From the NCBI RefSeq assembly GCF_005405345.1, contig NZ_BJDW01000015.1:1-56648 (forward strand): a stretch of 56,648 bases of DNA, written 5' to 3'. Under the pieces are notes generated by a model. It did not search any database. It was not told the origin of the DNA and saw nothing but the letters and a program-made list of their open reading frames with translations. The translations under genes and the position numbers were made by a program. The first letter of the stretch is position 1; every line of letters starts with the position of its first letter. This document shows, piece by piece, positions 1-56,648 of this stretch. The DNA is from Enterococcus viikkiensis. GTDB taxonomy: Bacteria; Bacillota; Bacilli; Lactobacillales; Enterococcaceae.

Positions 1-72
1 GTAACTTTAATTTTACAGAATGGACTTTCTCTTTTTCTACCCTAAATTTCTATTTACACAAAATATTTTACG

Positions 73-1356
73 CTATCCATCCTCACTCGCGGTATAACTA
101 TTCTCGGTTACAACAAAAGGAATTGGTTCATTGTTTTTTTCATACCCGTTCGGTGCTTTCATCTCCCGCAATGAATAGGAACCCCACGGTAATCCAGTTA
201 CCTCGAAATTTCCATTTCTATCTGCAATTAGCTTCAAAATATCTTTCGCATTTTCTGAACGGGTCCAACCATATCCAGTAGCATTTTGGGTTAAATACTC
301 CTTGTTCTGATTCAAAACCGCAAACTCAGCATTTGCTAATCCTTTTGACGAATCCATCAAATCAACTTTCCGAAACTTCTTCCCACCTGTTTTTAAATCA
401 ACTTTTTTGGTGATCTTTTCATGATCAGTAATTAAATTCGCTGTATTTAGAATGGCAGTATCGACCTTTTCATGGCTCATCAACGTCATCTCATAGGATA
501 TCGTCAACGTCTTTTTCTGATACTTGCCAAAGTCATTAATCTGATTCGCTGAAAGTTCAAAACCATGATCACCTAAATTTTTAGCAAACAAGTTGGACAC
601 ATCCGTTCCGTCGATAGAAATGTTTAAACTCTCTTTATTTAACGACAGAACATCATCCGCTGAATCGGCTACTTTAAAAAATTTGTAATCCAATATATCT
701 GCTGGAATTACGGTTGATAACTTGAATGGAATCACAGAACCATATTCATAACTAGCATGCTTATCAGGAATTATTTTGGAAAACGGTGGTTCCTGATGTG
801 CTTCTTCTTCATTTTTAGGATACAAATGGATCGTACTTAATTTCTGATCCCCATCATACATTGGTAGTACCACTACCAAATTTCGACTATGCTCTTTTAT
901 ATTTTCTGGTGCAGCAGTTTCTTTGAACAGATACACCGCATCTTGATTTCCAGATTTTGTGTTCAAAGAGAATTCCGCAATTCCTGCTTGACCAGCAATT
1001 GTACCAGTTTCTTTTTGTGCAATCGACTGACCATTAGTGCCCTGCTCAGCTAATTTCGCTTGTGCCTCTTCTACTGACTGACCATTTTTTCTCAATTGAT
1101 AAAACTCTTTAGTTAAATCATATGCCTCAAACGTTACACCATCGAGCCCACGATAATCCTTTAATAATTCCGCATGAGCATCATCAAGTCGTCCAGTATT
1201 TTTCGTTTCATCCGGCATTTGCCCTTCCGGAAAAACAATCTTGTGTAAAATGATTTGCACGTGATTATTCTCTTCCGCATGAGCAGATGAAGCACTCATT
1301 CCTACTATTGGTAGTAGGAAGAACAATGCAAGAAAAATTCGCAAAATATTCTTCAT
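73..1356 (-). CDS. SpaA-type pilin subunit, 3' end lost
   Basis: Secreted pilin-like protein of 427 aa. Residues 1-27 form a signal peptide (MKNILRIF, hydrophobic core, then AHA|EE). The C-terminal third has a SpaA/prealbumin-like domain (FRKVDLMDSSKGLANAEFAV ... GSYSLREMKAPNGYE) typical of Gram-positive pilins. The start is supported by AGGAGGTGGCG just upstream, inside the last codons of the preceding adhesin gene; the adhesin TAA abuts this ATG, so the two are co-transcribed and probably translationally coupled. The reading frame stops at TAG right after YTASEDG. No LPXTG motif, hydrophobic anchor or basic tail follows in any frame up to the window edge, although family members have one. 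I infer a truncated or decayed pilin that cannot be sortase-linked unless the 3' end lies elsewhere. The sortase and major pilin genes expected downstream would be outside the window. Confidence 0.75.
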   Translation of the reverse strand: MKNILRIFLALFFLLPIVGMSASSAHAEENNHVQIILHKIVFPEGQMPDETKNTGRLDDAHAELLKDYRGLDGVTFEAYDLTKEFYQLRKNGQSVEEAQAKLAEQGTNGQSIAQKETGTIAGQAGIAEFSLNTKSGNQDAVYLFKETAAPENIKEHSRNLVVVLPMYDGDQKLSTIHLYPKNEEEAHQEPPFSKIIPDKHASYEYGSVIPFKLSTVIPADILDYKFFKVADSADDVLSLNKESLNISIDGTDVSNLFAKNLGDHGFELSANQINDFGKYQKKTLTISYEMTLMSHEKVDTAILNTANLITDHEKITKKVDLKTGGKKFRKVDLMDSSKGLANAEFAVLNQNKEYLTQNATGYGWTRSENAKDILKLIADRNGNFEVTGLPWGSYSLREMKAPNGYEKNNEPIPFVVTENSYTASEDG

Positions 1357-4300
1357 TTACGCCACCTCCTTACGAGTGCGACGATAAATGACATAGCTGC
1401 CGACAATAACCAACGCAACTGTACCTAACAGGTAAAACGACTCCGTACCCGATCCGCCTGTTGCAGGAAGAGGGACCTTAGCTTTATTTGGTACATTAAA
1501 AGAAAGAGTTAACGTATTGTTAGCATCGATAGGTTTGATTGTATTAGGATTTTTTCCATCAATATTTATTGTAAAAGTATGATCGCTATTAGGTGTGATC
1601 ACAATGGGTTGATTCAATTTGTTGTATCCTTCAGGTGCCTCTATCTCAGTAACGGTATATTTTTTGTTAAAGTCTAAGTTATCGAATTTCACACTACCAT
1701 CCTTAGAAGTCAGTTTTGCTAGTACACCTTCATCAGAGGAAAGTTCAAACACTGCACCGTCTAATTTTTTATCCGCATTATTAGCATCAGTCTTCTCTAA
1801 ATTAATGGCAAAATCTTTTTTCTTATTTACAATTTTGTAATCTCCGTTTGCCTCAAAAGTTACTCCATCAGCATTAAGAACTAATTCTGTGGGATTCGCA
1901 TCATTACTTGCTTTTATAGTGGCAACAGGGACTGTTATTCCGTTACTCGTACTATCCGAAATCGAAATATCCCATGTTTTATCTGATTGAATATACCCGT
2001 ACGGTGCTGATAACTCTTTCAAGGTGTAATGCTGTCCAGAATGCAAATTAGCATTTTTGAAACTCATTAATCCATCATCTGTAGTAACTGAAAGTGGTTT
2101 GACTAAGTCCCCACCAGACAATTCAAAAGTAGCCCTATTCACTTTTCGACCGGATTCATCTGTCTTTAATAATTGTAGATTAAATGACCGAACTACACGA
2201 TTCATTACTGGATTTGTCGCTTTAATACTTGAATCCATCACTACGACTGCTTGATTTTCAAATTTATAAATTCCTTGTTCTTGTAAATTGTTTCTTGACG
2301 TAAAAGGATCTTTTACTGTTGTATCTCTTTTAAGAAATTGCCTGTTTTCTACTACGGTACCGACCCTATCTAAAGCCTTCTTTTCTACGACAAATGGTAT
2401 TTCAAAAACTAAATCTTGACCATTCAATTCAAGTTTTGCTAGCTCATCTGCGTTTAAAGGAATATCAATCTGAGTGGTTGCCGCACTTAATACTCGCGTA
2501 CCAATATTTTTTCCTGCAAAATAAATATTTATCGGTTGACCACTAGCAAGTTGAGTTCCCGGTGGCAAATCATCTTGCAACTCAATCGAACTAGGCAATC
2601 GATTTACGATCGTATCAACTCCCAATTGAGCAATTTTTTGTGAAATATGGTAATAATAAATTTTTTGTTTATCTTTAGCGCTAATATCTAAAGCAGCGGC
2701 CAAATTTTTGACCTCTTTTGTTTGTCTATAATCAGAAAAAACATGATTATAATTAACAAAATTTGAAAGATCAGTGAGCTTAGTGTCTGAAGATTCTGCA
2801 TATGCATCTCTGCTATTATTTAATCGCCCGTCATACCCCGCCTGATCACTTACCGTTTTTATCGGTTTCGGTTGTACTTTAGTAATTACTGCACCATTAA
2901 AGGAGATATACGCCCTATTAGCTAAGGAGCCAAAGGTAAAATCTGTCGCATTGCCTGTTGGGGTACCGTTTATTGAAAACATAACTGCGCTTTTTTCGTA
3001 GCCAGTTTCTCCTAACTTGTCATTAAACGCACGCTTTCCGAAATAAGCTGGTTGATTCCCATACGGATAAGGACTTGTAATTTTCTCATTAGATCCTTTT
3101 TCTGGAATTCCGAGATCCAATGCCGTGTCTGCCGTGGTTAATCCTTTTTGATTTTTTTTGTCATCATTTTTAAAAACGAACTCAGAGCCGAAACCGCTGT
3201 TACCTCCAATTTCACTTTTCGCATCAGTCGCATTGTTTAACGAAGCAAAGGTAAGATAAGAATCATTTATGTTTTCAATTTGTTGTTTTGTTTCCGGATC
3301 TATAAAAGTAAACGTCGCAGTTAAACCATTAATATGATCATAGACCATTCCTGAATATAGACTGGAAGCAAAATCTAATAGTGGTGTATCCCAGTTTGTA
3401 AATGATTTTTTCGAACTAGGTTTAATATTTTTAATCGTTAAAATTGCTCCTACTGCTTTTCCTTGGTATGTCCCTACAAAATGATAATTAAGAGTGACTG
3501 TTGCCTTTTTTGCCGCTTCCACATTGTTAAAAAGGATAGCTCTAGCAGACATGACTTTCTGACCATATAATACGTACACGTTATTTTTTAAATCTGTTTT
3601 ATTATTCAATCCATCACTTGGACTTTTAGGCCCTTTTTCATATAGCGTATAATCATTTGTTCCGGTTACCGCGATAGTAAAGTCACTTAGCGAATTTATC
3701 GCATTAGAATCAATTAGCAATTCATTCTCTGATGGTAATAATTCGGAATTTTTGGGCACTACACTGGCGCTTCTAGTAATTTCTTGCGCTGCCCCAGTTT
3801 CGCTTTGCCGCTTTTCAGCTTCCTTTTTAGCAGATTCAAAAGTGGCCTCATCCGCATCTCCAAGATCTACTTTATCGCTGGATGAGTGAGTAGGACTCGT
3901 TGACTCACCAGATTCCGCTGTAGTTGAAACTGTACTTTCAGGTGCTGTCGTAGTTGTCAAAAGGGTCGAGGATGATTCCGATCCGTCACTTGAAGTTTCA
4001 CTTGAGCGATCAATTGTTAAATTAATCGGAGCCTGATTTGCCAAAAGATTGATCGGCTCATTAGATTCATTTTTTTCAAGAATTTTAGGCGTTAACGTAA
4101 CTTGACCCACTTTAGCCGTTTCAAATGTCAGGACATTTTTCCGATTTTCTTTTGATGCAGATTTTTCTGTAACCTCTTTAATTTTAGAGTCAAAAACATA
4201 AGGTTGAGCATTATTTTGCACGTTCAAATTTTCAATTTCTAACGATTGTTCTCCTTGTTTTAACTCTAATTGGAATTGATTCTCTTTTTCTGTAGCTTTC

Positions 4301-4521
4301 TGCTCTAATTCAACTGTCCATTTAATTGAAGTTTGGTCAACTTGATAGGATATGTTTCCTTTTCCATGATTCGTATCAAACAGTTTTACTTCCTTTCCTG
4401 GATTCCTCGTATCTTCAGCCCATACCATTTTCCCTGAAACAAGTGCACTAATGAATGGCAGTAGTACAACAACTAGCATAAACCCTGCCCACTTTGAATG
4501 TATCTCTTTCCTCTTAAACAA
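1357..4521 (-). CDS. LPXTG-anchored pilus tip/adhesin-like surface protein
   Basis: Large cell-wall-anchored protein, about 1054 aa. N-terminal signal peptide (MFKRKEIHSK, hydrophobic stretch, VWAED). A Ser/Thr-rich linker lies around residues 175-220, then a long adhesin region, then two SpaA/prealbumin-like repeats (LLKTDESGRKVNRATFELSG and LEKTDANNADKKLDGAVFEL). It ends with the sorting signal LPATGG, a hydrophobic helix and a basic RRTRKE tail, so it is a sortase substrate. The size and order (large protein first, shorter pilin second) suggest a tip adhesin of a pilus operon. Start choice: the longest frame begins at GTG 4548 with no ribosome site, whereas TTG at 4521 follows a GGGGGG element by six bases and gives a clean signal peptide; I use the TTG. 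The ligand is unknown. Confidence 0.85.
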   Translation of the reverse strand: MFKRKEIHSKWAGFMLVVVLLPFISALVSGKMVWAEDTRNPGKEVKLFDTNHGKGNISYQVDQTSIKWTVELEQKATEKENQFQLELKQGEQSLEIENLNVQNNAQPYVFDSKIKEVTEKSASKENRKNVLTFETAKVGQVTLTPKILEKNESNEPINLLANQAPINLTIDRSSETSSDGSESSSTLLTTTTAPESTVSTTAESGESTSPTHSSSDKVDLGDADEATFESAKKEAEKRQSETGAAQEITRSASVVPKNSELLPSENELLIDSNAINSLSDFTIAVTGTNDYTLYEKGPKSPSDGLNNKTDLKNNVYVLYGQKVMSARAILFNNVEAAKKATVTLNYHFVGTYQGKAVGAILTIKNIKPSSKKSFTNWDTPLLDFASSLYSGMVYDHINGLTATFTFIDPETKQQIENINDSYLTFASLNNATDAKSEIGGNSGFGSEFVFKNDDKKNQKGLTTADTALDLGIPEKGSNEKITSPYPYGNQPAYFGKRAFNDKLGETGYEKSAVMFSINGTPTGNATDFTFGSLANRAYISFNGAVITKVQPKPIKTVSDQAGYDGRLNNSRDAYAESSDTKLTDLSNFVNYNHVFSDYRQTKEVKNLAAALDISAKDKQKIYYYHISQKIAQLGVDTIVNRLPSSIELQDDLPPGTQLASGQPINIYFAGKNIGTRVLSAATTQIDIPLNADELAKLELNGQDLVFEIPFVVEKKALDRVGTVVENRQFLKRDTTVKDPFTSRNNLQEQGIYKFENQAVVVMDSSIKATNPVMNRVVRSFNLQLLKTDESGRKVNRATFELSGGDLVKPLSVTTDDGLMSFKNANLHSGQHYTLKELSAPYGYIQSDKTWDISISDSTSNGITVPVATIKASNDANPTELVLNADGVTFEANGDYKIVNKKKDFAINLEKTDANNADKKLDGAVFELSSDEGVLAKLTSKDGSVKFDNLDFNKKYTVTEIEAPEGYNKLNQPIVITPNSDHTFTINIDGKNPNTIKPIDANNTLTLSFNVPNKAKVPLPATGGSGTESFYLLGTVALVIVGSYVIYRRTRKEVA

Positions 4522-4548
4522 ACGAATCCCCCCTAAAACAATTGTCAC

Positions 4549-4917
4549 TTTTAATTAATGAGAAATACAATTGATCACTTATTCACTATTTCCTATTAAA
4601 AAAACCAAAAGCTCCCGCAAAAAAACACTCGTTTTCTTTCCTGAGAATATAATAACTATGTTATAAAAGCAAATTATCTGTAACAACCAATAACTATATA
4701 TGTAATATTTTTATAATTCATATGTTACGAAACCTACATCTTCCTTTATATTATAGTTATTTTTATTTTTTTTGAAAAAAACACACTATTTCGTTAACCA
4801 AATTCCCACAAACCATAGCACTATAAAAAAACAGATATCCATACCTGAAATAAAATTACTAAGAAGTTAATGAACACTGATATAGAAGTAGAATATGAAG
4901 AAGCCCATCGCAAGTAA
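4549..4917. other. AT-rich intergenic stretch upstream of the pilus operon
   Basis: No ORF with coding character. It is very AT-rich with several TATAAT-like and ATAACTAT repeats, and must hold the promoter of the minus-strand adhesin operon, but I cannot choose one -35/-10 pair with confidence. Confidence 0.4.
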
Positions 4918-5229
4918 TCTCCGGCGCTGCTAACCAAGTCAGCGACTTATTTCAAAATCGCCAAGGAAATCGTCAAAAACAAACAATCATCCGTAAAAAT
5001 CTACAAACAAGACGGACAACTTCAACAAACGTTTGGTTATTCAAAATTAAAAGATGAAGGGCGCAATAGTCTATCCATAGTCTCTGGCAAGTTGCAGTAT
5101 TTACTTGTGTACTTAATTGTAGCTTTCTTAATCATTTTGAGACTCGCAATAGTCACTCTCTTTTTTGGGTTCAGTTTTCGTCTCAGTTATTTTCATATCC
5201 TTCCTTGTAAATATTTTTGCCAATTATAG
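4918..5229 (+). pseudogene. Open frame without start, probable gene remnant
   Basis: The frame is open for about 100 codons from just after a TAA to a TAG but has no usable start. The first half looks like real protein (YFKIAKEIVKNKQSSVKIYK, then DGQLQQTFGYSKLKDEG), the second half is strongly hydrophobic. It may be a soluble domain fused to a membrane segment after loss of the 5' end, or a chance frame. I do not recognise the family. It sits in a zone with several other relics. Confidence 0.3.
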
Positions 5230-5440
5230 GTAAATTCTTGCTTTTTACCATTAATATTCTTCAGGTAGTAGCATCGCCTGATACGTCTGATTAGTGATAA
5301 CCAAAAGCATTTTTAGGTTGAATTTTTTTAATGTAGCTTCCATCTTAAACTGATGGTAATGATTGAAGAACGGTTCTTCTTGACGTTGACTATCTGGATT
5401 AAATTCAAAGATTTATAAATAATCTAATGATACGTATTAG

Positions 5441-5477
5441 AAAAAGGCCAACACGGTTAAACCGTGTTGGCCTTTTT
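5441..5477. terminator. Bidirectional rho-independent terminator
   Basis: Perfect hairpin AAAAAGGCCAACACGGT / ACCGTGTTGGCCTTTTT around a TAA loop; the A/T tracts at both ends allow termination on either strand. No intact gene ends next to it now, which fits decay of its former neighbours. Confidence 0.85.
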
Positions 5478-5877
5478 CCCTTTTTAGCAGATTACAAATA
5501 ATCTTATCAAAGTAATCATTATTATCCATAGAATAATCCTTAGCTTACTTATACCCAGAGTAGAAGAATAGCTATAATCATCTATTAAAAATTTCGGATC
5601 AACACCACTCATTCCCTATCAGTATCCTACGATCAGTCTCTATAAGTCCCTCTGTATCAACAGTCATTTTAGCAAAAGATTTCGATACATAGCTATTTAT
5701 CTTTCATTTGATATCGTTGTACTGACTCCGTAACTAGTCTAACGGCTTTCTCAATCATCCTATTAATAGTTTCTTCTTTGATAATTTATGATATGATGCC
5801 CTAATCATTGTGCGCACTTTTCATTTTCAACAATTGCTTCCATAAAATTCACTTTAATCTTTACGATAACAACTTAA
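5478..5877. other. Non-coding interval before the LysR pseudogene
   Basis: No intact gene. It contains the 96-bp diverged repeat reported separately (5585-5680). On the minus strand short pieces read like decayed protein (MTVDTEGLIETDRR) broken by stops. Confidence 0.35.
5585..5680. repeat. Diverged dispersed repeat, copy 1
   Basis: About 96 bp aligning with 12200-12295 at roughly three quarters identity, including shared TTTCGGATCAACAC and CTCTGTATCAACA blocks. Minus-strand translations of both copies begin M(T/N)VDTE(G/E) and share VLIR(N/K), so both are probably relics of one small gene family rather than an insertion element. Confidence 0.5.
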
Positions 5878-6762
5878 TTATTGAACTATTTTTCTTTCGA
5901 ATATAGCTAATTCGGATAATAATAGTTCAATATCTGGGAATATTGATCGGCGAACGTTTTTATGAATAATAGCATAAGTCGTTTTAGTTGGAGGGTTATT
6001 TTCGATACTATATACATTAATAGTATGGAATTTTCGAATTGTTTCAACATTTTCTTTAGGAACAATGGTCCAAGAACCGGATGGGATTTCCATACTACAT
6101 ATAGCTCCAATTGTATCTATACTTAAATAAGGTTCGGTATTGGCTGGTAACCAATACTGGCGCCAATTTAAATATTCTCTTCCCCAGCTCTGAAAAATTT
6201 CATTTTGAGGTTCTAAATTTTGAATAGATTTGCTACTCACATTATGAGGTGAATTTGAGAATTCAACTAGAACATATGGCTACGTAAATAATTTTTTACA
6301 TAAAACATCAGGATAATTTATTTCATCAGAAACAAACCCTATATCTACCTGTCGACTTTGTATATAGCAATAAATTTCAGAAGTTTGTGCCGTCCGAAGC
6401 GACAATAACATTTCTGGATTTGTATATTTTAAAGAAATCATCAATTTTGGAAGAATAGAAGTAGCCAGACTGTCAATAGATACAATCGATAATTTTGTTT
6501 TATTTCTTTTTTTCAGCGATTCCATATCAGCGTATATTTTGAGCCATTCTTGAGCCAGATCTAAGAACTGTTCTCCTTTTACTGTTAGTTCTAGTTGTCT
6601 TTTACCTCGCATTCGGATAAATAATTTATACCCCAATTCATTTTCAAGTATTTTAATTCGTTTAGAAATGGTTGGTTGTGTAACAAACAGAAGATTAGCA
6701 GTTTTGGTCATGTTTAAGGTTGTAGCAGCTAGTACGAAGGTATCAAGTAGTTCATAATCCAT
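5878..6762 (-). pseudogene. LysR-family regulator interrupted by one amber codon
   Basis: LysR-type regulator. Residues 1-60 are the winged helix-turn-helix (LLDTFVLAATTLNMTKTANL then FVTQPTISKRIKILENELG), followed by the effector-binding domain (LSIVSIDSLATSILPKLM; VDIGFVSDE). After CKKLFT the frame meets TAG at 6280-6282. The same frame then continues without another stop for 134 codons (PYVLVEFSNSPHN ... LAIFERKIVQ) to a TAA. The total of about 294 codons is the normal LysR length, so one nonsense codon is the only visible lesion. Ribosome site GGAGAAT precedes the ATG. It lies just downstream of the permease/PLP-enzyme operon, the likely target. Either a recent pseudogene, a sequencing error, or a readthrough gene; the first is most likely. 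Confidence 0.85.
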
Positions 6763-6981
6763 TTCCTATTCTCCTTATATGTTGTAGTTATTATTTTAGT
6801 TTCTGTGAAATCATTTATTGTTATTAATACACGTAACTTTCACAATAAAAAGAGTAATGATTCTTGAGTAATATGTAACAATATAGCTAGTCCATTTTAT
6901 TATACCTAAAAAGTAATTTTTAATGCATTATGTAAAAATTGATAAAAATAATGAAGCTATTACGGTTGGATAGTCAATTAA

Positions 6982-7030
6982 AAAATTCGATTTATATTTT
7001 GAACGTTTACCAAAATATAAATCGAATTTT
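6982..7030. terminator. Terminator of the PLP-enzyme operon
   Basis: Perfect 20-bp stem (AAAATTCGATTTATATTTTG paired with its complement at 7011-7030) around a 9-base loop, starting 19 bases after the stop of the minus-strand PLP-enzyme gene. AT-rich, so it may work as a terminator or as an mRNA-stabilising hairpin. Confidence 0.7.
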
Positions 7031-7048
7031 GCTGGTTACCTATTAAAA

Positions 7049-8317
7049 TTAAATGGTTGTTAATTCGGCTATTATTTTTAAAAATTGTTCCATTTCAGCA
7101 ACAGTATTCACATGTAATGGTGAAATCCGAACAACTCCTTCACTTTCAGTATCGAAAGCCTCAATCATTCTCTTCGAATACATGCTTGCAGCTGAACGTT
7201 CGTAGGCAACGACTCCTCGTGCATCCAACTCTTTTGCTACGGATGCACAATCCAAATTATCCAATTCAATACTTAAAATTAAATCTTTTTCTTCCAAATT
7301 CGGACTATCCATTTGTACTTTTACACCAGCCAAATGTCGTAGACCCGTAGCGCTTTTGGTACCTTCTAGCAAAGTATGCAATAAAAATCGTTCATAATTT
7401 GCAATTCTTTCCATCCCTTGTTCAAATTGCTTTCTTCTAGTCTCAGATTTTGCTTGGTCAAGGGAACACACGTAATCAATAATTGTAGAAATTGCAGCAA
7501 AGTTGGCGGGGGCAGGGCTCCCAATATCCCATTCATCTTTTGACTTTCCTAATAATCTATGATGTTCAAAGGAGGCAATACGATCAGAGATGTAGGCGAC
7601 ACCAAATCCTCGTATACCAAAGAATTTGTATGGCGCAATATTCATGGCATCAATTCCGTACTTTTCAGGATCTAAACTTGCGTGTGGAGCATGCTGCACT
7701 GCATCACAGATGATAAAAATATCTGGGTTAATCTTTCGTGCTTCAGTAAAAATAGTGTCAATATCATAAATATAGCCAGAAATATTAGAAGCAGCCATAC
7801 AACATAAAATAGCTGTATTTTCATCAATAAGCGATAGGATAGCTTCGTTGTTCACGCCACCTTTTGTTACATCCGCAGTTGCAACACGCAGCTCTCGATC
7901 GTACTTATTAGAATAATAGGTCATAGCATCAAATGCTGAAGGATGTTCTAATATAGTAGTTACATTATTTGTACCTGAAGAATTTTCGCTAATAACACGT
8001 ACGAGTTCCATCATAATTTGAGAAGCCGTGTAACTAGGGTATATCACTCCCTTTTGGGCATTGAAAAGAACCTCTTTGATATCTTTTCTTCCTTTGTCCT
8101 CAATTTCTAATAATTCCAAAGCAACCCTATTGGTATGTTCAGATGCATCTGGCATCTCATCAATCTTCTTAAAAGATTCTTCAGCAGCCTTCAATCGTAG
8201 CGATCCACCAGCATTGTCTAAAAAAATCCGTTTTTTACCTTTATAGTCTTCTTCAACATACTTAAACTTAGAGCGAATACTTTGTAACTCCGCTTCTGTA
8301 AAATACTTATTTTCCAT
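7049..8317 (-). CDS. Aminotransferase class V / cysteine desulfurase-like PLP enzyme
   Basis: Cytosolic fold-type I PLP enzyme, 422 aa. Visible motifs: IFLDNAGGS near the N-terminus (phosphate/substrate loop), CDAVQHAPH at 204-212 (Asp that contacts the pyridine nitrogen, and Gln/His), and APYKFFG at 228-234 with Lys231 as the expected Schiff-base lysine. Such proteins are annotated as cysteine desulfurases or selenocysteine lyases, but a dedicated amino-acid lyase or transaminase is equally possible; there is no NifU/SufU partner nearby. The start lies inside the 3' end of the permease gene (11-bp overlap) behind GGGGGAAT, so the two form an operon, suggesting that the enzyme acts on the amino acid imported by the permease. 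Confidence 0.8.
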   Translation of the reverse strand: MENKYFTEAELQSIRSKFKYVEEDYKGKKRIFLDNAGGSLRLKAAEESFKKIDEMPDASEHTNRVALELLEIEDKGRKDIKEVLFNAQKGVIYPSYTASQIMMELVRVISENSSGTNNVTTILEHPSAFDAMTYYSNKYDRELRVATADVTKGGVNNEAILSLIDENTAILCCMAASNISGYIYDIDTIFTEARKINPDIFIICDAVQHAPHASLDPEKYGIDAMNIAPYKFFGIRGFGVAYISDRIASFEHHRLLGKSKDEWDIGSPAPANFAAISTIIDYVCSLDQAKSETRRKQFEQGMERIANYERFLLHTLLEGTKSATGLRHLAGVKVQMDSPNLEEKDLILSIELDNLDCASVAKELDARGVVAYERSAASMYSKRMIEAFDTESEGVVRISPLHVNTVAEMEQFLKIIAELTTI

Positions 8318-9686
8318 TTTCTATTCCCCCTACTGATGTATCAGATTTTGCATGTTTAGTTTTGTAAAAATAAATAGGTAATCCAATGAGGACAAGTGCA
8401 ATACTCAATAAAGCAATTCCAGGTTGATAAATAGTCGTGGAGATGATTACAAATACTCCACCTAATACCCCTATAATAGGGATGAATGGATACATTGGTA
8501 CTTTATAAAATCGCTCTGCATCAGGCCAACGCTTTCTTAATATAAATATTCCGACAAAGGCCATTGTATAAAATACCCAAATAACATAAGAACCAATATC
8601 CGTTAAGACGTTGAAATTTGGTAAAAATATTGTGGCAGTTACAGTGATTACCGTAATAAAAATCCCACTGTTTACCGGCATTTGATGCTTTTTACTTACT
8701 TTTGCAAACCAATTGCTATAAGGTAACCAATCACGTAATGCCAATGCATACGGAACACGCCATGATGCACGAGTAAATCCTGTGTGCGATCCTAAAATTG
8801 AAATTAAAATTCCGACAGCTACAACTTTCCGCCCTAATTCACCCATAAGTTTTAGCGCAACATCAGAACCTACAGTGGCACTGCTTGCAAGTTCAGCCGG
8901 ACTCATTACTCGCAAGTAAGCAACATTGATGATTAAATAGGCCGCGCTAACGGTTAGCAGTCCAAAAGTAAGTGCTCTAGGAATATTTTTTTGTGGATCT
9001 TTAATTTCTCCAGCGATATTTGTAATATTAATCCAGCCATCTGTAGCATATAAAGATGCTAGAATACTCAGTGATAATCCTTGCAGTAATGGATGGGAAC
9101 TGACAGTAATAGGAAGAATCTGAACTGGCTCGGGATTACTATTAAAAAACAAACCAAACAATATAATTAATACGATAGGAACAAATTTTAAAAATGTCGC
9201 TATACTGATAGAAAAATCGATTACTTTGTTGCCAGACAGGTTAATGAAGAAAAGATACAGAGTTAATCCAACTGCAATTGGAATAGCATACTTTTGATCT
9301 AAACCAAATAGAGCAACAGCTTGAATGCCAAAAACTACAGCACTTGCAGCCTTTCTAATAGGATAAAACACAATTGTTTGAGCCCAACCAACCATGAATC
9401 CTAAAGGCTTAGAATAAATTTTTTCTATATAAGTCATTAACCCACCTGTTTCAGGAATTAAAACACCTATTTCAGCAATAATTAATCCCCCACATAGCCC
9501 TAGAAAACATCCAATAACCCATGAAATTAATCCAAGTGAAGCAGTTCCAGTTGCAGCAAAAATAGCCTGGGGTTTAAAAAATATCCCTGTACCAATGACT
9601 GTACCAATGACCATGACATATGCACTAAATCCAGAGACGTTCCGCTCCAGATTATCGTTAATCTTTATTGATTTTTGCGTATCCAT
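8307..9686 (-). CDS. APC-family amino-acid permease (SteT-like)
   Basis: Integral membrane permease of 459 aa with about twelve hydrophobic segments. The N-terminal core carries the APC signature (VIGTGIFFKPQAIFAATG, then GGLIIAEIGVLIPETGGLMT) and a conserved YATDGWINITNIAGEIKDP block. It resembles the SteT/LAT exchanger branch and is a paralogue of the permease at 21308-22657. The substrate cannot be read from sequence. AAGGAGGAGCTC precedes the ATG. First gene of an operon with the PLP enzyme; a perfect 18-bp palindrome and a near-cre box lie upstream, so control by the neighbouring LysR protein and by CcpA is plausible. Confidence 0.85.
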   Translation of the reverse strand: MDTQKSIKINDNLERNVSGFSAYVMVIGTVIGTGIFFKPQAIFAATGTASLGLISWVIGCFLGLCGGLIIAEIGVLIPETGGLMTYIEKIYSKPLGFMVGWAQTIVFYPIRKAASAVVFGIQAVALFGLDQKYAIPIAVGLTLYLFFINLSGNKVIDFSISIATFLKFVPIVLIILFGLFFNSNPEPVQILPITVSSHPLLQGLSLSILASLYATDGWINITNIAGEIKDPQKNIPRALTFGLLTVSAAYLIINVAYLRVMSPAELASSATVGSDVALKLMGELGRKVVAVGILISILGSHTGFTRASWRVPYALALRDWLPYSNWFAKVSKKHQMPVNSGIFITVITVTATIFLPNFNVLTDIGSYVIWVFYTMAFVGIFILRKRWPDAERFYKVPMYPFIPIIGVLGGVFVIISTTIYQPGIALLSIALVLIGLPIYFYKTKHAKSDTSVGGIENGK

Positions 9687-9719
9687 GAGCTCCTCCTTAA
9701 AAAATTAATATAGAATGAT

Positions 9720-9734
9720 TGCAATCGTTTTCTA
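9720..9734 (-). promoter_or_regulatory. Possible cre box upstream of the permease
   Basis: Read on the minus strand, TAGAAAACGATTGCA matches the catabolite-responsive consensus WTGNAANCGNWNNCW at all but one fixed position. It lies 34 bases upstream of the permease start. Confidence 0.35.
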
Positions 9735-9744
9735 TAAAACAATA

Positions 9745-9762
9745 ATAATACAGTTGTATTAT
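9745..9762. promoter_or_regulatory. Perfect 18-bp palindrome, candidate LysR operator
   Basis: ATAATACAGTTGTATTAT is a complete dyad (8-bp arms, GT centre). The inner ATAC-N4-GTAT form resembles LysR-type binding boxes, and a LysR gene, although interrupted, lies two genes downstream. It sits 59 bases upstream of the permease start. Confidence 0.45.
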
Positions 9763-9978
9763 ATTGGAACTTCTTTTTTTTCATTAAAGATATTCCATAT
9801 AGTTATAATTTTAAGATTTGTAAGTACACTAACTGTACATCTGGTCGTTTCTACTTGGTATTAATCATTTGCCAGTATCACAACTAAATTTCCTTAGGGA
9901 CAATTTCATTCACTCCCTTAGTGATGTAGCGATTTTCGTGTGCATCAACATGCTTGCTCCTACTTTTAGACACAAAAT

Positions 9979-10007
9979 AGCCCAATCATCAGTTGGATGA
10001 TTGAGCT
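9979..10007. terminator. Hairpin downstream of the 74-aa ORF
   Basis: AGCCCAATCATC pairs with GATGATTGAGCT, leaving one mismatch. It follows the minus-strand ORF ending at 10035. There is no long U tract, so termination is uncertain. Confidence 0.4.
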
Positions 10008-10034
10008 GTAAAGTAATAATATATGTCTACGAAT

Positions 10035-10259
10035 CTAGTTGTTTCCCATTATTAACGTATACAATATATCCTGATATCTACTTAATATATAAGCTGGTAG
10101 CCCTTTTGGAGGGGCTTGCAATGCCACACTAGCTTTATTTTTTAGCACTCCTACATGGGAGTCACTATATAATCTAAAATAGTCATCTTCAGTAATCTTT
10201 TTGCCCGCTTCATCTCTCAGTTCAAAATAATTTTCAGAAGCATTATATACAGCATCCAT
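10035..10259 (-). CDS. Small hypothetical protein, possibly a gene fragment
   Basis: 74 aa, acidic first half (NYFELRDEAGKKITEDDYFR), no signal peptide or membrane segment; not a family I recognise. The only ribosome-site-like element (AGAGGA) is one base from the ATG, too close to be convincing. The frame stays open ten codons upstream without another start, so this may be the 3' end of a larger lost gene. It lies directly downstream of an IS3-type relic. Confidence 0.4.
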   Translation of the reverse strand: MDAVYNASENYFELRDEAGKKITEDDYFRLYSDSHVGVLKNKASVALQAPPKGLPAYILSRYQDILYTLIMGNN

Positions 10260-10329
10260 ATCCTCTTGCTCATTATAACTGTCAATTATGGATTTGAGTC
10301 AATATCTTGGACATATTTTAGTAGAGACT

Positions 10330-10520
10330 GCTAAATAATTTTCTCTGTTTCTAAATCTTCTAACTCCTGTGGATCGATTTAGCAAATATAGATCTTCCAT
10401 TTGTAAATCATTGCTTCGGATAAGCCCTATTCTTTCACCCATCCTCGAACAAAACGTCCAATTTGTTTCAGCTCAACAATTATCTGTTTGAAATTTTCTT
10501 GTTATCAATTCATTCTAACC
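10330..10520 (-). pseudogene. IS3-family OrfA transposase relic
   Basis: On the minus strand the frame reads FKQIIVELKQIGRFVRGWVK, TAG, GLSEAMIYKWKIYIC, TAA, IDPQELEDLETEKII, TAG. This is the helix-turn-helix and start of the leucine-zipper region of an IS3-type OrfA (family pattern: EFKQxIVELxxxGxS ... YGLSEATIYKWIKxYSP). There is no start, three in-frame stops and no OrfB nearby, so it is a dead remnant. No terminal repeats were identified. Confidence 0.6.
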
Positions 10521-10658
10521 GATAGATTAGGTTGTAGTAATAAAAGTCCATTCCATATAAAATGAATGGCTTGCACATCGAGAAAAACGTATAGTATCAA
10601 AGAAAACGGATGCTGTTAAGCGCCCGTTTTCCTATTCCTCGTATTGGCAGGCAAGGTT

Positions 10659-11528
10659 TTATTTCTTGCGAACCGGCATCCATACCTCGCCATATGCATA
10701 ATCTTTCTTATGATCATCCATTTTAGTGAAAGAGAAAGAAGGGACATCAATCACCTCATAATCCGAAATGGGTAGCCACTCGGTATAAATTCGAGCCGTC
10801 GTATTTTGCAAAGTATCTGGAAAAGGCCCTTCATTGGGAAATACCGCCCAAGTGCAGGACTCCACTTTCACCTTTTCCAAAAGTTCGCTTGCAGACCCAT
10901 TTGTCGTCAACACACCAATTAGGTGCGTCAGGTCGCCTTCCTCTTTAATGAATCCAGCATCAGCATTATAGGATGCATTGACGACCTGATAAGGCTCAAT
11001 ATTTTGCAGTGTGTGCATTTCATTTCTCTGCTCCGGCGTGATGCTCATTGCTAATTCCACAATAGCGCTGTTTACGCCTTCGAACTGCATGGGAACACGC
11101 TTGCTAACCCCGGCCAGATAAAACTCCGACTTTTCTACAATTTTACATTCCATACTATTTCCTCCCGTAACTGTAATGATGAACGAAAGCTTTGGGAAAG
11201 ATTTGCTGATCTTTTTCTTTGCAGCATCCGAGGGCAGAAAGCCGCTCCATGCTTTGAATGCACGGGTAAAACCGTCCAACGACTGATAACCATATTTATA
11301 GGCAATCTCCGTAACCTTTTGTCCCCGCAGTAAATCCTTATTCGCTTCTGATAATTTTCGATTTTTGATATATTCGCTGAGCGTCATTCCCGTAAGGTGA
11401 AAAAATACCGTTCGGAAATGATAAACGGAAGCCCCTGCGTATTCGGAAATTACTTCAAGTGACAAATCATCGGTAAGGTGTTCTTCGATATATTCAATCA
11501 CATGATTAAGATCTTTTAGCACATCCAT
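10659..11528 (-). CDS. AraC-family regulator with GyrI-like effector domain
   Basis: Cytoplasmic transcription regulator, 289 aa, of the Rob/SoxS-plus-GyrI architecture. Residues 8-105 hold the two AraC helix-turn-helix units (LSLEVISEYAGASVYHFRTV; VTEIAYKYGYQSLDGFTRAF). Residues 125-287 are an AraC effector-binding domain beginning MECKIVEKSEFYLAGVSKRV and ending in a typical WMPV. The family usually binds small hydrophobic or cationic compounds and controls efflux or stress genes. GAAAGGGGAG ends right at the ATG. It stands alone, and no target is apparent nearby. Confidence 0.88.
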   Translation of the reverse strand: MDVLKDLNHVIEYIEEHLTDDLSLEVISEYAGASVYHFRTVFFHLTGMTLSEYIKNRKLSEANKDLLRGQKVTEIAYKYGYQSLDGFTRAFKAWSGFLPSDAAKKKISKSFPKLSFIITVTGGNSMECKIVEKSEFYLAGVSKRVPMQFEGVNSAIVELAMSITPEQRNEMHTLQNIEPYQVVNASYNADAGFIKEEGDLTHLIGVLTTNGSASELLEKVKVESCTWAVFPNEGPFPDTLQNTTARIYTEWLPISDYEVIDVPSFSFTKMDDHKKDYAYGEVWMPVRKK

Positions 11529-11659
11529 CTCCCCTTTCGTAGCTACATCATATCAATTCTATATGAGCGATTACTCGACTTTTTGATACAAAAAAAATCG
11601 AATATAAAATATCCTAATTCTGTTTCTTCACCCTTCGCATAGGAGTAGATACATTCAAT

Positions 11660-11926
11660 ACCTTCATCTGCATCCGTTATTCCGCTTCGGCGAGCTTAAT
11701 TCATCCCTAACTGCTTGCACCTTTGCCTTATTTTTCCGTATGTCCAAACAGACATCCATCACCAAATTAAAGCACTCAGAGATGGGTAGCGCAGATCTTC
11801 ATCCACCACTAATTGTTGTAAAAACTCCAGCATTTTTTATATACTCGGTAAACAGGCGTTCCAGTTTTGGAGAGATGTACAGCCAATCCCAAATGTTAAC
11901 CCTAATATTAATTTACCCTTTTTCAT
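11660..11926 (-). pseudogene. Decayed gene with lipoprotein-like start
   Basis: The minus strand reads MKKGKLILGLTFGIGCTSLQ, a plausible lipoprotein signal with a lipobox-like GC, and stops after 29 codons. Further frames contain protein-like pieces (KMLEFLQQLVVDEDLRYPSL; ECFNLVMDVCLDIRKNKAK; VQAVRDELSS) that together look like one frameshifted gene. The family is not recognised. Confidence 0.35.
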
Positions 11927-12199
11927 TTGTTTAACACTACTTCTCACTCAACTCTCTTTTCATACTAGCAATAATGACTACTGTCCGTTCAAGTATTAAT
12001 AATCTATTTCACATAATTACATCTAATGTTTTAACATGGGAATAATTAAAACGAAACTTTCAACTTTTTTACAAGTCGTGTTGTCTTCAATTTTATCCCT
12101 ATCTATTCAACATACTTTACATCATTACCTTCAAGTATGACTTCACAAATTTAACTTCACTGCCCTATCATTATGGCCATAATCTTCTAGAACAGTATT

Positions 12200-12295
12200 A
12201 AATCTTTCGGATCAACACTAACTCCTCCGTATCATTATCCTGCAATTCAGCTCTATAAATTCCTCTGTATCAACATTCATTTTTTCAAAAATATC
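12200..12295. repeat. Diverged dispersed repeat, copy 2
   Basis: Second copy of the sequence at 5585-5680, same orientation, immediately downstream of the rlmH stop. Minus-strand reading MNVDTEEFIELNCRI then, in another frame, DNDTEELVLIRKI suggests a decayed small gene. Confidence 0.5.
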
Positions 12296-12296
12296 A

Positions 12297-12776
12297 TCAT
12301 TTGTGGTAGGGTTCCCCTGCATTGATCCTCATTGCTCGATAAATTTGCTCCACCAGAATCAGCCGCATCAACTGATGTGGATAAGTCATTTTCCCAAAAG
12401 ATATTTGTGCATTGCTTCGTTTAAGCACGTCATCACTTAATCCTAAAGATCCACCGATAACGAAGACAAACTGGCTATTGCCACTGGTCTGCAACGTATC
12501 TAAAGTTTTCGCGAAGTCCTCACTGCTGGGATTTTTTCCATTGATAGCTAAAGCAAAGACGTACTCGCTTTCTTTGATCTTGGCGAGAATTCGTTCGCCT
12601 TCTTTAGCTTTGACTTGGATCATTTCAGCCTCGCTGAGTTTTTCTGGGGCTTTTTCATCGGGAACTTCAATTAATGACATTTTGCAATACTTTGATAAGC
12701 GCTTTGTATATTCGGCAATGCCTTGGACAAGATATTTTTCTTTTAATTTTCCCACGGATATAATTTTAATGTTCAT
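12297..12776 (-). CDS. rlmH: 23S rRNA (pseudouridine1915-N3)-methyltransferase RlmH
   Basis: SPOUT methyltransferase of 159 aa that methylates pseudouridine 1915 in helix 69 of 23S rRNA on assembled ribosomes. Starts [20 protein letters not shown] and keeps the family motifs [33 protein letters not shown] and the terminal EPYHK. A longer frame begins 29 codons upstream, but the ATG at 12776 gives the exact family length and has AAGGAAG eight bases before it. Divergent from htrA, a common Firmicutes arrangement. Confidence 0.96.
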
Positions 12777-12904
12777 CAGTTTTCTTCCTTTGATTGTTTT
12801 ATTTAGTCTGTCTGCATATTTTTTCTTCATCTGTAATCCTAGTTGACTACTTTTCCACTGCAATTTTATTTCAAAAAGTAAATTCGCTACTTTTTTCCAC
12901 TAAG

Positions 12905-13111
12905 TTATACACACTAATCACAGGTTTATCCCCAACTTTCGACTTATTTCTTCCTATTTTAGGTGTGTTTTCATATACAAACGTATGTTTTGCACCGAGT
13001 TATCCCTATTATCCACAGTTTTGTGGATAACTTTTTTTATTCTATCAACAAACTTTTTCCTTATTTTTCCACGACAACTGTGGAAAAAATTTTTTTCGTC
13101 ATTTATCCATA
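12905..13111. promoter_or_regulatory. Cluster of DnaA boxes between rlmH and htrA
   Basis: Three perfect TTATNCACA boxes: 12905-12913 (TTATACACA), 13009-13017 (TTATCCACA) and, on the minus strand, 13022-13030, the last two forming a head-to-head pair. One-mismatch boxes lie at 12926-12934 (TTATCCCCA), 13079-13087 (minus, TTTTCCACA) and 13103-13111 (TTATCCATA). T-rich tracts separate them. The interval also must hold the rlmH and htrA promoters. Confidence 0.6.
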
Positions 13112-13221
13112 ATTTCTTACAATTTTTTTTCATAGAAAAGTCAAATCAGTGTAGTAGACTTAACTCACAGTAAAATATTATACTTAATATAACTTAATTT
13201 GTAGCAGAGGTGGAGAAAAAG

Positions 13222-14523
13222 ATGGTAAGAAAAGATATTACACCGACTCCTAGAAAATCTGGCGGTTTCTTCAGACGTTTTGGTCTAAGTTTACTTGGCG
13301 GCGTGATTGGTGCGGTTTTGACGATTGGCGTTTTTTATGTCGCAAATGGTTCCTTATTATCCCCTGACAATCAAAATGCTAGCGGATCCCCAAGTGCTGG
13401 TAACACAAAAGTCAGCAACATGAAAGTGGATGTGAATTCCGATGTGACTGAAGCGGCGGGCAAAGTGCAGGATGCGGTTGTTTCCGTTATCAATTTGCAA
13501 AAACAGCAATCACAAGGTGGCTTAGGTGGCTTTTCAGATATTTTCGGTAACGGAAGCGAGCAAGAACAATCGGATGACAGTGGTAAATTAGAGGAATCTT
13601 CTGAAGGTTCCGGCGTTATTTACAAACGCGAAGGCAACACCGCGTACATCGTAACGAATAATCACGTGGTAGAAAAGCAAGATGGACTTGAAGTCTTGTT
13701 AAAGGACGGCTCAAAAGTGAAAGCCTCTTTAGTCGGTACTGATTCTTATACGGACCTAGCCGTTTTGAAAGTGGAATCAGACAAGGTGGCTGATATTAAA
13801 CCCGCGACATTTGGTGATTCAAGCAGCCTGAAAGTCGGCGAACCAGCGATTGCTTTGGGTTCTCCATTAGGCTCACAATATGCGAACTCCGTAACGTCTG
13901 GGATTATTTCATCGCTCAATCGTCAAGTCATCAATCAAAATGAAGACGGTCAAACGGTCAACATCAATGCAATCCAAACAGATGCTGCAATCAACCCAGG
14001 GAATTCTGGTGGTCCGCTTGTCAATATGGCTGGCCAAGTAGTGGGAATTAATTCAAGTAAAATTGTTCAAACCCAATCAAATGTCAGCGTTGAAGGGATT
14101 GGTTTTGCGATTCCAAGTAATGATGTCGTGAATGTCATCAATCAATTGGAAAAAGATGGGAAAGTGATTCGTCCAGCATTAGGGATTTCAATGGTCAACT
14201 TATCCGATCTTTCAACGGAACAACTTCAAGAAATCGTCAAAATTCCAAGCTCTGTGACCCAAGGTGTCGTCGTAGCCAATGTACAATCCTCAACCCCAGC
14301 AGATCAAGCTGGTTTGAAGAAGTACGATGTCATTACTAAAATTGGTGATACGGAGGTTTCTACCGGAGTCGAATTGCAATCTGAATTGTACAAGCACAAA
14401 GTTGGTGATACCGTAAAAATTACCTATTACCGAAAAGAGAAAAAAGAGACAGCGTCAGTTAAATTAAGTCTCGATGCAAACTCATTAAAATCCAATAGCC
14501 AACAACAACAAAATAATCAATAA
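13222..14523 (+). CDS. htrA: HtrA/DegP-type membrane-anchored serine protease
   Basis: Extracytoplasmic quality-control protease, 433 aa. An N-terminal membrane anchor (FGLSLLGGVIGAVLTIGVFY) is followed by a Ser/Gly/Gln-rich linker, a trypsin-like domain with catalytic His148 (TNNHVVE), Asp178 (YTDLAVLK) and Ser262 (NPGNSGGPL), and a C-terminal PDZ domain (VVVANVQSSTPADQAGLKKY). All three catalytic residues are present. The frame can start at GTG 13210, but ATG 13222 has AGAGGTGGAG at the right distance and is chosen. Monocistronic: its own terminator follows. Family members degrade misfolded exported proteins and process surface proteins. Confidence 0.95.
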   Translation: MVRKDITPTPRKSGGFFRRFGLSLLGGVIGAVLTIGVFYVANGSLLSPDNQNASGSPSAGNTKVSNMKVDVNSDVTEAAGKVQDAVVSVINLQKQQSQGGLGGFSDIFGNGSEQEQSDDSGKLEESSEGSGVIYKREGNTAYIVTNNHVVEKQDGLEVLLKDGSKVKASLVGTDSYTDLAVLKVESDKVADIKPATFGDSSSLKVGEPAIALGSPLGSQYANSVTSGIISSLNRQVINQNEDGQTVNINAIQTDAAINPGNSGGPLVNMAGQVVGINSSKIVQTQSNVSVEGIGFAIPSNDVVNVINQLEKDGKVIRPALGISMVNLSDLSTEQLQEIVKIPSSVTQGVVVANVQSSTPADQAGLKKYDVITKIGDTEVSTGVELQSELYKHKVGDTVKITYYRKEKKETASVKLSLDANSLKSNSQQQQNNQ

Positions 14524-14533
14524 ACAGGAATTA

Positions 14534-14564
14534 AGGGCTGCGAGGATTCGCGGCTCTTTTTTTC
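14534..14564 (+). terminator. htrA terminator
   Basis: Ten-pair stem AGGGCTGCGA / TCGCGGCTCT with G-U pairs, GGAT loop and a T7 tract, eleven bases after the htrA stop. Confidence 0.85.
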
Positions 14565-14583
14565 TGTCTTCAAACAAATAGAG

Positions 14584-14612
14584 AAAAAGCCCAGAGTAAA
14601 ATTGCTCTGGAC
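14584..14612 (-). terminator. ytpR terminator
   Basis: On the minus strand GTCCAGAG ... CTCTGGGC folds around an eight-base loop and is followed by five U residues, just after the ytpR stop. Confidence 0.75.
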
Positions 14613-14624
14613 TTAATTGCTCAA

Positions 14625-15236
14625 TTATTTTCCTACTTCGAACTTTTCCCCGGTCTTAGCATTCTCGTCCAATACTAAAATCCCTTTTTTCTCTGGTGCA
14701 TTTGGTAAATGCAATTCTTTCGCGGAACAGATCATGCCGTAGCTTTCTACGCCTCGCAGGCTGCCTGGCCAAATCATCATACCATCCGGCATCATCGCAC
14801 CAGGTTTGGCTACAACAACTTTTTGGCCCGCTTCGATATTGGCTGCACCACACACGATTTGTAATGTTTCGCCACCATCAATCTCTGTTTCTGTAATATG
14901 CAGATGATCAGAGTCTGGATGATCGATACAGGTTTTTACATAACCAACCACAAATTTGGGTGTCAGATCAGCAACTAAGCGCTCTTCAAAGCCGGTTCGT
15001 TTTAATTGCTCATTTAATTGGTCGATTTCTTTTTCTGTCAGTTCCACTTGGCCATTGCCCTTGATTGACAGATAGTCTGAAACATCAAAAAAGTTCCAAG
15101 CAACGGTGGTGCCTTCTACGGTTTGTACACGAGCAATGTTGCCTTTTCGCTCGACCCGATTTTCTTTATTTTCATCATTCTTGACGATTACCATTAAGGT
15201 ATCGCCGACATTCTTTTTATTATACGCAAAAATCAC
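14625..15236 (-). CDS. ytpR: YtpR-family tRNA-binding protein
   Basis: Cytosolic protein of 203 aa with an N-terminal DUF4479-type domain and, from about residue 90, an OB-fold tRNA-binding domain like that of PheT and Arc1p (FVVGYVKTCIDHPDSDHLHI, then IVCGAANIEAGQKVVVAKPG). The precise role is unknown; it is thought to bind tRNA. The frame is open to an ATG at 15275, but GTG 15236 follows GGAGGT by six bases and begins with the conserved (M)IFAYNKKNVGDTL, so it is chosen. Confidence 0.88.
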   Translation of the reverse strand: MIFAYNKKNVGDTLMVIVKNDENKENRVERKGNIARVQTVEGTTVAWNFFDVSDYLSIKGNGQVELTEKEIDQLNEQLKRTGFEERLVADLTPKFVVGYVKTCIDHPDSDHLHITETEIDGGETLQIVCGAANIEAGQKVVVAKPGAMMPDGMMIWPGSLRGVESYGMICSAKELHLPNAPEKKGILVLDENAKTGEKFEVGK

Positions 15237-15411
15237 GCTGCTACCTCCAGTCATAGTCCTCTCGTATCTTAACAAATCTAGCGGACCTTGTGCATGAGAT
15301 TTTTTTCATTTCTGGTTTAATTTTCTGCAAATTCTTCAGCATGTATTTCATTGCAAAATAAAAAGCTGAGACATTAAATGAATCCCCACTTCTTTTTTGC
15401 GAATAAACGGT

Positions 15412-15457
15412 GGCACAGAAGTCGCTTCTTCCCAAATAAGCCGAACACTTCTGTGCC
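15412..15457. terminator. Inverted repeat downstream of the universal stress gene
   Basis: Perfect 11-bp arms GGCACAGAAGT / ACTTCTGTGCC separated by 24 bases, six bases after the minus-strand stress-protein stop. There is no long U tract; it could terminate or protect the mRNA. Confidence 0.5.
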
Positions 15458-15463
15458 AATCTC

Positions 15464-15919
15464 TTATTTTTTCGTTGGATGAACGATCAGTACGTCACAC
15501 AACGCTTCCTTGATGACATAACTGGCGACGCTTCCCGTCATAAAGCGTTCCACTGCGTTTAACCCTGACTGACCAACCATAATCAAATCAACGTCATATT
15601 TTTCTGGTAAGGTTTTAGCCATAGCTTCTTTCGCTGATCCGTAAGCAATGACTCCTTCAATTTTATTGTAGCCAAATTCCTTCCCTACCGCTTTACACTC
15701 ATTGATCAAGTTCTTGGCATCGGTGGTTAATTGGTCCATAATATTTTCATTTAATGGGGAATAACTCATGAATGTATAGATTTGATGATCGATCACATTT
15801 GCCACATAAACCGTTCCGTGGTTTCTTTTCGCGACGTTCAATGCTTTTTTGAATGCCTCCATTGCTTGATCGCTACCATCGATCCCAACTAATATATTTT
15901 GATATGATTGTGTGAACAT
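15464..15919 (-). CDS. Universal stress protein (UspA family)
   Basis: 151-aa single-domain Usp protein. Starts YQNILVGIDGSDQAMEAFKK, with the ATP-binding signature near the end (DLIMVGQSGLNAVERFMTGS followed by VASYVIKEALCDVLIVHP). The G-x2-G-x9-G(S) pattern of ATP-binding members is present, so it probably binds ATP. It sits nine bases downstream of the thioredoxin-like gene and is probably co-transcribed with it. Confidence 0.93.
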   Translation of the reverse strand: MFTQSYQNILVGIDGSDQAMEAFKKALNVAKRNHGTVYVANVIDHQIYTFMSYSPLNENIMDQLTTDAKNLINECKAVGKEFGYNKIEGVIAYGSAKEAMAKTLPEKYDVDLIMVGQSGLNAVERFMTGSVASYVIKEALCDVLIVHPTKK

Positions 15920-15928
15920 TCCGATCTC

Positions 15929-16246
15929 CTACCCTTCCACTCGTTGCAAGAAGCCAGTGATTTCATCTTTTGTTTTACGATTTTTATTGACTAAACGACC
16001 TATTTCTTCGCCGTCATTCACTACAACAAAACTAGGAATCCCAAAAATATTCCATTCTGCAGCTACATCGATATATTCATCTCGATCGACTTGAATAAAT
16101 TGAAATTGAGGAAATGCTGCTTCGATCTCCGGCATTTGCGGCTTGATAAAACTGCAGTCACCACACCAATCAGCAGTAAAGAAAAACACATTCTTGCCTT
16201 TTTCTGCATAACCTGCTAATTCTTCAATACTTTTAGGGATAATCAT
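15929..16246 (-). CDS. Thioredoxin-like protein
   Basis: 105-aa thioredoxin fold with active site WCGDC (residues about 27-31) in FFFTADWCGDCSFIKPQMPE, and the cis-proline loop FGIPSFVVV. The two active-site cysteines predict a cytosolic disulfide reductase or thioredoxin-like redox partner. The open frame extends 43 codons upstream, but this ATG matches the family N-terminus and has an AAAAGG element upstream. Probably in an operon with the universal stress gene. Confidence 0.9.
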   Translation of the reverse strand: MIIPKSIEELAGYAEKGKNVFFFTADWCGDCSFIKPQMPEIEAAFPQFQFIQVDRDEYIDVAAEWNIFGIPSFVVVNDGEEIGRLVNKNRKTKDEITGFLQRVEG

Positions 16247-16431
16247 TCCGTCACGACCTTTTCTTTTACTACCTTGATTATACACGTTTCCGACTTTTTG
16301 AGAAAGAAGAGGCGCCTCTCCCAGATAAATAGCGAACAGGAACGATTTCGAAAAAGATTGGCGCATGTTTTTCATTTCCGCGGTATCAATGGTAAAATAA
16401 AAGCGAATAGACTGAAAGAGGAGGCAAGATT

Positions 16432-16764
16432 ATGAGTACAGCAAAAAGATTCGCTCAAGGGCTGGCCATCGGCTCATCCATCGGATTAGCTGCAGGAATT
16501 GCAACAAATCATTACTATCGAAAAAAACAAAAGCTTTCTCCTGATAAAATTTTACATCAAATCAAGGCAGATTTTTTAAATGAGGGCCCGATTGAAGGCT
16601 CTTGGATTTCTTTTGAGACTGAACGCATGCAAAAATTTGCGATTACAATGGATATTCTTTCCGGTGGTATCACCCGTACCGAAGATGATCAATTAGTCGC
16701 CTATGAGTTTACAGCGGACGCGAAGACCGGTACCGTTCTAAGTATTGATCGTGTGATTGAATAA
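16432..16764 (+). CDS. Small membrane-anchored protein, PepSY-like
   Basis: 110 aa. Residues 8-26 form an N-terminal hydrophobic anchor (LAIGSSIGLAAGIATNHYY), then a Lys-rich stretch and a PepSY-like region (KILHQIKADFLNEGPIEGSW ... TADAKTGTVLSIDRVIE). AGAGGAGGCAAGATT precedes the ATG. It is transcribed away from the thioredoxin-like gene and has its own terminator. Function unknown; a cell-envelope role is inferred from topology only. Confidence 0.8.
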   Translation: MSTAKRFAQGLAIGSSIGLAAGIATNHYYRKKQKLSPDKILHQIKADFLNEGPIEGSWISFETERMQKFAITMDILSGGITRTEDDQLVAYEFTADAKTGTVLSIDRVIE

Positions 16765-16768
16765 GTAA

Positions 16769-16803
16769 AAGCTCTCAACTTTTCAAAAAGTTGAGAGCTT
16801 TCT
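16769..16803 (+). terminator. Terminator after the PepSY-like gene
   Basis: Near-perfect stem AAGCTCTCAACT / AGTTGAGAGCTT extended by T/A tracts, four bases after the stop. Confidence 0.9.
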
Positions 16804-16809
16804 TCTTAT

Positions 16810-17272
16810 TTATAAATTAAACGGTTCCCCGCCAATTCTTCCGTAAACTTGCGAAGTGCATCAGTAGACGCTAGGGATAGATAAACCAGAGCTAGTTCCA
16901 GGTTGCCCAGCGACTTCTCATAATGAATCCTAACCAAATTTCAGCAGTGCCTCCTTTGGTTATTCTTGATCTAATTGCAGTAGTTTCAAATTGAACCTAC
17001 TGCCGCACCGTTGTACGAATGACTTTTTGATTAACTGGACAGCTAAGCTGACAATAACATTTGCGATAGCGGCCTTAGTTGTCGCATAATTCATTAGATA
17101 GTCGCTAAGATTGAAGGCTTGTACAGAAGTCATTGTGATGATACTGCTGGCGATTGTTAAATAGGGCAGCGACTTTTGGTCGAGCTCAAGCATTGAAATG
17201 ATATTGACCTTGCCTTTTTAACTTCTGCTCGTCAAGCATTTTTCTCGGGTCAATTAACTTTGATTCAGTCAT
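16810..17272 (-). pseudogene. Short-chain dehydrogenase (SDR) pseudogene with internal deletion
   Basis: Pieces of one YhdF/YdaD-like SDR in the right order on the minus strand. The start is MTESKLIDPRKMLDEQKLKR at 17272, behind GGGAG. An abrupt jump to the middle follows: LPYLTIASSIITMTSVQAFN, then SDYLMNYATTKAAIANVIVS, containing the conserved Tyr-x3-Lys. The end is shattered by frameshifts (ELALVYLSLASTDA; SQVYGRIGGEPFNL, then stop). The Rossmann glycine motif region is missing, so this is a non-functional remnant with a large internal deletion and at least two frameshifts. Confidence 0.75.
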
Positions 17273-17345
17273 TTGCTCCCTTCATTTTCTAGCACAATTA
17301 AAAAGGTAAAAAATATTTTGATTATCCACTGAAAATCAAGTCCTA

Positions 17346-18266
17346 TCAAACTGTTTTTGCGAGAGAATCAATGAACCATTCTTCAAATTGGTTTGCATCC
17401 ACGCTGATTGCTACTTCTGCATTCGCAGGTAGCCCTAGGAAATTTTCCAGATCAATTAGGGAAGCCCCGTAAGTTAACGAGGCGGCCGTTTCGATCTCTA
17501 CTCTAGTAGCAACGAGCGAAAAAATTTCCAGTTTTACGATCAAAGCAATGGCTAACGCATCGTACATACTCAACCCTTCCGAGAAGCTGCCGCTACGGTA
17601 ATGAGTGAACAGTCGATAGATCATCTCGCCGATCTCACCAAATCCTTTGATTTTTTCTGAGGTGGCGGGCATAATCTTGGCTTGATCCCCCACCTCTAAC
17701 GGCGCAACTTGGATCGGTACGCCACTATCAAAGACCATCTTCGCCGCTTCTGGATCAGCCGCAAAGTTAAACTCCGATAAGACGCCGGAATTGCCTCGAC
17801 CAAGACTACCGCCCATCACGACAATCCTTTCGATTTTCGGCAAATCTTGTGGATATAAATGCAGGAATAACGCAATATCCGTTAAGGGGCCGATCCCGAC
17901 TAAAATCGTTTGCTCAGTCGCCTGGCTCACCACCTCGTGCATCGCCGCCACCGCTGTTTGAGCAGTCTCGGCAAACATTTGTGGCTCAGGAAAATCATAG
18001 CCATCCATGCCTGATGCTCCGTGAATTTCACTCGCATCGATGCGCTCACGAACCAAGGGTGTTTGACTCCCTAAAACCACGCGTGGGTTCTTTTGGTAAA
18101 GGGTCAATAATTTCTCAGTATTGGCTTTTGTATAAGCCAAACTCACATTACCAAAAGTAGGGCAAATCAATTTTACTTCTAGCTCTTCACTAAAAAGGGC
18201 TAACGCTAAAGCAACGGCATCATCGATTCCCGGATCGGTACTGATCACGATTGATTTTTTATTCAT
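17346..18266 (-). CDS. Inosine/uridine-preferring nucleoside hydrolase family
   Basis: 306 aa. Starts with the family signature VISTDPGIDDAVALALALF (Asp cluster that binds Ca2+ and the ribose). It also has LVGIGPLTDIALFL, VVMGGSLGRGN and FNFAADPEAAK, all part of the active site. It hydrolyses the N-glycosidic bond of ribonucleosides in salvage; base preference cannot be read. Monocistronic, upstream of the SDR pseudogene. Confidence 0.92.
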   Translation of the reverse strand: MNKKSIVISTDPGIDDAVALALALFSEELEVKLICPTFGNVSLAYTKANTEKLLTLYQKNPRVVLGSQTPLVRERIDASEIHGASGMDGYDFPEPQMFAETAQTAVAAMHEVVSQATEQTILVGIGPLTDIALFLHLYPQDLPKIERIVVMGGSLGRGNSGVLSEFNFAADPEAAKMVFDSGVPIQVAPLEVGDQAKIMPATSEKIKGFGEIGEMIYRLFTHYRSGSFSEGLSMYDALAIALIVKLEIFSLVATRVEIETAASLTYGASLIDLENFLGLPANAEVAISVDANQFEEWFIDSLAKTV

Positions 18267-18343
18267 AGACTCTCCTACTTTCTATTTCTCAAAAATATCA
18301 TACAATAGCCCGCTTTATTTCGCCAATCTGCAGTCAGAAAAAA

Positions 18344-18371
18344 ACGAGCGCTCCTAAAAAGGAACGCTCGT
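18344..18371 (-). terminator. pepV terminator
   Basis: ACGAGCG / CGCTCGT stem with an inner CTCCT...AGGA pairing; on the minus strand it is followed by a run of U residues. Confidence 0.85.
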
Positions 18372-18383
18372 ACGAATTTATTT

Positions 18384-19796
18384 CTATTTGACCAAACGAT
18401 AGATCGCATCTGCATAGATCACTGCAGAATTCAAGATGTCTTCAACTGACATATATTCGTTGGCTTGATGCATCGTATCTTCAAAGCCTGGGAATTGTGC
18501 GCCGTAAGCAACGCCTCGTTCTAGTAAACGACCGAATGTTCCACCGCCGATGACCATTTCTTCCCCTTTGATGCCTGTGTGTTCTTCAAAAGTATCTAAC
18601 AATGTAGCCACCAATGGATCATCTGCTGGTACATAGTGAGGCAGCATGTGGTGTCCACCTTGTGTGACTTTCACATCTGAGCCGAATAGTTCGTCTAATT
18701 TTGCTTTGATTTCTTCAGCCGTTGTGCCTTTAGGATAACGGAAGTTCAAAGTGATATGGTTGTCATTGTCTTGACCATCTTTGAAACTAAAGATTCCTGC
18801 ATTCATTGTCACTTCGCCCATTTTTTCGTTGTTGAAAGCAACGCCTAATTTTTTACCATACACATCTTCATGGATATAGTTTGCGCTGTTTTCGATGAAG
18901 GCTTTCGCCCCTTTATCGAAGTCATAATTATTTAAGAAGACCGCTAAGAATGTACCGGCATTGGTACCTAGTTGCGGGCTCGCACCGTGGGCAGCTTTAC
19001 CGTCCAAGTGTAAAGTAACCGTATTGCCTGATACTTCCGCTTTTCCGCTAACTGGATTGTTTTCTACATAGTCAGCAAATTCTTTCGCTAATTTTTCAGC
19101 AGCATCGCTGTCTGCAACTTTAACTTCTGCTACCGCATTACCGGGAACCATATTTTCACGAAGACCTGCTTCGAAGCTTACTAGCACATAAGCCGTTCCG
19201 TTTGTTCCGTCAAAATGAGGAATCATTGTTACATTCCCTTTTTCACCGTTGATGATTGGGAAGTAAGCATCTGGTGAGAAGCCAAAGTCAGGTTTTTCTT
19301 CATGCTCGAAATAGTAATCCATATCTCCCCAGCCGCTTTCTTCATCAGTACCAAAGACGAAACGGATTTTTTTAGAGATTGGCAACCCTAATTCTTTAAT
19401 AATTTTTACAGCGTAATAAGCCGCTACAGACGGGCCTTTATCATCGCTTGAACCGCGAGCGTATAATTTTCCGTCGCGAATTTCTGGTTCGTAAGGATCT
19501 GAATCCCAACCATCACCAGCAGGTACTACGTCTAAGTGACCGAAAATTCCTAATGTTTCATCGCCTTCACCAAAATCAAAATGGCCGGCATAGTTGTCGA
19601 CATTTTTAGTTGTGAAGCCATCGCGTTCTGCGATTTCAAGCATTTTTTCTAATGCTTCCACCGGTCCAGGTCCGAATGGTGCTTCTTTGGTTGCTTTGTC
19701 GTCTTCACGTTCACTTTTAATGCGTAATAAAGTGAATAGATCTGCTAATAGATCGTCTTTACGTGCTTCGACTTCTTTTTTAAAATCGATTGTCAT
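18384..19796 (-). CDS. pepV: Dipeptidase PepV (M20 metallopeptidase)
   Basis: 470 aa, full family length. Cytosolic zinc dipeptidase that cleaves a wide range of dipeptides (Xaa-His, beta-Ala) in peptide utilisation. Metal ligands: His87 in FGHLDVVPAGDGW, Asp119 in GSSDDKGP, Glu153/Glu154 in GTDEESGWGD and the C-terminal DTMHQANEYM block. The lid domain lies in the middle. AAAGGGGGAATC precedes the ATG. The upstream interval shows a minus-strand TATAAT near 19825. Confidence 0.95.
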   Translation of the reverse strand: MTIDFKKEVEARKDDLLADLFTLLRIKSEREDDKATKEAPFGPGPVEALEKMLEIAERDGFTTKNVDNYAGHFDFGEGDETLGIFGHLDVVPAGDGWDSDPYEPEIRDGKLYARGSSDDKGPSVAAYYAVKIIKELGLPISKKIRFVFGTDEESGWGDMDYYFEHEEKPDFGFSPDAYFPIINGEKGNVTMIPHFDGTNGTAYVLVSFEAGLRENMVPGNAVAEVKVADSDAAEKLAKEFADYVENNPVSGKAEVSGNTVTLHLDGKAAHGASPQLGTNAGTFLAVFLNNYDFDKGAKAFIENSANYIHEDVYGKKLGVAFNNEKMGEVTMNAGIFSFKDGQDNDNHITLNFRYPKGTTAEEIKAKLDELFGSDVKVTQGGHHMLPHYVPADDPLVATLLDTFEEHTGIKGEEMVIGGGTFGRLLERGVAYGAQFPGFEDTMHQANEYMSVEDILNSAVIYADAIYRLVK

Positions 19797-19989
19797 TGAA
19801 AGATTCCCCCTTTAATTAAAACCATTATAATGATAGCATTCTCTGAGCTATAATAAAAATGAAAACTCTTTAATAAACGCTAGGAAAGACGCGGCTTTTT
19901 CACGTATAATGAGAACCATAATGAATTTTTTCGATTGAGTTGTTAAATATTCATCAAAAAAAATTTACTTAATGAAAGCGGGTGACAAA

Positions 19990-20829
19990 ATGACGCAATT
20001 AACGAACGAAATTTTACACCAAGTTATTACCTCGCGACCCGAAAATTCTCACAAAGGAACCTTTGGACGCGCAGTCTTGATCGGCGGCAACACACAATAC
20101 GGCGGCGCTATCCTGATGAGTGCAGAAGCCTGTATTAAAAGCGGTGCTGGATTGACGACCGTAATCACTGCCGAAAAAAATCATAACCCACTACACACAC
20201 GTTTGCCAGAAGCGATGGTATTAGATTTTTCTGAGACAGCTTTGATTCATGATGTACTTAAGACTGCAGATATCATTTTGATTGGTCCTGGTTTGGGACT
20301 AGATAAAGACGCCCTGAGCTTGCTAAAACAAACTTTAAAAAATCAACGGCAAGATCAATGGCTGATTATCGACGGCTCTGCTATCACTCTGTTTAGCAAC
20401 GAACACTTCTCTTTAAACTACCCAGCGCAAACCGTCTTTACCCCTCACCAAGCGGAATGGGAACGCTTGAGTGGACTCGATTTCATCCATCAAACCGATG
20501 AAAACAATCGCGCTAAACAGGTCCTGTTAGGAGCTAAAATCGTTTTAAAAAGTCATCGCACGACGATTTACGATGAGGCGGTGGCCTATTATCATAATCC
20601 CCTCGGCAATCCCGGGATGGCAACTGGCGGGATGGGGGATACCTTGGCTGGGATGATCGCCGGTTTTTTGGCTCAGTTTGAAAAAAATATTGATACGATC
20701 GGTGCCGCCGTTTATCTTCACAGTTTGATTGGAGACGAGTTAGCCAAAGAAAATTATGTCGTCTTACCAACAGCTATTAGCAGCGCTCTCCCTCACTATA
20801 TGAAAAAATACGCAGACGAAAGGAACTAA
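19990..20829 (+). CDS. nnrD: ADP/ATP-dependent NAD(P)H-hydrate dehydratase (NnrD)
   Basis: Carbohydrate-kinase-like enzyme, about 279 aa, that repairs hydrated NAD(P)H. Conserved blocks: HKGTFGRAVLIGGNTQYGGA near the start, KTADIILIGPGLGLD, QTVFTPHQAEWERL, and the nucleotide-binding NPGMATGGMGDTLAGMIAGF. It lacks the N-terminal epimerase domain of fused NnrDE proteins. I chose the ATG at 19990 (after GCGGGTGA) over the one at 19972, which has no ribosome site. A TATAAT at 19905-19910 is a likely -10. Two bases separate it from the thioesterase gene, so they are one operon. Confidence 0.93.
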   Translation: MTQLTNEILHQVITSRPENSHKGTFGRAVLIGGNTQYGGAILMSAEACIKSGAGLTTVITAEKNHNPLHTRLPEAMVLDFSETALIHDVLKTADIILIGPGLGLDKDALSLLKQTLKNQRQDQWLIIDGSAITLFSNEHFSLNYPAQTVFTPHQAEWERLSGLDFIHQTDENNRAKQVLLGAKIVLKSHRTTIYDEAVAYYHNPLGNPGMATGGMGDTLAGMIAGFLAQFEKNIDTIGAAVYLHSLIGDELAKENYVVLPTAISSALPHYMKKYADERN

Positions 20830-20831
20830 CC

Positions 20832-21263
20832 ATGAAAAAATATCCCGGCTACATCCGTAAGCCCTTCTACTACGAAACAGATAAAATGGGCATCATTCAC
20901 CACGCCAATTATATTCGTTGGTTTGAAGAAGCCCGTGTCGATGTTCTCTCCTTTATGGATTACCCATTTGAAAAAATCGAAGCAGAGGGGATCATGATTC
21001 CAGTCTTAGGCGTCAGCAGCGAGTACAAAGAAATGATCCGATTTGGCGATGAGATCGTCATTCAACCGATCGTTACAACATACACCGGTACCCGGATGAA
21101 CTTCGAATATCGGATTTACAAAGGGGATATCCTAGCCACCGTTGGCACTAGTCAACATTGCTTTATGTCATCAGAGACCAAGCGGCTAATCCATCTAAAA
21201 AAACAACATCCTCGACTACACGAATTGTTTTTAGACTATTACGAATCGACGAAAGAAAACTAA
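20832..21263 (+). CDS. Acyl-CoA thioesterase, 4HBT hot-dog fold (YbgC/FadM-like)
   Basis: 143-aa hot-dog thioesterase. The active-site segment YYETDKMGIIHHANYIRWFE (catalytic Asp17) and EEARVDVL are textbook 4-hydroxybenzoyl-CoA thioesterase family features. Acyl-group preference is unknown. AGGAACTAACC precedes the ATG, and the strong bidirectional terminator follows directly. Co-transcribed with nnrD. Confidence 0.9.
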   Translation: MKKYPGYIRKPFYYETDKMGIIHHANYIRWFEEARVDVLSFMDYPFEKIEAEGIMIPVLGVSSEYKEMIRFGDEIVIQPIVTTYTGTRMNFEYRIYKGDILATVGTSQHCFMSSETKRLIHLKKQHPRLHELFLDYYESTKEN

Positions 21264-21305
21264 AAAAATGCCCCTGTGACAAGAATTTGTCACAGGGGCA
21301 TTTTT
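21264..21305. terminator. Bidirectional terminator
   Basis: Perfect 18-bp stem AAAAATGCCCCTGTGACA / TGTCACAGGGGCATTTTT with a 6-base loop, shared by the convergent thioesterase and permease genes. Confidence 0.95.
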
Positions 21306-21307
21306 AA

Positions 21308-22657
21308 TTAGTTATATTTTTTCTTCAAGTATAGATAGAATGGAATTCCTAATGCGGTAATCGCAATACCGACCATCGCTAATTGGAATTGGTTGATCAA
21401 TGTCATCACTAAGATGAAGACACCACCAATGATCGCAACGATTGGAATGATTGGATAAAGCGGTACTTTGTAAGGACGAACCAAATCTGGTTCTGTTTTT
21501 CTTAATTTAATCACTGCGATAAAGACTAATGTGTAGAAGATCCAGATAACGAAGACCAACATATCTGTCAACATATCGAATCCGCCGATCATCATCATAC
21601 CGATGGCGATCACTAATTCTAACATTCCTGCGATATAAGGAACTTGGTTTTTGTTTAATTTAACTAATTTGTCAGAGAATGGTAATTGTTTTTCAAGACC
21701 CATTGTATAAGGCAGACGCATACCAGTCATGGTGTAGCCGTTGATTGTTCCGTATACAGAGATCAAGATACCGATGGTTACTAATTTACCACCCATGCCA
21801 CCGAAGATTGTATTAGCAACTTGCATGGCTGCGTTGTCGTTTCCAGCTAGATCAGAGATATTCATTGTACGTAGGAATGCAAATTGAACTAATAAGTAAA
21901 CTACCATGATTCCTAAGATCCCACCTGCAATCGCACGAGGTAAATCGCGGGCTGGTTTTTTCAATTCACCGGCGATATTACCGACGTGAATCCAACCGTC
22001 ATAAGCAAACATTGTTGCTAATAAACCGGCACCTAAGGCTGGAGCAAAGCCGCCAACTGCAGGGCCTGCTTCTACTGGGAACAAGCTAACCGTTACATCA
22101 CCTTGACGTAACAGACCGAAAATTACGATTAATGCCAATGGTACTAATTTACAAACTAACGTAAATGATTGGAACATTCCACCGGCTTTTGAGCCTAGGA
22201 AATTGATCAACATGATTGAAGCTGCTGCAACGATTGCGATTGGTACTAACAGCCCTTGACTCATGCCGAACAAGTTAATGAACTGCGTTGAGAAGATGAT
22301 CGCCAACGCTGCGACGTTCGCTGGGAAGTAAATGATTACCTGCGCCCAACCTAATAAGAAACTCCAGAACTCGCCATAAGCGCGTTCGATGTAACGTAGC
22401 ATGCCCCCTGTTTCTGGGATTGCTGCAGCTAATTCCGCTCCGGTCAAGCCGGCACAGACACTGATTAATCCTCCCAAGAACCAAGATAACATATGTAAGC
22501 TCGTTGATCCTGTAACTGCTGCCACACTTGCGGCTTTAAAGAATACTCCCGCCCCGATTACGGTACCCATTACTGTTGAAAGGGCTGGGAAGAATGTCAT
22601 TGTCCGTTTTAATTCACCTTCGTGTGAACCAACGACATCTTGCTGGTTGACTGCCAT
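21308..22657 (-). CDS. APC-family amino-acid permease (SteT-like), threonine operon
   Basis: 449-aa permease with about twelve membrane segments. APC signature VMGTVIGAGVFFKAASVAAV, AELAAAIPETGGMLRYIERA, and MFAYDGWIHVGNIAGELKKP. Paralogue of the permease at 8307-9686, same SteT-like branch (Ser/Thr exchangers are known in this group). AAGGAGGAAAAATT precedes the ATG. It lies about 250 bp downstream of tdh on the same strand, so I infer that it serves threonine or related amino-acid transport for the pathway; it may also have its own promoter. Confidence 0.88.
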   Translation of the reverse strand: MAVNQQDVVGSHEGELKRTMTFFPALSTVMGTVIGAGVFFKAASVAAVTGSTSLHMLSWFLGGLISVCAGLTGAELAAAIPETGGMLRYIERAYGEFWSFLLGWAQVIIYFPANVAALAIIFSTQFINLFGMSQGLLVPIAIVAAASIMLINFLGSKAGGMFQSFTLVCKLVPLALIVIFGLLRQGDVTVSLFPVEAGPAVGGFAPALGAGLLATMFAYDGWIHVGNIAGELKKPARDLPRAIAGGILGIMVVYLLVQFAFLRTMNISDLAGNDNAAMQVANTIFGGMGGKLVTIGILISVYGTINGYTMTGMRLPYTMGLEKQLPFSDKLVKLNKNQVPYIAGMLELVIAIGMMMIGGFDMLTDMLVFVIWIFYTLVFIAVIKLRKTEPDLVRPYKVPLYPIIPIVAIIGGVFILVMTLINQFQLAMVGIAITALGIPFYLYLKKKYN

Positions 22658-22905
22658 AATTTTTCCTCCTTATGGTTTGCGAAGCGGCTCTTTGCTCACT
22701 TCTTAACTTGATTTTTTAAAAACAATAGACCTCATCACCTGACAAATTAAATAAAATAAAGAATTGCTCTATAACAACTATTCAAGGCGTAAAGTCTCTG
22801 TCTGAAAATTATTCTAACATGAGCAAAGAAAAAGGGAAACGTTATTTTTAACATTTCCTTTTTTCTTACTCTCCCCTCATGCTGCATTAAGAATTACAGA
22901 CCACT

Positions 22906-23907
22906 TTAAGAATTTACTCTTCCGAAAGAGATTTTTGTTTCGACACCTTCTGCTTCAAATTTTTCTGATAATCTTTCTAACATTTCATCAGTCATTTTAT
23001 CTAAATCAAAATGAGGATTGAAGTCCCATTCTTTGCGCGCATCGCTGTCATCGATTGAGTTAGGCCATGAATTGGCAATGCCTTGACGAACAGGATCCAC
23101 ATCATATTTCATTTCGAAATCTGGAATACGACGTTTAATTGAAGCAGCAATTTGTTCAGGTTCAAATGCCATCGCTGTAATGTTAAATGAGTTGCGGTGT
23201 TCTAAACGGCTAGCATCCGCGTTCATTAATTTTACGATTCCTTCGATCGCATCGTCCATGTACATCATATCCATATACGTTCCTTTGTCGATGAATGATG
23301 TGTATGATTTGTTTTTCAATGCTTCGTAATAAATATCAACGGCATAGTCTGTAGTTCCGCCACCAGGTTCTACTTTATATGAGATCAAACCAGGGAAACG
23401 AACGGAACGAGTATCAACACCATATTTTTCATGGTAGTAATTTTCCAATAATTCGCCGGCTACTTTTGTAACACCATACATTGTTGTTGGGTGCATCACT
23501 GTATCTTGTGGTGTATTATCTGGTTCAGCATCTGGTCCGTATGCCGCGATTGAAGATGGCGCGAAGAATTTTGTTTCTGGTCCGATTTCACGAGCGACTT
23601 CTAAGGCGTTCATTAAACCAGTCATATTCAAGTTCCAAGCAAACGCTGGACGTTTTTCAGCCGTTGCTGAAAGTAATGCTGCTAAGTGAATAATGGTATC
23701 TACTTCATAACGTTTTGCCATATCTAAAAAGTTTTCGTAGTTTGTTACATCTAATTCTTCAAATTGACCATTTTCAACGACTGGACTGCCTTCAACTGTA
23801 CGAATATCTGTTGAGATGACATTTTTAACACCTAAGTCTTTGCGTAATCTTTCTGTTAATTCTGATCCGATTTGTCCTAACGCACCTGTGATTAATACTT
23901 TTTTCAT
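22906..23907 (-). CDS. tdh: L-threonine 3-dehydrogenase, short-chain (epimerase-like) type
   Basis: 333 aa, NAD-dependent oxidation of L-threonine to 2-amino-3-oxobutyrate. Extended-SDR architecture: NAD loop ITGALGQIGSEL at 6-17, Asp after beta-2 (STDIRTVEG), catalytic Ser119 and Y144-x3-K148 (TTMYGVTK). The C-terminal RRIPDFEMKYDVDPVRQGIA is characteristic of SDR-type threonine dehydrogenases rather than the zinc-dependent type. The ATG at 23907 is chosen because AGAGGAAG lies eight bases upstream; the longer frame would put this site inside the coding sequence. Fifty bases behind kbl. Confidence 0.93.
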   Translation of the reverse strand: MKKVLITGALGQIGSELTERLRKDLGVKNVISTDIRTVEGSPVVENGQFEELDVTNYENFLDMAKRYEVDTIIHLAALLSATAEKRPAFAWNLNMTGLMNALEVAREIGPETKFFAPSSIAAYGPDAEPDNTPQDTVMHPTTMYGVTKVAGELLENYYHEKYGVDTRSVRFPGLISYKVEPGGGTTDYAVDIYYEALKNKSYTSFIDKGTYMDMMYMDDAIEGIVKLMNADASRLEHRNSFNITAMAFEPEQIAASIKRRIPDFEMKYDVDPVRQGIANSWPNSIDDSDARKEWDFNPHFDLDKMTDEMLERLSEKFEAEGVETKISFGRVNS

Positions 23908-23956
23908 GACTGTGACTTCCTCTCTCATTATCCTATTTTGGTTTTGCTAATCAGTT

Positions 23957-25150
23957 TTATTTGATGATATTTAATTCTTTACCGACTTTTTCGTAAACTT
24001 TGATTGCATCGTCTAACATTTCTTTTGTATGACCGGCATTTGGCATGTTCCGTACACGGCCTGTTCCTAATGGTACCGTTGGGAACACGATTGGTTTTAC
24101 ATAAACGCCATTTTCAATTAATTTCTTAGAGAATTCTTGTGCTAACTTTTCATCGCCAACAATTACAGGAGTAATCGGTGTTTCTGAGTTACCAATGTCA
24201 TAGCCAATTCGTTTTAATTCTGATTTGAAGTAATTCGCATTTTCCCAAAGTGTTTCAACGTATTCAGGATGATTTTGAATCAAATCAATCGCTTCGATAC
24301 AAGCACCCGCAGCTCCCGGAGTTAATGAAGTTGAAAATAAGAATGGACGTGCTTGAGATTTTAACCAAGTGATCAATTGTTTTGTTCCAGCCACGTATCC
24401 GCCAACTACACCGATTCCTTTTGATAAAGTACCCATTTGGAAATCAATATGATCTTGCATGTGGAAATGTTTCACTGTTCCGCGGCCTTCGCCCATAACG
24501 CCTGTTCCGTGAGCATCATCTACGTAAGTGATTACATTGTATTTTTCACAAATTTCTACGATTTCAGGAATTTTTGCTACGTCGCCATCCATTGAGAAGA
24601 CACCGTCAGTGATATACATTACTTTATTGTATTCGCCGCTTTCAGTTGCTGCCTTAGCTTTCGCCTCTAAATCTTCCATATCTTGGTGATTCACGCGAAT
24701 GATTTTTGCGCCGGATAAACGACAGCCGTCAATGATTGAGGCATGATTCAATTCATCTGAAAGGATCGCATCGCCTTTTTTCATTACTGCTGAGATTGCG
24801 CCCATATTACAGTTGAACCCTGATTGGAAAGCAATCGCTGCTTCTGTTCCTTTGAACTCAGCAATTTTTTCTTCTAATTTTTGGTGAATGTCTAAAGTTC
24901 CGTTGATTGTCCGGACAGCTCCAGCTCCAGCTCCGTAATGTTTTGTCGCTTCAACATCTGCTTCGATCAATTCTGGACGAGTAGCGAATCCTAGATAGTT
25001 ATTAGAGGCTAAGTTGACCATTTTTTGACCATTCACAGTAATGATCGGCCCATTGCTTCCTTCTAAAACATCGATTGTGTTAAACAATCCCTTTTCCTTT
25101 AAATCTTCCAAATTCGTTTCTAGAAATTGATCAAGAACTTTTGAACTCAT
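23957..25150 (-). CDS. kbl: Glycine C-acetyltransferase (2-amino-3-ketobutyrate CoA ligase)
   Basis: 397-aa alpha-oxoamine synthase that splits 2-amino-3-oxobutyrate with CoA into glycine and acetyl-CoA. PLP lysine is Lys244 in [13 protein letters not shown]. The conserved [15 protein letters not shown] (Asp and His that hold PLP) and NYLGF are present. AGGAGAATTGTT precedes the ATG. With tdh directly downstream it forms the two-step threonine to glycine route. Two cre boxes upstream suggest repression by glucose through CcpA. Confidence 0.95.
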
Positions 25151-25272
25151 AACAATTCTCCTCCATACTGATTATTGCGCAATTTAAGTTGTTATTTTTA
25201 TTAGCAAAAAAAGCGAACAGCTTATTTTAATGTTTGCGCTTTCGTAATTTACACTCTTAGTTTATCGGCGAT

Positions 25273-25287
25273 TGATAACGTTTACAA
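25273..25287 (-). promoter_or_regulatory. cre box upstream of kbl
   Basis: Minus-strand TTGTAAACGTTATCA matches WTGNAANCGNWNNCW at every fixed position. It lies 123 bases before the kbl start, in or next to the promoter. Confidence 0.7.
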
Positions 25288-25836
25288 GTTTGTGAACAGA
25301 CAATTCTTTGAATTATCATAAAACGCTAACTAATTCTAATACATTTTATTTAATAATTGATCTCTCCCCCTTTTTAACATAACAACCCAAAAATTGTTCA
25401 CTAAAAGTGAGAAGTTTTTAAATGAATTTTTTTCACAATAAAACGGATTTTTTTTATTCTAACGTAAAATAATACCTATTAAATGCTTTTTGGGTCGGAA
25501 TATTTGAAACTAGTTTACTCACAAAGAAATTTTGACGATCTGCTAATTTGAATAAAGAACATTTTTTTAAGTGCAAAAAAATTCTAATACAATTCAAATA
25601 AAATCAGGAAACGTTTTCATTTAAACTGAGAGTTTTACTTTTTTGACTATTCATTTGTGAAAATCACTGTTTTTTTAAGTAAAAAAGTTATTCACAAAGA
25701 AATATTTTTCTATTTCTTAAGCCTAATTTTTACCCACGAATGTTCTTCCCACTCGACTTTTCCATCTGTTTTTTATTAACACGCAAAAAAAGAGTCCTCA
25801 CATGATGTGCATCGATAGATATTTCCTTAAACAAAA
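25288..25836. other. Long AT-rich regulatory interval upstream of kbl
   Basis: About 550 bases with no coding frame, containing one further cre box and many A/T tracts. Apart from those, I see no leader, terminator or riboswitch-like structure here. Confidence 0.4.
25606..25620 (-). promoter_or_regulatory. Second, distal cre box
   Basis: Minus-strand ATGAAAACGTTTCCT is a perfect match to the cre consensus, 456 bases upstream of the kbl start. It could act with the proximal box by looping. Confidence 0.6.
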
Positions 25837-25866
25837 AAACGAGATACTGGACTCAGCATCTCGTTT
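25837..25866 (-). terminator. Aldo/keto reductase terminator
   Basis: AAACGAGAT / ATCTCGTTT stem with a 12-base loop; on the minus strand followed by a U-rich tract. Directly after the reductase stop. Confidence 0.85.
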
Positions 25867-25874
25867 AATCATTC

Positions 25875-26801
25875 TTATGGTAAATCATTTCCCGCTGCAA
25901 AATATACGTCATACCATTCTTGCTTCGTTAACGTAATCGCTCCGCCAGCTGCACTCTCTTTAATGCGCTTAGGATTCATGGTACCAAGGATCACTTGCAT
26001 ATTCGCTGGATGACGTAAGATCCAGGCTACCGCAATCGCGTTTTTATTCGTATCATACTTCTTGGCTAATTTCGCCAATAGCTCATTTAATTCTGGGAAC
26101 TTGTCGTTATCAACAAAAACCCCTTCAAAGAAGCCATATTGGAATGGTGACCATGCTTGGATCGTCACCTCATTGCGGCGAGCAAATTCCAAGATGCCAC
26201 CATCATGATCGAAAGAGCGTGTATCCGTCATGTTCGTATGCATCCCATAGTCGATCATTCCTGTGTGCATAATAGAGAACTGCAACTGATTAATCATTAA
26301 TTTTTGATCAACAACAGCTTGCAACATTTGGAATTGCTCTGGGTTGAAGTTGGATACACCGAAGTGACGGACTTTGCCATTGGCTTGTAAAATATCGAAA
26401 GCTTCCGCGATGGCTTCAGGTTCCATCAATGGATCTGGACGATGTAGTAAATAGCTATCTAAATACTCGATTCCCATCCGTTCCAAAATACCGTCTACTG
26501 AATCTAATAAGTGTTGCTTCGAAAAGTCATAACGCTTCTCATCACCGGTGACGATGCCACCTTTTGATTGAATGAAAAATTTATCCCGTGAGATGTTTGC
26601 TTCCTTCAGCGCTTCACCAAAAATCAATTCTGATTTCCCGTCGCCATACATATCTGCTGAATCAATAAAATTAATCTCATTTTCTAAAGCTGTATCTAAG
26701 ACTTCCGCCGCCTCGGTTGAAGTTAGCGCTGCCATTCGCATGTTTCCTAAAGCGATTGCTGAAGTTTCCCAATAGCTGTTGCCGATTTTACGTTGTAACA
26801 T
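25875..26801 (-). CDS. Aldo/keto reductase
   Basis: About 308 aa TIM-barrel NADPH oxidoreductase. Catalytic-site segments: FIDSADMYGDGKSE (Asp and the general-acid Tyr), FFIQSKGGI (Lys) and DSYLLHRPDPL (His), then WSPFQYGFFEG and the cofactor-binding VILGTMNPKRIKE. The YcsN/YdhF branch is likely; the substrate is unknown. ATG 26801 is preferred because AGAGAGG abuts the upstream ATG at 26810, leaving no spacing for it. Monocistronic. Confidence 0.92.
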   Translation of the reverse strand: MLQRKIGNSYWETSAIALGNMRMAALTSTEAAEVLDTALENEINFIDSADMYGDGKSELIFGEALKEANISRDKFFIQSKGGIVTGDEKRYDFSKQHLLDSVDGILERMGIEYLDSYLLHRPDPLMEPEAIAEAFDILQANGKVRHFGVSNFNPEQFQMLQAVVDQKLMINQLQFSIMHTGMIDYGMHTNMTDTRSFDHDGGILEFARRNEVTIQAWSPFQYGFFEGVFVDNDKFPELNELLAKLAKKYDTNKNAIAVAWILRHPANMQVILGTMNPKRIKESAAGGAITLTKQEWYDVYFAAGNDLP

Positions 26802-26990
26802 GGTGTTCATCCTCTCTGAAGAAACTTTTACTTACCTCTAAAAGTATAGACTATTTTGAACAAATTACTAGTGAAAAAGACAGAACAGTAAGTTGATGAA
26901 CCTCCACTTATTCCTATCAGTATTAATCAGCTACGGCTTGACCCTCTTTGACTTTCTCCGTATGCTAGTTTTTAAAGGGAGGGATCATTG

Positions 26991-28439
26991 ATGTATTCGA
27001 TGCTAAAAAAAATCATTACAGAAAAAGATATTTACCGTCAAATTTTACTATTAGAACAGTTGCTCAATCACTCCCAGCTAACCGCTAAAGAATTGGCGAG
27101 GAAAATCGGAACGACCGAACGGACCATTTTTTCTGATCTTCAACTCATTCGTGATTATTTACCAGAAAATTGGGAATTAGACACAGATAGCAATGGGATT
27201 CGTTTGATCACTCATGCGAACTCCCTGACCAATGATATTTGGGAAGTATTTTTGCCCCATTCAGTGAGTTTACAATTCATTAAACAGCTGTTCTTTACTA
27301 AAGAGCTGAACGTCCCTGAGTTTCTCTTTGAAACAGGAATCTCATACGAAACATTGAAACGCCATAAAAATAAAATCAACCAACAATTAGCTTCTTATCA
27401 GATAAACATCAAATTAACCACCCAGCAAGCAAGTTTAACTGGTGCTGAGAGTGCCATTCGAATTTTTTATCATCGCCTGCTGCTCCCCTTCACCCATAAC
27501 AATTATTTTTTTGAGGAGTATTCGATTCATGAGGAACATTATTTATATTTTCTAACCAGGGAACTCGCTGATGACATGACAGTCGATACAGAACAGGTTT
27601 TTGGTATTTGTTGGTTTTTCATTAATAGTATCCGAATCAAAGCCGGTTGCCGGATCGATGACTTCAGCTATGATTCCAACGATTCCTTGTTCAAGCTCTA
27701 TGCACCACTTTTACAGCAGCTCTATAAAAAGGAAGGCATTTATTTGCAAGGCTCGGATATCTTTTTTGCTTTTTTCTGTTTTTTAGAAAGTTGGAATTAC
27801 GATAATCACTTAGGGTCTCAGGTCGAAAAAATTCTTATTAATGATTATCTCTTTTTATTGGAACACGCCCAACAAACGGTTCAAGAAATTGCAGATGAAT
27901 TGCAGCTGCCTCAACTGTTAACGACTAACCTAACTGAAAATTTACTGCTGCTTCTATTAAAGTACGCTGAATCGCCAGCTCTATCCCAGCAATTTCAATT
28001 AGAATATCAAGAATTGTTGATTCAACATAACGAAGGCTATCCTAGTCTGAACGATACCGGGAAGAAACTTTTTAAGCGGCTTCCACAATTTTCTACGATT
28101 GAAGACACCACTTATTTCGTGAATCTTTTTCTGCTTTTGAGTCGCCAGGCCATTTCGTCTATTCGCTCCGATGCCAAGCTTGTTTATTTCATTTTTCAAA
28201 GCGAACCTGCTTGGAAATGTTTCCTTTTTCAAGAGCTGACTGATTTTCTAGGAAAACGAGTCAAACTTGTTCCCATCGAAATTTCTCAATTGTCTGATTC
28301 TGAGATTGAAAAAGGTGATTTGCTCGTTTCCAACATCCCGGTGGACGCTGTAAAACTGCCCGTGTTCTATTTATCCACGACACCAACAAAAAATGAGCTC
28401 AATCAATTGATTGAACTCACCTCTACTTCTTATTTCTAA
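26991..28439 (+). CDS. Mga-family transcriptional regulator
   Basis: 482 aa. Two N-terminal helix-turn-helix modules of Mga type (LEQLLNHSQLTAKELARKIG then TTERTIFSDLQLIRDYL; a second around residues 110-130, FETGISYETLKRHKNKI), a middle PRD-like region and a C-terminal EIIB-like part. Such proteins link sugar phosphotransferase state to virulence and sugar genes. AAAGGGAGGGATC precedes the ATG; a TTG three bases earlier is less likely. It may control the adjacent ATPase or reductase, but nothing in the sequence shows this. A second member lies at 34308-35744. Confidence 0.82.
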   Translation: MYSMLKKIITEKDIYRQILLLEQLLNHSQLTAKELARKIGTTERTIFSDLQLIRDYLPENWELDTDSNGIRLITHANSLTNDIWEVFLPHSVSLQFIKQLFFTKELNVPEFLFETGISYETLKRHKNKINQQLASYQINIKLTTQQASLTGAESAIRIFYHRLLLPFTHNNYFFEEYSIHEEHYLYFLTRELADDMTVDTEQVFGICWFFINSIRIKAGCRIDDFSYDSNDSLFKLYAPLLQQLYKKEGIYLQGSDIFFAFFCFLESWNYDNHLGSQVEKILINDYLFLLEHAQQTVQEIADELQLPQLLTTNLTENLLLLLLKYAESPALSQQFQLEYQELLIQHNEGYPSLNDTGKKLFKRLPQFSTIEDTTYFVNLFLLLSRQAISSIRSDAKLVYFIFQSEPAWKCFLFQELTDFLGKRVKLVPIEISQLSDSEIEKGDLLVSNIPVDAVKLPVFYLSTTPTKNELNQLIELTSTSYF

Positions 28440-28440
28440 A

Positions 28441-28487
28441 CAAAACGGTTAGAGGACTATGTATTTTTGTACCGGCTGACCGTTTTG
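28441..28487. terminator. Bidirectional terminator between Mga regulator and P-type ATPase
   Basis: CAAAACGGT / ACCGTTTTG arms enclose a longer loop; both convergent genes end in or beside it. Confidence 0.65.
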
Positions 28488-31012
28488 GCTTTTCTTTGGA
28501 AGATTCCTTTACTGATTCGCTTCTCTAGTTCTACCACAAAGAATAGTAGTAACGCATTTCCAAGTATCACTGTTTGTTGTCCCAAACTTAGTGCTGTCGT
28601 TCCTATCAACTGTTGACCGATAGGCAATAAAACGACGGCGGCTTGTAATAAAATAAGAATACCTAGTGAAATAAATAATACTTTATTCTTCCACATGCCA
28701 CGATTGATTGACCGATCCAGTATCTCACGGCAGTTAATCATGTAGACTGCTTGAGCAATAACAATATTTTGTAATAGAATCGTCTGTTGTAACGCGGCTC
28801 CTTCAAAACGCATCGCTAATAAGTAGGCCGGGATCATAATCAACAAGGAGACATACATAATTCTGAAGAAGCTGTAACCAGTTAAAATACCCTTCTTTGT
28901 CTCTCTTGGCGGACGCTTCATCGTGTCTTTACTTGCTCGTTCGAATCCTAGCGCATAAGACAATGTAATCGTTGTAACCATATTGACCCATAAAATTTGG
29001 ATAGGTGTCAACGGTAGTGGGCGATTCATTAATAAGGCCAGAATTACGATCAATCCTTGTGCCAGTGCCGTTGGTAAAAAGAAATGAATGGTTTTTTGCA
29101 GATTGTCAAAAATTCTCCGCCCTTCTTTAACTGCCTTGATAATCGTATAGAAATTATCATCCGCTAAGACCATATCGGCTGCTTGTTTGCTGACTTCACT
29201 TCCTTTGATTCCCATCGCAATCCCAATGTCCGCCTGTTTTAAAGCTGGAGCATCATTCACACCATCGCCGGTCATCCCAACTACCTCACCTTTTTTTTGG
29301 AGGGCCGTCACGATCCGCAGCTTGTGCTCGGGTGTTGTCCGAGCAAAGACGTCTACCTCTTCAACTTGTTGGGCAAGTTCATCAGCTGAAAGTTGATCAA
29401 TCTCCGCTCCTTCTAAAATTTTTGAGGTGTGCTTTAAGCCAATTTGTTTACTAATCGCTTGGGCGGTTACTTTGTGATCTCCTGTAATCATTTTTACCGA
29501 GATTCCCGCCTGCCGTGCCTTTTCAACGGCTCGAATGGCACTCTCTTTTGGTGGATCAATGATTCCCGCCAAGCCTGCAAAGGTTAGTCCGGATAAAGAT
29601 TCATGTGTTAATTTCTCTTGAACGGATACTTTTTTATAAGCAAAGCCTAGCACTCGTTGACCGTTACTTGCTAAAAGCTCGCCTTGTTTCTCCCAATTCC
29701 TTCGTTCTTCCACCGTCAAGTTGGCTTTTTCCAACAAGACTTCTGGTGCTCCTTTAACAAAAATTACTTGCTCCTCATCTGATGCATGCAACGTTGCCAT
29801 ATATTTGTATGAAGAACTAAAAGGAATTTTCCCTGAAAGGGGTCTTAACCTTTGGTTCTCCCCAGCTATGTATTTTAATAATGCTCGTTCAGTCGGATTT
29901 CCTTGAATGGTTTCAATCGCTTGATCATCTTGGGTTTTTAATTCTTGACAATTATTCATGATTTCTTTTACAATCGGTAACTCTTCTGTGACAACGTCTG
30001 TGACTGTCATTTCATTCTTTGTTAACGTTCCTGTTTTGTCCGAGCAGATAACCGTCATCGAACCTAATGTTTCAACTGCCGGCATCCCTTTAATAATCGC
30101 ATTTTCCTTCGCCATTTCTTTTACACCCATTGAAAGAATCATTGTTAAAACGGCTGGTAATCCTTCAGGAATCATAGATACAATCAACGCAATACTAGCT
30201 GAGAACATTAAGTTCCAATCCATTCCATATCTAAACGTACTAAAGAACAGCAAGAAAACAATCAGTGCTAAAATCCCTCTAAAGATTTGTTTGTTCAACT
30301 GATGCATCTTTTTAATAAGTAGGGTTCTTTGCGCTTGAATCGATTGCAAGGCCTGGTTAATTTTACCGATTTCCGTAGCATTTCCAGTTTCAACCACGAC
30401 ACCTTTCGCCGTTCCTGTTTGAACCAGGGTCCCCGAAAACGCCATATTCAATTGATCGCCGGCGAGCACTTCCCGATCAATGACAGCAATACTTTTTTCG
30501 ACTGCTTCAGATTCTCCCGTTAAGATGGCTTCTTCGATTGTTAAGTCATGAACCTCAATCATTCTTAGGTCTGCCGGAACAACATCTCCTGCCTTCAATA
30601 CCACGATATCTCCTTGAACTAAGTCTTCTGAAGCAATTTTGATTGGCGTTCCCTCACTCAGAACAATCGCCTCTTGACCCATCATCTGTTTCAATCCATC
30701 TAAGGATTCCTCTGCTTTTCGTTCTTGCCAATACCCGACGATTCCGTTCACGATAACAACTAAGAATATAATGCTGCCTTCAACAAATTCTCCTGTCGCA
30801 AATTTTAACAGTGCCGCAACGATCAGAACAACCATTAATAAGTCTGTAAAATGTTTGGCGATTTTTTGCCACGTTTTTAATTGCTTTTTTTCTTCTATCT
30901 TATTCGGGCCATTGGTCATCAATCTCGCTTCACGCTCTTGTTTCGTTAACCCTTGTATTTGTGTTGCCGTTTTCTTTACTATCTCTGCACTTGAAAGGTT
31001 ATACCATTTCAT
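28457..31012 (-). CDS. P-type (P2A, calcium-type) cation-transporting ATPase
   Basis: 851 aa membrane pump. Actuator motif LTGESEAVEK, phosphorylation site Asp325 in ICSDKTGTLTKNE, hinge GMTGDGVNDAPALKQADIG, and the M4 metal motif MIPEGLPAVL, which together with SERCA-like M5-M6 (NLQKTIHFFLPTALAQ; NMVTTITLSYALGFE) point to Ca2+ (or Mn2+/Ca2+) export. N-terminal cation-ATPase domain WYNLSSAEIVKKTATQIQGL. TAGGAGGAATAATT precedes the ATG. Monocistronic between two strong hairpins. The exact ion is inferred. Confidence 0.92.
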   Translation of the reverse strand: MKWYNLSSAEIVKKTATQIQGLTKQEREARLMTNGPNKIEEKKQLKTWQKIAKHFTDLLMVVLIVAALLKFATGEFVEGSIIFLVVIVNGIVGYWQERKAEESLDGLKQMMGQEAIVLSEGTPIKIASEDLVQGDIVVLKAGDVVPADLRMIEVHDLTIEEAILTGESEAVEKSIAVIDREVLAGDQLNMAFSGTLVQTGTAKGVVVETGNATEIGKINQALQSIQAQRTLLIKKMHQLNKQIFRGILALIVFLLFFSTFRYGMDWNLMFSASIALIVSMIPEGLPAVLTMILSMGVKEMAKENAIIKGMPAVETLGSMTVICSDKTGTLTKNEMTVTDVVTEELPIVKEIMNNCQELKTQDDQAIETIQGNPTERALLKYIAGENQRLRPLSGKIPFSSSYKYMATLHASDEEQVIFVKGAPEVLLEKANLTVEERRNWEKQGELLASNGQRVLGFAYKKVSVQEKLTHESLSGLTFAGLAGIIDPPKESAIRAVEKARQAGISVKMITGDHKVTAQAISKQIGLKHTSKILEGAEIDQLSADELAQQVEEVDVFARTTPEHKLRIVTALQKKGEVVGMTGDGVNDAPALKQADIGIAMGIKGSEVSKQAADMVLADDNFYTIIKAVKEGRRIFDNLQKTIHFFLPTALAQGLIVILALLMNRPLPLTPIQILWVNMVTTITLSYALGFERASKDTMKRPPRETKKGILTGYSFFRIMYVSLLIMIPAYLLAMRFEGAALQQTILLQNIVIAQAVYMINCREILDRSINRGMWKNKVLFISLGILILLQAAVVLLPIGQQLIGTTALSLGQQTVILGNALLLFFVVELEKRISKGIFQRKAKTVSRYKNT

Positions 31013-31113
31013 AATTATTCCTCCCTATCCTTTACTTGATACTCTTAGTATACGGAGAAATATATTTTTTAAAGGTCGATAATTTCAGTGCAGTCTGAAA
31101 TTAGTGCATACAA

Positions 31114-31153
31114 AAGAAGAAGCTGTGACATTTTTTTGTCACAGCTTCTTCTT
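31114..31153. terminator. Bidirectional terminator
   Basis: Perfect 17-bp stem AAGAAGAAGCTGTGACA / TGTCACAGCTTCTTCTT with a T6 loop, downstream of the 42-aa ORF. Confidence 0.9.
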
Positions 31154-31174
31154 GATTCACGTTCTAGCCTGGAC

Positions 31175-31303
31175 TTAATGTAAAAAATCTTGCAGATCGT
31201 CCCCATACTTATCAATTTTCTTCGCGGAAAAAACTGTCCCTGCTACTAAAATCCCACTAACAATCAGCGTACTAGCAACCATAAATTTAACTAATGATTT
31301 CAT
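31175..31303 (-). CDS. 42-aa membrane-anchored small protein
   Basis: Short ORF starting MKSLVKFMVASTLIVSGILV and ending KIDKYGDDLQDFLH. One hydrophobic helix (residues 7-26) follows a basic start and precedes a charged tail, so it is an inner-membrane or secreted micro-protein. AAAAGGAGGTTCCT before the ATG is a near-perfect ribosome site and the strong hairpin follows, which is why I call it real. Function unknown. Confidence 0.65.
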   Translation of the reverse strand: MKSLVKFMVASTLIVSGILVAGTVFSAKKIDKYGDDLQDFLH

Positions 31304-31548
31304 AGGAACCTCCTTTTAAATTTTTATTAACCTACAAAAATTTAAGTTCAAATGACTATTTACCTTACAAGCTAACCATAGCACAAAACATTCAATCCAG
31401 CTCCTGATATGCTTATCAAAATGGGGCACTGACAGGGTAGCCCTTCTAGTGCTTAAGCAGTTAAAAGTGATCCGGCAACTTTTATTATCCAACAATTCTA
31501 ACCTATCAACTTTTTATTTAAAAAATGCTGTGTCTCGATCCAACAACC

Positions 31549-32754
31549 TTATCCCACCATCAATCCAACAATCAATCCTCCCGTAATGACTGAAGTGATC
31601 GTAATAGTAGAAAAGCCAGCAGTTACCATAATCGGTAAAATATTTTGTTCAATTACCGCGATTTCTTCTTCTGTCTCCCCCACAGCCGCTGCGGCTTCTT
31701 TCGTTAGAACCATTGTTCCAGGGAAACCAAACAGTGTTGTCATACCAACCGCAATGGATAATGGCCCGGAGTAACCGACTTTTTTACCAATAAGAAACGA
31801 GGTGATAAAGATAATCGCTAAACCTGCCAATAAGTAAAAGGCGATTGGCCCAACCAATTGTAAGAGATCTGCTGGAACAATGTCCGCTAATGGTCCAAAA
31901 GCGATAACCATGATTGAAACCATAAGTAATCCAAAAGAATCCGTTGTAGATAACGCATTTGGTTTCAATATTCTAAAGTGACGCAAAATGATACCAAGTA
32001 ATAAAGCGATGACAAATGCATTGAGCGTGCCATTCGTTAGTTGACTTAAAAACCTTGCGACATACATCGTCAGCCCTAATAAAAAGAGGGTACCGTAGGG
32101 TGTCTATAAAAATTCTGGCAATCTACTTTCAGGCGCCTCCGTCGTATTTTCAGCTACTTCTTGTTCAAAAAATGCCAACTCTCCATTGCGGTATTGTTTC
32201 TTCACGCGAAGCGCTTCTTTCTTCAAAATATTCGCCGTAAACAAGAAACCAACAAGATTCTTTAAATTTAAAACTAATAACGGGAAAACCGCTAATAAGT
32301 AACTAGACAACTGACCTAAATTCCCATTTGCTTGTTGAATCTCACTGACCTTTTCTTGCACCATCAAAATCGAAAGTGTTCCCCCAGTGATAGACGCTGT
32401 TCCAGCTACAGCAATATTTCGATCAAAAATCATTTCTCCAACGACTAGCAGGACAACCGTCATCAAAACAACAGTCAGTGAACCAATCACAAAAGTCTTC
32501 CATTGCAATTTCAAATCTTTAAAACTCATCATCGTTCCCAAATGAACAATAATTACTCCAATAACGGCATTTCCCAATCCTAGTAAGCCCGAATCTTGAA
32601 TCAAATCATGTGGCAATAAATCTGCGGCAAAGCCAATCAAAAAGATTAACGAGGCCACTAACATCATTGAAATCAACGCTTTACTTTTATTTGAAACAAA
32701 TTCCCCAACCGTCCAAATAAACATTACAATCGTAAAAGCCAATACAGTTTCCAT
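31549..32754 (-). pseudogene. Multi-pass membrane transporter interrupted by one amber codon
   Basis: One continuous frame of 401 codons broken only by TAG at 32104-32106 (PEFL, stop, TPYGTLFLLGLTMYVARFL). About ten hydrophobic segments, with glycine-rich repeats in each half (TASITGGTLSILMVQEKV; TTLFGFPGTMVLTKEAAAAV), suggesting a secondary transporter with inverted repeats, perhaps related to glutamate/Na+ symporters (GltS-like); the family call is weak. GAGGAATAATT precedes the ATG. It follows yitT by 15 bases, so it is co-transcribed. Unless TAG is read through, only two truncated halves can be made. The second half has an internal ATG at 32067 without a clear ribosome site. Confidence 0.75.
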
Positions 32755-32769
32755 AATTATTCCTCCTTA

Positions 32770-33693
32770 TTATTGAATCGGATGATAGCTAAATCCCAAT
32801 CCATGCACTTCTGCTACGTTATACGTAATCATAAAACTCTTAGGATCAATCGCATCTACAATTTTATGGACCACCGGATACTCCTGCTCGCTCACCACAA
32901 CAAGAATCATTTCTCTGTCACAATCATTTTTTCCGCCTCTCGCATCAAAAACCGTCAACCCTCTATCCACCTCACGTGTTAATTGAGCGCGAATTTCTTT
33001 TGTATTGTCTTGACTGATAATCATGACCGCTTTTCTTCGTTTTAAGCCATTTTCAATGTAATTCATAACAATCGACGTGATCCCAATAGACAAAATAGCG
33101 AATAAGAACTCTTCGAAACCAAATACATAAAGACTCATAAAAACAATAATCATGTCTGTCAATAATAATCCGAGTGAGGTATTCACACCAAAATATTTTT
33201 CGAAAATCAATGGTGGAATCGTGGTTCCACCGCTAGAAGCTTGAATTTTATATAAAATGGCGACTCCAACGGCAAAGATAACACTTCCAAAAATAACTGA
33301 AAGCAACCGATCTTCAGTTAACATGCGATTAGGTACAATGCTTAATGCCAAAGGAAACAACAAACTTCCAATCAACGTGTTAAAGAAAATCTTTTTTCCT
33401 AATAACAAAGCAGCCAGTACTAAAACGAGGGCATTCAATGACAACACAACCCATGAACGGTCGATTCCTAAAACAGACTCTACTAAAATTCCAATCCCAC
33501 TAGCACCCCCAGCTGCAATGTCATGTGGTCCTAAAAATAGATTAATACTGATCGCCAGTAAGACTACTGCTATGGTTATTTTTGACACCTGAATCAAAAA
33601 AGGAAAGAAAGTAGATTGGCTTCCTATTCTATTTAGAAAAAAAGGTTTCCTTTTTGCCCCGTTTTCTATACCTAATGGTGTATGTTTTTTCAT
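32770..33693 (-). CDS. YitT-family membrane protein (DUF161 plus DUF2179)
   Basis: 307 aa. Five to six membrane helices in the first 215 residues, with conserved LGPHDIAAGGASGIGIL and ASSGGTTIPPLIFEKYFG. A C-terminal cytosolic DUF2179 domain follows (KAVMIISQDNTKEIRAQLTR ... MITYNVAEVHGLGF). Family members are widespread in Firmicutes and mostly uncharacterised. GGAGGAAAGCATATG supports the start. First gene of an operon with the amber-interrupted transporter. Confidence 0.9.
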   Translation of the reverse strand: MKKHTPLGIENGAKRKPFFLNRIGSQSTFFPFLIQVSKITIAVVLLAISINLFLGPHDIAAGGASGIGILVESVLGIDRSWVVLSLNALVLVLAALLLGKKIFFNTLIGSLLFPLALSIVPNRMLTEDRLLSVIFGSVIFAVGVAILYKIQASSGGTTIPPLIFEKYFGVNTSLGLLLTDMIIVFMSLYVFGFEEFLFAILSIGITSIVMNYIENGLKRRKAVMIISQDNTKEIRAQLTREVDRGLTVFDARGGKNDCDREMILVVVSEQEYPVVHKIVDAIDPKSFMITYNVAEVHGLGFSYHPIQ

Positions 33694-34264
33694 ATGCTTT
33701 CCTCCTTCACACCTGTTTCTCGCTTGCTATGACTTAAGTTTAAATTAATTAAGCATGGTCTCTCAAACAAACTATTTCTGACTATTAGAAAAAATTTATT
33801 TCACTTTCTAGTTATGCTAGGCCCTTTTAAGTGCTCCCTCTTACTCACTCAATTGGACAAAATAACTCAGAGCAAAGACAGTGCTCTTCGACTAAACATA
33901 CCATTTATTAATTGGCAAAAAAACACGATGAAAAGCAGCCAAAAGAGTGATTGCTTTGAAATGTGTTCCTTTTTTTACTGTTAAAAACAGCGTTTCGTCC
34001 CAATTTTTGTCAACTATCCTAGTCTTTTTCAGTTCTTCAACAAAAAATCTCCGCGTCAGTTCATGTGTTATCGCTAAGTTTCAACATTTTTGCTAGTGAA
34101 CCCATCCAACTTTCTTAAGCAGACTATTTTTATAAATAGAAATAGTAACTATCCCTCCCCTCACAAATAAAATAATTCCCATGATTGGAAATAATTTGTC
34201 TAGTATTAGCAACAAAAAAATTTTAAATCTTATCATCTAGTTTTTTTATAGAGTCATTTCGCAT
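33694..34264. other. Divergent intergenic region, yitT / Mga-like regulator
   Basis: 570 bases without a coding frame. It must contain the yitT promoter (minus) and most of the regulator promoter (plus). No convincing -35/-10 pair for yitT and no leader RNA seen. Confidence 0.35.
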
Positions 34265-34283
34265 TATAATGAAAACGCATTCA
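34265..34283 (+). promoter_or_regulatory. -10 box overlapped by a perfect cre box
   Basis: TATAAT at 34265-34270 shares its last two bases with ATGAAAACGCATTCA (34269-34283), which matches the cre consensus WTGNAANCGNWNNCW fully. A repressor bound there would cover the transcription start of the Mga-like gene. Confidence 0.65.
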
Positions 34284-34307
34284 TTTTATAACTAAGGAGC
34301 GCTTCGA

Positions 34308-35744
34308 ATGAATACTTACTCTTACGATTTACTCGTCGACAAATCGATCAAAAGAAAAATCAAAATCCTTCAAATCTTACTTGAAGCCAACCGGCCGGTA
34401 TCGTTAAAAACATTTAGCAGTCTTTGTGGGGTTTCCTATAAAACGATTCAGCAAGACGTGGCTTATTTAATCGAAGACTTGCCAAACGCACTGTTATTAG
34501 AAGAATTCAATCACTCCTTATCACTTGAGAAATGTGGCACTACTCGAGAAATTGTCACTTATATTGATCAATTAGTTTCTGATAATCCAATCTTTCATCT
34601 CATCGAATCCATTTTTTATGAAGAAAAAAAAGATTTAATTACCTATGCGTTGGATCTATATATTTCCGAATCAACCATGAAAAACTATATAAAAACCTTC
34701 CGCAAAGTGCTTAAAGACTTTAAACTTGACCTAGACGTCGCCAATTTTTCATTCATTGGAGAAGAAGCAGATATTCGCTATTTTTTCTTTCAATATTTCC
34801 GTTCCATTCATGAAAGTAGCGCCCCGATTATTCACAATGATCAATACCACGAAATAACAGAAGTGCTCGAGAAAATGAAAAATGACTACGATTTAAACTT
34901 AAATTTTGACTATTATCGAGCGACAATTTGGATGTTTATTATCGAAAAACGTATCGAAAACCAGCACTTCATCAAGTTTGATCCTGCCGCACTAAAAAAA
35001 TATGAACAGAAAGATAGCTATCGTCGGTTTAAGACCGCCTTCTCGACTTTTTTCCATCCCAAAGTACTCGATGAAGCACATCGCAATCAAGAAATCTTGT
35101 TTTCCTATTTTGCTCAAATCGATACCATTATTTATGAATCAAACAGCTCCTACTTAACCAACGATTTCATCCAAGAATTTACTGCCCAAGATGTATTGAT
35201 CACTAATTTTTTTATCGAATCAAAACAGAATTTAGTCCTTAATCATGAGGCCAAATCGGCGATTCAATCTTACCTAACCAACTTGTCTATCTTGACTGAA
35301 TGCACGGATCTCTTTCAAAAATATTCGCGGATTCTGATTCGTAAAGCAAAGACCAATTACTCAACAACCTTTTCCATTTGGTGTCGTATTTTGGAAAATC
35401 ATCAATCTTTTTCACACATTGAGGATGTCGCTGCCCGCTTGACCTTATTATATGAAGTAAAAAAATATAATAAAAAGAAGGTACTCTTTGCTTTAACAGG
35501 TGATTCCTCTTCCGTCAGTTACTACAAAGCGTTAGCAAAAAAAGTAATTTCTAATGATGTTGAATACCACTTTTTATTCAACCGCCCTTTAACAAATGAA
35601 CTATTGAGTACGTTACAAATTGATCTATGCGTCTATAATTTTGAACCACAACTCACTTTGTCTTCCTCTGAACTCTATCGACTTTCAGACATTCCTTTAG
35701 ATAGTGAGTGGCAGGAGTTACAAAAGTTGCTTTTTACTACCTAA
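34308..35744 (+). CDS. Mga-family transcriptional regulator
   Basis: 478 aa. N-terminal HTH_Mga domain (ILLEANRPVSLKTFSSLCGV then SYKTIQQDVAYLIEDL), a second helix-turn-helix (LYISESTMKNYIKTFRKVLK), a PRD-like middle and an EIIB-like C-terminus (VLFALTGDSSSVSYYKALAK). Homologous architecture to the regulator at 26991-28439. TAAGGAGCGCTTCGA precedes the ATG. Carbon-source control is likely because of the cre box over its promoter. Its target is unknown; divergent yitT is a candidate. Confidence 0.85.
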   Translation: MNTYSYDLLVDKSIKRKIKILQILLEANRPVSLKTFSSLCGVSYKTIQQDVAYLIEDLPNALLLEEFNHSLSLEKCGTTREIVTYIDQLVSDNPIFHLIESIFYEEKKDLITYALDLYISESTMKNYIKTFRKVLKDFKLDLDVANFSFIGEEADIRYFFFQYFRSIHESSAPIIHNDQYHEITEVLEKMKNDYDLNLNFDYYRATIWMFIIEKRIENQHFIKFDPAALKKYEQKDSYRRFKTAFSTFFHPKVLDEAHRNQEILFSYFAQIDTIIYESNSSYLTNDFIQEFTAQDVLITNFFIESKQNLVLNHEAKSAIQSYLTNLSILTECTDLFQKYSRILIRKAKTNYSTTFSIWCRILENHQSFSHIEDVAARLTLLYEVKKYNKKKVLFALTGDSSSVSYYKALAKKVISNDVEYHFLFNRPLTNELLSTLQIDLCVYNFEPQLTLSSSELYRLSDIPLDSEWQELQKLLFTT

Positions 35745-35769
35745 TGAAAGTAAATCGCTACTTTCATTA
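35742..35769. terminator. Bidirectional hairpin spanning both stop codons
   Basis: Perfect 11-bp arms TAATGAAAGTA / TACTTTCATTA with a 6-base loop. The stop codons of the Mga-like gene and of cls lie inside the arms. Confidence 0.7.
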
Positions 35770-37296
35770 GAGTAGCGGAGTTAAAAATTCGCTTAGGCGC
35801 TCCTTTACAATCGTTAACACTTTTCTTTTTTTCTGAGCCTCACTAGTCAAACGCTTTGAATGTCGCAGATCTTCTTCAAACTGGGATTGAATTTCAGAAA
35901 CCACTGCACTAGGCCCGTATAAAAATGCGGATAGTTCGTGGTTTAGATGGAAACTTCTCATATCAAAATTTGTCGATCCTACCGATGCAACCTGACCGTC
36001 TACAATCAGATATTTGCAATGTAAAAATGCCGTTGAATCATAGGCATAAACTTCCACCCCCGCAGACAATAGCCGATCGATAAAAGAATTATTTCCATAA
36101 TAAGAAATTCCACGATCCCCCTTGCCTGGAATGATTAATTGGACCTTTAGGCCGCATCTCGCCGCACGCCGAATAACCGAGAGCGATTCCTCGTCTGGAA
36201 CAAAATATGGGGTGGCAATCTGGATAGATTTTTCGGCTTTGCCAAATAATTCTATGATAGAATCTCTCAATGTTCGTTCTGAATCATAGGGACCACCAAA
36301 AATAAGTTGACAGATTTCCGTTTGAGCGTCTGAACTAACTTTTTCCAATGGAAAATAATGTTCTTGATCCTGAAAAAATGGGTTCAACGCTTGGTCATCT
36401 TCGTTTAAAAATAACCAATCCAGCAAAAAGACATACTGGACATAGATCGTACTAGGCCCAATTATTTTTAAGTTGGTATCCCGCCAATAAGCAAATTTAT
36501 TGGTAATACTACGATATTCATTGCCTAGATTCATCCCACCTATATGAGCAATGCGACCATCGATTATAACCATCTTACGGTGGTTCCGCCAATTTATTCG
36601 TGTACTTAGCGAAGGGGAATTGACTAAATCATACGCTCGAACGAAAATTCCCGCCTCTTTCAACCTATCTATAAATTCAAAAGGTAATTTTATAGATCCG
36701 ACACTATCATAAATAAAACGAACTTCCACTCCTTGTTTCGCCTTTTCTATCAATACCTCAGCTAGCTCACGACCCGTTTCATCTGCTTTATAAATAAAAT
36801 ACATTAAATGAATGTGGTGTTTCGCTGTTTTTAAATCACGTAACAATTCTTGATACGCTTGTTCTCCATCTGATAAATGAGTTATCTGGTTCCCACTCAA
36901 GGGTTCATTTCCGGATAGATACGTTAGTTCTTTAGAAATTGAATAAGGTTCACTGAATATTTCTGGATGTTCCTTTAACAGCCGGTCCATACCTTGGTGC
37001 AACAAACGTTCATTTTCTTTTTGAACTGAAGAAAAACGTCTAAACACCGGATTATTTCCTATTAAGAAAAAAAGCAATAATCCCATATAAGGAAAGAATA
37101 AAATAGTAAATAGCCAGGCAATTTTTGCCGTAGATGGTCGCTTATCAATTAGGACTAAATACCCACACAGAAAAAAAGATACCGCTTCCAAAAAAAGTGT
37201 TAAAAGAATAAAGCTATCAAAAAGTTGATAGGCCACAAAGCAAATACCGATAAACAGTCCTGTAATAACCAACAACCGCTGCAGCTTATTTTTCAT
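35767..37296 (-). CDS. cls: Cardiolipin synthase
   Basis: 509-aa membrane phospholipase-D-type enzyme that condenses two phosphatidylglycerols to cardiolipin and glycerol. Two N-terminal helices (LLVITGLFIGICFVAYQLFD; ... LFFPYMGLLLFFLIG), then two HKD motifs: NHRKMVIIDGRIAHIGGMN and LHCKYLIVDGQVASVGSTNF. Full length for the family. GGAGAATGTAA precedes the ATG. It is the last chromosomal gene before the island; in the island-free state it would lie next to the rplT 3' end. Confidence 0.95.
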   Translation of the reverse strand: MKNKLQRLLVITGLFIGICFVAYQLFDSFILLTLFLEAVSFFLCGYLVLIDKRPSTAKIAWLFTILFFPYMGLLLFFLIGNNPVFRRFSSVQKENERLLHQGMDRLLKEHPEIFSEPYSISKELTYLSGNEPLSGNQITHLSDGEQAYQELLRDLKTAKHHIHLMYFIYKADETGRELAEVLIEKAKQGVEVRFIYDSVGSIKLPFEFIDRLKEAGIFVRAYDLVNSPSLSTRINWRNHRKMVIIDGRIAHIGGMNLGNEYRSITNKFAYWRDTNLKIIGPSTIYVQYVFLLDWLFLNEDDQALNPFFQDQEHYFPLEKVSSDAQTEICQLIFGGPYDSERTLRDSIIELFGKAEKSIQIATPYFVPDEESLSVIRRAARCGLKVQLIIPGKGDRGISYYGNNSFIDRLLSAGVEVYAYDSTAFLHCKYLIVDGQVASVGSTNFDMRSFHLNHELSAFLYGPSAVVSEIQSQFEEDLRHSKRLTSEAQKKRKVLTIVKERLSEFLTPLL

Positions 37297-37449
37297 TTAC
37301 ATTCTCCTTAATTCTCTCGTTCTTGTCCTTTTATTCCATCAACTTGATAAAGTTAATTTTACGCTATATTTTCTTTTCAAGCTAGTTTACTGAATTTGTG
37401 AACAAATGACTTTCCTTCCTCGACTGAACACTCAAATTTATCTGGACAA

Positions 37450-37476
37450 AAAAAACCACTCGAATGAGTGGGGTTC
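37450..37476 (-). terminator. Displaced original rplT terminator
   Basis: CCACTC GAAT GAGTGG hairpin with an A8 tract (U tract on the minus strand). It aligns with the present rplT terminator at 51476-51503, but both arms differ by paired, compensating changes. Confidence 0.8.
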
Positions 37477-37535
37477 ACGTTGTTAAATCAACGTTTATAA
37501 GCTTATTTAGCCAATGAATCTTTTGCTTGGTCAGC
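37477..37535. repeat. attL: 59-bp direct repeat, displaced rplT 3' end
   Basis: Base-for-base identical to 51505-51563. Contains the last ten codons of rplT, its stop codon (37504-37506 on the minus strand) and downstream sequence up to the terminator, cut off from any upstream rplT. This is what remains of the chromosomal target after insertion at the 3' end of the gene. Confidence 0.92.
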
Positions 37536-37638
37536 GACTAAGCAGGTTTCATGGAGTCTCATAGGAGTGAAAAAAAGAGAATTTATAAACATTAAGATCG
37601 CATCTGAATTCACTTGATTTCATAAAATTTCAAACGGA

Positions 37639-37659
37639 TTTGGGTCAATTTTCGGTCAA
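37639..37659 (+). repeat. Left arm-type sites
   Basis: Two tandem boxes, TTTGGGTCAA (37639-37648) and TTTCGGTCAA (37650-37659). The same TTTGGGTCAA occurs near the right end at 51464-51473. The spacing and position fit arm sites of a tyrosine recombinase. Confidence 0.5.
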
Positions 37660-37865
37660 AATAAGAAACATGGGGCGCTGAAAAATGTTTATCTCAAAAA
37701 TGAATCTCAATATACATTTACGAAAAATAATTTCTTTTGTATAGAAGGAACTATTTTTAACTCATCCTTTAAAACCACTAATTCTATAATTTATGGGCTG
37801 TGCAATGAATACTCTATTCAATTCTTCATTGAAGTCTCTTCCTATAAGACTTCTTTTAAACGGAA

Positions 37866-38768
37866 TTATTTCAAAATATTTCGGCTTTTTTTCCCTAAAT
37901 TAAAAACTCTTCCGATTCTAAATTGTTTACCAAGTTCCATCCCGGTCATCAGTTCGTTTCGCGAGATATAAAAGGGAGTATCTGGTTTCTCAGACAATGA
38001 ACTTTTCACCTCGATATAAACCTTTGACGGACTATCAGTATTTAATGAGTCAACATCCCAAGCTATAATATCGTATCCCCGTCCATGTGTCTTTCCGGTA
38101 TATTCCATTTCATCAATGAATTGCTGAGCTTCCTCTGTATCTCCGAGCTTATCAATAATCTTTTTAGTATAGTACTTCAAGATAAGTTCTTCACCAATAT
38201 CACCATAATGCTTTTGATCTAAACGACTTATTTCAAGATAATCATCTGAAATTATTTTAGTTGAAGTTTCCGCTATTGATTCTGAGATAGGAGATTTATT
38301 TCTCAATCCTGGCTTTACTTCAACAATTTCATCATAATCAATAACATTAGAATGTTCCTTTCCTAGTTCAAACAACCACTTAGATATTTTATCATTTACC
38401 TCAATATTTAATACTTCTTGCACTTCTCTTTCTATCAATGAATCATTTGCTCGTTCTAATAAATCAGCAACTACAGAATGTTTCATATCTCCGAACATTC
38501 TTAATTCACTAATCGCAGTATTTATTGAAGTGTTTATATAAAAACCTTTATGAGGAGCAGTCAATCCATAATAATGCAAAATATTCATTGCATGGAAACC
38601 TTTTTTGGTTATGTTCAACACTTCAGTTTCCAATGTTCTATGAGATTTTCCGTCAAGTAAATATCCTGAGACAACATGAGCGCGCTGAACTAATGTGAAT
38701 TTGTTAGCCTCTTTTACTATTCTATTTTCTTTGTAACTATCCTTAAATGTTAAATCTGGAAACGTCAT
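37866..38768 (-). CDS. DUF3883 putative nuclease in the drmC position of DISARM
   Basis: About 300 aa. The C-terminal third is a DUF3883 (NO VEIN C-terminal) domain, a PD-(D/E)XK-like fold: HYGDIGEELILKYY (Glu199 in the longer frame), GRGYDIIAW (Asp238), YIEVKSS (Glu258, Lys260), FYISRNELMTGMELGKQFRI. The spacing D-x19-E-x-K fits a restriction-endonuclease-like active site. The N-terminal two thirds is helical, possibly with a winged-helix segment (ITKKGFHAMNILHYYGL), and is not recognised. Start: ATG 38768 follows GGGAGA by nine bases; GTG 38783 is the alternative. It overlaps the drmB stop, so it is translationally coupled and part of the system. Canonical DISARM has a phospholipase-D-like DrmC here; no PLD motif (HxKxxxxD) is present in this protein. 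Confidence 0.8.
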   Translation of the reverse strand: MTFPDLTFKDSYKENRIVKEANKFTLVQRAHVVSGYLLDGKSHRTLETEVLNITKKGFHAMNILHYYGLTAPHKGFYINTSINTAISELRMFGDMKHSVVADLLERANDSLIEREVQEVLNIEVNDKISKWLFELGKEHSNVIDYDEIVEVKPGLRNKSPISESIAETSTKIISDDYLEISRLDQKHYGDIGEELILKYYTKKIIDKLGDTEEAQQFIDEMEYTGKTHGRGYDIIAWDVDSLNTDSPSKVYIEVKSSLSEKPDTPFYISRNELMTGMELGKQFRIGRVFNLGKKSRNILK

Positions 38769-40656
38769 TAATATTTCTCCCACTAAAGAATCCCAACTCT
38801 GGCTCTTCTAAACTTCCAATTAGTACACTTCTATCTAGGAAAACATTCATTTTCTCACAACTAGTTTCCGAAATAAGTGAACACGCATGACAGGCTGCAC
38901 CGTTTAACGAATCTCTCCCTTGAGATTCACTTTCAATACACACCGGATCAAAGCTACACCATTTAGCTTTTTCTAATGCAGCATTTAATAGGTCAAAAAA
39001 TTTCTCTGGAACGCCTTGTTTAACAAGCCCTCCCAATGTTCCTTCCGAATCTGAACTTGATGTATAAATCAATATCCCATACATTTCTTTTCCAAGTTCA
39101 TCTGAATAATATATTCTTTCCTTTAAAGAGGATGAAGAATAACCACTACACATACTTAATTCTTTAATAAAAAGGTGAGATAGTGTATGAATAAGGTAAT
39201 AATCCGGACGAATGTAACCTTCTTCATCTGGGAATCTTACATTACTCATTTTCTTATAAATTTTATTCGAAATTACTGAGTCTTTAATTTTATCTCTCCA
39301 TTTTCTTATTTCTTCACTATTCAAGGAAAAGAATATACCTTCTCCTAATGAGCGCATGCCAACATAATAATTGTCTTTTCTACGAAGTGATACTTCCTGC
39401 GCCTCTCCAGAAGACTCCTCACCTTCTAAAACCTGTTCTTTCATTAATTCAGAATCAGTAGTCTGTATCCTGCTGTAGCTTCGAAGAGCACTAACTACCT
39501 CGAGTTGATGTACCAAAGTTATCCCGTTCAATAATTCACTGTAAATGTGACCAGAAATTTCCTCTGAATTGAAAAGTTTCATTTTGAATCTCTCTGAATC
39601 CTCATCATATTTTTCTTTTCCAGAAAGAACTTCAAACTCAGCTCTCCTATAATCCATTACAGTATCTGGATAATCATCACTTATCTCATTAAAAAACTTA
39701 ACGGAAATTATTTTTTTAACTTCATCAAAACTATATTCAATTTTTTCCGCTAATCGTGTAATCATTTTATTTACTAATTCATCTTTCTCAAGTTTTTCAA
39801 TTCCTTTTTCTCGTGTGACTCCTCTTAGCTCTGATTCCAAAGCGTTATAATACTCGTCACTCTGGATTAATTCAATTAATTTATTTTCTTTGAACGGTAT
39901 ATTCACTGAACTTGAGATATTAGGGAAAAAGAAATTGTTTGCATTTCTAAGAAGTACGTGAACCTCTTCATCACATTTAATTCTATTCTCTTCTTTTTTC
40001 CAAATGTATTCACCCTTACAACCAATTCCTAATTTCTCTAGTTGATGTGGAAATCTCTTTTCATCAAAAACTCCGGCTAAATTTCGGCTCTTATTGCATC
40101 TTTTACAAGATACTATTAAATCTGAAATAGAACCTGATTGTGCTGTACTTCCCAATGTAATTTCATGATCTTTATAACTATCATAGGACATCCCCTCATG
40201 AACCCATTCTAACCAAGGAAAATCTTGTGCATGCCCATTGCAACATGCGCATATAATCCGGACAGGAACAAGCTCGGTTTTCCTTTTACGAACATCAATT
40301 GGTTTCTGATTAAAAGCTTTGACTAAACTTGGTATCCCCTTTGCCTCTACCAACTGACGCCATGAATCAATTTTCCTCAAACTCCTATCTTCTGGAGAAA
40401 AATACCACTGTGGGAATCTTTTTCCTACAATATCATCTTCCTCCTTAAATGGCGGCTCAATGAAACCTTCAGCATCCATAGCTTTTTCTAATCTAATATC
40501 ATGGACTTTCTCACATCTGCTAGTATTCCAATACTCCGAATCTGCAATCATGACAGATTGATTATTTATATCCATTAAAGCCCCTATACCAAATGGCGTT
40601 AAAAGTTGCGATCTTCTAACGTTAAATTCCGGTTTGTCTTTCTGTTTATACACCAT
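38743..40656 (-). CDS. drmB: DISARM core protein DrmB (DUF1998)
   Basis: 637 aa. N-terminal RRSQLLTPFGIGALMDI is typical of DrmB-like proteins. Cysteine pairs ICACCNGH (136-139) and CKRCNK (184-187) suggest a zinc site; a DUF1998 domain occupies the C-terminus (YLIHTLSHLFIKELSMCSGY, GILIYTSSSDSEGTLGGL, then CHACSLISETSCE at 589-601). In DISARM, DrmB pairs with the helicase DrmA to recognise and block incoming phage DNA. Seven bases separate it from the drmA stop, and it overlaps the next gene, giving a tight operon. Function is from family knowledge; the DUF1998 blocks are clear. Confidence 0.88.
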   Translation of the reverse strand: MVYKQKDKPEFNVRRSQLLTPFGIGALMDINNQSVMIADSEYWNTSRCEKVHDIRLEKAMDAEGFIEPPFKEEDDIVGKRFPQWYFSPEDRSLRKIDSWRQLVEAKGIPSLVKAFNQKPIDVRKRKTELVPVRIICACCNGHAQDFPWLEWVHEGMSYDSYKDHEITLGSTAQSGSISDLIVSCKRCNKSRNLAGVFDEKRFPHQLEKLGIGCKGEYIWKKEENRIKCDEEVHVLLRNANNFFFPNISSSVNIPFKENKLIELIQSDEYYNALESELRGVTREKGIEKLEKDELVNKMITRLAEKIEYSFDEVKKIISVKFFNEISDDYPDTVMDYRRAEFEVLSGKEKYDEDSERFKMKLFNSEEISGHIYSELLNGITLVHQLEVVSALRSYSRIQTTDSELMKEQVLEGEESSGEAQEVSLRRKDNYYVGMRSLGEGIFFSLNSEEIRKWRDKIKDSVISNKIYKKMSNVRFPDEEGYIRPDYYLIHTLSHLFIKELSMCSGYSSSSLKERIYYSDELGKEMYGILIYTSSSDSEGTLGGLVKQGVPEKFFDLLNAALEKAKWCSFDPVCIESESQGRDSLNGAACHACSLISETSCEKMNVFLDRSVLIGSLEEPELGFFSGRNINDVSRFNI

Positions 40657-40664
40657 AACATCTC

Positions 40665-43600
40665 CTAATCTATTATTCTCAGATAGGCTGTATCTTCTAC
40701 ATTCCTCATTGTACCCATTACTTTAGTAGCTTCCCAATGTGTACTTTTATCTTCAAATGATCTAAGCAACAATTTTCCTTGGAATTCTTCTGCTTTACTT
40801 TTATATAAGTAATATTTGAATAGTTCCGCAGTATCTTCTACTTCTTCAGCAATATCGCACCAGTTATCACCAAAATTATTAATTATTCTGCTTGCATCTT
40901 CTCTATATAACTTGTGTCTGTCTTCGCTAGCTTTAACACGTTCCATAAGATAATCATTCACTTTTTCAAGTGCATCTTCAAATTCTAAAATGTTTTTTGC
41001 AGAATTATCGCCAGCTAATGAATCAATCGTATTCCTAAGCATTGCAACAATGACTCCAGCAGCGGCTTTTTCCAGAGCAGGTACTGAAAAGGGAGTTACA
41101 CTACTTGATTCGACAAATTTATATAAACTTTCATGATACGATTGAAATGTTTCATAATGAGATCTATCTCGACTTCGAGAAGAATTATACAACGTGCATA
41201 CTAAGCCTAAAGATTGTCTTCCTACTCGACTGGTCGCTTGAATATATTCTGAAGTCAGTTTCGGCTGACCCACTACAAACATGGCATTTAAACGATCAAT
41301 ATCAACACCCACAGATAACATATTTGTTGCAATTAACGTATCCACAGTTTTTTGGTATCTTTCCGCTCCTTTACATTCCTCTGTAATTCTATTGTGTGGA
41401 ATGTCTAATTTCTTTAGAATTGTAGGGATTTCTATACCAGGTATACGCGAAGTCAACTCCACGCTTGTATCGTCATTCATGAAACGTTTATTAGTATTAT
41501 TTCGCCTGTATAATTGATTGATATGTTCTTTTACATCATCCTTAATCAATCCTGAAGCTTTTCCAAGTTCTCGAATACTGTTAAAGTACCCAGCAACTGT
41601 CCAATATAATTCTTCTTCATCAATACTTAGGCCTAATTCTCTTATTGTTTGTAACATTGAAGACAGTAGCCGTATTTCTGCTGTTACTTGTGATTTCCCT
41701 GTCGGCATAATTCCAAGGTATTTTCTTCCATACGCATGTGTATCTTCTTTTACAAAGAAGTTATCTGTTATATTTATTCCGCTAGGTGGAAATTGGGAAA
41801 CTTTCCTGTCAAAAATCCCTTTTACCTGATCATCAGCGTTTCTGATTGTTGCAGTTGAAGCTATATATTTTGGAGCAATACTTCCATTTGCGTTTTTTAA
41901 AATATAATCAAATCCAGCTTCATACAGCCCAACGATGCTTCCGAGCGGTCCAGAAATCAAATGCAACTCGTCTTGAATAATTAATTCAGGGCGTCGATAT
42001 TTTTCTGGATCGTCCGAACCAAATAAGCTTGCTGTTTCTTCCTTTAAAGGGACTTGGGCGAACTTATCAACAGTACCAAAAAGTAATGTAGGTCTCTTCT
42101 TGTAGATTAATTCATCTACTACATAAATCGGTAATCCCTTAGAAAACTCACATTTCTTGTTCAAACATTTCATATTGAAATCATTTTTCTTTTCAATTTC
42201 ATAGTATCCCCATCTTCTTTTGCTTTGAAAGTTTTTATCATCAGGAATAATACTATGTTGTTCATGACACCAAGGACATTCCAAAACCTGAAATGTATTT
42301 TTTTTCTTCGCATATTCAATATTTTTTTGTTCAACCATATCTTTAAAATCTGCCTTAGCATCTTTTAATTTATTTTGAGTTCCCTCTCCTATCCAAAGTC
42401 CAATGCTAATTTCTGATTCCCCTAGATTACCTTCTTTTCTTCTAATAAACTCTAACGCACAAATTAATTGAGAAGCCCTATCAAATTGTTGAGCAGTTAA
42501 AAGTCGTAAAGTATATCTCATGATTACCGTCACGCCTGAGTAATTTTGATATTTCAATCTTCTATAAATTACAACGGCTGCGATTGCAAAAAGGTATGCT
42601 TCCGTTTTACCACCACCTGTACTAACCCAAATTAAATCCAGTAGCTCACGATCAGAGCTTTCTTCATTCAATATAGACTCTAATGAGTTTAATACGAACG
42701 CCAATTGAAATGGTCTCCATTTAAAGTTTGCAATTTGATAGTTTTTTGAATTATATGCCTCTTCTTTTTCAATTGAGTTCTTTAATCTTTGTAAAAGCAT
42801 TGCCTCATTAGCTTTATTGAAAGCCGCAAAAGCATCTTTATCTTTAGAAAGGAAGTCTATTGTTTTCTTCATGCGATGACTACAATTTCTACACTTTTCA
42901 ATGTTTTCCTTTGAAAGCTCTACATATTCAGGAATTAATGTTTTAGACTCTTTCGTAATTGAATCAATCCATTTATCATATTGCTCAACAAACTGATTTA
43001 GTTTTTCTAATTGTGCCTTATAGTCACTCCCTATATAACTTTCCGCACTCAAAACATCTGGCGAAATACCATCAATATCAAAAGACATTGGGCGTAATTC
43101 ATAGCTCGGAATATATGATGTTTTTATTTCGGATACTTTTCCATGCTCTTCTTTCCAAACTGCGGATACACCTCTTCCAAAGGCATATGTCCTTTTATCT
43201 CTATATAAAAAAAAGTTCATAGCGTCTTCTGAATTTAACTTAGATAAATCTGGAAGTTTTACATCTTCAGAAGCTTTAAACTCAACACTTTTTTGAGCTT
43301 TTATAGAGATTTCTGTTTGAAAAAGATGATTCTCTGAAATATTTTTTAAAACTATAGTTATTGCCGTCACCGTTTCCTCTTTTGCCACGTTGATTTTTTG
43401 TACTTTCGAAAATACTTGAAACGTTTTTTCTTCTTCAACTAATAATTTTTGAGAAGAAATACCTTCCTTTGAAAAGTCCAATTTCACTTCAAAGAAAACT
43501 GGAACACGTTCAAAACAGCTCTTGTTTTTATAATTTATGTTTTTAATCTTTTTTAGTAAAAATAGCATCTCCGAATCTTTAGCTTTATCGTCTGGTTTTA

Positions 43601-44144
43601 GTTCATTTAGAAAATCAGATATGGTTCCATCTCTATCTTCGAAGCTATCTTCATATTTAATTTTTGAATTTTCCAGATCAAATTTGAAAAGCTTTTCAAT
43701 ATTCATAACTTCTGATAAAGCAATTTTTTCTTGTAGCTCTTCAAGCACCTCTTTTTTCGTTTGAATAAATGGATTCTTTATTTTTTTGTAATAAGAGCTG
43801 TGAATTTCGATACCTATATCTTTTTTGCTACTTTTACAATAGAATGTGATACCTAAGGAAGATGGAAGAAAGCTATTATCAATCTCGGCTGATTCTTCTT
43901 CTTTATTCAAAAACTCTTGAGCTTCAAGAGTTGTTTCAATATCTTCTGTCGAAGCTTCTTTTAACTCCTTAAAAGGATATAAAATACCTGTAACGTATCT
44001 CGTTTGAGGTTTTTCAGAAATTATCTCGTGCTCAATATCCTGATTAATTCTTTCTGACCCCGGTCCTAATAATAATTGCGAAATAGCATTAGAATAATTT
44101 TCTCTTATACTATTTTGTTGTTTCTTATCCGTAATTTTTACCAT
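40665..44144 (-). CDS. drmA: DISARM core helicase DrmA
   Basis: 1159-aa superfamily 2 helicase. Walker A VSTGGGKTEAY (GGGKT about 510-514), DEAH-type box IIQDELHLISG (DELH at 726-729), STAT motif III (IASTATIRN), TNMLSVGVDIDRL (941-953) and motif VI YIQATSRVGRQS (about 968-979). A four-cysteine insertion (C624, C627, C661, C666) between the helicase motifs looks like a zinc ribbon. The first 450 residues are family-specific. All catalytic motifs are intact. In DISARM, DrmA with DrmB forms the DNA-binding, 5'-end-sensing core. Its ATG overlaps the drmE stop (TAATG), so the genes are coupled. Confidence 0.92.
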   Translation of the reverse strand: MVKITDKKQQNSIRENYSNAISQLLLGPGSERINQDIEHEIISEKPQTRYVTGILYPFKELKEASTEDIETTLEAQEFLNKEEESAEIDNSFLPSSLGITFYCKSSKKDIGIEIHSSYYKKIKNPFIQTKKEVLEELQEKIALSEVMNIEKLFKFDLENSKIKYEDSFEDRDGTISDFLNELKPDDKAKDSEMLFLLKKIKNINYKNKSCFERVPVFFEVKLDFSKEGISSQKLLVEEEKTFQVFSKVQKINVAKEETVTAITIVLKNISENHLFQTEISIKAQKSVEFKASEDVKLPDLSKLNSEDAMNFFLYRDKRTYAFGRGVSAVWKEEHGKVSEIKTSYIPSYELRPMSFDIDGISPDVLSAESYIGSDYKAQLEKLNQFVEQYDKWIDSITKESKTLIPEYVELSKENIEKCRNCSHRMKKTIDFLSKDKDAFAAFNKANEAMLLQRLKNSIEKEEAYNSKNYQIANFKWRPFQLAFVLNSLESILNEESSDRELLDLIWVSTGGGKTEAYLFAIAAVVIYRRLKYQNYSGVTVIMRYTLRLLTAQQFDRASQLICALEFIRRKEGNLGESEISIGLWIGEGTQNKLKDAKADFKDMVEQKNIEYAKKKNTFQVLECPWCHEQHSIIPDDKNFQSKRRWGYYEIEKKNDFNMKCLNKKCEFSKGLPIYVVDELIYKKRPTLLFGTVDKFAQVPLKEETASLFGSDDPEKYRRPELIIQDELHLISGPLGSIVGLYEAGFDYILKNANGSIAPKYIASTATIRNADDQVKGIFDRKVSQFPPSGINITDNFFVKEDTHAYGRKYLGIMPTGKSQVTAEIRLLSSMLQTIRELGLSIDEEELYWTVAGYFNSIRELGKASGLIKDDVKEHINQLYRRNNTNKRFMNDDTSVELTSRIPGIEIPTILKKLDIPHNRITEECKGAERYQKTVDTLIATNMLSVGVDIDRLNAMFVVGQPKLTSEYIQATSRVGRQSLGLVCTLYNSSRSRDRSHYETFQSYHESLYKFVESSSVTPFSVPALEKAAAGVIVAMLRNTIDSLAGDNSAKNILEFEDALEKVNDYLMERVKASEDRHKLYREDASRIINNFGDNWCDIAEEVEDTAELFKYYLYKSKAEEFQGKLLLRSFEDKSTHWEATKVMGTMRNVEDTAYLRIID

Positions 44145-46570
44145 TAACTTTTTCCTCCCAAAAACTTATTAGTCAGGTATCTCGGTACGTCTTCTATATC
44201 TATATCTTCAACTAAAATTACTTTATCCACCGAATAAGATTTTATTGAGCTATCTTTTATTATTTCATTCAGTTTCCTACCGTCAATTGAGTCCATAAGT
44301 CTATCTCTTTCATAATTCAAATTTTTCTTTACTATTGTGCTTGCACTATAATACTTATCAGGTTCATTTGTTAATTCAGAGTTTTTAGTAAGTAATCCAA
44401 TATAATAAATAAAACTAGAATCTCTAGGTAGGATTGGCATTTTATCAATTGAGGACCATGATCCATAAAAAGTTATTGACTTATCTATCGCACCTAGTTC
44501 ATCCATTCTTTCTTTGAATTGAGTTGGAGTCATTTCTCTTTCTTTAATGTATTCAAGTAAAATCATTTTCCAAAAATAATCAAGCCTTAAATTTTCATCA
44601 AGTGTACTATCAATAAAAATTCCATTTATGAAGTTATACTTTTTCAATTGTTCTCTATAAAGGGTATCGGAATAAGGAACCTCAAATTCAACAATGTTTT
44701 GCCCAATTTGAATATTATTCACATCCGTTTTTCTACAAAAATTTTCTTGTAAAATAAAAACTTTTCCAAACTCGGTTCCAAAAATATTTTTTCCTGACTC
44801 TAAATCTATCCCACGAACAACATTGACAAGTTGTTTTTCACTTTCAGTCTCAATTCCAGAAGTAGTGATGATTAAATTATTTATCAAGCTTAAATATTCT
44901 TTTTGTGGATCTTCTTCTTTATCCAGTTCATCATATAGTACCTTGTCATCGCAGTTATTATTTACTTGTTTTTCTCTCATTGTTTTTTCAAAATATTTAT
45001 TAATTGCTTTTAAATATGCAGAATCTCGATCAGAATAGCTATTATCCAAAGTATATAAATGTTGAATTATTCTTTTATCTCTTTTTAAGGAGTGCATGAG
45101 GTACTTCTCTTGCAAATCCGGAAAAACAACAAAAAGTTTATTTGTTAGATAGCTCGATAACCATTTTTTCCTATCCCTTGCATATGGGGAAAGCAAGATG
45201 ACACTATCAAATGTTCCATATAGGTCTTCATATATCTTTTCACTATATGGCAGAACTGTTATCGTATCATCATTCATGTAAATTTTTTTTGTTTCTTCAA
45301 CCATTTCATCCATGACTACAAGTGCACACTTATCTTTACTTCTTATAGAGTCGATAATTTTCTTGTTTTGAAAACCAAATCTATTACAATAGATATCATA
45401 TAAAATACCAGAAATTTTTTCGGTCTCTTCCAAATTTAACTTTTCCATATATTCTGATACAATTATCATTTGTTGCTCAAGGGTACGGGAACACCCAATT
45501 ATTTGACTGTAATTCATCTTCAAGAATCGTTTTAATAGTTTATCCAGATATTTTAATCTGGGTATCTCACGAATATCTCCTATATACTCATTGAGTTTTG
45601 CTATCGCATTATCAAACTCTTCATTACTAGACACAAAATCAAATGAAATTTCCATTTTGCTAAATTCTTTCGATTCAAGCCAGCAAAATTCTCTATCCAT
45701 TTTCTTCAAAAATTTAAGTTTTGATTCATCCATGACTGATGGTATACTAGAAAATACTGTCATTGGAATTCCGAAATCATCACACGCATCCTCAAGTGTA
45801 AATAAATTTGAAAATTGTCCATTTGAAAACCATTTGTCTCCAATAACATATACTCGTTTTTCTGATATATCTCCATCGCTTTCATCTAAATACTCTATGA
45901 CAGCTCCTATACTTGATGAAAAAATTACCATAGGTTTTTCTGTACTATTAGAATGTGGTATTCGTTCAAAAATCAATGATTCTTTTAAATACTCCGCAGT
46001 ACAAAATTCACCCAAATATGAATATCTATTATTAATATTAAATTTTACATTTACTATTTCATCTAATAGCTTCTTTTCAAGAATTACTATCACGTTTTCA
46101 TCATTTGTCCAACTTATAGAAGAAAGCCCCATTTGCTTTCCAAAATCCTCTTTGGTACTTTTTACTTTTCTACTTTTTGTATTGGTTACAATGCTAGCTT
46201 TACTTTCAATTACATCTTTTTTTAAAATCCGCGTATAAGAATCTTTCTTTTTATATATCGGCTCCAATATATAGCCGTCACTTCTATTGTCCTGTCCCTT
46301 GAAACTATAATAGGTCTTTTCAAATAGAAGTTTAGTCTCATCACCCAAATCGTCTATATTAATCTTTTGACCGTTTGAGAGATTCTTAAAACTAGTTACC
46401 AAACAAATTAGCAAAACAAGTTCTTTATAGTAGCTAGAGTTTAAATACTGATATGCATATGAGCCTTCAAACTTTTCATATTTAAGAAAATCATTCAAAA
46501 CATTTTTTTTATTTTTAGAAATGTAGCCAAATGGGCTAGTTAATAGTAAAAGTTTCATTACAGCATCCAT
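44144..46570 (-). CDS. drmE: DISARM class 2 protein DrmE
   Basis: 808 aa, first gene of the minus-strand operon. No clear catalytic motif; it has a helical N-terminus (MKLLLLTSPFGYISKNKKNV) and a middle region with stretches like FEVPYSDTLYREQLKKYNFI, where degenerate helicase-like segments can be suspected. The assignment rests on size, position upstream of drmA, and the divergent cytosine methyltransferase, which is the class 2 DISARM layout. GGGAGAAAACTAC precedes the ATG. Biochemical role unknown. Confidence 0.75.
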   Translation of the reverse strand: MDAVMKLLLLTSPFGYISKNKKNVLNDFLKYEKFEGSYAYQYLNSSYYKELVLLICLVTSFKNLSNGQKINIDDLGDETKLLFEKTYYSFKGQDNRSDGYILEPIYKKKDSYTRILKKDVIESKASIVTNTKSRKVKSTKEDFGKQMGLSSISWTNDENVIVILEKKLLDEIVNVKFNINNRYSYLGEFCTAEYLKESLIFERIPHSNSTEKPMVIFSSSIGAVIEYLDESDGDISEKRVYVIGDKWFSNGQFSNLFTLEDACDDFGIPMTVFSSIPSVMDESKLKFLKKMDREFCWLESKEFSKMEISFDFVSSNEEFDNAIAKLNEYIGDIREIPRLKYLDKLLKRFLKMNYSQIIGCSRTLEQQMIIVSEYMEKLNLEETEKISGILYDIYCNRFGFQNKKIIDSIRSKDKCALVVMDEMVEETKKIYMNDDTITVLPYSEKIYEDLYGTFDSVILLSPYARDRKKWLSSYLTNKLFVVFPDLQEKYLMHSLKRDKRIIQHLYTLDNSYSDRDSAYLKAINKYFEKTMREKQVNNNCDDKVLYDELDKEEDPQKEYLSLINNLIITTSGIETESEKQLVNVVRGIDLESGKNIFGTEFGKVFILQENFCRKTDVNNIQIGQNIVEFEVPYSDTLYREQLKKYNFINGIFIDSTLDENLRLDYFWKMILLEYIKEREMTPTQFKERMDELGAIDKSITFYGSWSSIDKMPILPRDSSFIYYIGLLTKNSELTNEPDKYYSASTIVKKNLNYERDRLMDSIDGRKLNEIIKDSSIKSYSVDKVILVEDIDIEDVPRYLTNKFLGGKS

Positions 46571-46708
46571 GTAGTTTTCTCCCTTAATGAATCTATCACA
46601 AAAATTATACCTCAGTTCATGTGGCTATTTACAACTATTTTTGTTAATTTTTGCTTTCCCACTAGTAGGTTACTTTTAAACCTGGTATAATTGCGCTGAG
46701 GTGAAATC
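46571..46708. promoter_or_regulatory. Divergent drmE / drmMII promoter region
   Basis: On the plus strand TATAAT at 46686-46691 is a good -10 for drmMII; just upstream a dyad AGGTT-N7-AACCT (46667-46683) covers the -35 region. On the minus strand AT-rich sequence near 46600-46640 should hold the drmE promoter. GAGGTGA before the drmMII ATG is the ribosome site. The dyad could be an operator, perhaps bound by the methyltransferase itself. Confidence 0.5.
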
Positions 46709-47965
46709 ATGCTAAACATCATAGACCTGTTTTCTGGCGCGGGAGGATTAACCGAAGGATTTAGAAAAGATGATTTTAATTTACTTGCTCATGTTGAAAT
46801 GGATGAGGCTGCAAGTAAAACATTAAAAGTTAGAGATGCTTACTATTATCTAAAAGAAAATGGAAATTTAAATAGATACAACGATTACATCAATAAGAAA
46901 ATTTCGTATGATGAATTTTTGTCTGAAATCCCTGAAAAAATTGTCGAAAAAGTAATTAATCTAGCAATATCAGAAGATAATTTACCAGAAATTTTCAGGC
47001 AAATTGATTCTCAGCCAAATTCAAATATGGTTCACGGTATCATTGGGGGACCACCATGCCAAGCCTATTCAACGATTGGTAGGGCAAGAAATAAAAAAAT
47101 CAAAGAATCTGACGAGCGAATCTACTTATATAAGTATTATCTGAGGTTCTTGGAAAAATATAACCCTGATTTTTTCGTGTTTGAAAACGTAAAAGGACTA
47201 TTATCGTTTAAGGACTTAGACGGAAATAGCCTTCTGGAAAAAATAAAGTACGATTTTATCAATGTAATTTCTACAGGTCATTACCATATTCAAATAAAAT
47301 TAATTAACTGTGCTGATTTCGGCGTTCCACAAGTTAGAGAAAGATTAATCATTTTTGGATACAAAACTTCAATGATAGATTTTGATTTTTTCAGAAGCCT
47401 TGATCAATTTCAGGAAAAACCACCAATAATTAAAGAGTTATTTCAAGATCTGCCTATATTAAAATCCGGAGAAACTAAAAATGCATATTCGAAAGTTCCT
47501 CCTTCAGAATATGTTTCAATAAATCTAAGAAATAGCAAGATTCCTTTGACCCAAAATATCTGTCGTCCTAATAACGAAAACGATTTAAAAATTTATAGGA
47601 TCGTAGCAAAAGAAAAAAAGAAGAATCGAAATGTTAAGTATTCCGATCTTCCAATTGAATTAATCACACATAAGAAATCAAATATTTTCTTGGATAGATT
47701 TAAAGCAATAAATGATAACGGATATAGTCATACAGTTGTTGCTCATATAGCAAAAGATGGTCATTACTATATTCATCCTGATGTATCTCAAAATCGTTCA
47801 ATCACAGTCCGAGAAGCTGCAAGAATTCAGACATTTCCCGATGATTTTTATTTTGAAAGCTCTCGAACTTCTGCTTTTAAACAAATAGGAAATGCAGTAC
47901 CACCACATTTTTCAAAAATTATTAGCCAAAATATTTTAGAAAATTTGTATGCAATTACAGGGTGA
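46709..47965 (+). CDS. drmMII: DISARM cytosine-5 DNA methyltransferase DrmMII
   Basis: 418-aa C5 methyltransferase. Motif I IDLFSGAGGLTEGF (5-18), motif IV GGPPCQAYSTIGR with catalytic Cys117, motif VI FENVKG (about 158-163), motif VIII QVRERLIIFG, motif X QIGNAVPPHFS, and a target-recognition region in between. In class 2 DISARM this enzyme marks host DNA so that the DrmAB complex spares it (CCWGG in the studied Bacillus case). The target site here cannot be read. Transcribed divergently from drmE, with its own terminator. No separate restriction endonuclease is encoded next to it. Confidence 0.92.
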   Translation: MLNIIDLFSGAGGLTEGFRKDDFNLLAHVEMDEAASKTLKVRDAYYYLKENGNLNRYNDYINKKISYDEFLSEIPEKIVEKVINLAISEDNLPEIFRQIDSQPNSNMVHGIIGGPPCQAYSTIGRARNKKIKESDERIYLYKYYLRFLEKYNPDFFVFENVKGLLSFKDLDGNSLLEKIKYDFINVISTGHYHIQIKLINCADFGVPQVRERLIIFGYKTSMIDFDFFRSLDQFQEKPPIIKELFQDLPILKSGETKNAYSKVPPSEYVSINLRNSKIPLTQNICRPNNENDLKIYRIVAKEKKKNRNVKYSDLPIELITHKKSNIFLDRFKAINDNGYSHTVVAHIAKDGHYYIHPDVSQNRSITVREAARIQTFPDDFYFESSRTSAFKQIGNAVPPHFSKIISQNILENLYAITG

Positions 47966-48064
47966 ATATTCAAAGACTATTCATTCTGTAAACAATTCGA
48001 TTGATTCTTATAAAAGATGTTAACTCGCAGAGTATAATCGAATCGAACATTTTACTTACTTTTA

Positions 48065-48096
48065 AAGCCAAGCTTATCGAGAGCTTGGCTTTTTTG
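48065..48096 (+). terminator. drmMII terminator
   Basis: AAGCCAAGCT / AGCTTGGCTT stem, 7-base loop, T6 tract. Confidence 0.9.
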
Positions 48097-48239
48097 TGTT
48101 TAAGTTTGCAAAGCGTTGAAACAACAACGATTTTGACGCTGTTTCCTTAAAACTTAATATCGAAAGTTTGCACTGTTTTGCAGAGAAATGAAGGTCGAGT
48201 TAAGCTAAATTTAAGCCACTTTTTTAGCCATAAAAAGAT

Positions 48240-48281
48240 GGGCTTACGCCCCGATAAAGCTTTTGATAAAAAATCGGGGAG
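48240..48281 (+). promoter_or_regulatory. Alternative hairpins that can hide a ribosome site
   Basis: CCCCGAT (48249-48255) pairs with ATCGGGG (48273-48279), which includes most of the GGGGAG ribosome site of the next gene. A competing small hairpin GGGC-TTAC-GCCC (48240-48251) uses the same CCC. The two folds exclude each other. Confidence 0.4.
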
Positions 48282-48291
48282 TGTGATATAA

Positions 48292-48618
48292 ATGGTATTT
48301 AACTACGATCAAAAAAGACGGGACTACTTAAAGGGTGCTTTATCACATGAAGAATTTTATTTGGATTTAGCCGATGCGATTGCTTTTGATGATCTTGAAG
48401 TATTAGTACCAGAAACTGCGTGTAAATCAAAAGACCCGAACTTAAATGATGTACCACTAAAACTTTGGGATTACAGATTTCCAGCTGTCAGGATGTTACT
48501 AAGTCGCGCAATCAACCAAAAACGTGTCATCAAACGGATCAATGGGTTATCAGCATCGGAGTCAGTTTGCATCTTAAAAGCCGTTGCGAGAGAATGCACA
48601 GCATCGCAATTAGTATAA
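48292..48618 (+). CDS. Small mobile-element-associated protein of unknown function
   Basis: 108 aa, soluble. Reads FNYDQKRRDYLKGALSHEEF, LPLADAIAFDD-like acidic middle (YLDLADAIAFDDLEVLVPET), then LKLWDYRFPAVRMLLSRAI. Similar short proteins occur on plasmids and integrative elements of lactic acid bacteria, but I know no function. GGGGAG stands ten bases before the ATG and may be masked by a hairpin. Followed by two hairpins. Confidence 0.65.
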   Translation: MVFNYDQKRRDYLKGALSHEEFYLDLADAIAFDDLEVLVPETACKSKDPNLNDVPLKLWDYRFPAVRMLLSRAINQKRVIKRINGLSASESVCILKAVARECTASQLV

Positions 48619-48627
48619 ACTAAAAAC

Positions 48628-48685
48628 GCTCGGTATCACATACCGGGCGCACACGAGGATGGCTATCTAGCTGTCCTCTTTTTTT
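48628..48685 (+). terminator. Double hairpin, second one a terminator
   Basis: GCTCGGTAT-CAC-ATACCGGGC (48628-48648), then GAGGAtGGCTA / TAGCTgTCCTC followed by T7 (48655-48685). Confidence 0.75.
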
Positions 48686-48757
48686 ACACGCAAAAAAAGT
48701 AGCAATTCAATTTTGCTACTTACTTCACATATTAAAACTATGTATTTTTTTCGCTAA

Positions 48758-48909
48758 CTACAATACTAAGTTAACAAACAGTATAAAAGCACAAATTCCG
48801 AAAACTACTGCAAAAAACTAAAAACAAAAGCTTTTACTTTTCTAACTATGCGAAAATATATACACATAGCACACAGAATTAACGAAATTAAAAGATATCC
48901 CGTTCCCAC
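48758..48909 (-). CDS. Tiny two-helix membrane protein with frame break at a T-run
   Basis: From GTG 48909, behind GGGGGTGCTTAA, the frame reads VGTGYLLISLILCAMCIYFR then IVRKVKAFVFSFLQ and stops at 48805. At T-TTT-TTG a shift to the -1 frame gives SFFAVVFGICAFILFVNLVL and a stop at 48758, adding a second membrane helix. Either a frameshift mutation or programmed slippage. An 11-codon leader (MKIKITNKGGA) with its own ribosome site lies just upstream. Function unknown. Confidence 0.4.
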
Positions 48910-49168
48910 TTAAGCACCCCCTTTATTAGTTATTTTAATTTTCATAAACACCCCCCTTTTCTCTTAATATCATTATTATATCATGTATAGATTCAAAAAT
49001 AAAATTAAAACAGGGATTCTCTATCATTGATGTATCGTTATTTACTACCGTTTTTTTTAGATATCAGCAATGTTTTCACACTTTTTTTAAATCATCATTC
49101 TCCGCGAAACGTTATAAAGCGAAATATTCGAAATATTTTCTAAATTTCTAGCAGTAATTTATTATCAC
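48910..49168. other. AT-rich stretch of the island without a clear gene
   Basis: Contains a minus-strand TATAAT near 48970 that could serve the tiny membrane protein, the 11-codon leader, and otherwise nothing I can name. Confidence 0.35.
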
Positions 49169-49327
49169 TTTGTCAGCAATCTGTTAACAATCTGCTTACA
49201 CCTTGTTAACTCTTTGCACCATTTTGACAGCAACACCCACCATCAAATCCCGCGCACAACAATTTGACAGCAATCTGCTTACACTTTACTAACTACTTGC
49301 TATCTTTCTTCCAACAAACTGCTTGCA
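49169..49327 (+). repeat. Iteron-like direct repeats
   Basis: Four copies of a 12-mer close to AATCTGCTTACA start at 49178, 49189, 49272 and 49316; the first reads AATCTGTTAACA and the last AAACTGCTTGCA. Three copies of TTTGACAGCAA (49169, 49223, 49263; the first with one change) are interleaved. The order is partly duplicated as TTTGACAGCAATCTGCTTAC. This could be a binding array for a replication, transfer or recombination protein. Confidence 0.6.
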
Positions 49328-49339
49328 CCTTCGTGCAGC

Positions 49340-49790
49340 CGGTCCACTTCTTTTTTTACCTCAACATAAAAAGCCACCGGGTCCCCGCTGCGTTCACGAA
49401 ATAAATCTTTTAACTCAATTCAGAAAATCTTGCTCACTCTGCCCCACTGTCTTTTTGAGACGTTATTTCTACGGTCTTGACAGACAGTCTTCTCACACGC
49501 GTAAACGCAGCAAATTCGTCTATCACTGTTAACGCCCCAATACGCTTTAACGAAAACCAACTAAAAACCACCCCCAAGCGCTTGCGCATACAAAAAATAC
49601 AAACTTTTAGGGGGAGGAAGCGCCTCCTCCCTCACGCCACGAAAGGTTTTCAACAGGGAGGAGACACCCTCGACGCTTGTGGTAACTTATACCATAATCA
49701 AAAGAATGCTTATACACCAACCTTTTCAGACGGTAGGCGCCTCAAGGTGCCTTATCGAAGCGCATCGGGGAAAGAGCATAAGGAGTGTGT
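49340..49790. other. GC-rich, structure-rich stretch, no recognisable gene
   Basis: Stands out from the AT-rich island. Contains an AAGCGCTTGCGC element at 49576-49587, GGGAGGA-AGCGCC-TCCTCCC (49612-49631), a further GGGAGGAG at 49656, and TGGTA-ACTTA-TACCA (49680-49694). The long plus-strand frames here have no protein-like character. An oriT or a structured RNA are possibilities; neither can be shown. Confidence 0.4.
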
Positions 49791-49931
49791 ATGTCAAAAA
49801 ATGCTCCGCCGCATTTTCCTCCAGCCAGCAGAGCTGCCCCCACTCCTTACAGCGTCAATCAGCTTAACGCTGTTTGCCTTGCCCTCTCTACCGTTCGGGT
49901 GCTCCATCGGCTCTCGCCGCGTTATTTTTGA
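49791..49931 (+). CDS. Possible 46-aa peptide, Pro/Ala-rich start
   Basis: ATG preceded by ATAAGGAGTGTGT, a good ribosome site. Reads MSKNAPPHFPPASRAAPTPY then SVNQLNAVCLALSTVRVLHR. Unusual composition and no known family; coding status is uncertain, the ribosome site being the main support. Confidence 0.35.
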   Translation: MSKNAPPHFPPASRAAPTPYSVNQLNAVCLALSTVRVLHRLSPRYF

Positions 49932-49964
49932 AGTGATTTCGCCATCAGATGTGGCGACGAGGAA

Positions 49965-50246
49965 ATGTATGACAAACGAGAAAAGGAGCTGGCAATAAAT
50001 GATTTACTATATTTTTTCAGAACTATCCCCGGTGCTGATCTATCATTTTACCTGATGATTTTTATCTGTGTCTTTGGGTACTTTGTGGTCAAATCAATTC
50101 GCCATAAAATCGAACAATATCGATATGAGCGGGAAAACCGAATTGAAGAAATGCAGAAAGCCGAATTAGCCAGAAAAGAAATGGAGCAATTTGAAAAAGA
50201 ACAAATAGCACACATCAAAATGGAGGATTTTTGGTATGGAAAATAA
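49965..50246 (+). CDS. Small membrane protein with cytosolic coiled coil
   Basis: 93 aa. One membrane helix at about 26-44 (LSFYLMIFICVFGYFVVKSI) followed by a highly charged helical tail (YRYERENRIEEMQKAELARK). No family recognised. GACGAGGAA before the ATG is a weak ribosome site. Overlaps the RadC-like gene by 11 bases and leads a run of small island genes. Confidence 0.6.
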   Translation: MYDKREKELAINDLLYFFRTIPGADLSFYLMIFICVFGYFVVKSIRHKIEQYRYERENRIEEMQKAELARKEMEQFEKEQIAHIKMEDFWYGK

Positions 50247-50703
50247 TAATGATACACTAATTTGCGAGGAAATAATGACACTCAAACAGATTAAGCGTAA
50301 ACGCAAAAATAAGAAGATTCCTTCCAAAGTCACGTCATCGTTTGCTCTCGCACAGTGGCTTAGCGATCTAATCGGAAATGAAAGTCAAGAGCATCTACTG
50401 GTAATTTGTTTAGACACAAAAAATCAAATCAATAGTTATGAGACAGTCTCAATTGGGTCACTTAATCAGTCCATAGCTCACCCAAGAGACATTTTGCAGC
50501 GAGCTTTGCTATCTAATGCTGCGCGCATCGTAGTCGCCCATAACCACCCATCGAGCAACCCAACGCCATCAGAAAATGATAACGATTTTACTTCCCGCAT
50601 GAATAAAGCATGCACACTACTAGGTATTGATCTGCTTGACCACATTATTGTTACCGACACAGATAAATACTATTCGTTCAGAGAAGAAACGAGCGTGATT
50701 TGA
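50236..50703 (+). CDS. RadC/JAB-domain protein
   Basis: 155 aa. JAB/MPN+ metalloprotease-like motif: VAHNHPSSNPTPSENDNDFT carries the HxH-x7-S-x2-D type ligands, and IVTDTDKYYSFREE completes the fold. It lacks the N-terminal helix-hairpin-helix of chromosomal RadC, and is instead preceded by a Lys-rich segment. Such short RadC-like proteins are common on phages, plasmids and integrative elements; the function is unproven. Its TGA overlaps the next ATG. Confidence 0.85.
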   Translation: MENNNDTLICEEIMTLKQIKRKRKNKKIPSKVTSSFALAQWLSDLIGNESQEHLLVICLDTKNQINSYETVSIGSLNQSIAHPRDILQRALLSNAARIVVAHNHPSSNPTPSENDNDFTSRMNKACTLLGIDLLDHIIVTDTDKYYSFREETSVI

Positions 50704-50846
50704 TGGCAAATGTTGGCGTATTAACTGCGCGCGAGATTAAAATGATCATGAGTCGTCGACAAACACTCTTTTTGTCGTATTTAGTGGCTGGAAAATATGT
50801 AAGCAAATACGACGACGAAGCGGTCATTTTGCTCCGAAACTACTAA
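50703..50846 (+). CDS. 47-aa ORF, 5' part of a possibly split gene
   Basis: Starts by TGATG overlap with the RadC-like gene. Reads MANVGVLTAREIKMIMSRRQ then TLFLSYLVAGKYVSKYDDEA. It ends at TAA 50844. The same frame, after a second TAA four codons... later, continues with protein-like sequence (HVFVVEYDFETNIVSVHSK) into the following ORF. It may therefore be one gene of about 140 codons broken by stops, or two adjacent small genes. Confidence 0.5.
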   Translation: MANVGVLTAREIKMIMSRRQTLFLSYLVAGKYVSKYDDEAVILLRNY

Positions 50847-50936
50847 AAACGATAAAAGCATAGTTGGTCGCAAAAATCTCATGATGATACTCACGTATTT
50901 GTCGTTGAGTATGATTTTGAAACAAATATCGTATCA

Positions 50937-51131
50937 GTGCACAGCAAAATCAACACCAACGTCTATTTTTGTCACGGTGTTTTTGATTTATTAAGAGTGG
51001 ATGATTACACACGAACACGTTTCCTCGCGGGATTATACATTTGTGAATATGAAAGAAGGTTGGATGAGATGGTGAGCAAATTCCGACTGGCAAAACCACC
51101 AAGTATTGAAGATTATGAGTTCCCACTTTGA
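50937..51131 (+). CDS. 64-aa ORF, 3' part of a possibly split gene
   Basis: GTG start without a clear ribosome site; in the same frame as the 47-aa ORF upstream, and coding-like sequence already precedes this GTG by about 25 codons. Reads NTNVYFCHGVFDLLRVDDYT, ARFLAGL-like middle (RTRFLAGLYICEYERRLDEM), then KPPSIEDYEFPL. No family recognised. Confidence 0.45.
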   Translation: MHSKINTNVYFCHGVFDLLRVDDYTRTRFLAGLYICEYERRLDEMVSKFRLAKPPSIEDYEFPL

Positions 51132-51173
51132 TAATTGGTGTATAATCGGAAAAAGTGGAGGCAAAAAATTACT

Positions 51174-51422
51174 ATGAAATCAAACTTAACCGCAACACAA
51201 CGCGTCAAGCTAGAAAAAGAATTAAACGACATCATGTTGGGCGCTGAAAAAACAGACGATCAAACAACCATCAAAGATCGCTACAAAAAAGCTGGAGAAA
51301 TTATGGTACAACTTAATCTACTTGATCCAGCTCATAAAACGATTCCAGAAATTGTTGCGAGTGTCTATGCTCAACACACTCGCAACAAAATTGAAAAGAT
51401 CGTCAATACGACACAAGATTGA
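51174..51422 (+). CDS. 82-aa helical hypothetical protein at the island end
   Basis: Soluble, charged and mostly helical: SNLTATQRVKLEKELNDIML, then KTDDQTTIKDRYKKAGEIMV. No family recognised. GTGGAGGCAAAAAATTACT precedes the ATG, and TATAAT at 51140-51145 may be its -10. Last gene before attR. Confidence 0.6.
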   Translation: MKSNLTATQRVKLEKELNDIMLGAEKTDDQTTIKDRYKKAGEIMVQLNLLDPAHKTIPEIVASVYAQHTRNKIEKIVNTTQD

Positions 51423-51463
51423 TGCCACTTGACACGTATGTTAAAATTAATTTTTAAACAAAC

Positions 51464-51473
51464 TTTGGGTCAA
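51464..51473 (+). repeat. Right arm-type site
   Basis: TTTGGGTCAA, identical to the box at 37639-37648, 31 bases inside the right 59-bp repeat. Confidence 0.5.
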
Positions 51474-51475
51474 AC

Positions 51476-51503
51476 AAAAACCCCGCTCGAATGAGCGGGG
51501 TTT
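51476..51503 (-). terminator. Present rplT terminator, supplied by the island
   Basis: CCCCGCTC-GAAT-GAGCGGGG with flanking A5 (U tract on the minus strand). Lies on the island side of attR. Confidence 0.9.
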
Positions 51504-51504
51504 A

Positions 51505-51563
51505 ACGTTGTTAAATCAACGTTTATAAGCTTATTTAGCCAATGAATCTTTTGCTTGGTCAGC
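51505..51563. repeat. attR: 59-bp direct repeat at the rplT 3' end
   Basis: Identical to 37477-37535. It covers the last 33 bases of rplT plus 26 bases downstream, so insertion leaves the L20 protein sequence intact. Confidence 0.92.
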
Positions 51564-51890
51564 TAGTGCTGTGAAAGCAGCTGCATCGTTAACTGCTAAA
51601 TCAGCCAACATTTTGCGGTTGATTTCGATACCGGCAAGTTTAAGACCGTGCATTAATTTTGAGTAGCTCAAGTTGTTCATGCGAGCCGCTGCGTTGATAC
51701 GAGCGATCCACAATTTACGGAAGTCGCGTTTCTTTTGACGACGATCGCGATATGCGTAGTTGTATGAATTCATTACTTGTTCTTTAGCTGTTTTAAATAG
51801 AGTGTGTTTAGAACCGTAGTAACCTTTAGCTAGTTTTAGTGTCTTTTTACGACGTTTACGAGTTACTGTTCCACCTTTAACACGTGCCAT
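51531..51890 (-). CDS. rplT: 50S ribosomal protein L20
   Basis: 119 aa, basic, full length: [55 protein letters not shown]. Binds 23S rRNA early in 50S assembly and in many bacteria represses its own operon by binding the leader. AGGAGGAATTAAAC precedes the ATG. Its last eleven codons lie in the island att site; reading frame and C-terminus (AKDSLAK) are preserved. Confidence 0.98.
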
Positions 51891-51951
51891 GTTTAATTCC
51901 TCCTAATAAATAAATCATTGAATTTTTTAAGTTGTAAAGCGGGTTGCGCAA

Positions 51952-52152
51952 TTATTTCATGCGTGCCAATTGTTGGCGGATACGTTTGTAATCGCCTTTT
52001 GATACCATAGACGCTTTACGTAGTTGACGACGTTGTTTTTTAGTTTTCCCGTGGAAACGGTGACTTGTGAACGCGCGGAAACGTTTTAAACCGCCGTTAC
52101 CAGTGCGTTTTACGCGTTTTGCTAAACCGCGGTGTGTTTTTTGTTTTGGCAT
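51952..52152 (-). CDS. rpmI: 50S ribosomal protein L35
   Basis: 66-aa basic protein: [20 protein letters not shown], then [20 protein letters not shown]. Typical length. AGGAGGAATTTTAGTC precedes the ATG. Second gene of the infC-rpmI-rplT operon. Confidence 0.98.
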
Positions 52153-52224
52153 GACTAAAATTCCTCCTACTTTTCATTTCGCCTACTCTTCAACTAAGTC
52201 GAAGAAGCATTCTCAAAATTATTG

Positions 52225-52749
52225 CTAGTCTTTCTTCTCTTTCGGTGCAAGCACTAAGAACATGCTACGTCCGTCCATCTTCGCTTTTTGTTCCACTGTT
52301 GCGATATCATCAGTTTCTTCAGCTAAGCGATTCAAAACTTTCTGACCAATTTCTTTATGGGTAATGGCACGGCCCTTGAAGCGGATCGAAGCTTTCACTT
52401 TGTCACCTTTTTCTAGGAATTTACGTGCGTTACGAAGTTTAGTATTAAAGTCATTCACGTCAATTGTAGGACTTAAACGAACTTCTTTAATATTGATCAC
52501 TTTTTGCTTCTTGCGAGCTTCACGTTCTTTTTTCTGTAATTCGAAGCGGTATTTTCCATAGTCCATAATACGTGCCACGGGTGGTTTCGCACCTGGGGCT
52601 ACTAGAACTACATCAAGGTTTGCTTGTTCAGCAATTTTTAAGGCTTCTACTTTCGAAATAACACCTAGTTGTTCGCCGTCTTGTCCGATCAAACGTACTT
52701 CACGTGCACGAATGCCGTCGTTAACCATCATATCCTTTGCTATGGTCAT
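52225..52749 (-). CDS. infC: Translation initiation factor IF-3
   Basis: 174 aa: N-domain [20 protein letters not shown], linker [15 protein letters not shown]-domain [19 protein letters not shown] and [17 protein letters not shown]. It checks start-codon pairing on the 30S subunit. The ATG at 52749 is only three bases from GGAGG; the ATA two codons later (52743) has nine-base spacing and aligns with the AUU-type start of other infC genes. I give the ATG coordinate but consider ATA possible. Confidence 0.96.
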
Positions 52750-52784
52750 TCACCTCCAAAATTTTTGAGAGAAAAAAAGCAAAT

Positions 52785-52910
52785 AAAAAAACGAGTTCTT
52801 TATGAACCCGCACCTAGTATGACTCATCAAAACGATCAGTCATTAACTATCTAGCCCAGCGAGATGTTCGCGTAAGGCGAGAAGCGGGTGCTTCTGCTTT
52901 CATTTCTCAA
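52785..52910 (-). promoter_or_regulatory. L20-type ribosomal protein leader
   Basis: On the minus strand the 5' untranslated region contains GCGGG- and CTCGC-rich pairing segments (52860-52895) and ends in a terminator-like hairpin CGGGTTC / GAACTCG (52792-52810) followed by U7, just before infC. This matches the layout of the Firmicutes L20 leader, in which L20 binding favours termination. Confidence 0.8.
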
Positions 52911-52917
52911 CTAGTAT

Positions 52918-52946
52918 AGTATACAAGCTATTTCAATAATTGTCAA
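52918..52946 (-). promoter_or_regulatory. Consensus sigma-A promoter of infC operon
   Basis: Minus strand TTGACA (52941-52946), 17-base spacer, TATACT (52918-52923). The leader starts a few bases downstream. Confidence 0.88.
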
Positions 52947-53038
52947 CAAGTATATTTCGTTTCTTGTTTGCTTTCAGAAAACATCAGTTGAGTTTTCTTT
53001 CATTTTTGTGTTAAGTTAGATAGGAAGGAAGTGATAAG

Positions 53039-54076
53039 ATGGAACAATCTTTTTTTAAAGAATTGATTCATTACAACAAACCAAAGGAGTCGCCCTTTCG
53101 CTTGATCGGCGCTGGCCTTTGTATGATCTGCGTTTTATTCACCGGCTACTTCACTCATCAGTTAGCCATTTCTAGTTTCGGTTCATTAGGTATTTTCACC
53201 TTTCTCTATTATCAACGCCTCCCTTTAAAACAATTAATGCTTCGATTGTCGCTCGTTGGGGGCTTTTTAACAGCTGGAAATTTTTTCGGGATGCTTTCCA
53301 CACACGCGGCTTGGACCGCTCCAATCGCAGTTGCTATTATTGGTTTTTTAGGGCGATTCTTTTTTAGGCTTTACGACATCGCTAAGCCGGGACCTTTTTT
53401 TATTGTGATGGTTGCGGCAATGGGTGTCAGTACGAAGATTCCCCTAGCAAAAATCCCCGTCATGAGCGGCTACTTTTTTATAGGCGTTTTATTTGCACTC
53501 GGTTTTGCTTTCATTCTACATTTTTTAGAAACAGATCCAGTCCCAAAGAATGACGTTCCAAAAACATTGACCCAAAGGATCAATCAAGATCCTACCGCCA
53601 TTATGGATAGTCTGTTATACAGTGGTATTTTATTTTTTGCAGTCTATCTAAGCGTCGGACTTCAATTACAAAATCCTTATTGGCTCGTTGTCTCTTGTGC
53701 TTCTATTTTGCAAGGAGACAATCTGCGAGCAATGGCTCATCGAAATATTCAACGGATTTTCGGTACAGTGGTGGGCTTAGCCATCGCAGCTTTACTATTA
53801 AACTTATCCTTATCCGTTTTCGCCACTTTACTAGTGATTACCGTTTTGTTTGTGACGGTTGAATTTTTCGTTAAACGCAATTATGCGATCGCACAATTTT
53901 TTACCACCCCAATGTCCTTGATGCTTTCCATGCTTGTCAAACAGCAATACCTTTATACGCTACTACAGTTTCGTTTTTTAGGAATCGTGATCGGCAGTCT
54001 ATTAGGTTTATTAGCTGCTTGGCTGATGACAACTAGCCTAGCTTTTTATAATCGAAAATTCCATTCAATTGAATAG
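53039..54076 (+). CDS. FUSC-family membrane protein
   Basis: 345 aa with two blocks of about five hydrophobic helices (FRLIGAGLCMICVLFTGYFT ...; LLYSGILFFAVYLSVGLQLQ ... NPYWLVVSCASILQGDNLRA). The NPYWLVVSCASILQG(D) and HRNIQRIFGTVVG segments are the FUSC/aromatic acid exporter signature. Probably an efflux or envelope transport protein; substrate unknown. GGAAGGAAGTGATAAG precedes the ATG. Own terminator. Confidence 0.82.
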   Translation: MEQSFFKELIHYNKPKESPFRLIGAGLCMICVLFTGYFTHQLAISSFGSLGIFTFLYYQRLPLKQLMLRLSLVGGFLTAGNFFGMLSTHAAWTAPIAVAIIGFLGRFFFRLYDIAKPGPFFIVMVAAMGVSTKIPLAKIPVMSGYFFIGVLFALGFAFILHFLETDPVPKNDVPKTLTQRINQDPTAIMDSLLYSGILFFAVYLSVGLQLQNPYWLVVSCASILQGDNLRAMAHRNIQRIFGTVVGLAIAALLLNLSLSVFATLLVITVLFVTVEFFVKRNYAIAQFFTTPMSLMLSMLVKQQYLYTLLQFRFLGIVIGSLLGLLAAWLMTTSLAFYNRKFHSIE

Positions 54077-54091
54077 AAAAAAAATGAAAAT

Positions 54092-54113
54092 CGAGTGTCC
54101 GCACTCGGTTTTT
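54092..54113 (+). terminator. Terminator after the FUSC gene
   Basis: CGAGTG-TCCG-CACTCG followed by GTTTTT. Confidence 0.85.
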
Positions 54114-54150
54114 GCTATAATGAGAGCAAGAAAATGAAGGAGGCACAATT

Positions 54151-54960
54151 ATGTATCGATTAATTGCTTGTGACTTGGACGAAACATTGTTAGATAAGCA
54201 GCGTCACGTTTCGCCCAAAACAAGAGAAGTGATAAAAGAGGCAGAAGCACAGGGTTTGGTCTTCGCACCAGCGACTGGTCGTGGATTCTACTCTATCAAA
54301 CAAACATTGTCAGAATTAGCTGCCGATGACAAAGCGCAGCATTATATGATCGGCTTCAACGGCGGAGTGGTCGTTGAAAACCAAGGGCCTACCATCATCA
54401 AGGATTTTCCGTTAGCCTATGATGTTCTGGCGCAATTGTTTGAATTCGGTTCAAAATATGAAGTAGCGATCCACCTTTATACTTTCGAGCAAACCTATGT
54501 GTATCATAGCAATCCCGATGAAGATGCCTACTTAACGACGATTCCTCATGAGAAACGCTTAGACGATGACATTGATTTTCTAAAAGATCAAACCTGTTAC
54601 AAAGCCTTATTCCAAAACTTGGACCGTCATTACTTGGAACAAATTGAAACCGACCTGCCTGCCGATTTGAAAACTGCTTTAGAAATTAGTTATTCATCAA
54701 ATCGTTACATCGAGTTCAATCCAAAAGGTGTCAATAAAGGTGTGGCTTTGCAAACTTTAGCAGATTATTTAGAGATTCCAATGGAGGAAACCATTGCTAT
54801 CGGAGATAACACCAACGACCTAGCGATGATTCAAGCGGCTGAATTAGGGGTCGCTGTTGCCAATGCCGTACCGGCTGTCAAAGCAGCTGCTCAGCATACA
54901 ACTACTGCTGACCATGAAAATAGCGCCGTCGCCGAAGTGATTGAAACTTTCATTCTTTAA
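54151..54960 (+). CDS. HAD-superfamily phosphatase, Cof type
   Basis: 269 aa. Motif I ACDLDETLLD with nucleophile Asp8 and acid Asp10, motif II AGFAPATGR-like (VFAPATGRGF), conserved Lys in FNPKGVNKGVAL, and motif III IAIGDNTNDLAMI. The C2B cap of the Cof/YidA branch lies in the middle; these enzymes dephosphorylate sugar phosphates or related metabolites. AAGGAGGCACAATT precedes the ATG. Confidence 0.93.
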   Translation: MYRLIACDLDETLLDKQRHVSPKTREVIKEAEAQGLVFAPATGRGFYSIKQTLSELAADDKAQHYMIGFNGGVVVENQGPTIIKDFPLAYDVLAQLFEFGSKYEVAIHLYTFEQTYVYHSNPDEDAYLTTIPHEKRLDDDIDFLKDQTCYKALFQNLDRHYLEQIETDLPADLKTALEISYSSNRYIEFNPKGVNKGVALQTLADYLEIPMEETIAIGDNTNDLAMIQAAELGVAVANAVPAVKAAAQHTTTADHENSAVAEVIETFIL

Positions 54961-55049
54961 TTTATTGCTGCACTGTTATGCCAGAAGAATCTTAGAACCA
55001 TTTTACTTTGCTTTCGAAGAAATGATTTCTGACACAAAATTTATTCAAA

Positions 55050-55087
55050 AAAAGGAAGTGGGACGAAATTCCGTCTCACTTCCTTTT
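55050..55087. terminator. Bidirectional terminator
   Basis: AAAAGGAAGTGGGACG / CGTCTCACTTCCTTTT with one G-T pair and a 6-base loop, between the convergent HAD and CorA genes. Confidence 0.9.
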
Positions 55088-55991
55088 AACGTATTCTCCG
55101 CCATAGAATCAAAATCAGCCATATGGAAAGACCCAAACTGATCACCAATGAAATTAACCACCCGGCCTCCGAATGAGCCAGCGGCAATGGCATATTCATA
55201 CCGAAAAAACCGGTGACGATCGTGGGGATCGTCAACATTAGCGACCAGATTGTTAAGATTTTCATGGTGTCATTCAAATTATTATTTAATAAATTATTGT
55301 AGGTCCCCGATAATTGATCCAATATTTCACTGGATAATTTGGTCATCTCCACCGCCTGTTTGGCTTCAATCAGCGCGTCATCCAATTCCTCTTTTTCCTT
55401 ATCCGTGAAACCGGAAAAGATGGCTTGAACCTTGACCTGCTCCAGCAGAACCGCATTTTGTTTCGTGGCCGTTACCAAATACACCAAGCCAATTTCCAAA
55501 TCGGACAACGCCAATAAATTTTTATTGGTGGTTTTTTCTCGTAATTTCGCATTTAAGACAATCCGTTGACTATCCACCTCTTCAACTAAAGGAAAATAGT
55601 AATCAGAAATCAAAAAAAGTGTATGGAATAACAGACTCGCCGTACTTTGGTTCGGTTCGTTCTGTAACAGATTCTCAATAATATTTGCCACATAAGCTGT
55701 CCGTTCATTGACAAACGAAAAGAAAAAATGATCCTTCAAAACGAAGGCCATCGGACTCGTTTCATAATGATTGTCTTTTTTTAAGAGGTTCGGCACGTTA
55801 AAAATTAATAGCAATGCTTTTTCCATCGGATCATATTCTACCCGCGCCCGTTCATTGTCATCTAGCGCATACGTCAACATCTCATCGCTGATCGAATAGC
55901 TGGCTCTTAATTTTTTGATCTCGTGAGGCTGCGTCGCATCGACATTGATCCATGAACACATCTCTTGATTAAATGTTTGTTTGCTGTCCAT
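55086..55991 (-). CDS. CorA-type divalent cation transporter
   Basis: 301 aa. Long soluble helical N-domain, then two C-terminal membrane helices; the first ends in the CorA signature GMN at 264-266 (VTGFFGMNMPLPLAHSEAGW). Forms pentameric Mg2+ (or Co2+/Ni2+) channels in the membrane. GGGAGGTTCTA precedes the ATG. Monocistronic. Confidence 0.93.
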   Translation of the reverse strand: MDSKQTFNQEMCSWINVDATQPHEIKKLRASYSISDEMLTYALDDNERARVEYDPMEKALLLIFNVPNLLKKDNHYETSPMAFVLKDHFFFSFVNERTAYVANIIENLLQNEPNQSTASLLFHTLFLISDYYFPLVEEVDSQRIVLNAKLREKTTNKNLLALSDLEIGLVYLVTATKQNAVLLEQVKVQAIFSGFTDKEKEELDDALIEAKQAVEMTKLSSEILDQLSGTYNNLLNNNLNDTMKILTIWSLMLTIPTIVTGFFGMNMPLPLAHSEAGWLISLVISLGLSIWLILILWRRIR

Positions 55992-56108
55992 TAGAACCTC
56001 CCGGTATAAACTCTTGTTATAACCAGTATAACAAAATCTTTACTTCTTTATTAGTTTTAACCTTTAAAAAAAGAACCATGACCTGACCGTCATAGTTCCT
56101 ACTTAAAC

Positions 56109-56579
56109 TTATTCTGCTATAACTCCTTGAACCTCTAAAATTTTCTCATCGATCATGCGGATCACTTCATCCCGTGCGTCAGCATTATCAACGAAATTCA
56201 AGCGATCACCATCGATTTGGATCTTGGGACTTTCATGATAGTCTTCATACCATTGATCGTAACGGCTGTTTAACTCCTTGTAATAATCATACAAAGTGGG
56301 ATCAAATTCTAATTGTTCGTATTCACGTCCACGTTTTTGAATTCGTTCCATCATTGTTTGAAAAGAAACCTTAATGTGAACCAATAGATCAGGATGCTTT
56401 TTATGAGCCGCATAAGGCAACTCCTGCATCATATTGTCCAATAATTCATCGTAGACCTTAACCTCTGTCTCGGTTGCTCGGCCAAGATCAGCGTTTAAAT
56501 GAAATAATAAAGAATCTTCATAGATTGAACGGTCCAAGACATTGTTGTCGTCTTGCATCGCCTTTTTAATACTCTTAAT
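56109..56579 (-). pseudogene. Deoxynucleoside kinase, 5' part lost to an insertion
   Basis: The remaining 156 or so codons are the C-terminal two thirds of a dAK/dGK-type deoxynucleoside kinase: SIKKAMQDDNNVLDRSIYED, the DRS motif and the RIQKRGREYE lid region are intact. The P-loop N-terminus (GxxGxGKS) is absent; directly upstream the sequence changes to the 3' end of an IS30-type transposase. The apparent TTG start at 56585 comes from the insertion sequence. The enzyme fragment cannot bind ATP. Confidence 0.75.
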
Positions 56580-56581
56580 TG

Positions 56582-56648
56582 TCAAATTAAGTTAGACAAA
56601 TCATCAATACTTACGTAACTCAAAAATACTTCCAAAGGTGTTCGATAA
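56582..56648 (-). mobile_element. IS30-family transposase 3' end, cut by the window edge
   Basis: The last 21 codons before TGA read YRTPLEVFLSYVSIDDLSNL then I; the (Y/R)TPLEVF block is the conserved C-terminal end of IS30-family transposases. The IS end (TTTGACAATTAAG-like) lies at about 56575-56586, where kinase sequence begins. The rest is outside the window. Confidence 0.7.

Follow-up and report, generated by a model that had tools for sequence, protein, structure and literature searches.

A predicted DrmC-less, class-2-type DISARM operon of Enterococcus viikkiensis with a candidate restriction-type nuclease gene downstream of drmB

A 56,648-nt stretch of contig NZ_BJDW01000015.1 of E. 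viikkiensis (hereafter, the window) carries what is, by homology to known families, a DISARM operon of the class 2 type without DrmC. The last gene of the operon codes for a predicted PD-(D/E)XK restriction-type endonuclease with a DUF3883 (NOV_C) domain, and is linked to this DISARM lineage. The reading favoured here, with a confidence somewhat above even, is that a mobile, DrmC-less DISARM branch has taken up a restriction-type nuclease as an optional cutting arm. It draws on gene content, homology, conserved catalytic residues, genomic linkage and a frame break, all of which were observed directly.

Gene content and genomic setting

The five genes of the first-pass annotation were all found at the coordinates it gave (Table 1). 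According to these coordinates, drmE and drmA overlap by 1 base, the gap between drmA and drmB is 8 bp (not 7 bp, as noted earlier), and, with its GTG taken as the start, the nuclease gene shares 41 bp with drmB. The SF2 helicase with a DUF1998 partner and the divergent C5 methyltransferase of the annotation were confirmed, DrmA (E 1.3e-132) and DrmB (E 1.7e-65) both matching the solved DrmAB (PDB 7s9v). DrmA scored 886 bits with NCBIfam DrmAS (equivalog cut-off 950) and DrmB 452 bits with DrmB_fam (cut-off 240). Of the DISARM core, the DrmA helicase and a separate MZB/DUF1998 DrmB protein are present, as is the class 2 C5 methyltransferase DrmMII. The 808-aa upstream gene also lies where it had been placed, and its product appears to be only a distant DrmE: DrmE_fam was matched at E 9.5e-13 over residues 21-749 (47.3 bits, cut-off 80), phmmer gave matches to the same-position genes of loci L014-L018, and no PADLOC model was matched. 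The deepest clade member, L018, reaches 86 bits with DrmE_fam, which is above the cut-off.

Table 1. Features of the operon and of the surrounding island (positions in the window).
Feature	Position	Strand	Evidence
drmMII, C5 DNA methyltransferase, divergent	46709..47965	+	PADLOC DrmMII 1.1e-136; Pfam DNA_methylase 6.2e-54
Divergent intergenic region, 138 bp, presumed promoters	46571..46708	.	gene coordinates
drmE-family gene, distant, 808 aa	44144..46570	-	NCBIfam DrmE_fam, below cut-off; phmmer
drmA, SF2/YprA-type helicase	40665..44144	-	NCBIfam DrmAS (below equivalog cut-off); PDB 7s9v
drmB, MZB/DUF1998 partner	38743..40656	-	NCBIfam DrmB_fam 3.7e-135; PDB 7s9v
Predicted nuclease gene, N-module + NOV_C (DUF3883) PD-(D/E)XK, 305 aa	37866..38783	-	Pfam NOV_C 1.8e-12; alignments A1, A2
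N-terminal module of nuclease gene, also used by HNH endonucleases	38399..38711	-	sequence comparison
Predicted catalytic NOV_C domain with E198, D238, E258, K260	37869..38264	-	alignment A4; AF2 model of E. thailandicus domain
Family profile continuation in other frame, beyond the stop of the nuclease gene	37783..37905	-	profile searches
Block, 11.2 kb, 97.5% identical to Enterococcus thailandicus	37503..48689	.	DNA comparison
att-like direct repeat, copy of rplT 3' end	37459..37535	.	
Second att-like repeat at rplT 3' end, 96% over 78 columns	51486..51563	.	

The operon resembles DISARM class 2 (PADLOC DISARM type II) in its drmA, drmB and drmMII genes, in a distant DrmE-family gene and in its compactness, but differs in having a NOV_C nuclease gene instead of DrmC and a DrmE below the NCBIfam cut-off. 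The full PADLOC type II set (DrmA, B, C, E and MII all present, as defined in a figure legend of PMC9252829, 2022) is not reached, DrmC being absent and the 808-aa protein lacking a PADLOC model.

The whole 11.2-kb block, nuclease gene included, is shared as one unit with a partner counted as another genus, and the operon sits on a predicted rplT-integrated mobile island. The right-flank DNA was found in none of seven genomes searched, and Rfam gave no match at gathering score in 36000-50800. Phages searched with drmB gave no match and, with the nuclease, a single record covering 47% of the query; plasmids searched with the nuclease gave two S. aureus records, for the NOV_C part alone, and viral contigs scanned with A1, the L142 protein, the 808-aa protein and A5 yielded no relative.

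The nuclease gene and its product

Regarding the last protein, Pfam NOV_C (PF13020) was matched at 47.6 bits against a cut-off of 22.1, which places it in that family, whereas no NCBIfam family was matched at E 0.1. The acidic residues and the ExK of PD-(D/E)XK enzymes are present, with E198, D238, E258 and K260 invariant in all 10 rows of alignments A2, A3 and A4 (which share rows). D238, E258 and K260 stand where the first-pass annotation had placed them and, as it had also claimed, no HxK occurs in the protein, so that the PLD motif HxK(x4)D is missing. In an AF2 model of the E. thailandicus NOV_C domain (pLDDT 80), the leading fold hits were mostly PD-(D/E)XK proteins at E 0.1 or more, namely the SPARDA nuclease, Hjc, SSO0001/Cas4, HinP1I and SwaI, which we take to be members of that superfamily and none of which was significant; no hit at E 0.001 was obtained in either PDB fold search or in the viral fold library. 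The structural match to PLD considered in the annotation did not appear among the 50 listed (non-significant) hits of either PDB fold search and, with HxK lacking, a PLD fold was rejected. Family and invariant residues thus identify the protein as a predicted PD-(D/E)XK restriction-type endonuclease, in line with the annotated DUF3883 domain, and the fold ranking agrees weakly. A PDB sequence search with A1 gave no hit; one with A4 gave a xylanase (E 0.037), which was disregarded.

DUF3883 has been called a 'novel REase domain', fused to a SNF2 helicase in an R-M operon (a passage of PMC3710099). The window protein shares with other DUF3883/NOV_C restriction-type nucleases the C-terminal PD-(D/E)XK domain with its invariant GYD and ExK motifs; the relatives in A2, however, carry other N-terminal parts. 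The helical N-module of the window protein also forms part of HNH endonucleases encoded outside DISARM loci, where the DNA stretches seen showed no drm gene; for this reason a role as a DISARM-specific adaptor was rejected. Kinship of the module was tested pairwise against shuffles, the E-values of the iterated profile being circular (it had taken in G163/L087, an HI0933-like flavoprotein rejected as a false match).

The annotation had described all genes as intact, which is wrong for the last one: its reading frame is broken and the conserved C-terminus gone. The protein has 305 aa vs 333 aa in E. thailandicus, its last six residues differ from those of the relatives (A1), and beyond the divergence point the relatives run on differently for 34 residues (E. 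thailandicus). The frames part within an A-rich run, and the family profile resumes in another frame past the stop. The break may stem from a sequencing error, a real mutation or slippage. Although the gene is largely preserved, catalytic residues included, the nuclease arm in this genome may be impaired because the C-terminus is lost. Compared with E. thailandicus, the nuclease gene has a pN/pS of 0.32, based on 4 synonymous and 5 non-synonymous differences, and the other four genes have values of 0.10-0.17; the changes are few, yet there is no sign of strong constraint, a point against the cutting-arm reading.

Absence of DrmC and linkage to drmB

None of the five operon proteins matched DrmC in the PADLOC, Pfam and NCBIfam searches, and in 34000-51600 of the window HKD-like motifs occurred only in a cardiolipin synthase. 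One NCBIfam DrmC model gave five matches in the whole genome (E 0.001), all below cut-off, on three proteins with two HKD motifs each: the adjoining cardiolipin synthase (NCBIfam name) and two of similar size. This model is loose, with matches also in 10 of 14 control genomes. A drmC hidden elsewhere in the genome, as envisaged in the annotation, was looked for with this model and rejected on these grounds; a class-2-type DISARM without DrmC is thus upheld by the operon, window and genome searches.

The survey covered 44 DrmB loci rather than 44 genomes (L056 and L061 both come from G649), including three with DrmB below cut-off (L063, L064, L065) and five with less than 3 kb after drmB. Dropped were L047 (DrmB present, contig ending right after drmB), L066 (where DrmB was present only in fragments), L055 (from the L054 genome) and L128 (beside L127); G306 and G654 (phylum) and G872, G938 and G1000 (class), all below cut-off, lay outside. 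Plasmid records with a match numbered 57, two of which were taken in. Genes were clustered by single linkage at 1e-8. The DrmA tree was built from the window together with 38 of the 44 loci, leaving out those without a 900-aa DrmA frame, among others L129, which has DrmC, and L058, which has the NERD/helicase cluster. Where DrmC is present it follows drmB (8/8 loci), the position held by the nuclease gene in the window; a stand-alone same-strand DrmC occurred in none of the 23 DrmE-type loci. Among the other DrmE-type loci are some with NERD/helicase-type genes (in 6/8 these lie between drmE and drmA; NERD domain by Pfam in one of three tested cluster members), which likewise place a non-PLD nuclease-type gene in a DrmC-less operon but have the nuclease joined to a helicase domain.

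The two-domain form (N-module plus NOV_C) was found in 4 of 395 order genomes, each time beside drmB, two of them being near-copies. Counted over 295 order genomes, it occurs in 4/7 with drmB and 0/288 without (hypergeometric 1e-7, or 5e-6 with near-copies counted once, assuming that the 395-genome set contains the 295 genomes of the DrmB search). Chance neighbourhood, the objection that the annotation had foreseen, was rejected, and the gene is linked to this lineage. The Vagococcus protein is 30% identical and also lies beside drmB, in other surroundings; the two genes that separate it from drmB there count against the cutting-arm reading. Fourteen further order genomes match the NOV_C part only, 12 of them in the DrmB search set and without DrmB.

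Within the clade of seven, two loci have an intact gene (E. thailandicus and V. allomyrinae, whose copies are open and full-length), two have a broken one (the window and the decayed L014 of G018), and three that keep DrmMII have none (L016, L018, L127); because of these losses the gene is regarded as accessory and not essential. The proposal that the effector nuclease had been swapped holds in so far as a different nuclease is present and DrmC is not; a replacement of DrmC by it in this system is not supported, given the lack of stand-alone DrmC in DrmE-type loci, the broken or absent gene in 5/7 clade loci and the lost C-terminus in the window.

Possible roles of the nuclease and their meaning

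By analogy with the known system, DrmA and DrmB would form a helicase core loading on invading DNA, and DrmMII would mark self DNA. The two-domain endonuclease, with its helical N-module and C-terminal PD-(D/E)XK (DUF3883) cleavage domain, would be the optional arm; targets might be recognised by the N-module, and the arm may cut DNA that DrmAB engages or exposes, or act in parallel on unmodified DNA. A likeness exists in BRIGADE, a YprA-type helicase system in which a PD-(D/E)XK nuclease sometimes takes the place of the customary PLD one; as described in parts of PMC12458937, however, BRIGADE was found in halophilic archaea alone, together with 7-deazaguanine genes, and is not DISARM.

It is rather unlikely that the nuclease acts alone, as a restriction enzyme (Type II or IV like) that shares a defence island with DISARM but is not functionally coupled to it: the N-module of drm-free HNH proteins, the NOV_C-only genomes without DrmB and the frequent loss or breakage of the gene fit this view, whereas the 41-bp overlap with drmB, the occurrence of the two-domain form only beside drmB among the 395 genomes, in three lineages with differing surroundings, and the window's own as the only full-length match among 398 phylum genomes speak against it. 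The enzyme would, improbably, be the cognate endonuclease of DrmMII, in a Type II-like R-M pair added to DrmABE proteins; the retention of DrmMII in the three clade loci without the nuclease gene argues against such a pair, while DUF3883 is listed among the groups presumed to be Type II REases (part of PMC10609329), a DUF3883 protein of another kind directly precedes a C5 methyltransferase gene in L055, and in Vibrio a single gene separates an N-module HNH gene from a SinI R-M pair 1.3 kb away. Very doubtful is a decaying, inactive leftover in this genome, with defence by the other Drm proteins alone; the breaks in the window and in L014, the absence in three relatives and the dispensability of DrmC in known DISARM, as reported in PMC9142583, would suit it, but most of the gene survives with its catalytic residues, and open full-length copies exist.

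Extending the cutting-arm reading, it is conceivable, though tentative, that DrmE-type DISARM of the phylum is a DrmC-less branch with an interchangeable plug-in cutting arm: N-module/NOV_C in the Lactobacillales clade, NERD/helicase proteins in others, and HNH proteins or none in the remainder. If the plug-in reading is true, the nuclease plugged in would set the fate of the caught DNA, which would explain why DrmC seems dispensable. PMC9142583 states that DrmC is dispensable and, in many cases, missing. The finding suggests that tools requiring DrmC for type II DISARM would overlook such loci, and a DISARM lineage with a different nuclease, together with the survey of DrmC-less DrmE-type loci, makes it possible to ask directly whether cutting, blocking or borrowed nucleases underlie the action of DISARM.

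The DISARM operon and its island

The DISARM genes of the window form a compact minus-strand operon with a divergent methyltransferase gene. The identity of DrmA and DrmB is secure, since both match the solved DrmAB complex (PDB entry 7s9v). The 808-aa protein matches the NCBIfam DrmE family with an E-value of 9.5e-13 and 47 bits (under the cut-off of 80) and none of the PADLOC models; it is best described as a putative distant relative of DrmE.

Coordinates of the DISARM genes and of the features that delimit the island in the window
Feature	Position	Strand	Remark
rplT 3'-end copy, att-like repeat	37459-37535		direct repeat
Last gene, NOV_C (= DUF3883)	37866-38783	-	47.6 bits, cut-off 22.1
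drmB	38743-40656	-	match to 7s9v, 1.7e-65
drmA	40665-44144	-	match to 7s9v, 1.3e-132
drmE-like gene (808-aa protein)	44144-46570	-	NCBIfam DrmE family, residues 21-749
drmMII	46709-47965	+	C5 methyltransferase
Second repeat copy	51486-51563		at the real rplT gene; 96% over 78 columns
rplT	51531-51890	-	named by reading of the sequence

The region 37503-48689 shows 97.5% identity to E. thailandicus; island sequence beyond 48690 was not found in that species. Since copies of the repeat stand at both ends, the operon lies on an island of approximately 14.1 kb integrated at rplT (infC, next to rplT, was named by Pfam). Apart from the drm genes, no integrase-sized frame was seen in the island. In E. 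thailandicus (locus L156, contig C55 of genome G260) an integrase-like gene, named by reading of its sequence, abuts rplT, which suggests that such elements use rplT for attachment. A RadC/JAB-domain gene is located within the island (50236-50703).

The nuclease gene

Residues E198, D238, E258 and K260 of the last gene product, together with the GYD and ExK motifs, were invariant in 10/10 rows of A2, A3 and A4, three alignments that share rows. For the full-length E. thailandicus protein AlphaFold2 gave a poor model (pLDDT 63), for its NOV_C domain alone a fair one (pLDDT 80, pTM 0.75). No Foldseek match of the domain model in the PDB reached an E-value of 0.001; most of the leading matches are PD-(D/E)XK proteins (SPARDA nuclease, Hjc, SSO0001/Cas4, HinP1I and SwaI), and no PLD protein was present among the 50 matches listed. 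DUF3883 is termed a novel REase domain in PMC3710099 and stands among the presumed Type II REase groups in PMC10609329.

The N-terminal module spans approximately residues 25-125. Homologous sequence is present in one domain of the HNH protein encoded next to DISARM locus L142 (another genome) and in a 93-aa open frame of L132, with pairwise scores against the E. thailandicus module of 86 and 113, respectively (shuffle means about 26, SD below 5, 0 of 500 shuffles as high). The module also occurs in HNH endonuclease genes of one Exiguobacterium and one Vibrio plasmid, for which the stretches shown (18 kb and 10 kb) name no drm gene, and in an HNH-like protein of genome G839, whose 19.5-kb stretch yielded no match to any of the window's four drm proteins. 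Its frequency was 2 in 71 class genomes, the window's own being one. These HNH occurrences without drm genes in the stretches shown mark it as a general restriction-type module and not a DISARM adaptor; its function may be DNA recognition.

The first-pass annotation had described all genes as intact, which is incorrect for the last gene, because its product departs from the common frame six codons ahead of the stop and the family profile carries on in a different frame (37783-37905, profile search). The protein from E. thailandicus (L015/L067; 333 residues, 96% identity) has 34 final residues that are missing from the window protein, and that of Vagococcus (30% identity) likewise extends past its end; the catalytic residues are retained. 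As the frames diverge in an A-rich run, the break may stem from an error in sequencing or assembly, from a real mutation or from slippage. Over the first 297 codons pN/pS relative to E. thailandicus was 0.32, based on 4 synonymous and 5 non-synonymous differences, which are too few for a decision and do not argue for strong constraint; the other four operon genes gave 0.10-0.17.

Linkage to drmB and the nuclease slot across DISARM loci

Seven of 295 genomes of the order, including the window's own, gave a DrmB match. The two-domain protein profile matched in 19 of 395 genomes, covering both domains in four (the window, G260 of E. thailandicus, G211 of Vagococcus, and G018 with a broken copy); the remainder were 14 matches to the NOV_C part alone and one flavoprotein. 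All four two-domain matches adjoin drmB, immediately after it in three genomes and two genes further along in Vagococcus, with a hypergeometric chance of about 1e-7 (5e-6 when near-copies are counted once), and the proposed association of DUF3883 with drmB was thus borne out for the two-domain form. A phylum search (398 genomes) gave five matches, full-length only in the window's own. PF13020 was present in 11 of 27 DrmB-matching genomes and, drm neighbours aside, on a drmB contig solely in G447, where a different DUF3883 protein (L055:13034-13864) is encoded about 7.4 kb from a drmB, immediately ahead of a C5 methyltransferase gene.

The survey of nuclease types covered DISARM loci collected through the searches at order, phylum and class level plus one L. 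plantarum plasmid; their genes were clustered (n=44 loci, window excluded). Eight loci carried a stand-alone DrmC and eight a NERD/helicase-type cluster, while the N-module/NOV_C gene was found in three and an HNH cluster in two; the four categories never overlap (permutation P 0.013, with related loci treated as independent). Of three NERD/helicase members tested, Pfam NERD exceeded its cut-off only in L052; in L057 and L059 Pfam recognised the helicase part alone, and their N-termini, read by eye, appear to contain a nuclease part. The two HNH proteins likewise seem to have only the HNH part in common. The NERD/helicase-type gene lies within the operons L052, L057, L059, L134, L135, L137, L051 and L058, between drmE and drmA in six of these eight.

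The 23 DrmE-type loci (DrmE cluster or split form; one phylum; L144 and L146 end less than 2 kb past drmB) comprised 0 with the DrmC cluster, 6 with NERD/helicase, 3 with NOV_C, 2 with HNH and 12 with none of these. The earlier proposal that the effector nuclease of this system had been swapped is only partly supported: a stand-alone DrmC is absent across the sample (0/23), and therefore DrmC was not swapped out in the window's system alone. A loose motif scan found DrmC's HKD motif in 8/8 DrmC loci. PLD-type proteins of another kind occur in 4/23 DrmE-type stretches, as one cluster of large proteins (L056, L057, L059) and a 408-aa opposite-strand protein (L147); Pfam PLDc_2 was found only in L056, L059 and L147 show an HKD-like motif, and the assignment of L057 is based on the cluster and a DrmC-profile label. 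The classical DrmE model NF038323 exceeded its cut-off in 0/10 proteins tested. A gene pair (308-584 aa and about 500 aa) upstream of drmA in L056, L061, L141, L142, L144, L145, L146, L147 and L019 sits where other loci have a single DrmE gene and resembles a split DrmE. Vsr-like mismatch endonuclease genes near DISARM (L060:12010-12435; same cluster in L050, L052, L061, L132, L133, L134 and L135) adjoin the C5 methyltransferase in six of eight, NCBIfam Vsr being confirmed only in L060. In L053, a MutY-like glycosylase gene (11332-12060, below the NCBIfam cut-off) immediately follows the DrmC-like gene.

A DrmA tree of 39 rows placed the window in a 7-row clade (L018, L017, L127, L016, L014, L015 and the window; support 100/100); the enclosing 25-row clade (94/98, not starred) contains 0 of the tree's 7 DrmC rows. 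Within the 7-row clade, E. thailandicus and Vagococcus carry an open, full-length nuclease gene, the window and L014 carry a broken copy, and none was found in L016, L018 and L127; G050 (L016) and G222 (L018) have no PF13020 match genome-wide. A weak HNH-like remnant follows drmB in L016 (HNH_2 19.5 bits, cut-off 21). One change suffices among the labelled rows; unlabelled rows sit within, and therefore losses or repeated gains have to be counted too.

Proposed role and significance

According to PMC9142583, DrmAB is autoinhibited and loads onto DNA with a 5' overhang, where recruitment of a nuclease may follow, and DrmC is dispensable. On the best reading, the N-module/NOV_C protein would be the source of cutting in a DISARM branch without DrmC, and its genomic linkage suggests coupling to DrmAB. 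PMC12458937 gives PLD as a typical DISARM feature and describes the substitution of PLD by PD-(D/E)XK for BRIGADE; a report joining DUF3883 to DISARM was not found in the literature searched. The locus is a real DISARM variant, apparently new to the literature. What is new is less this single gene than the pattern across DrmE-type loci, which occur without a stand-alone DrmC and in some cases with other nuclease-type genes.
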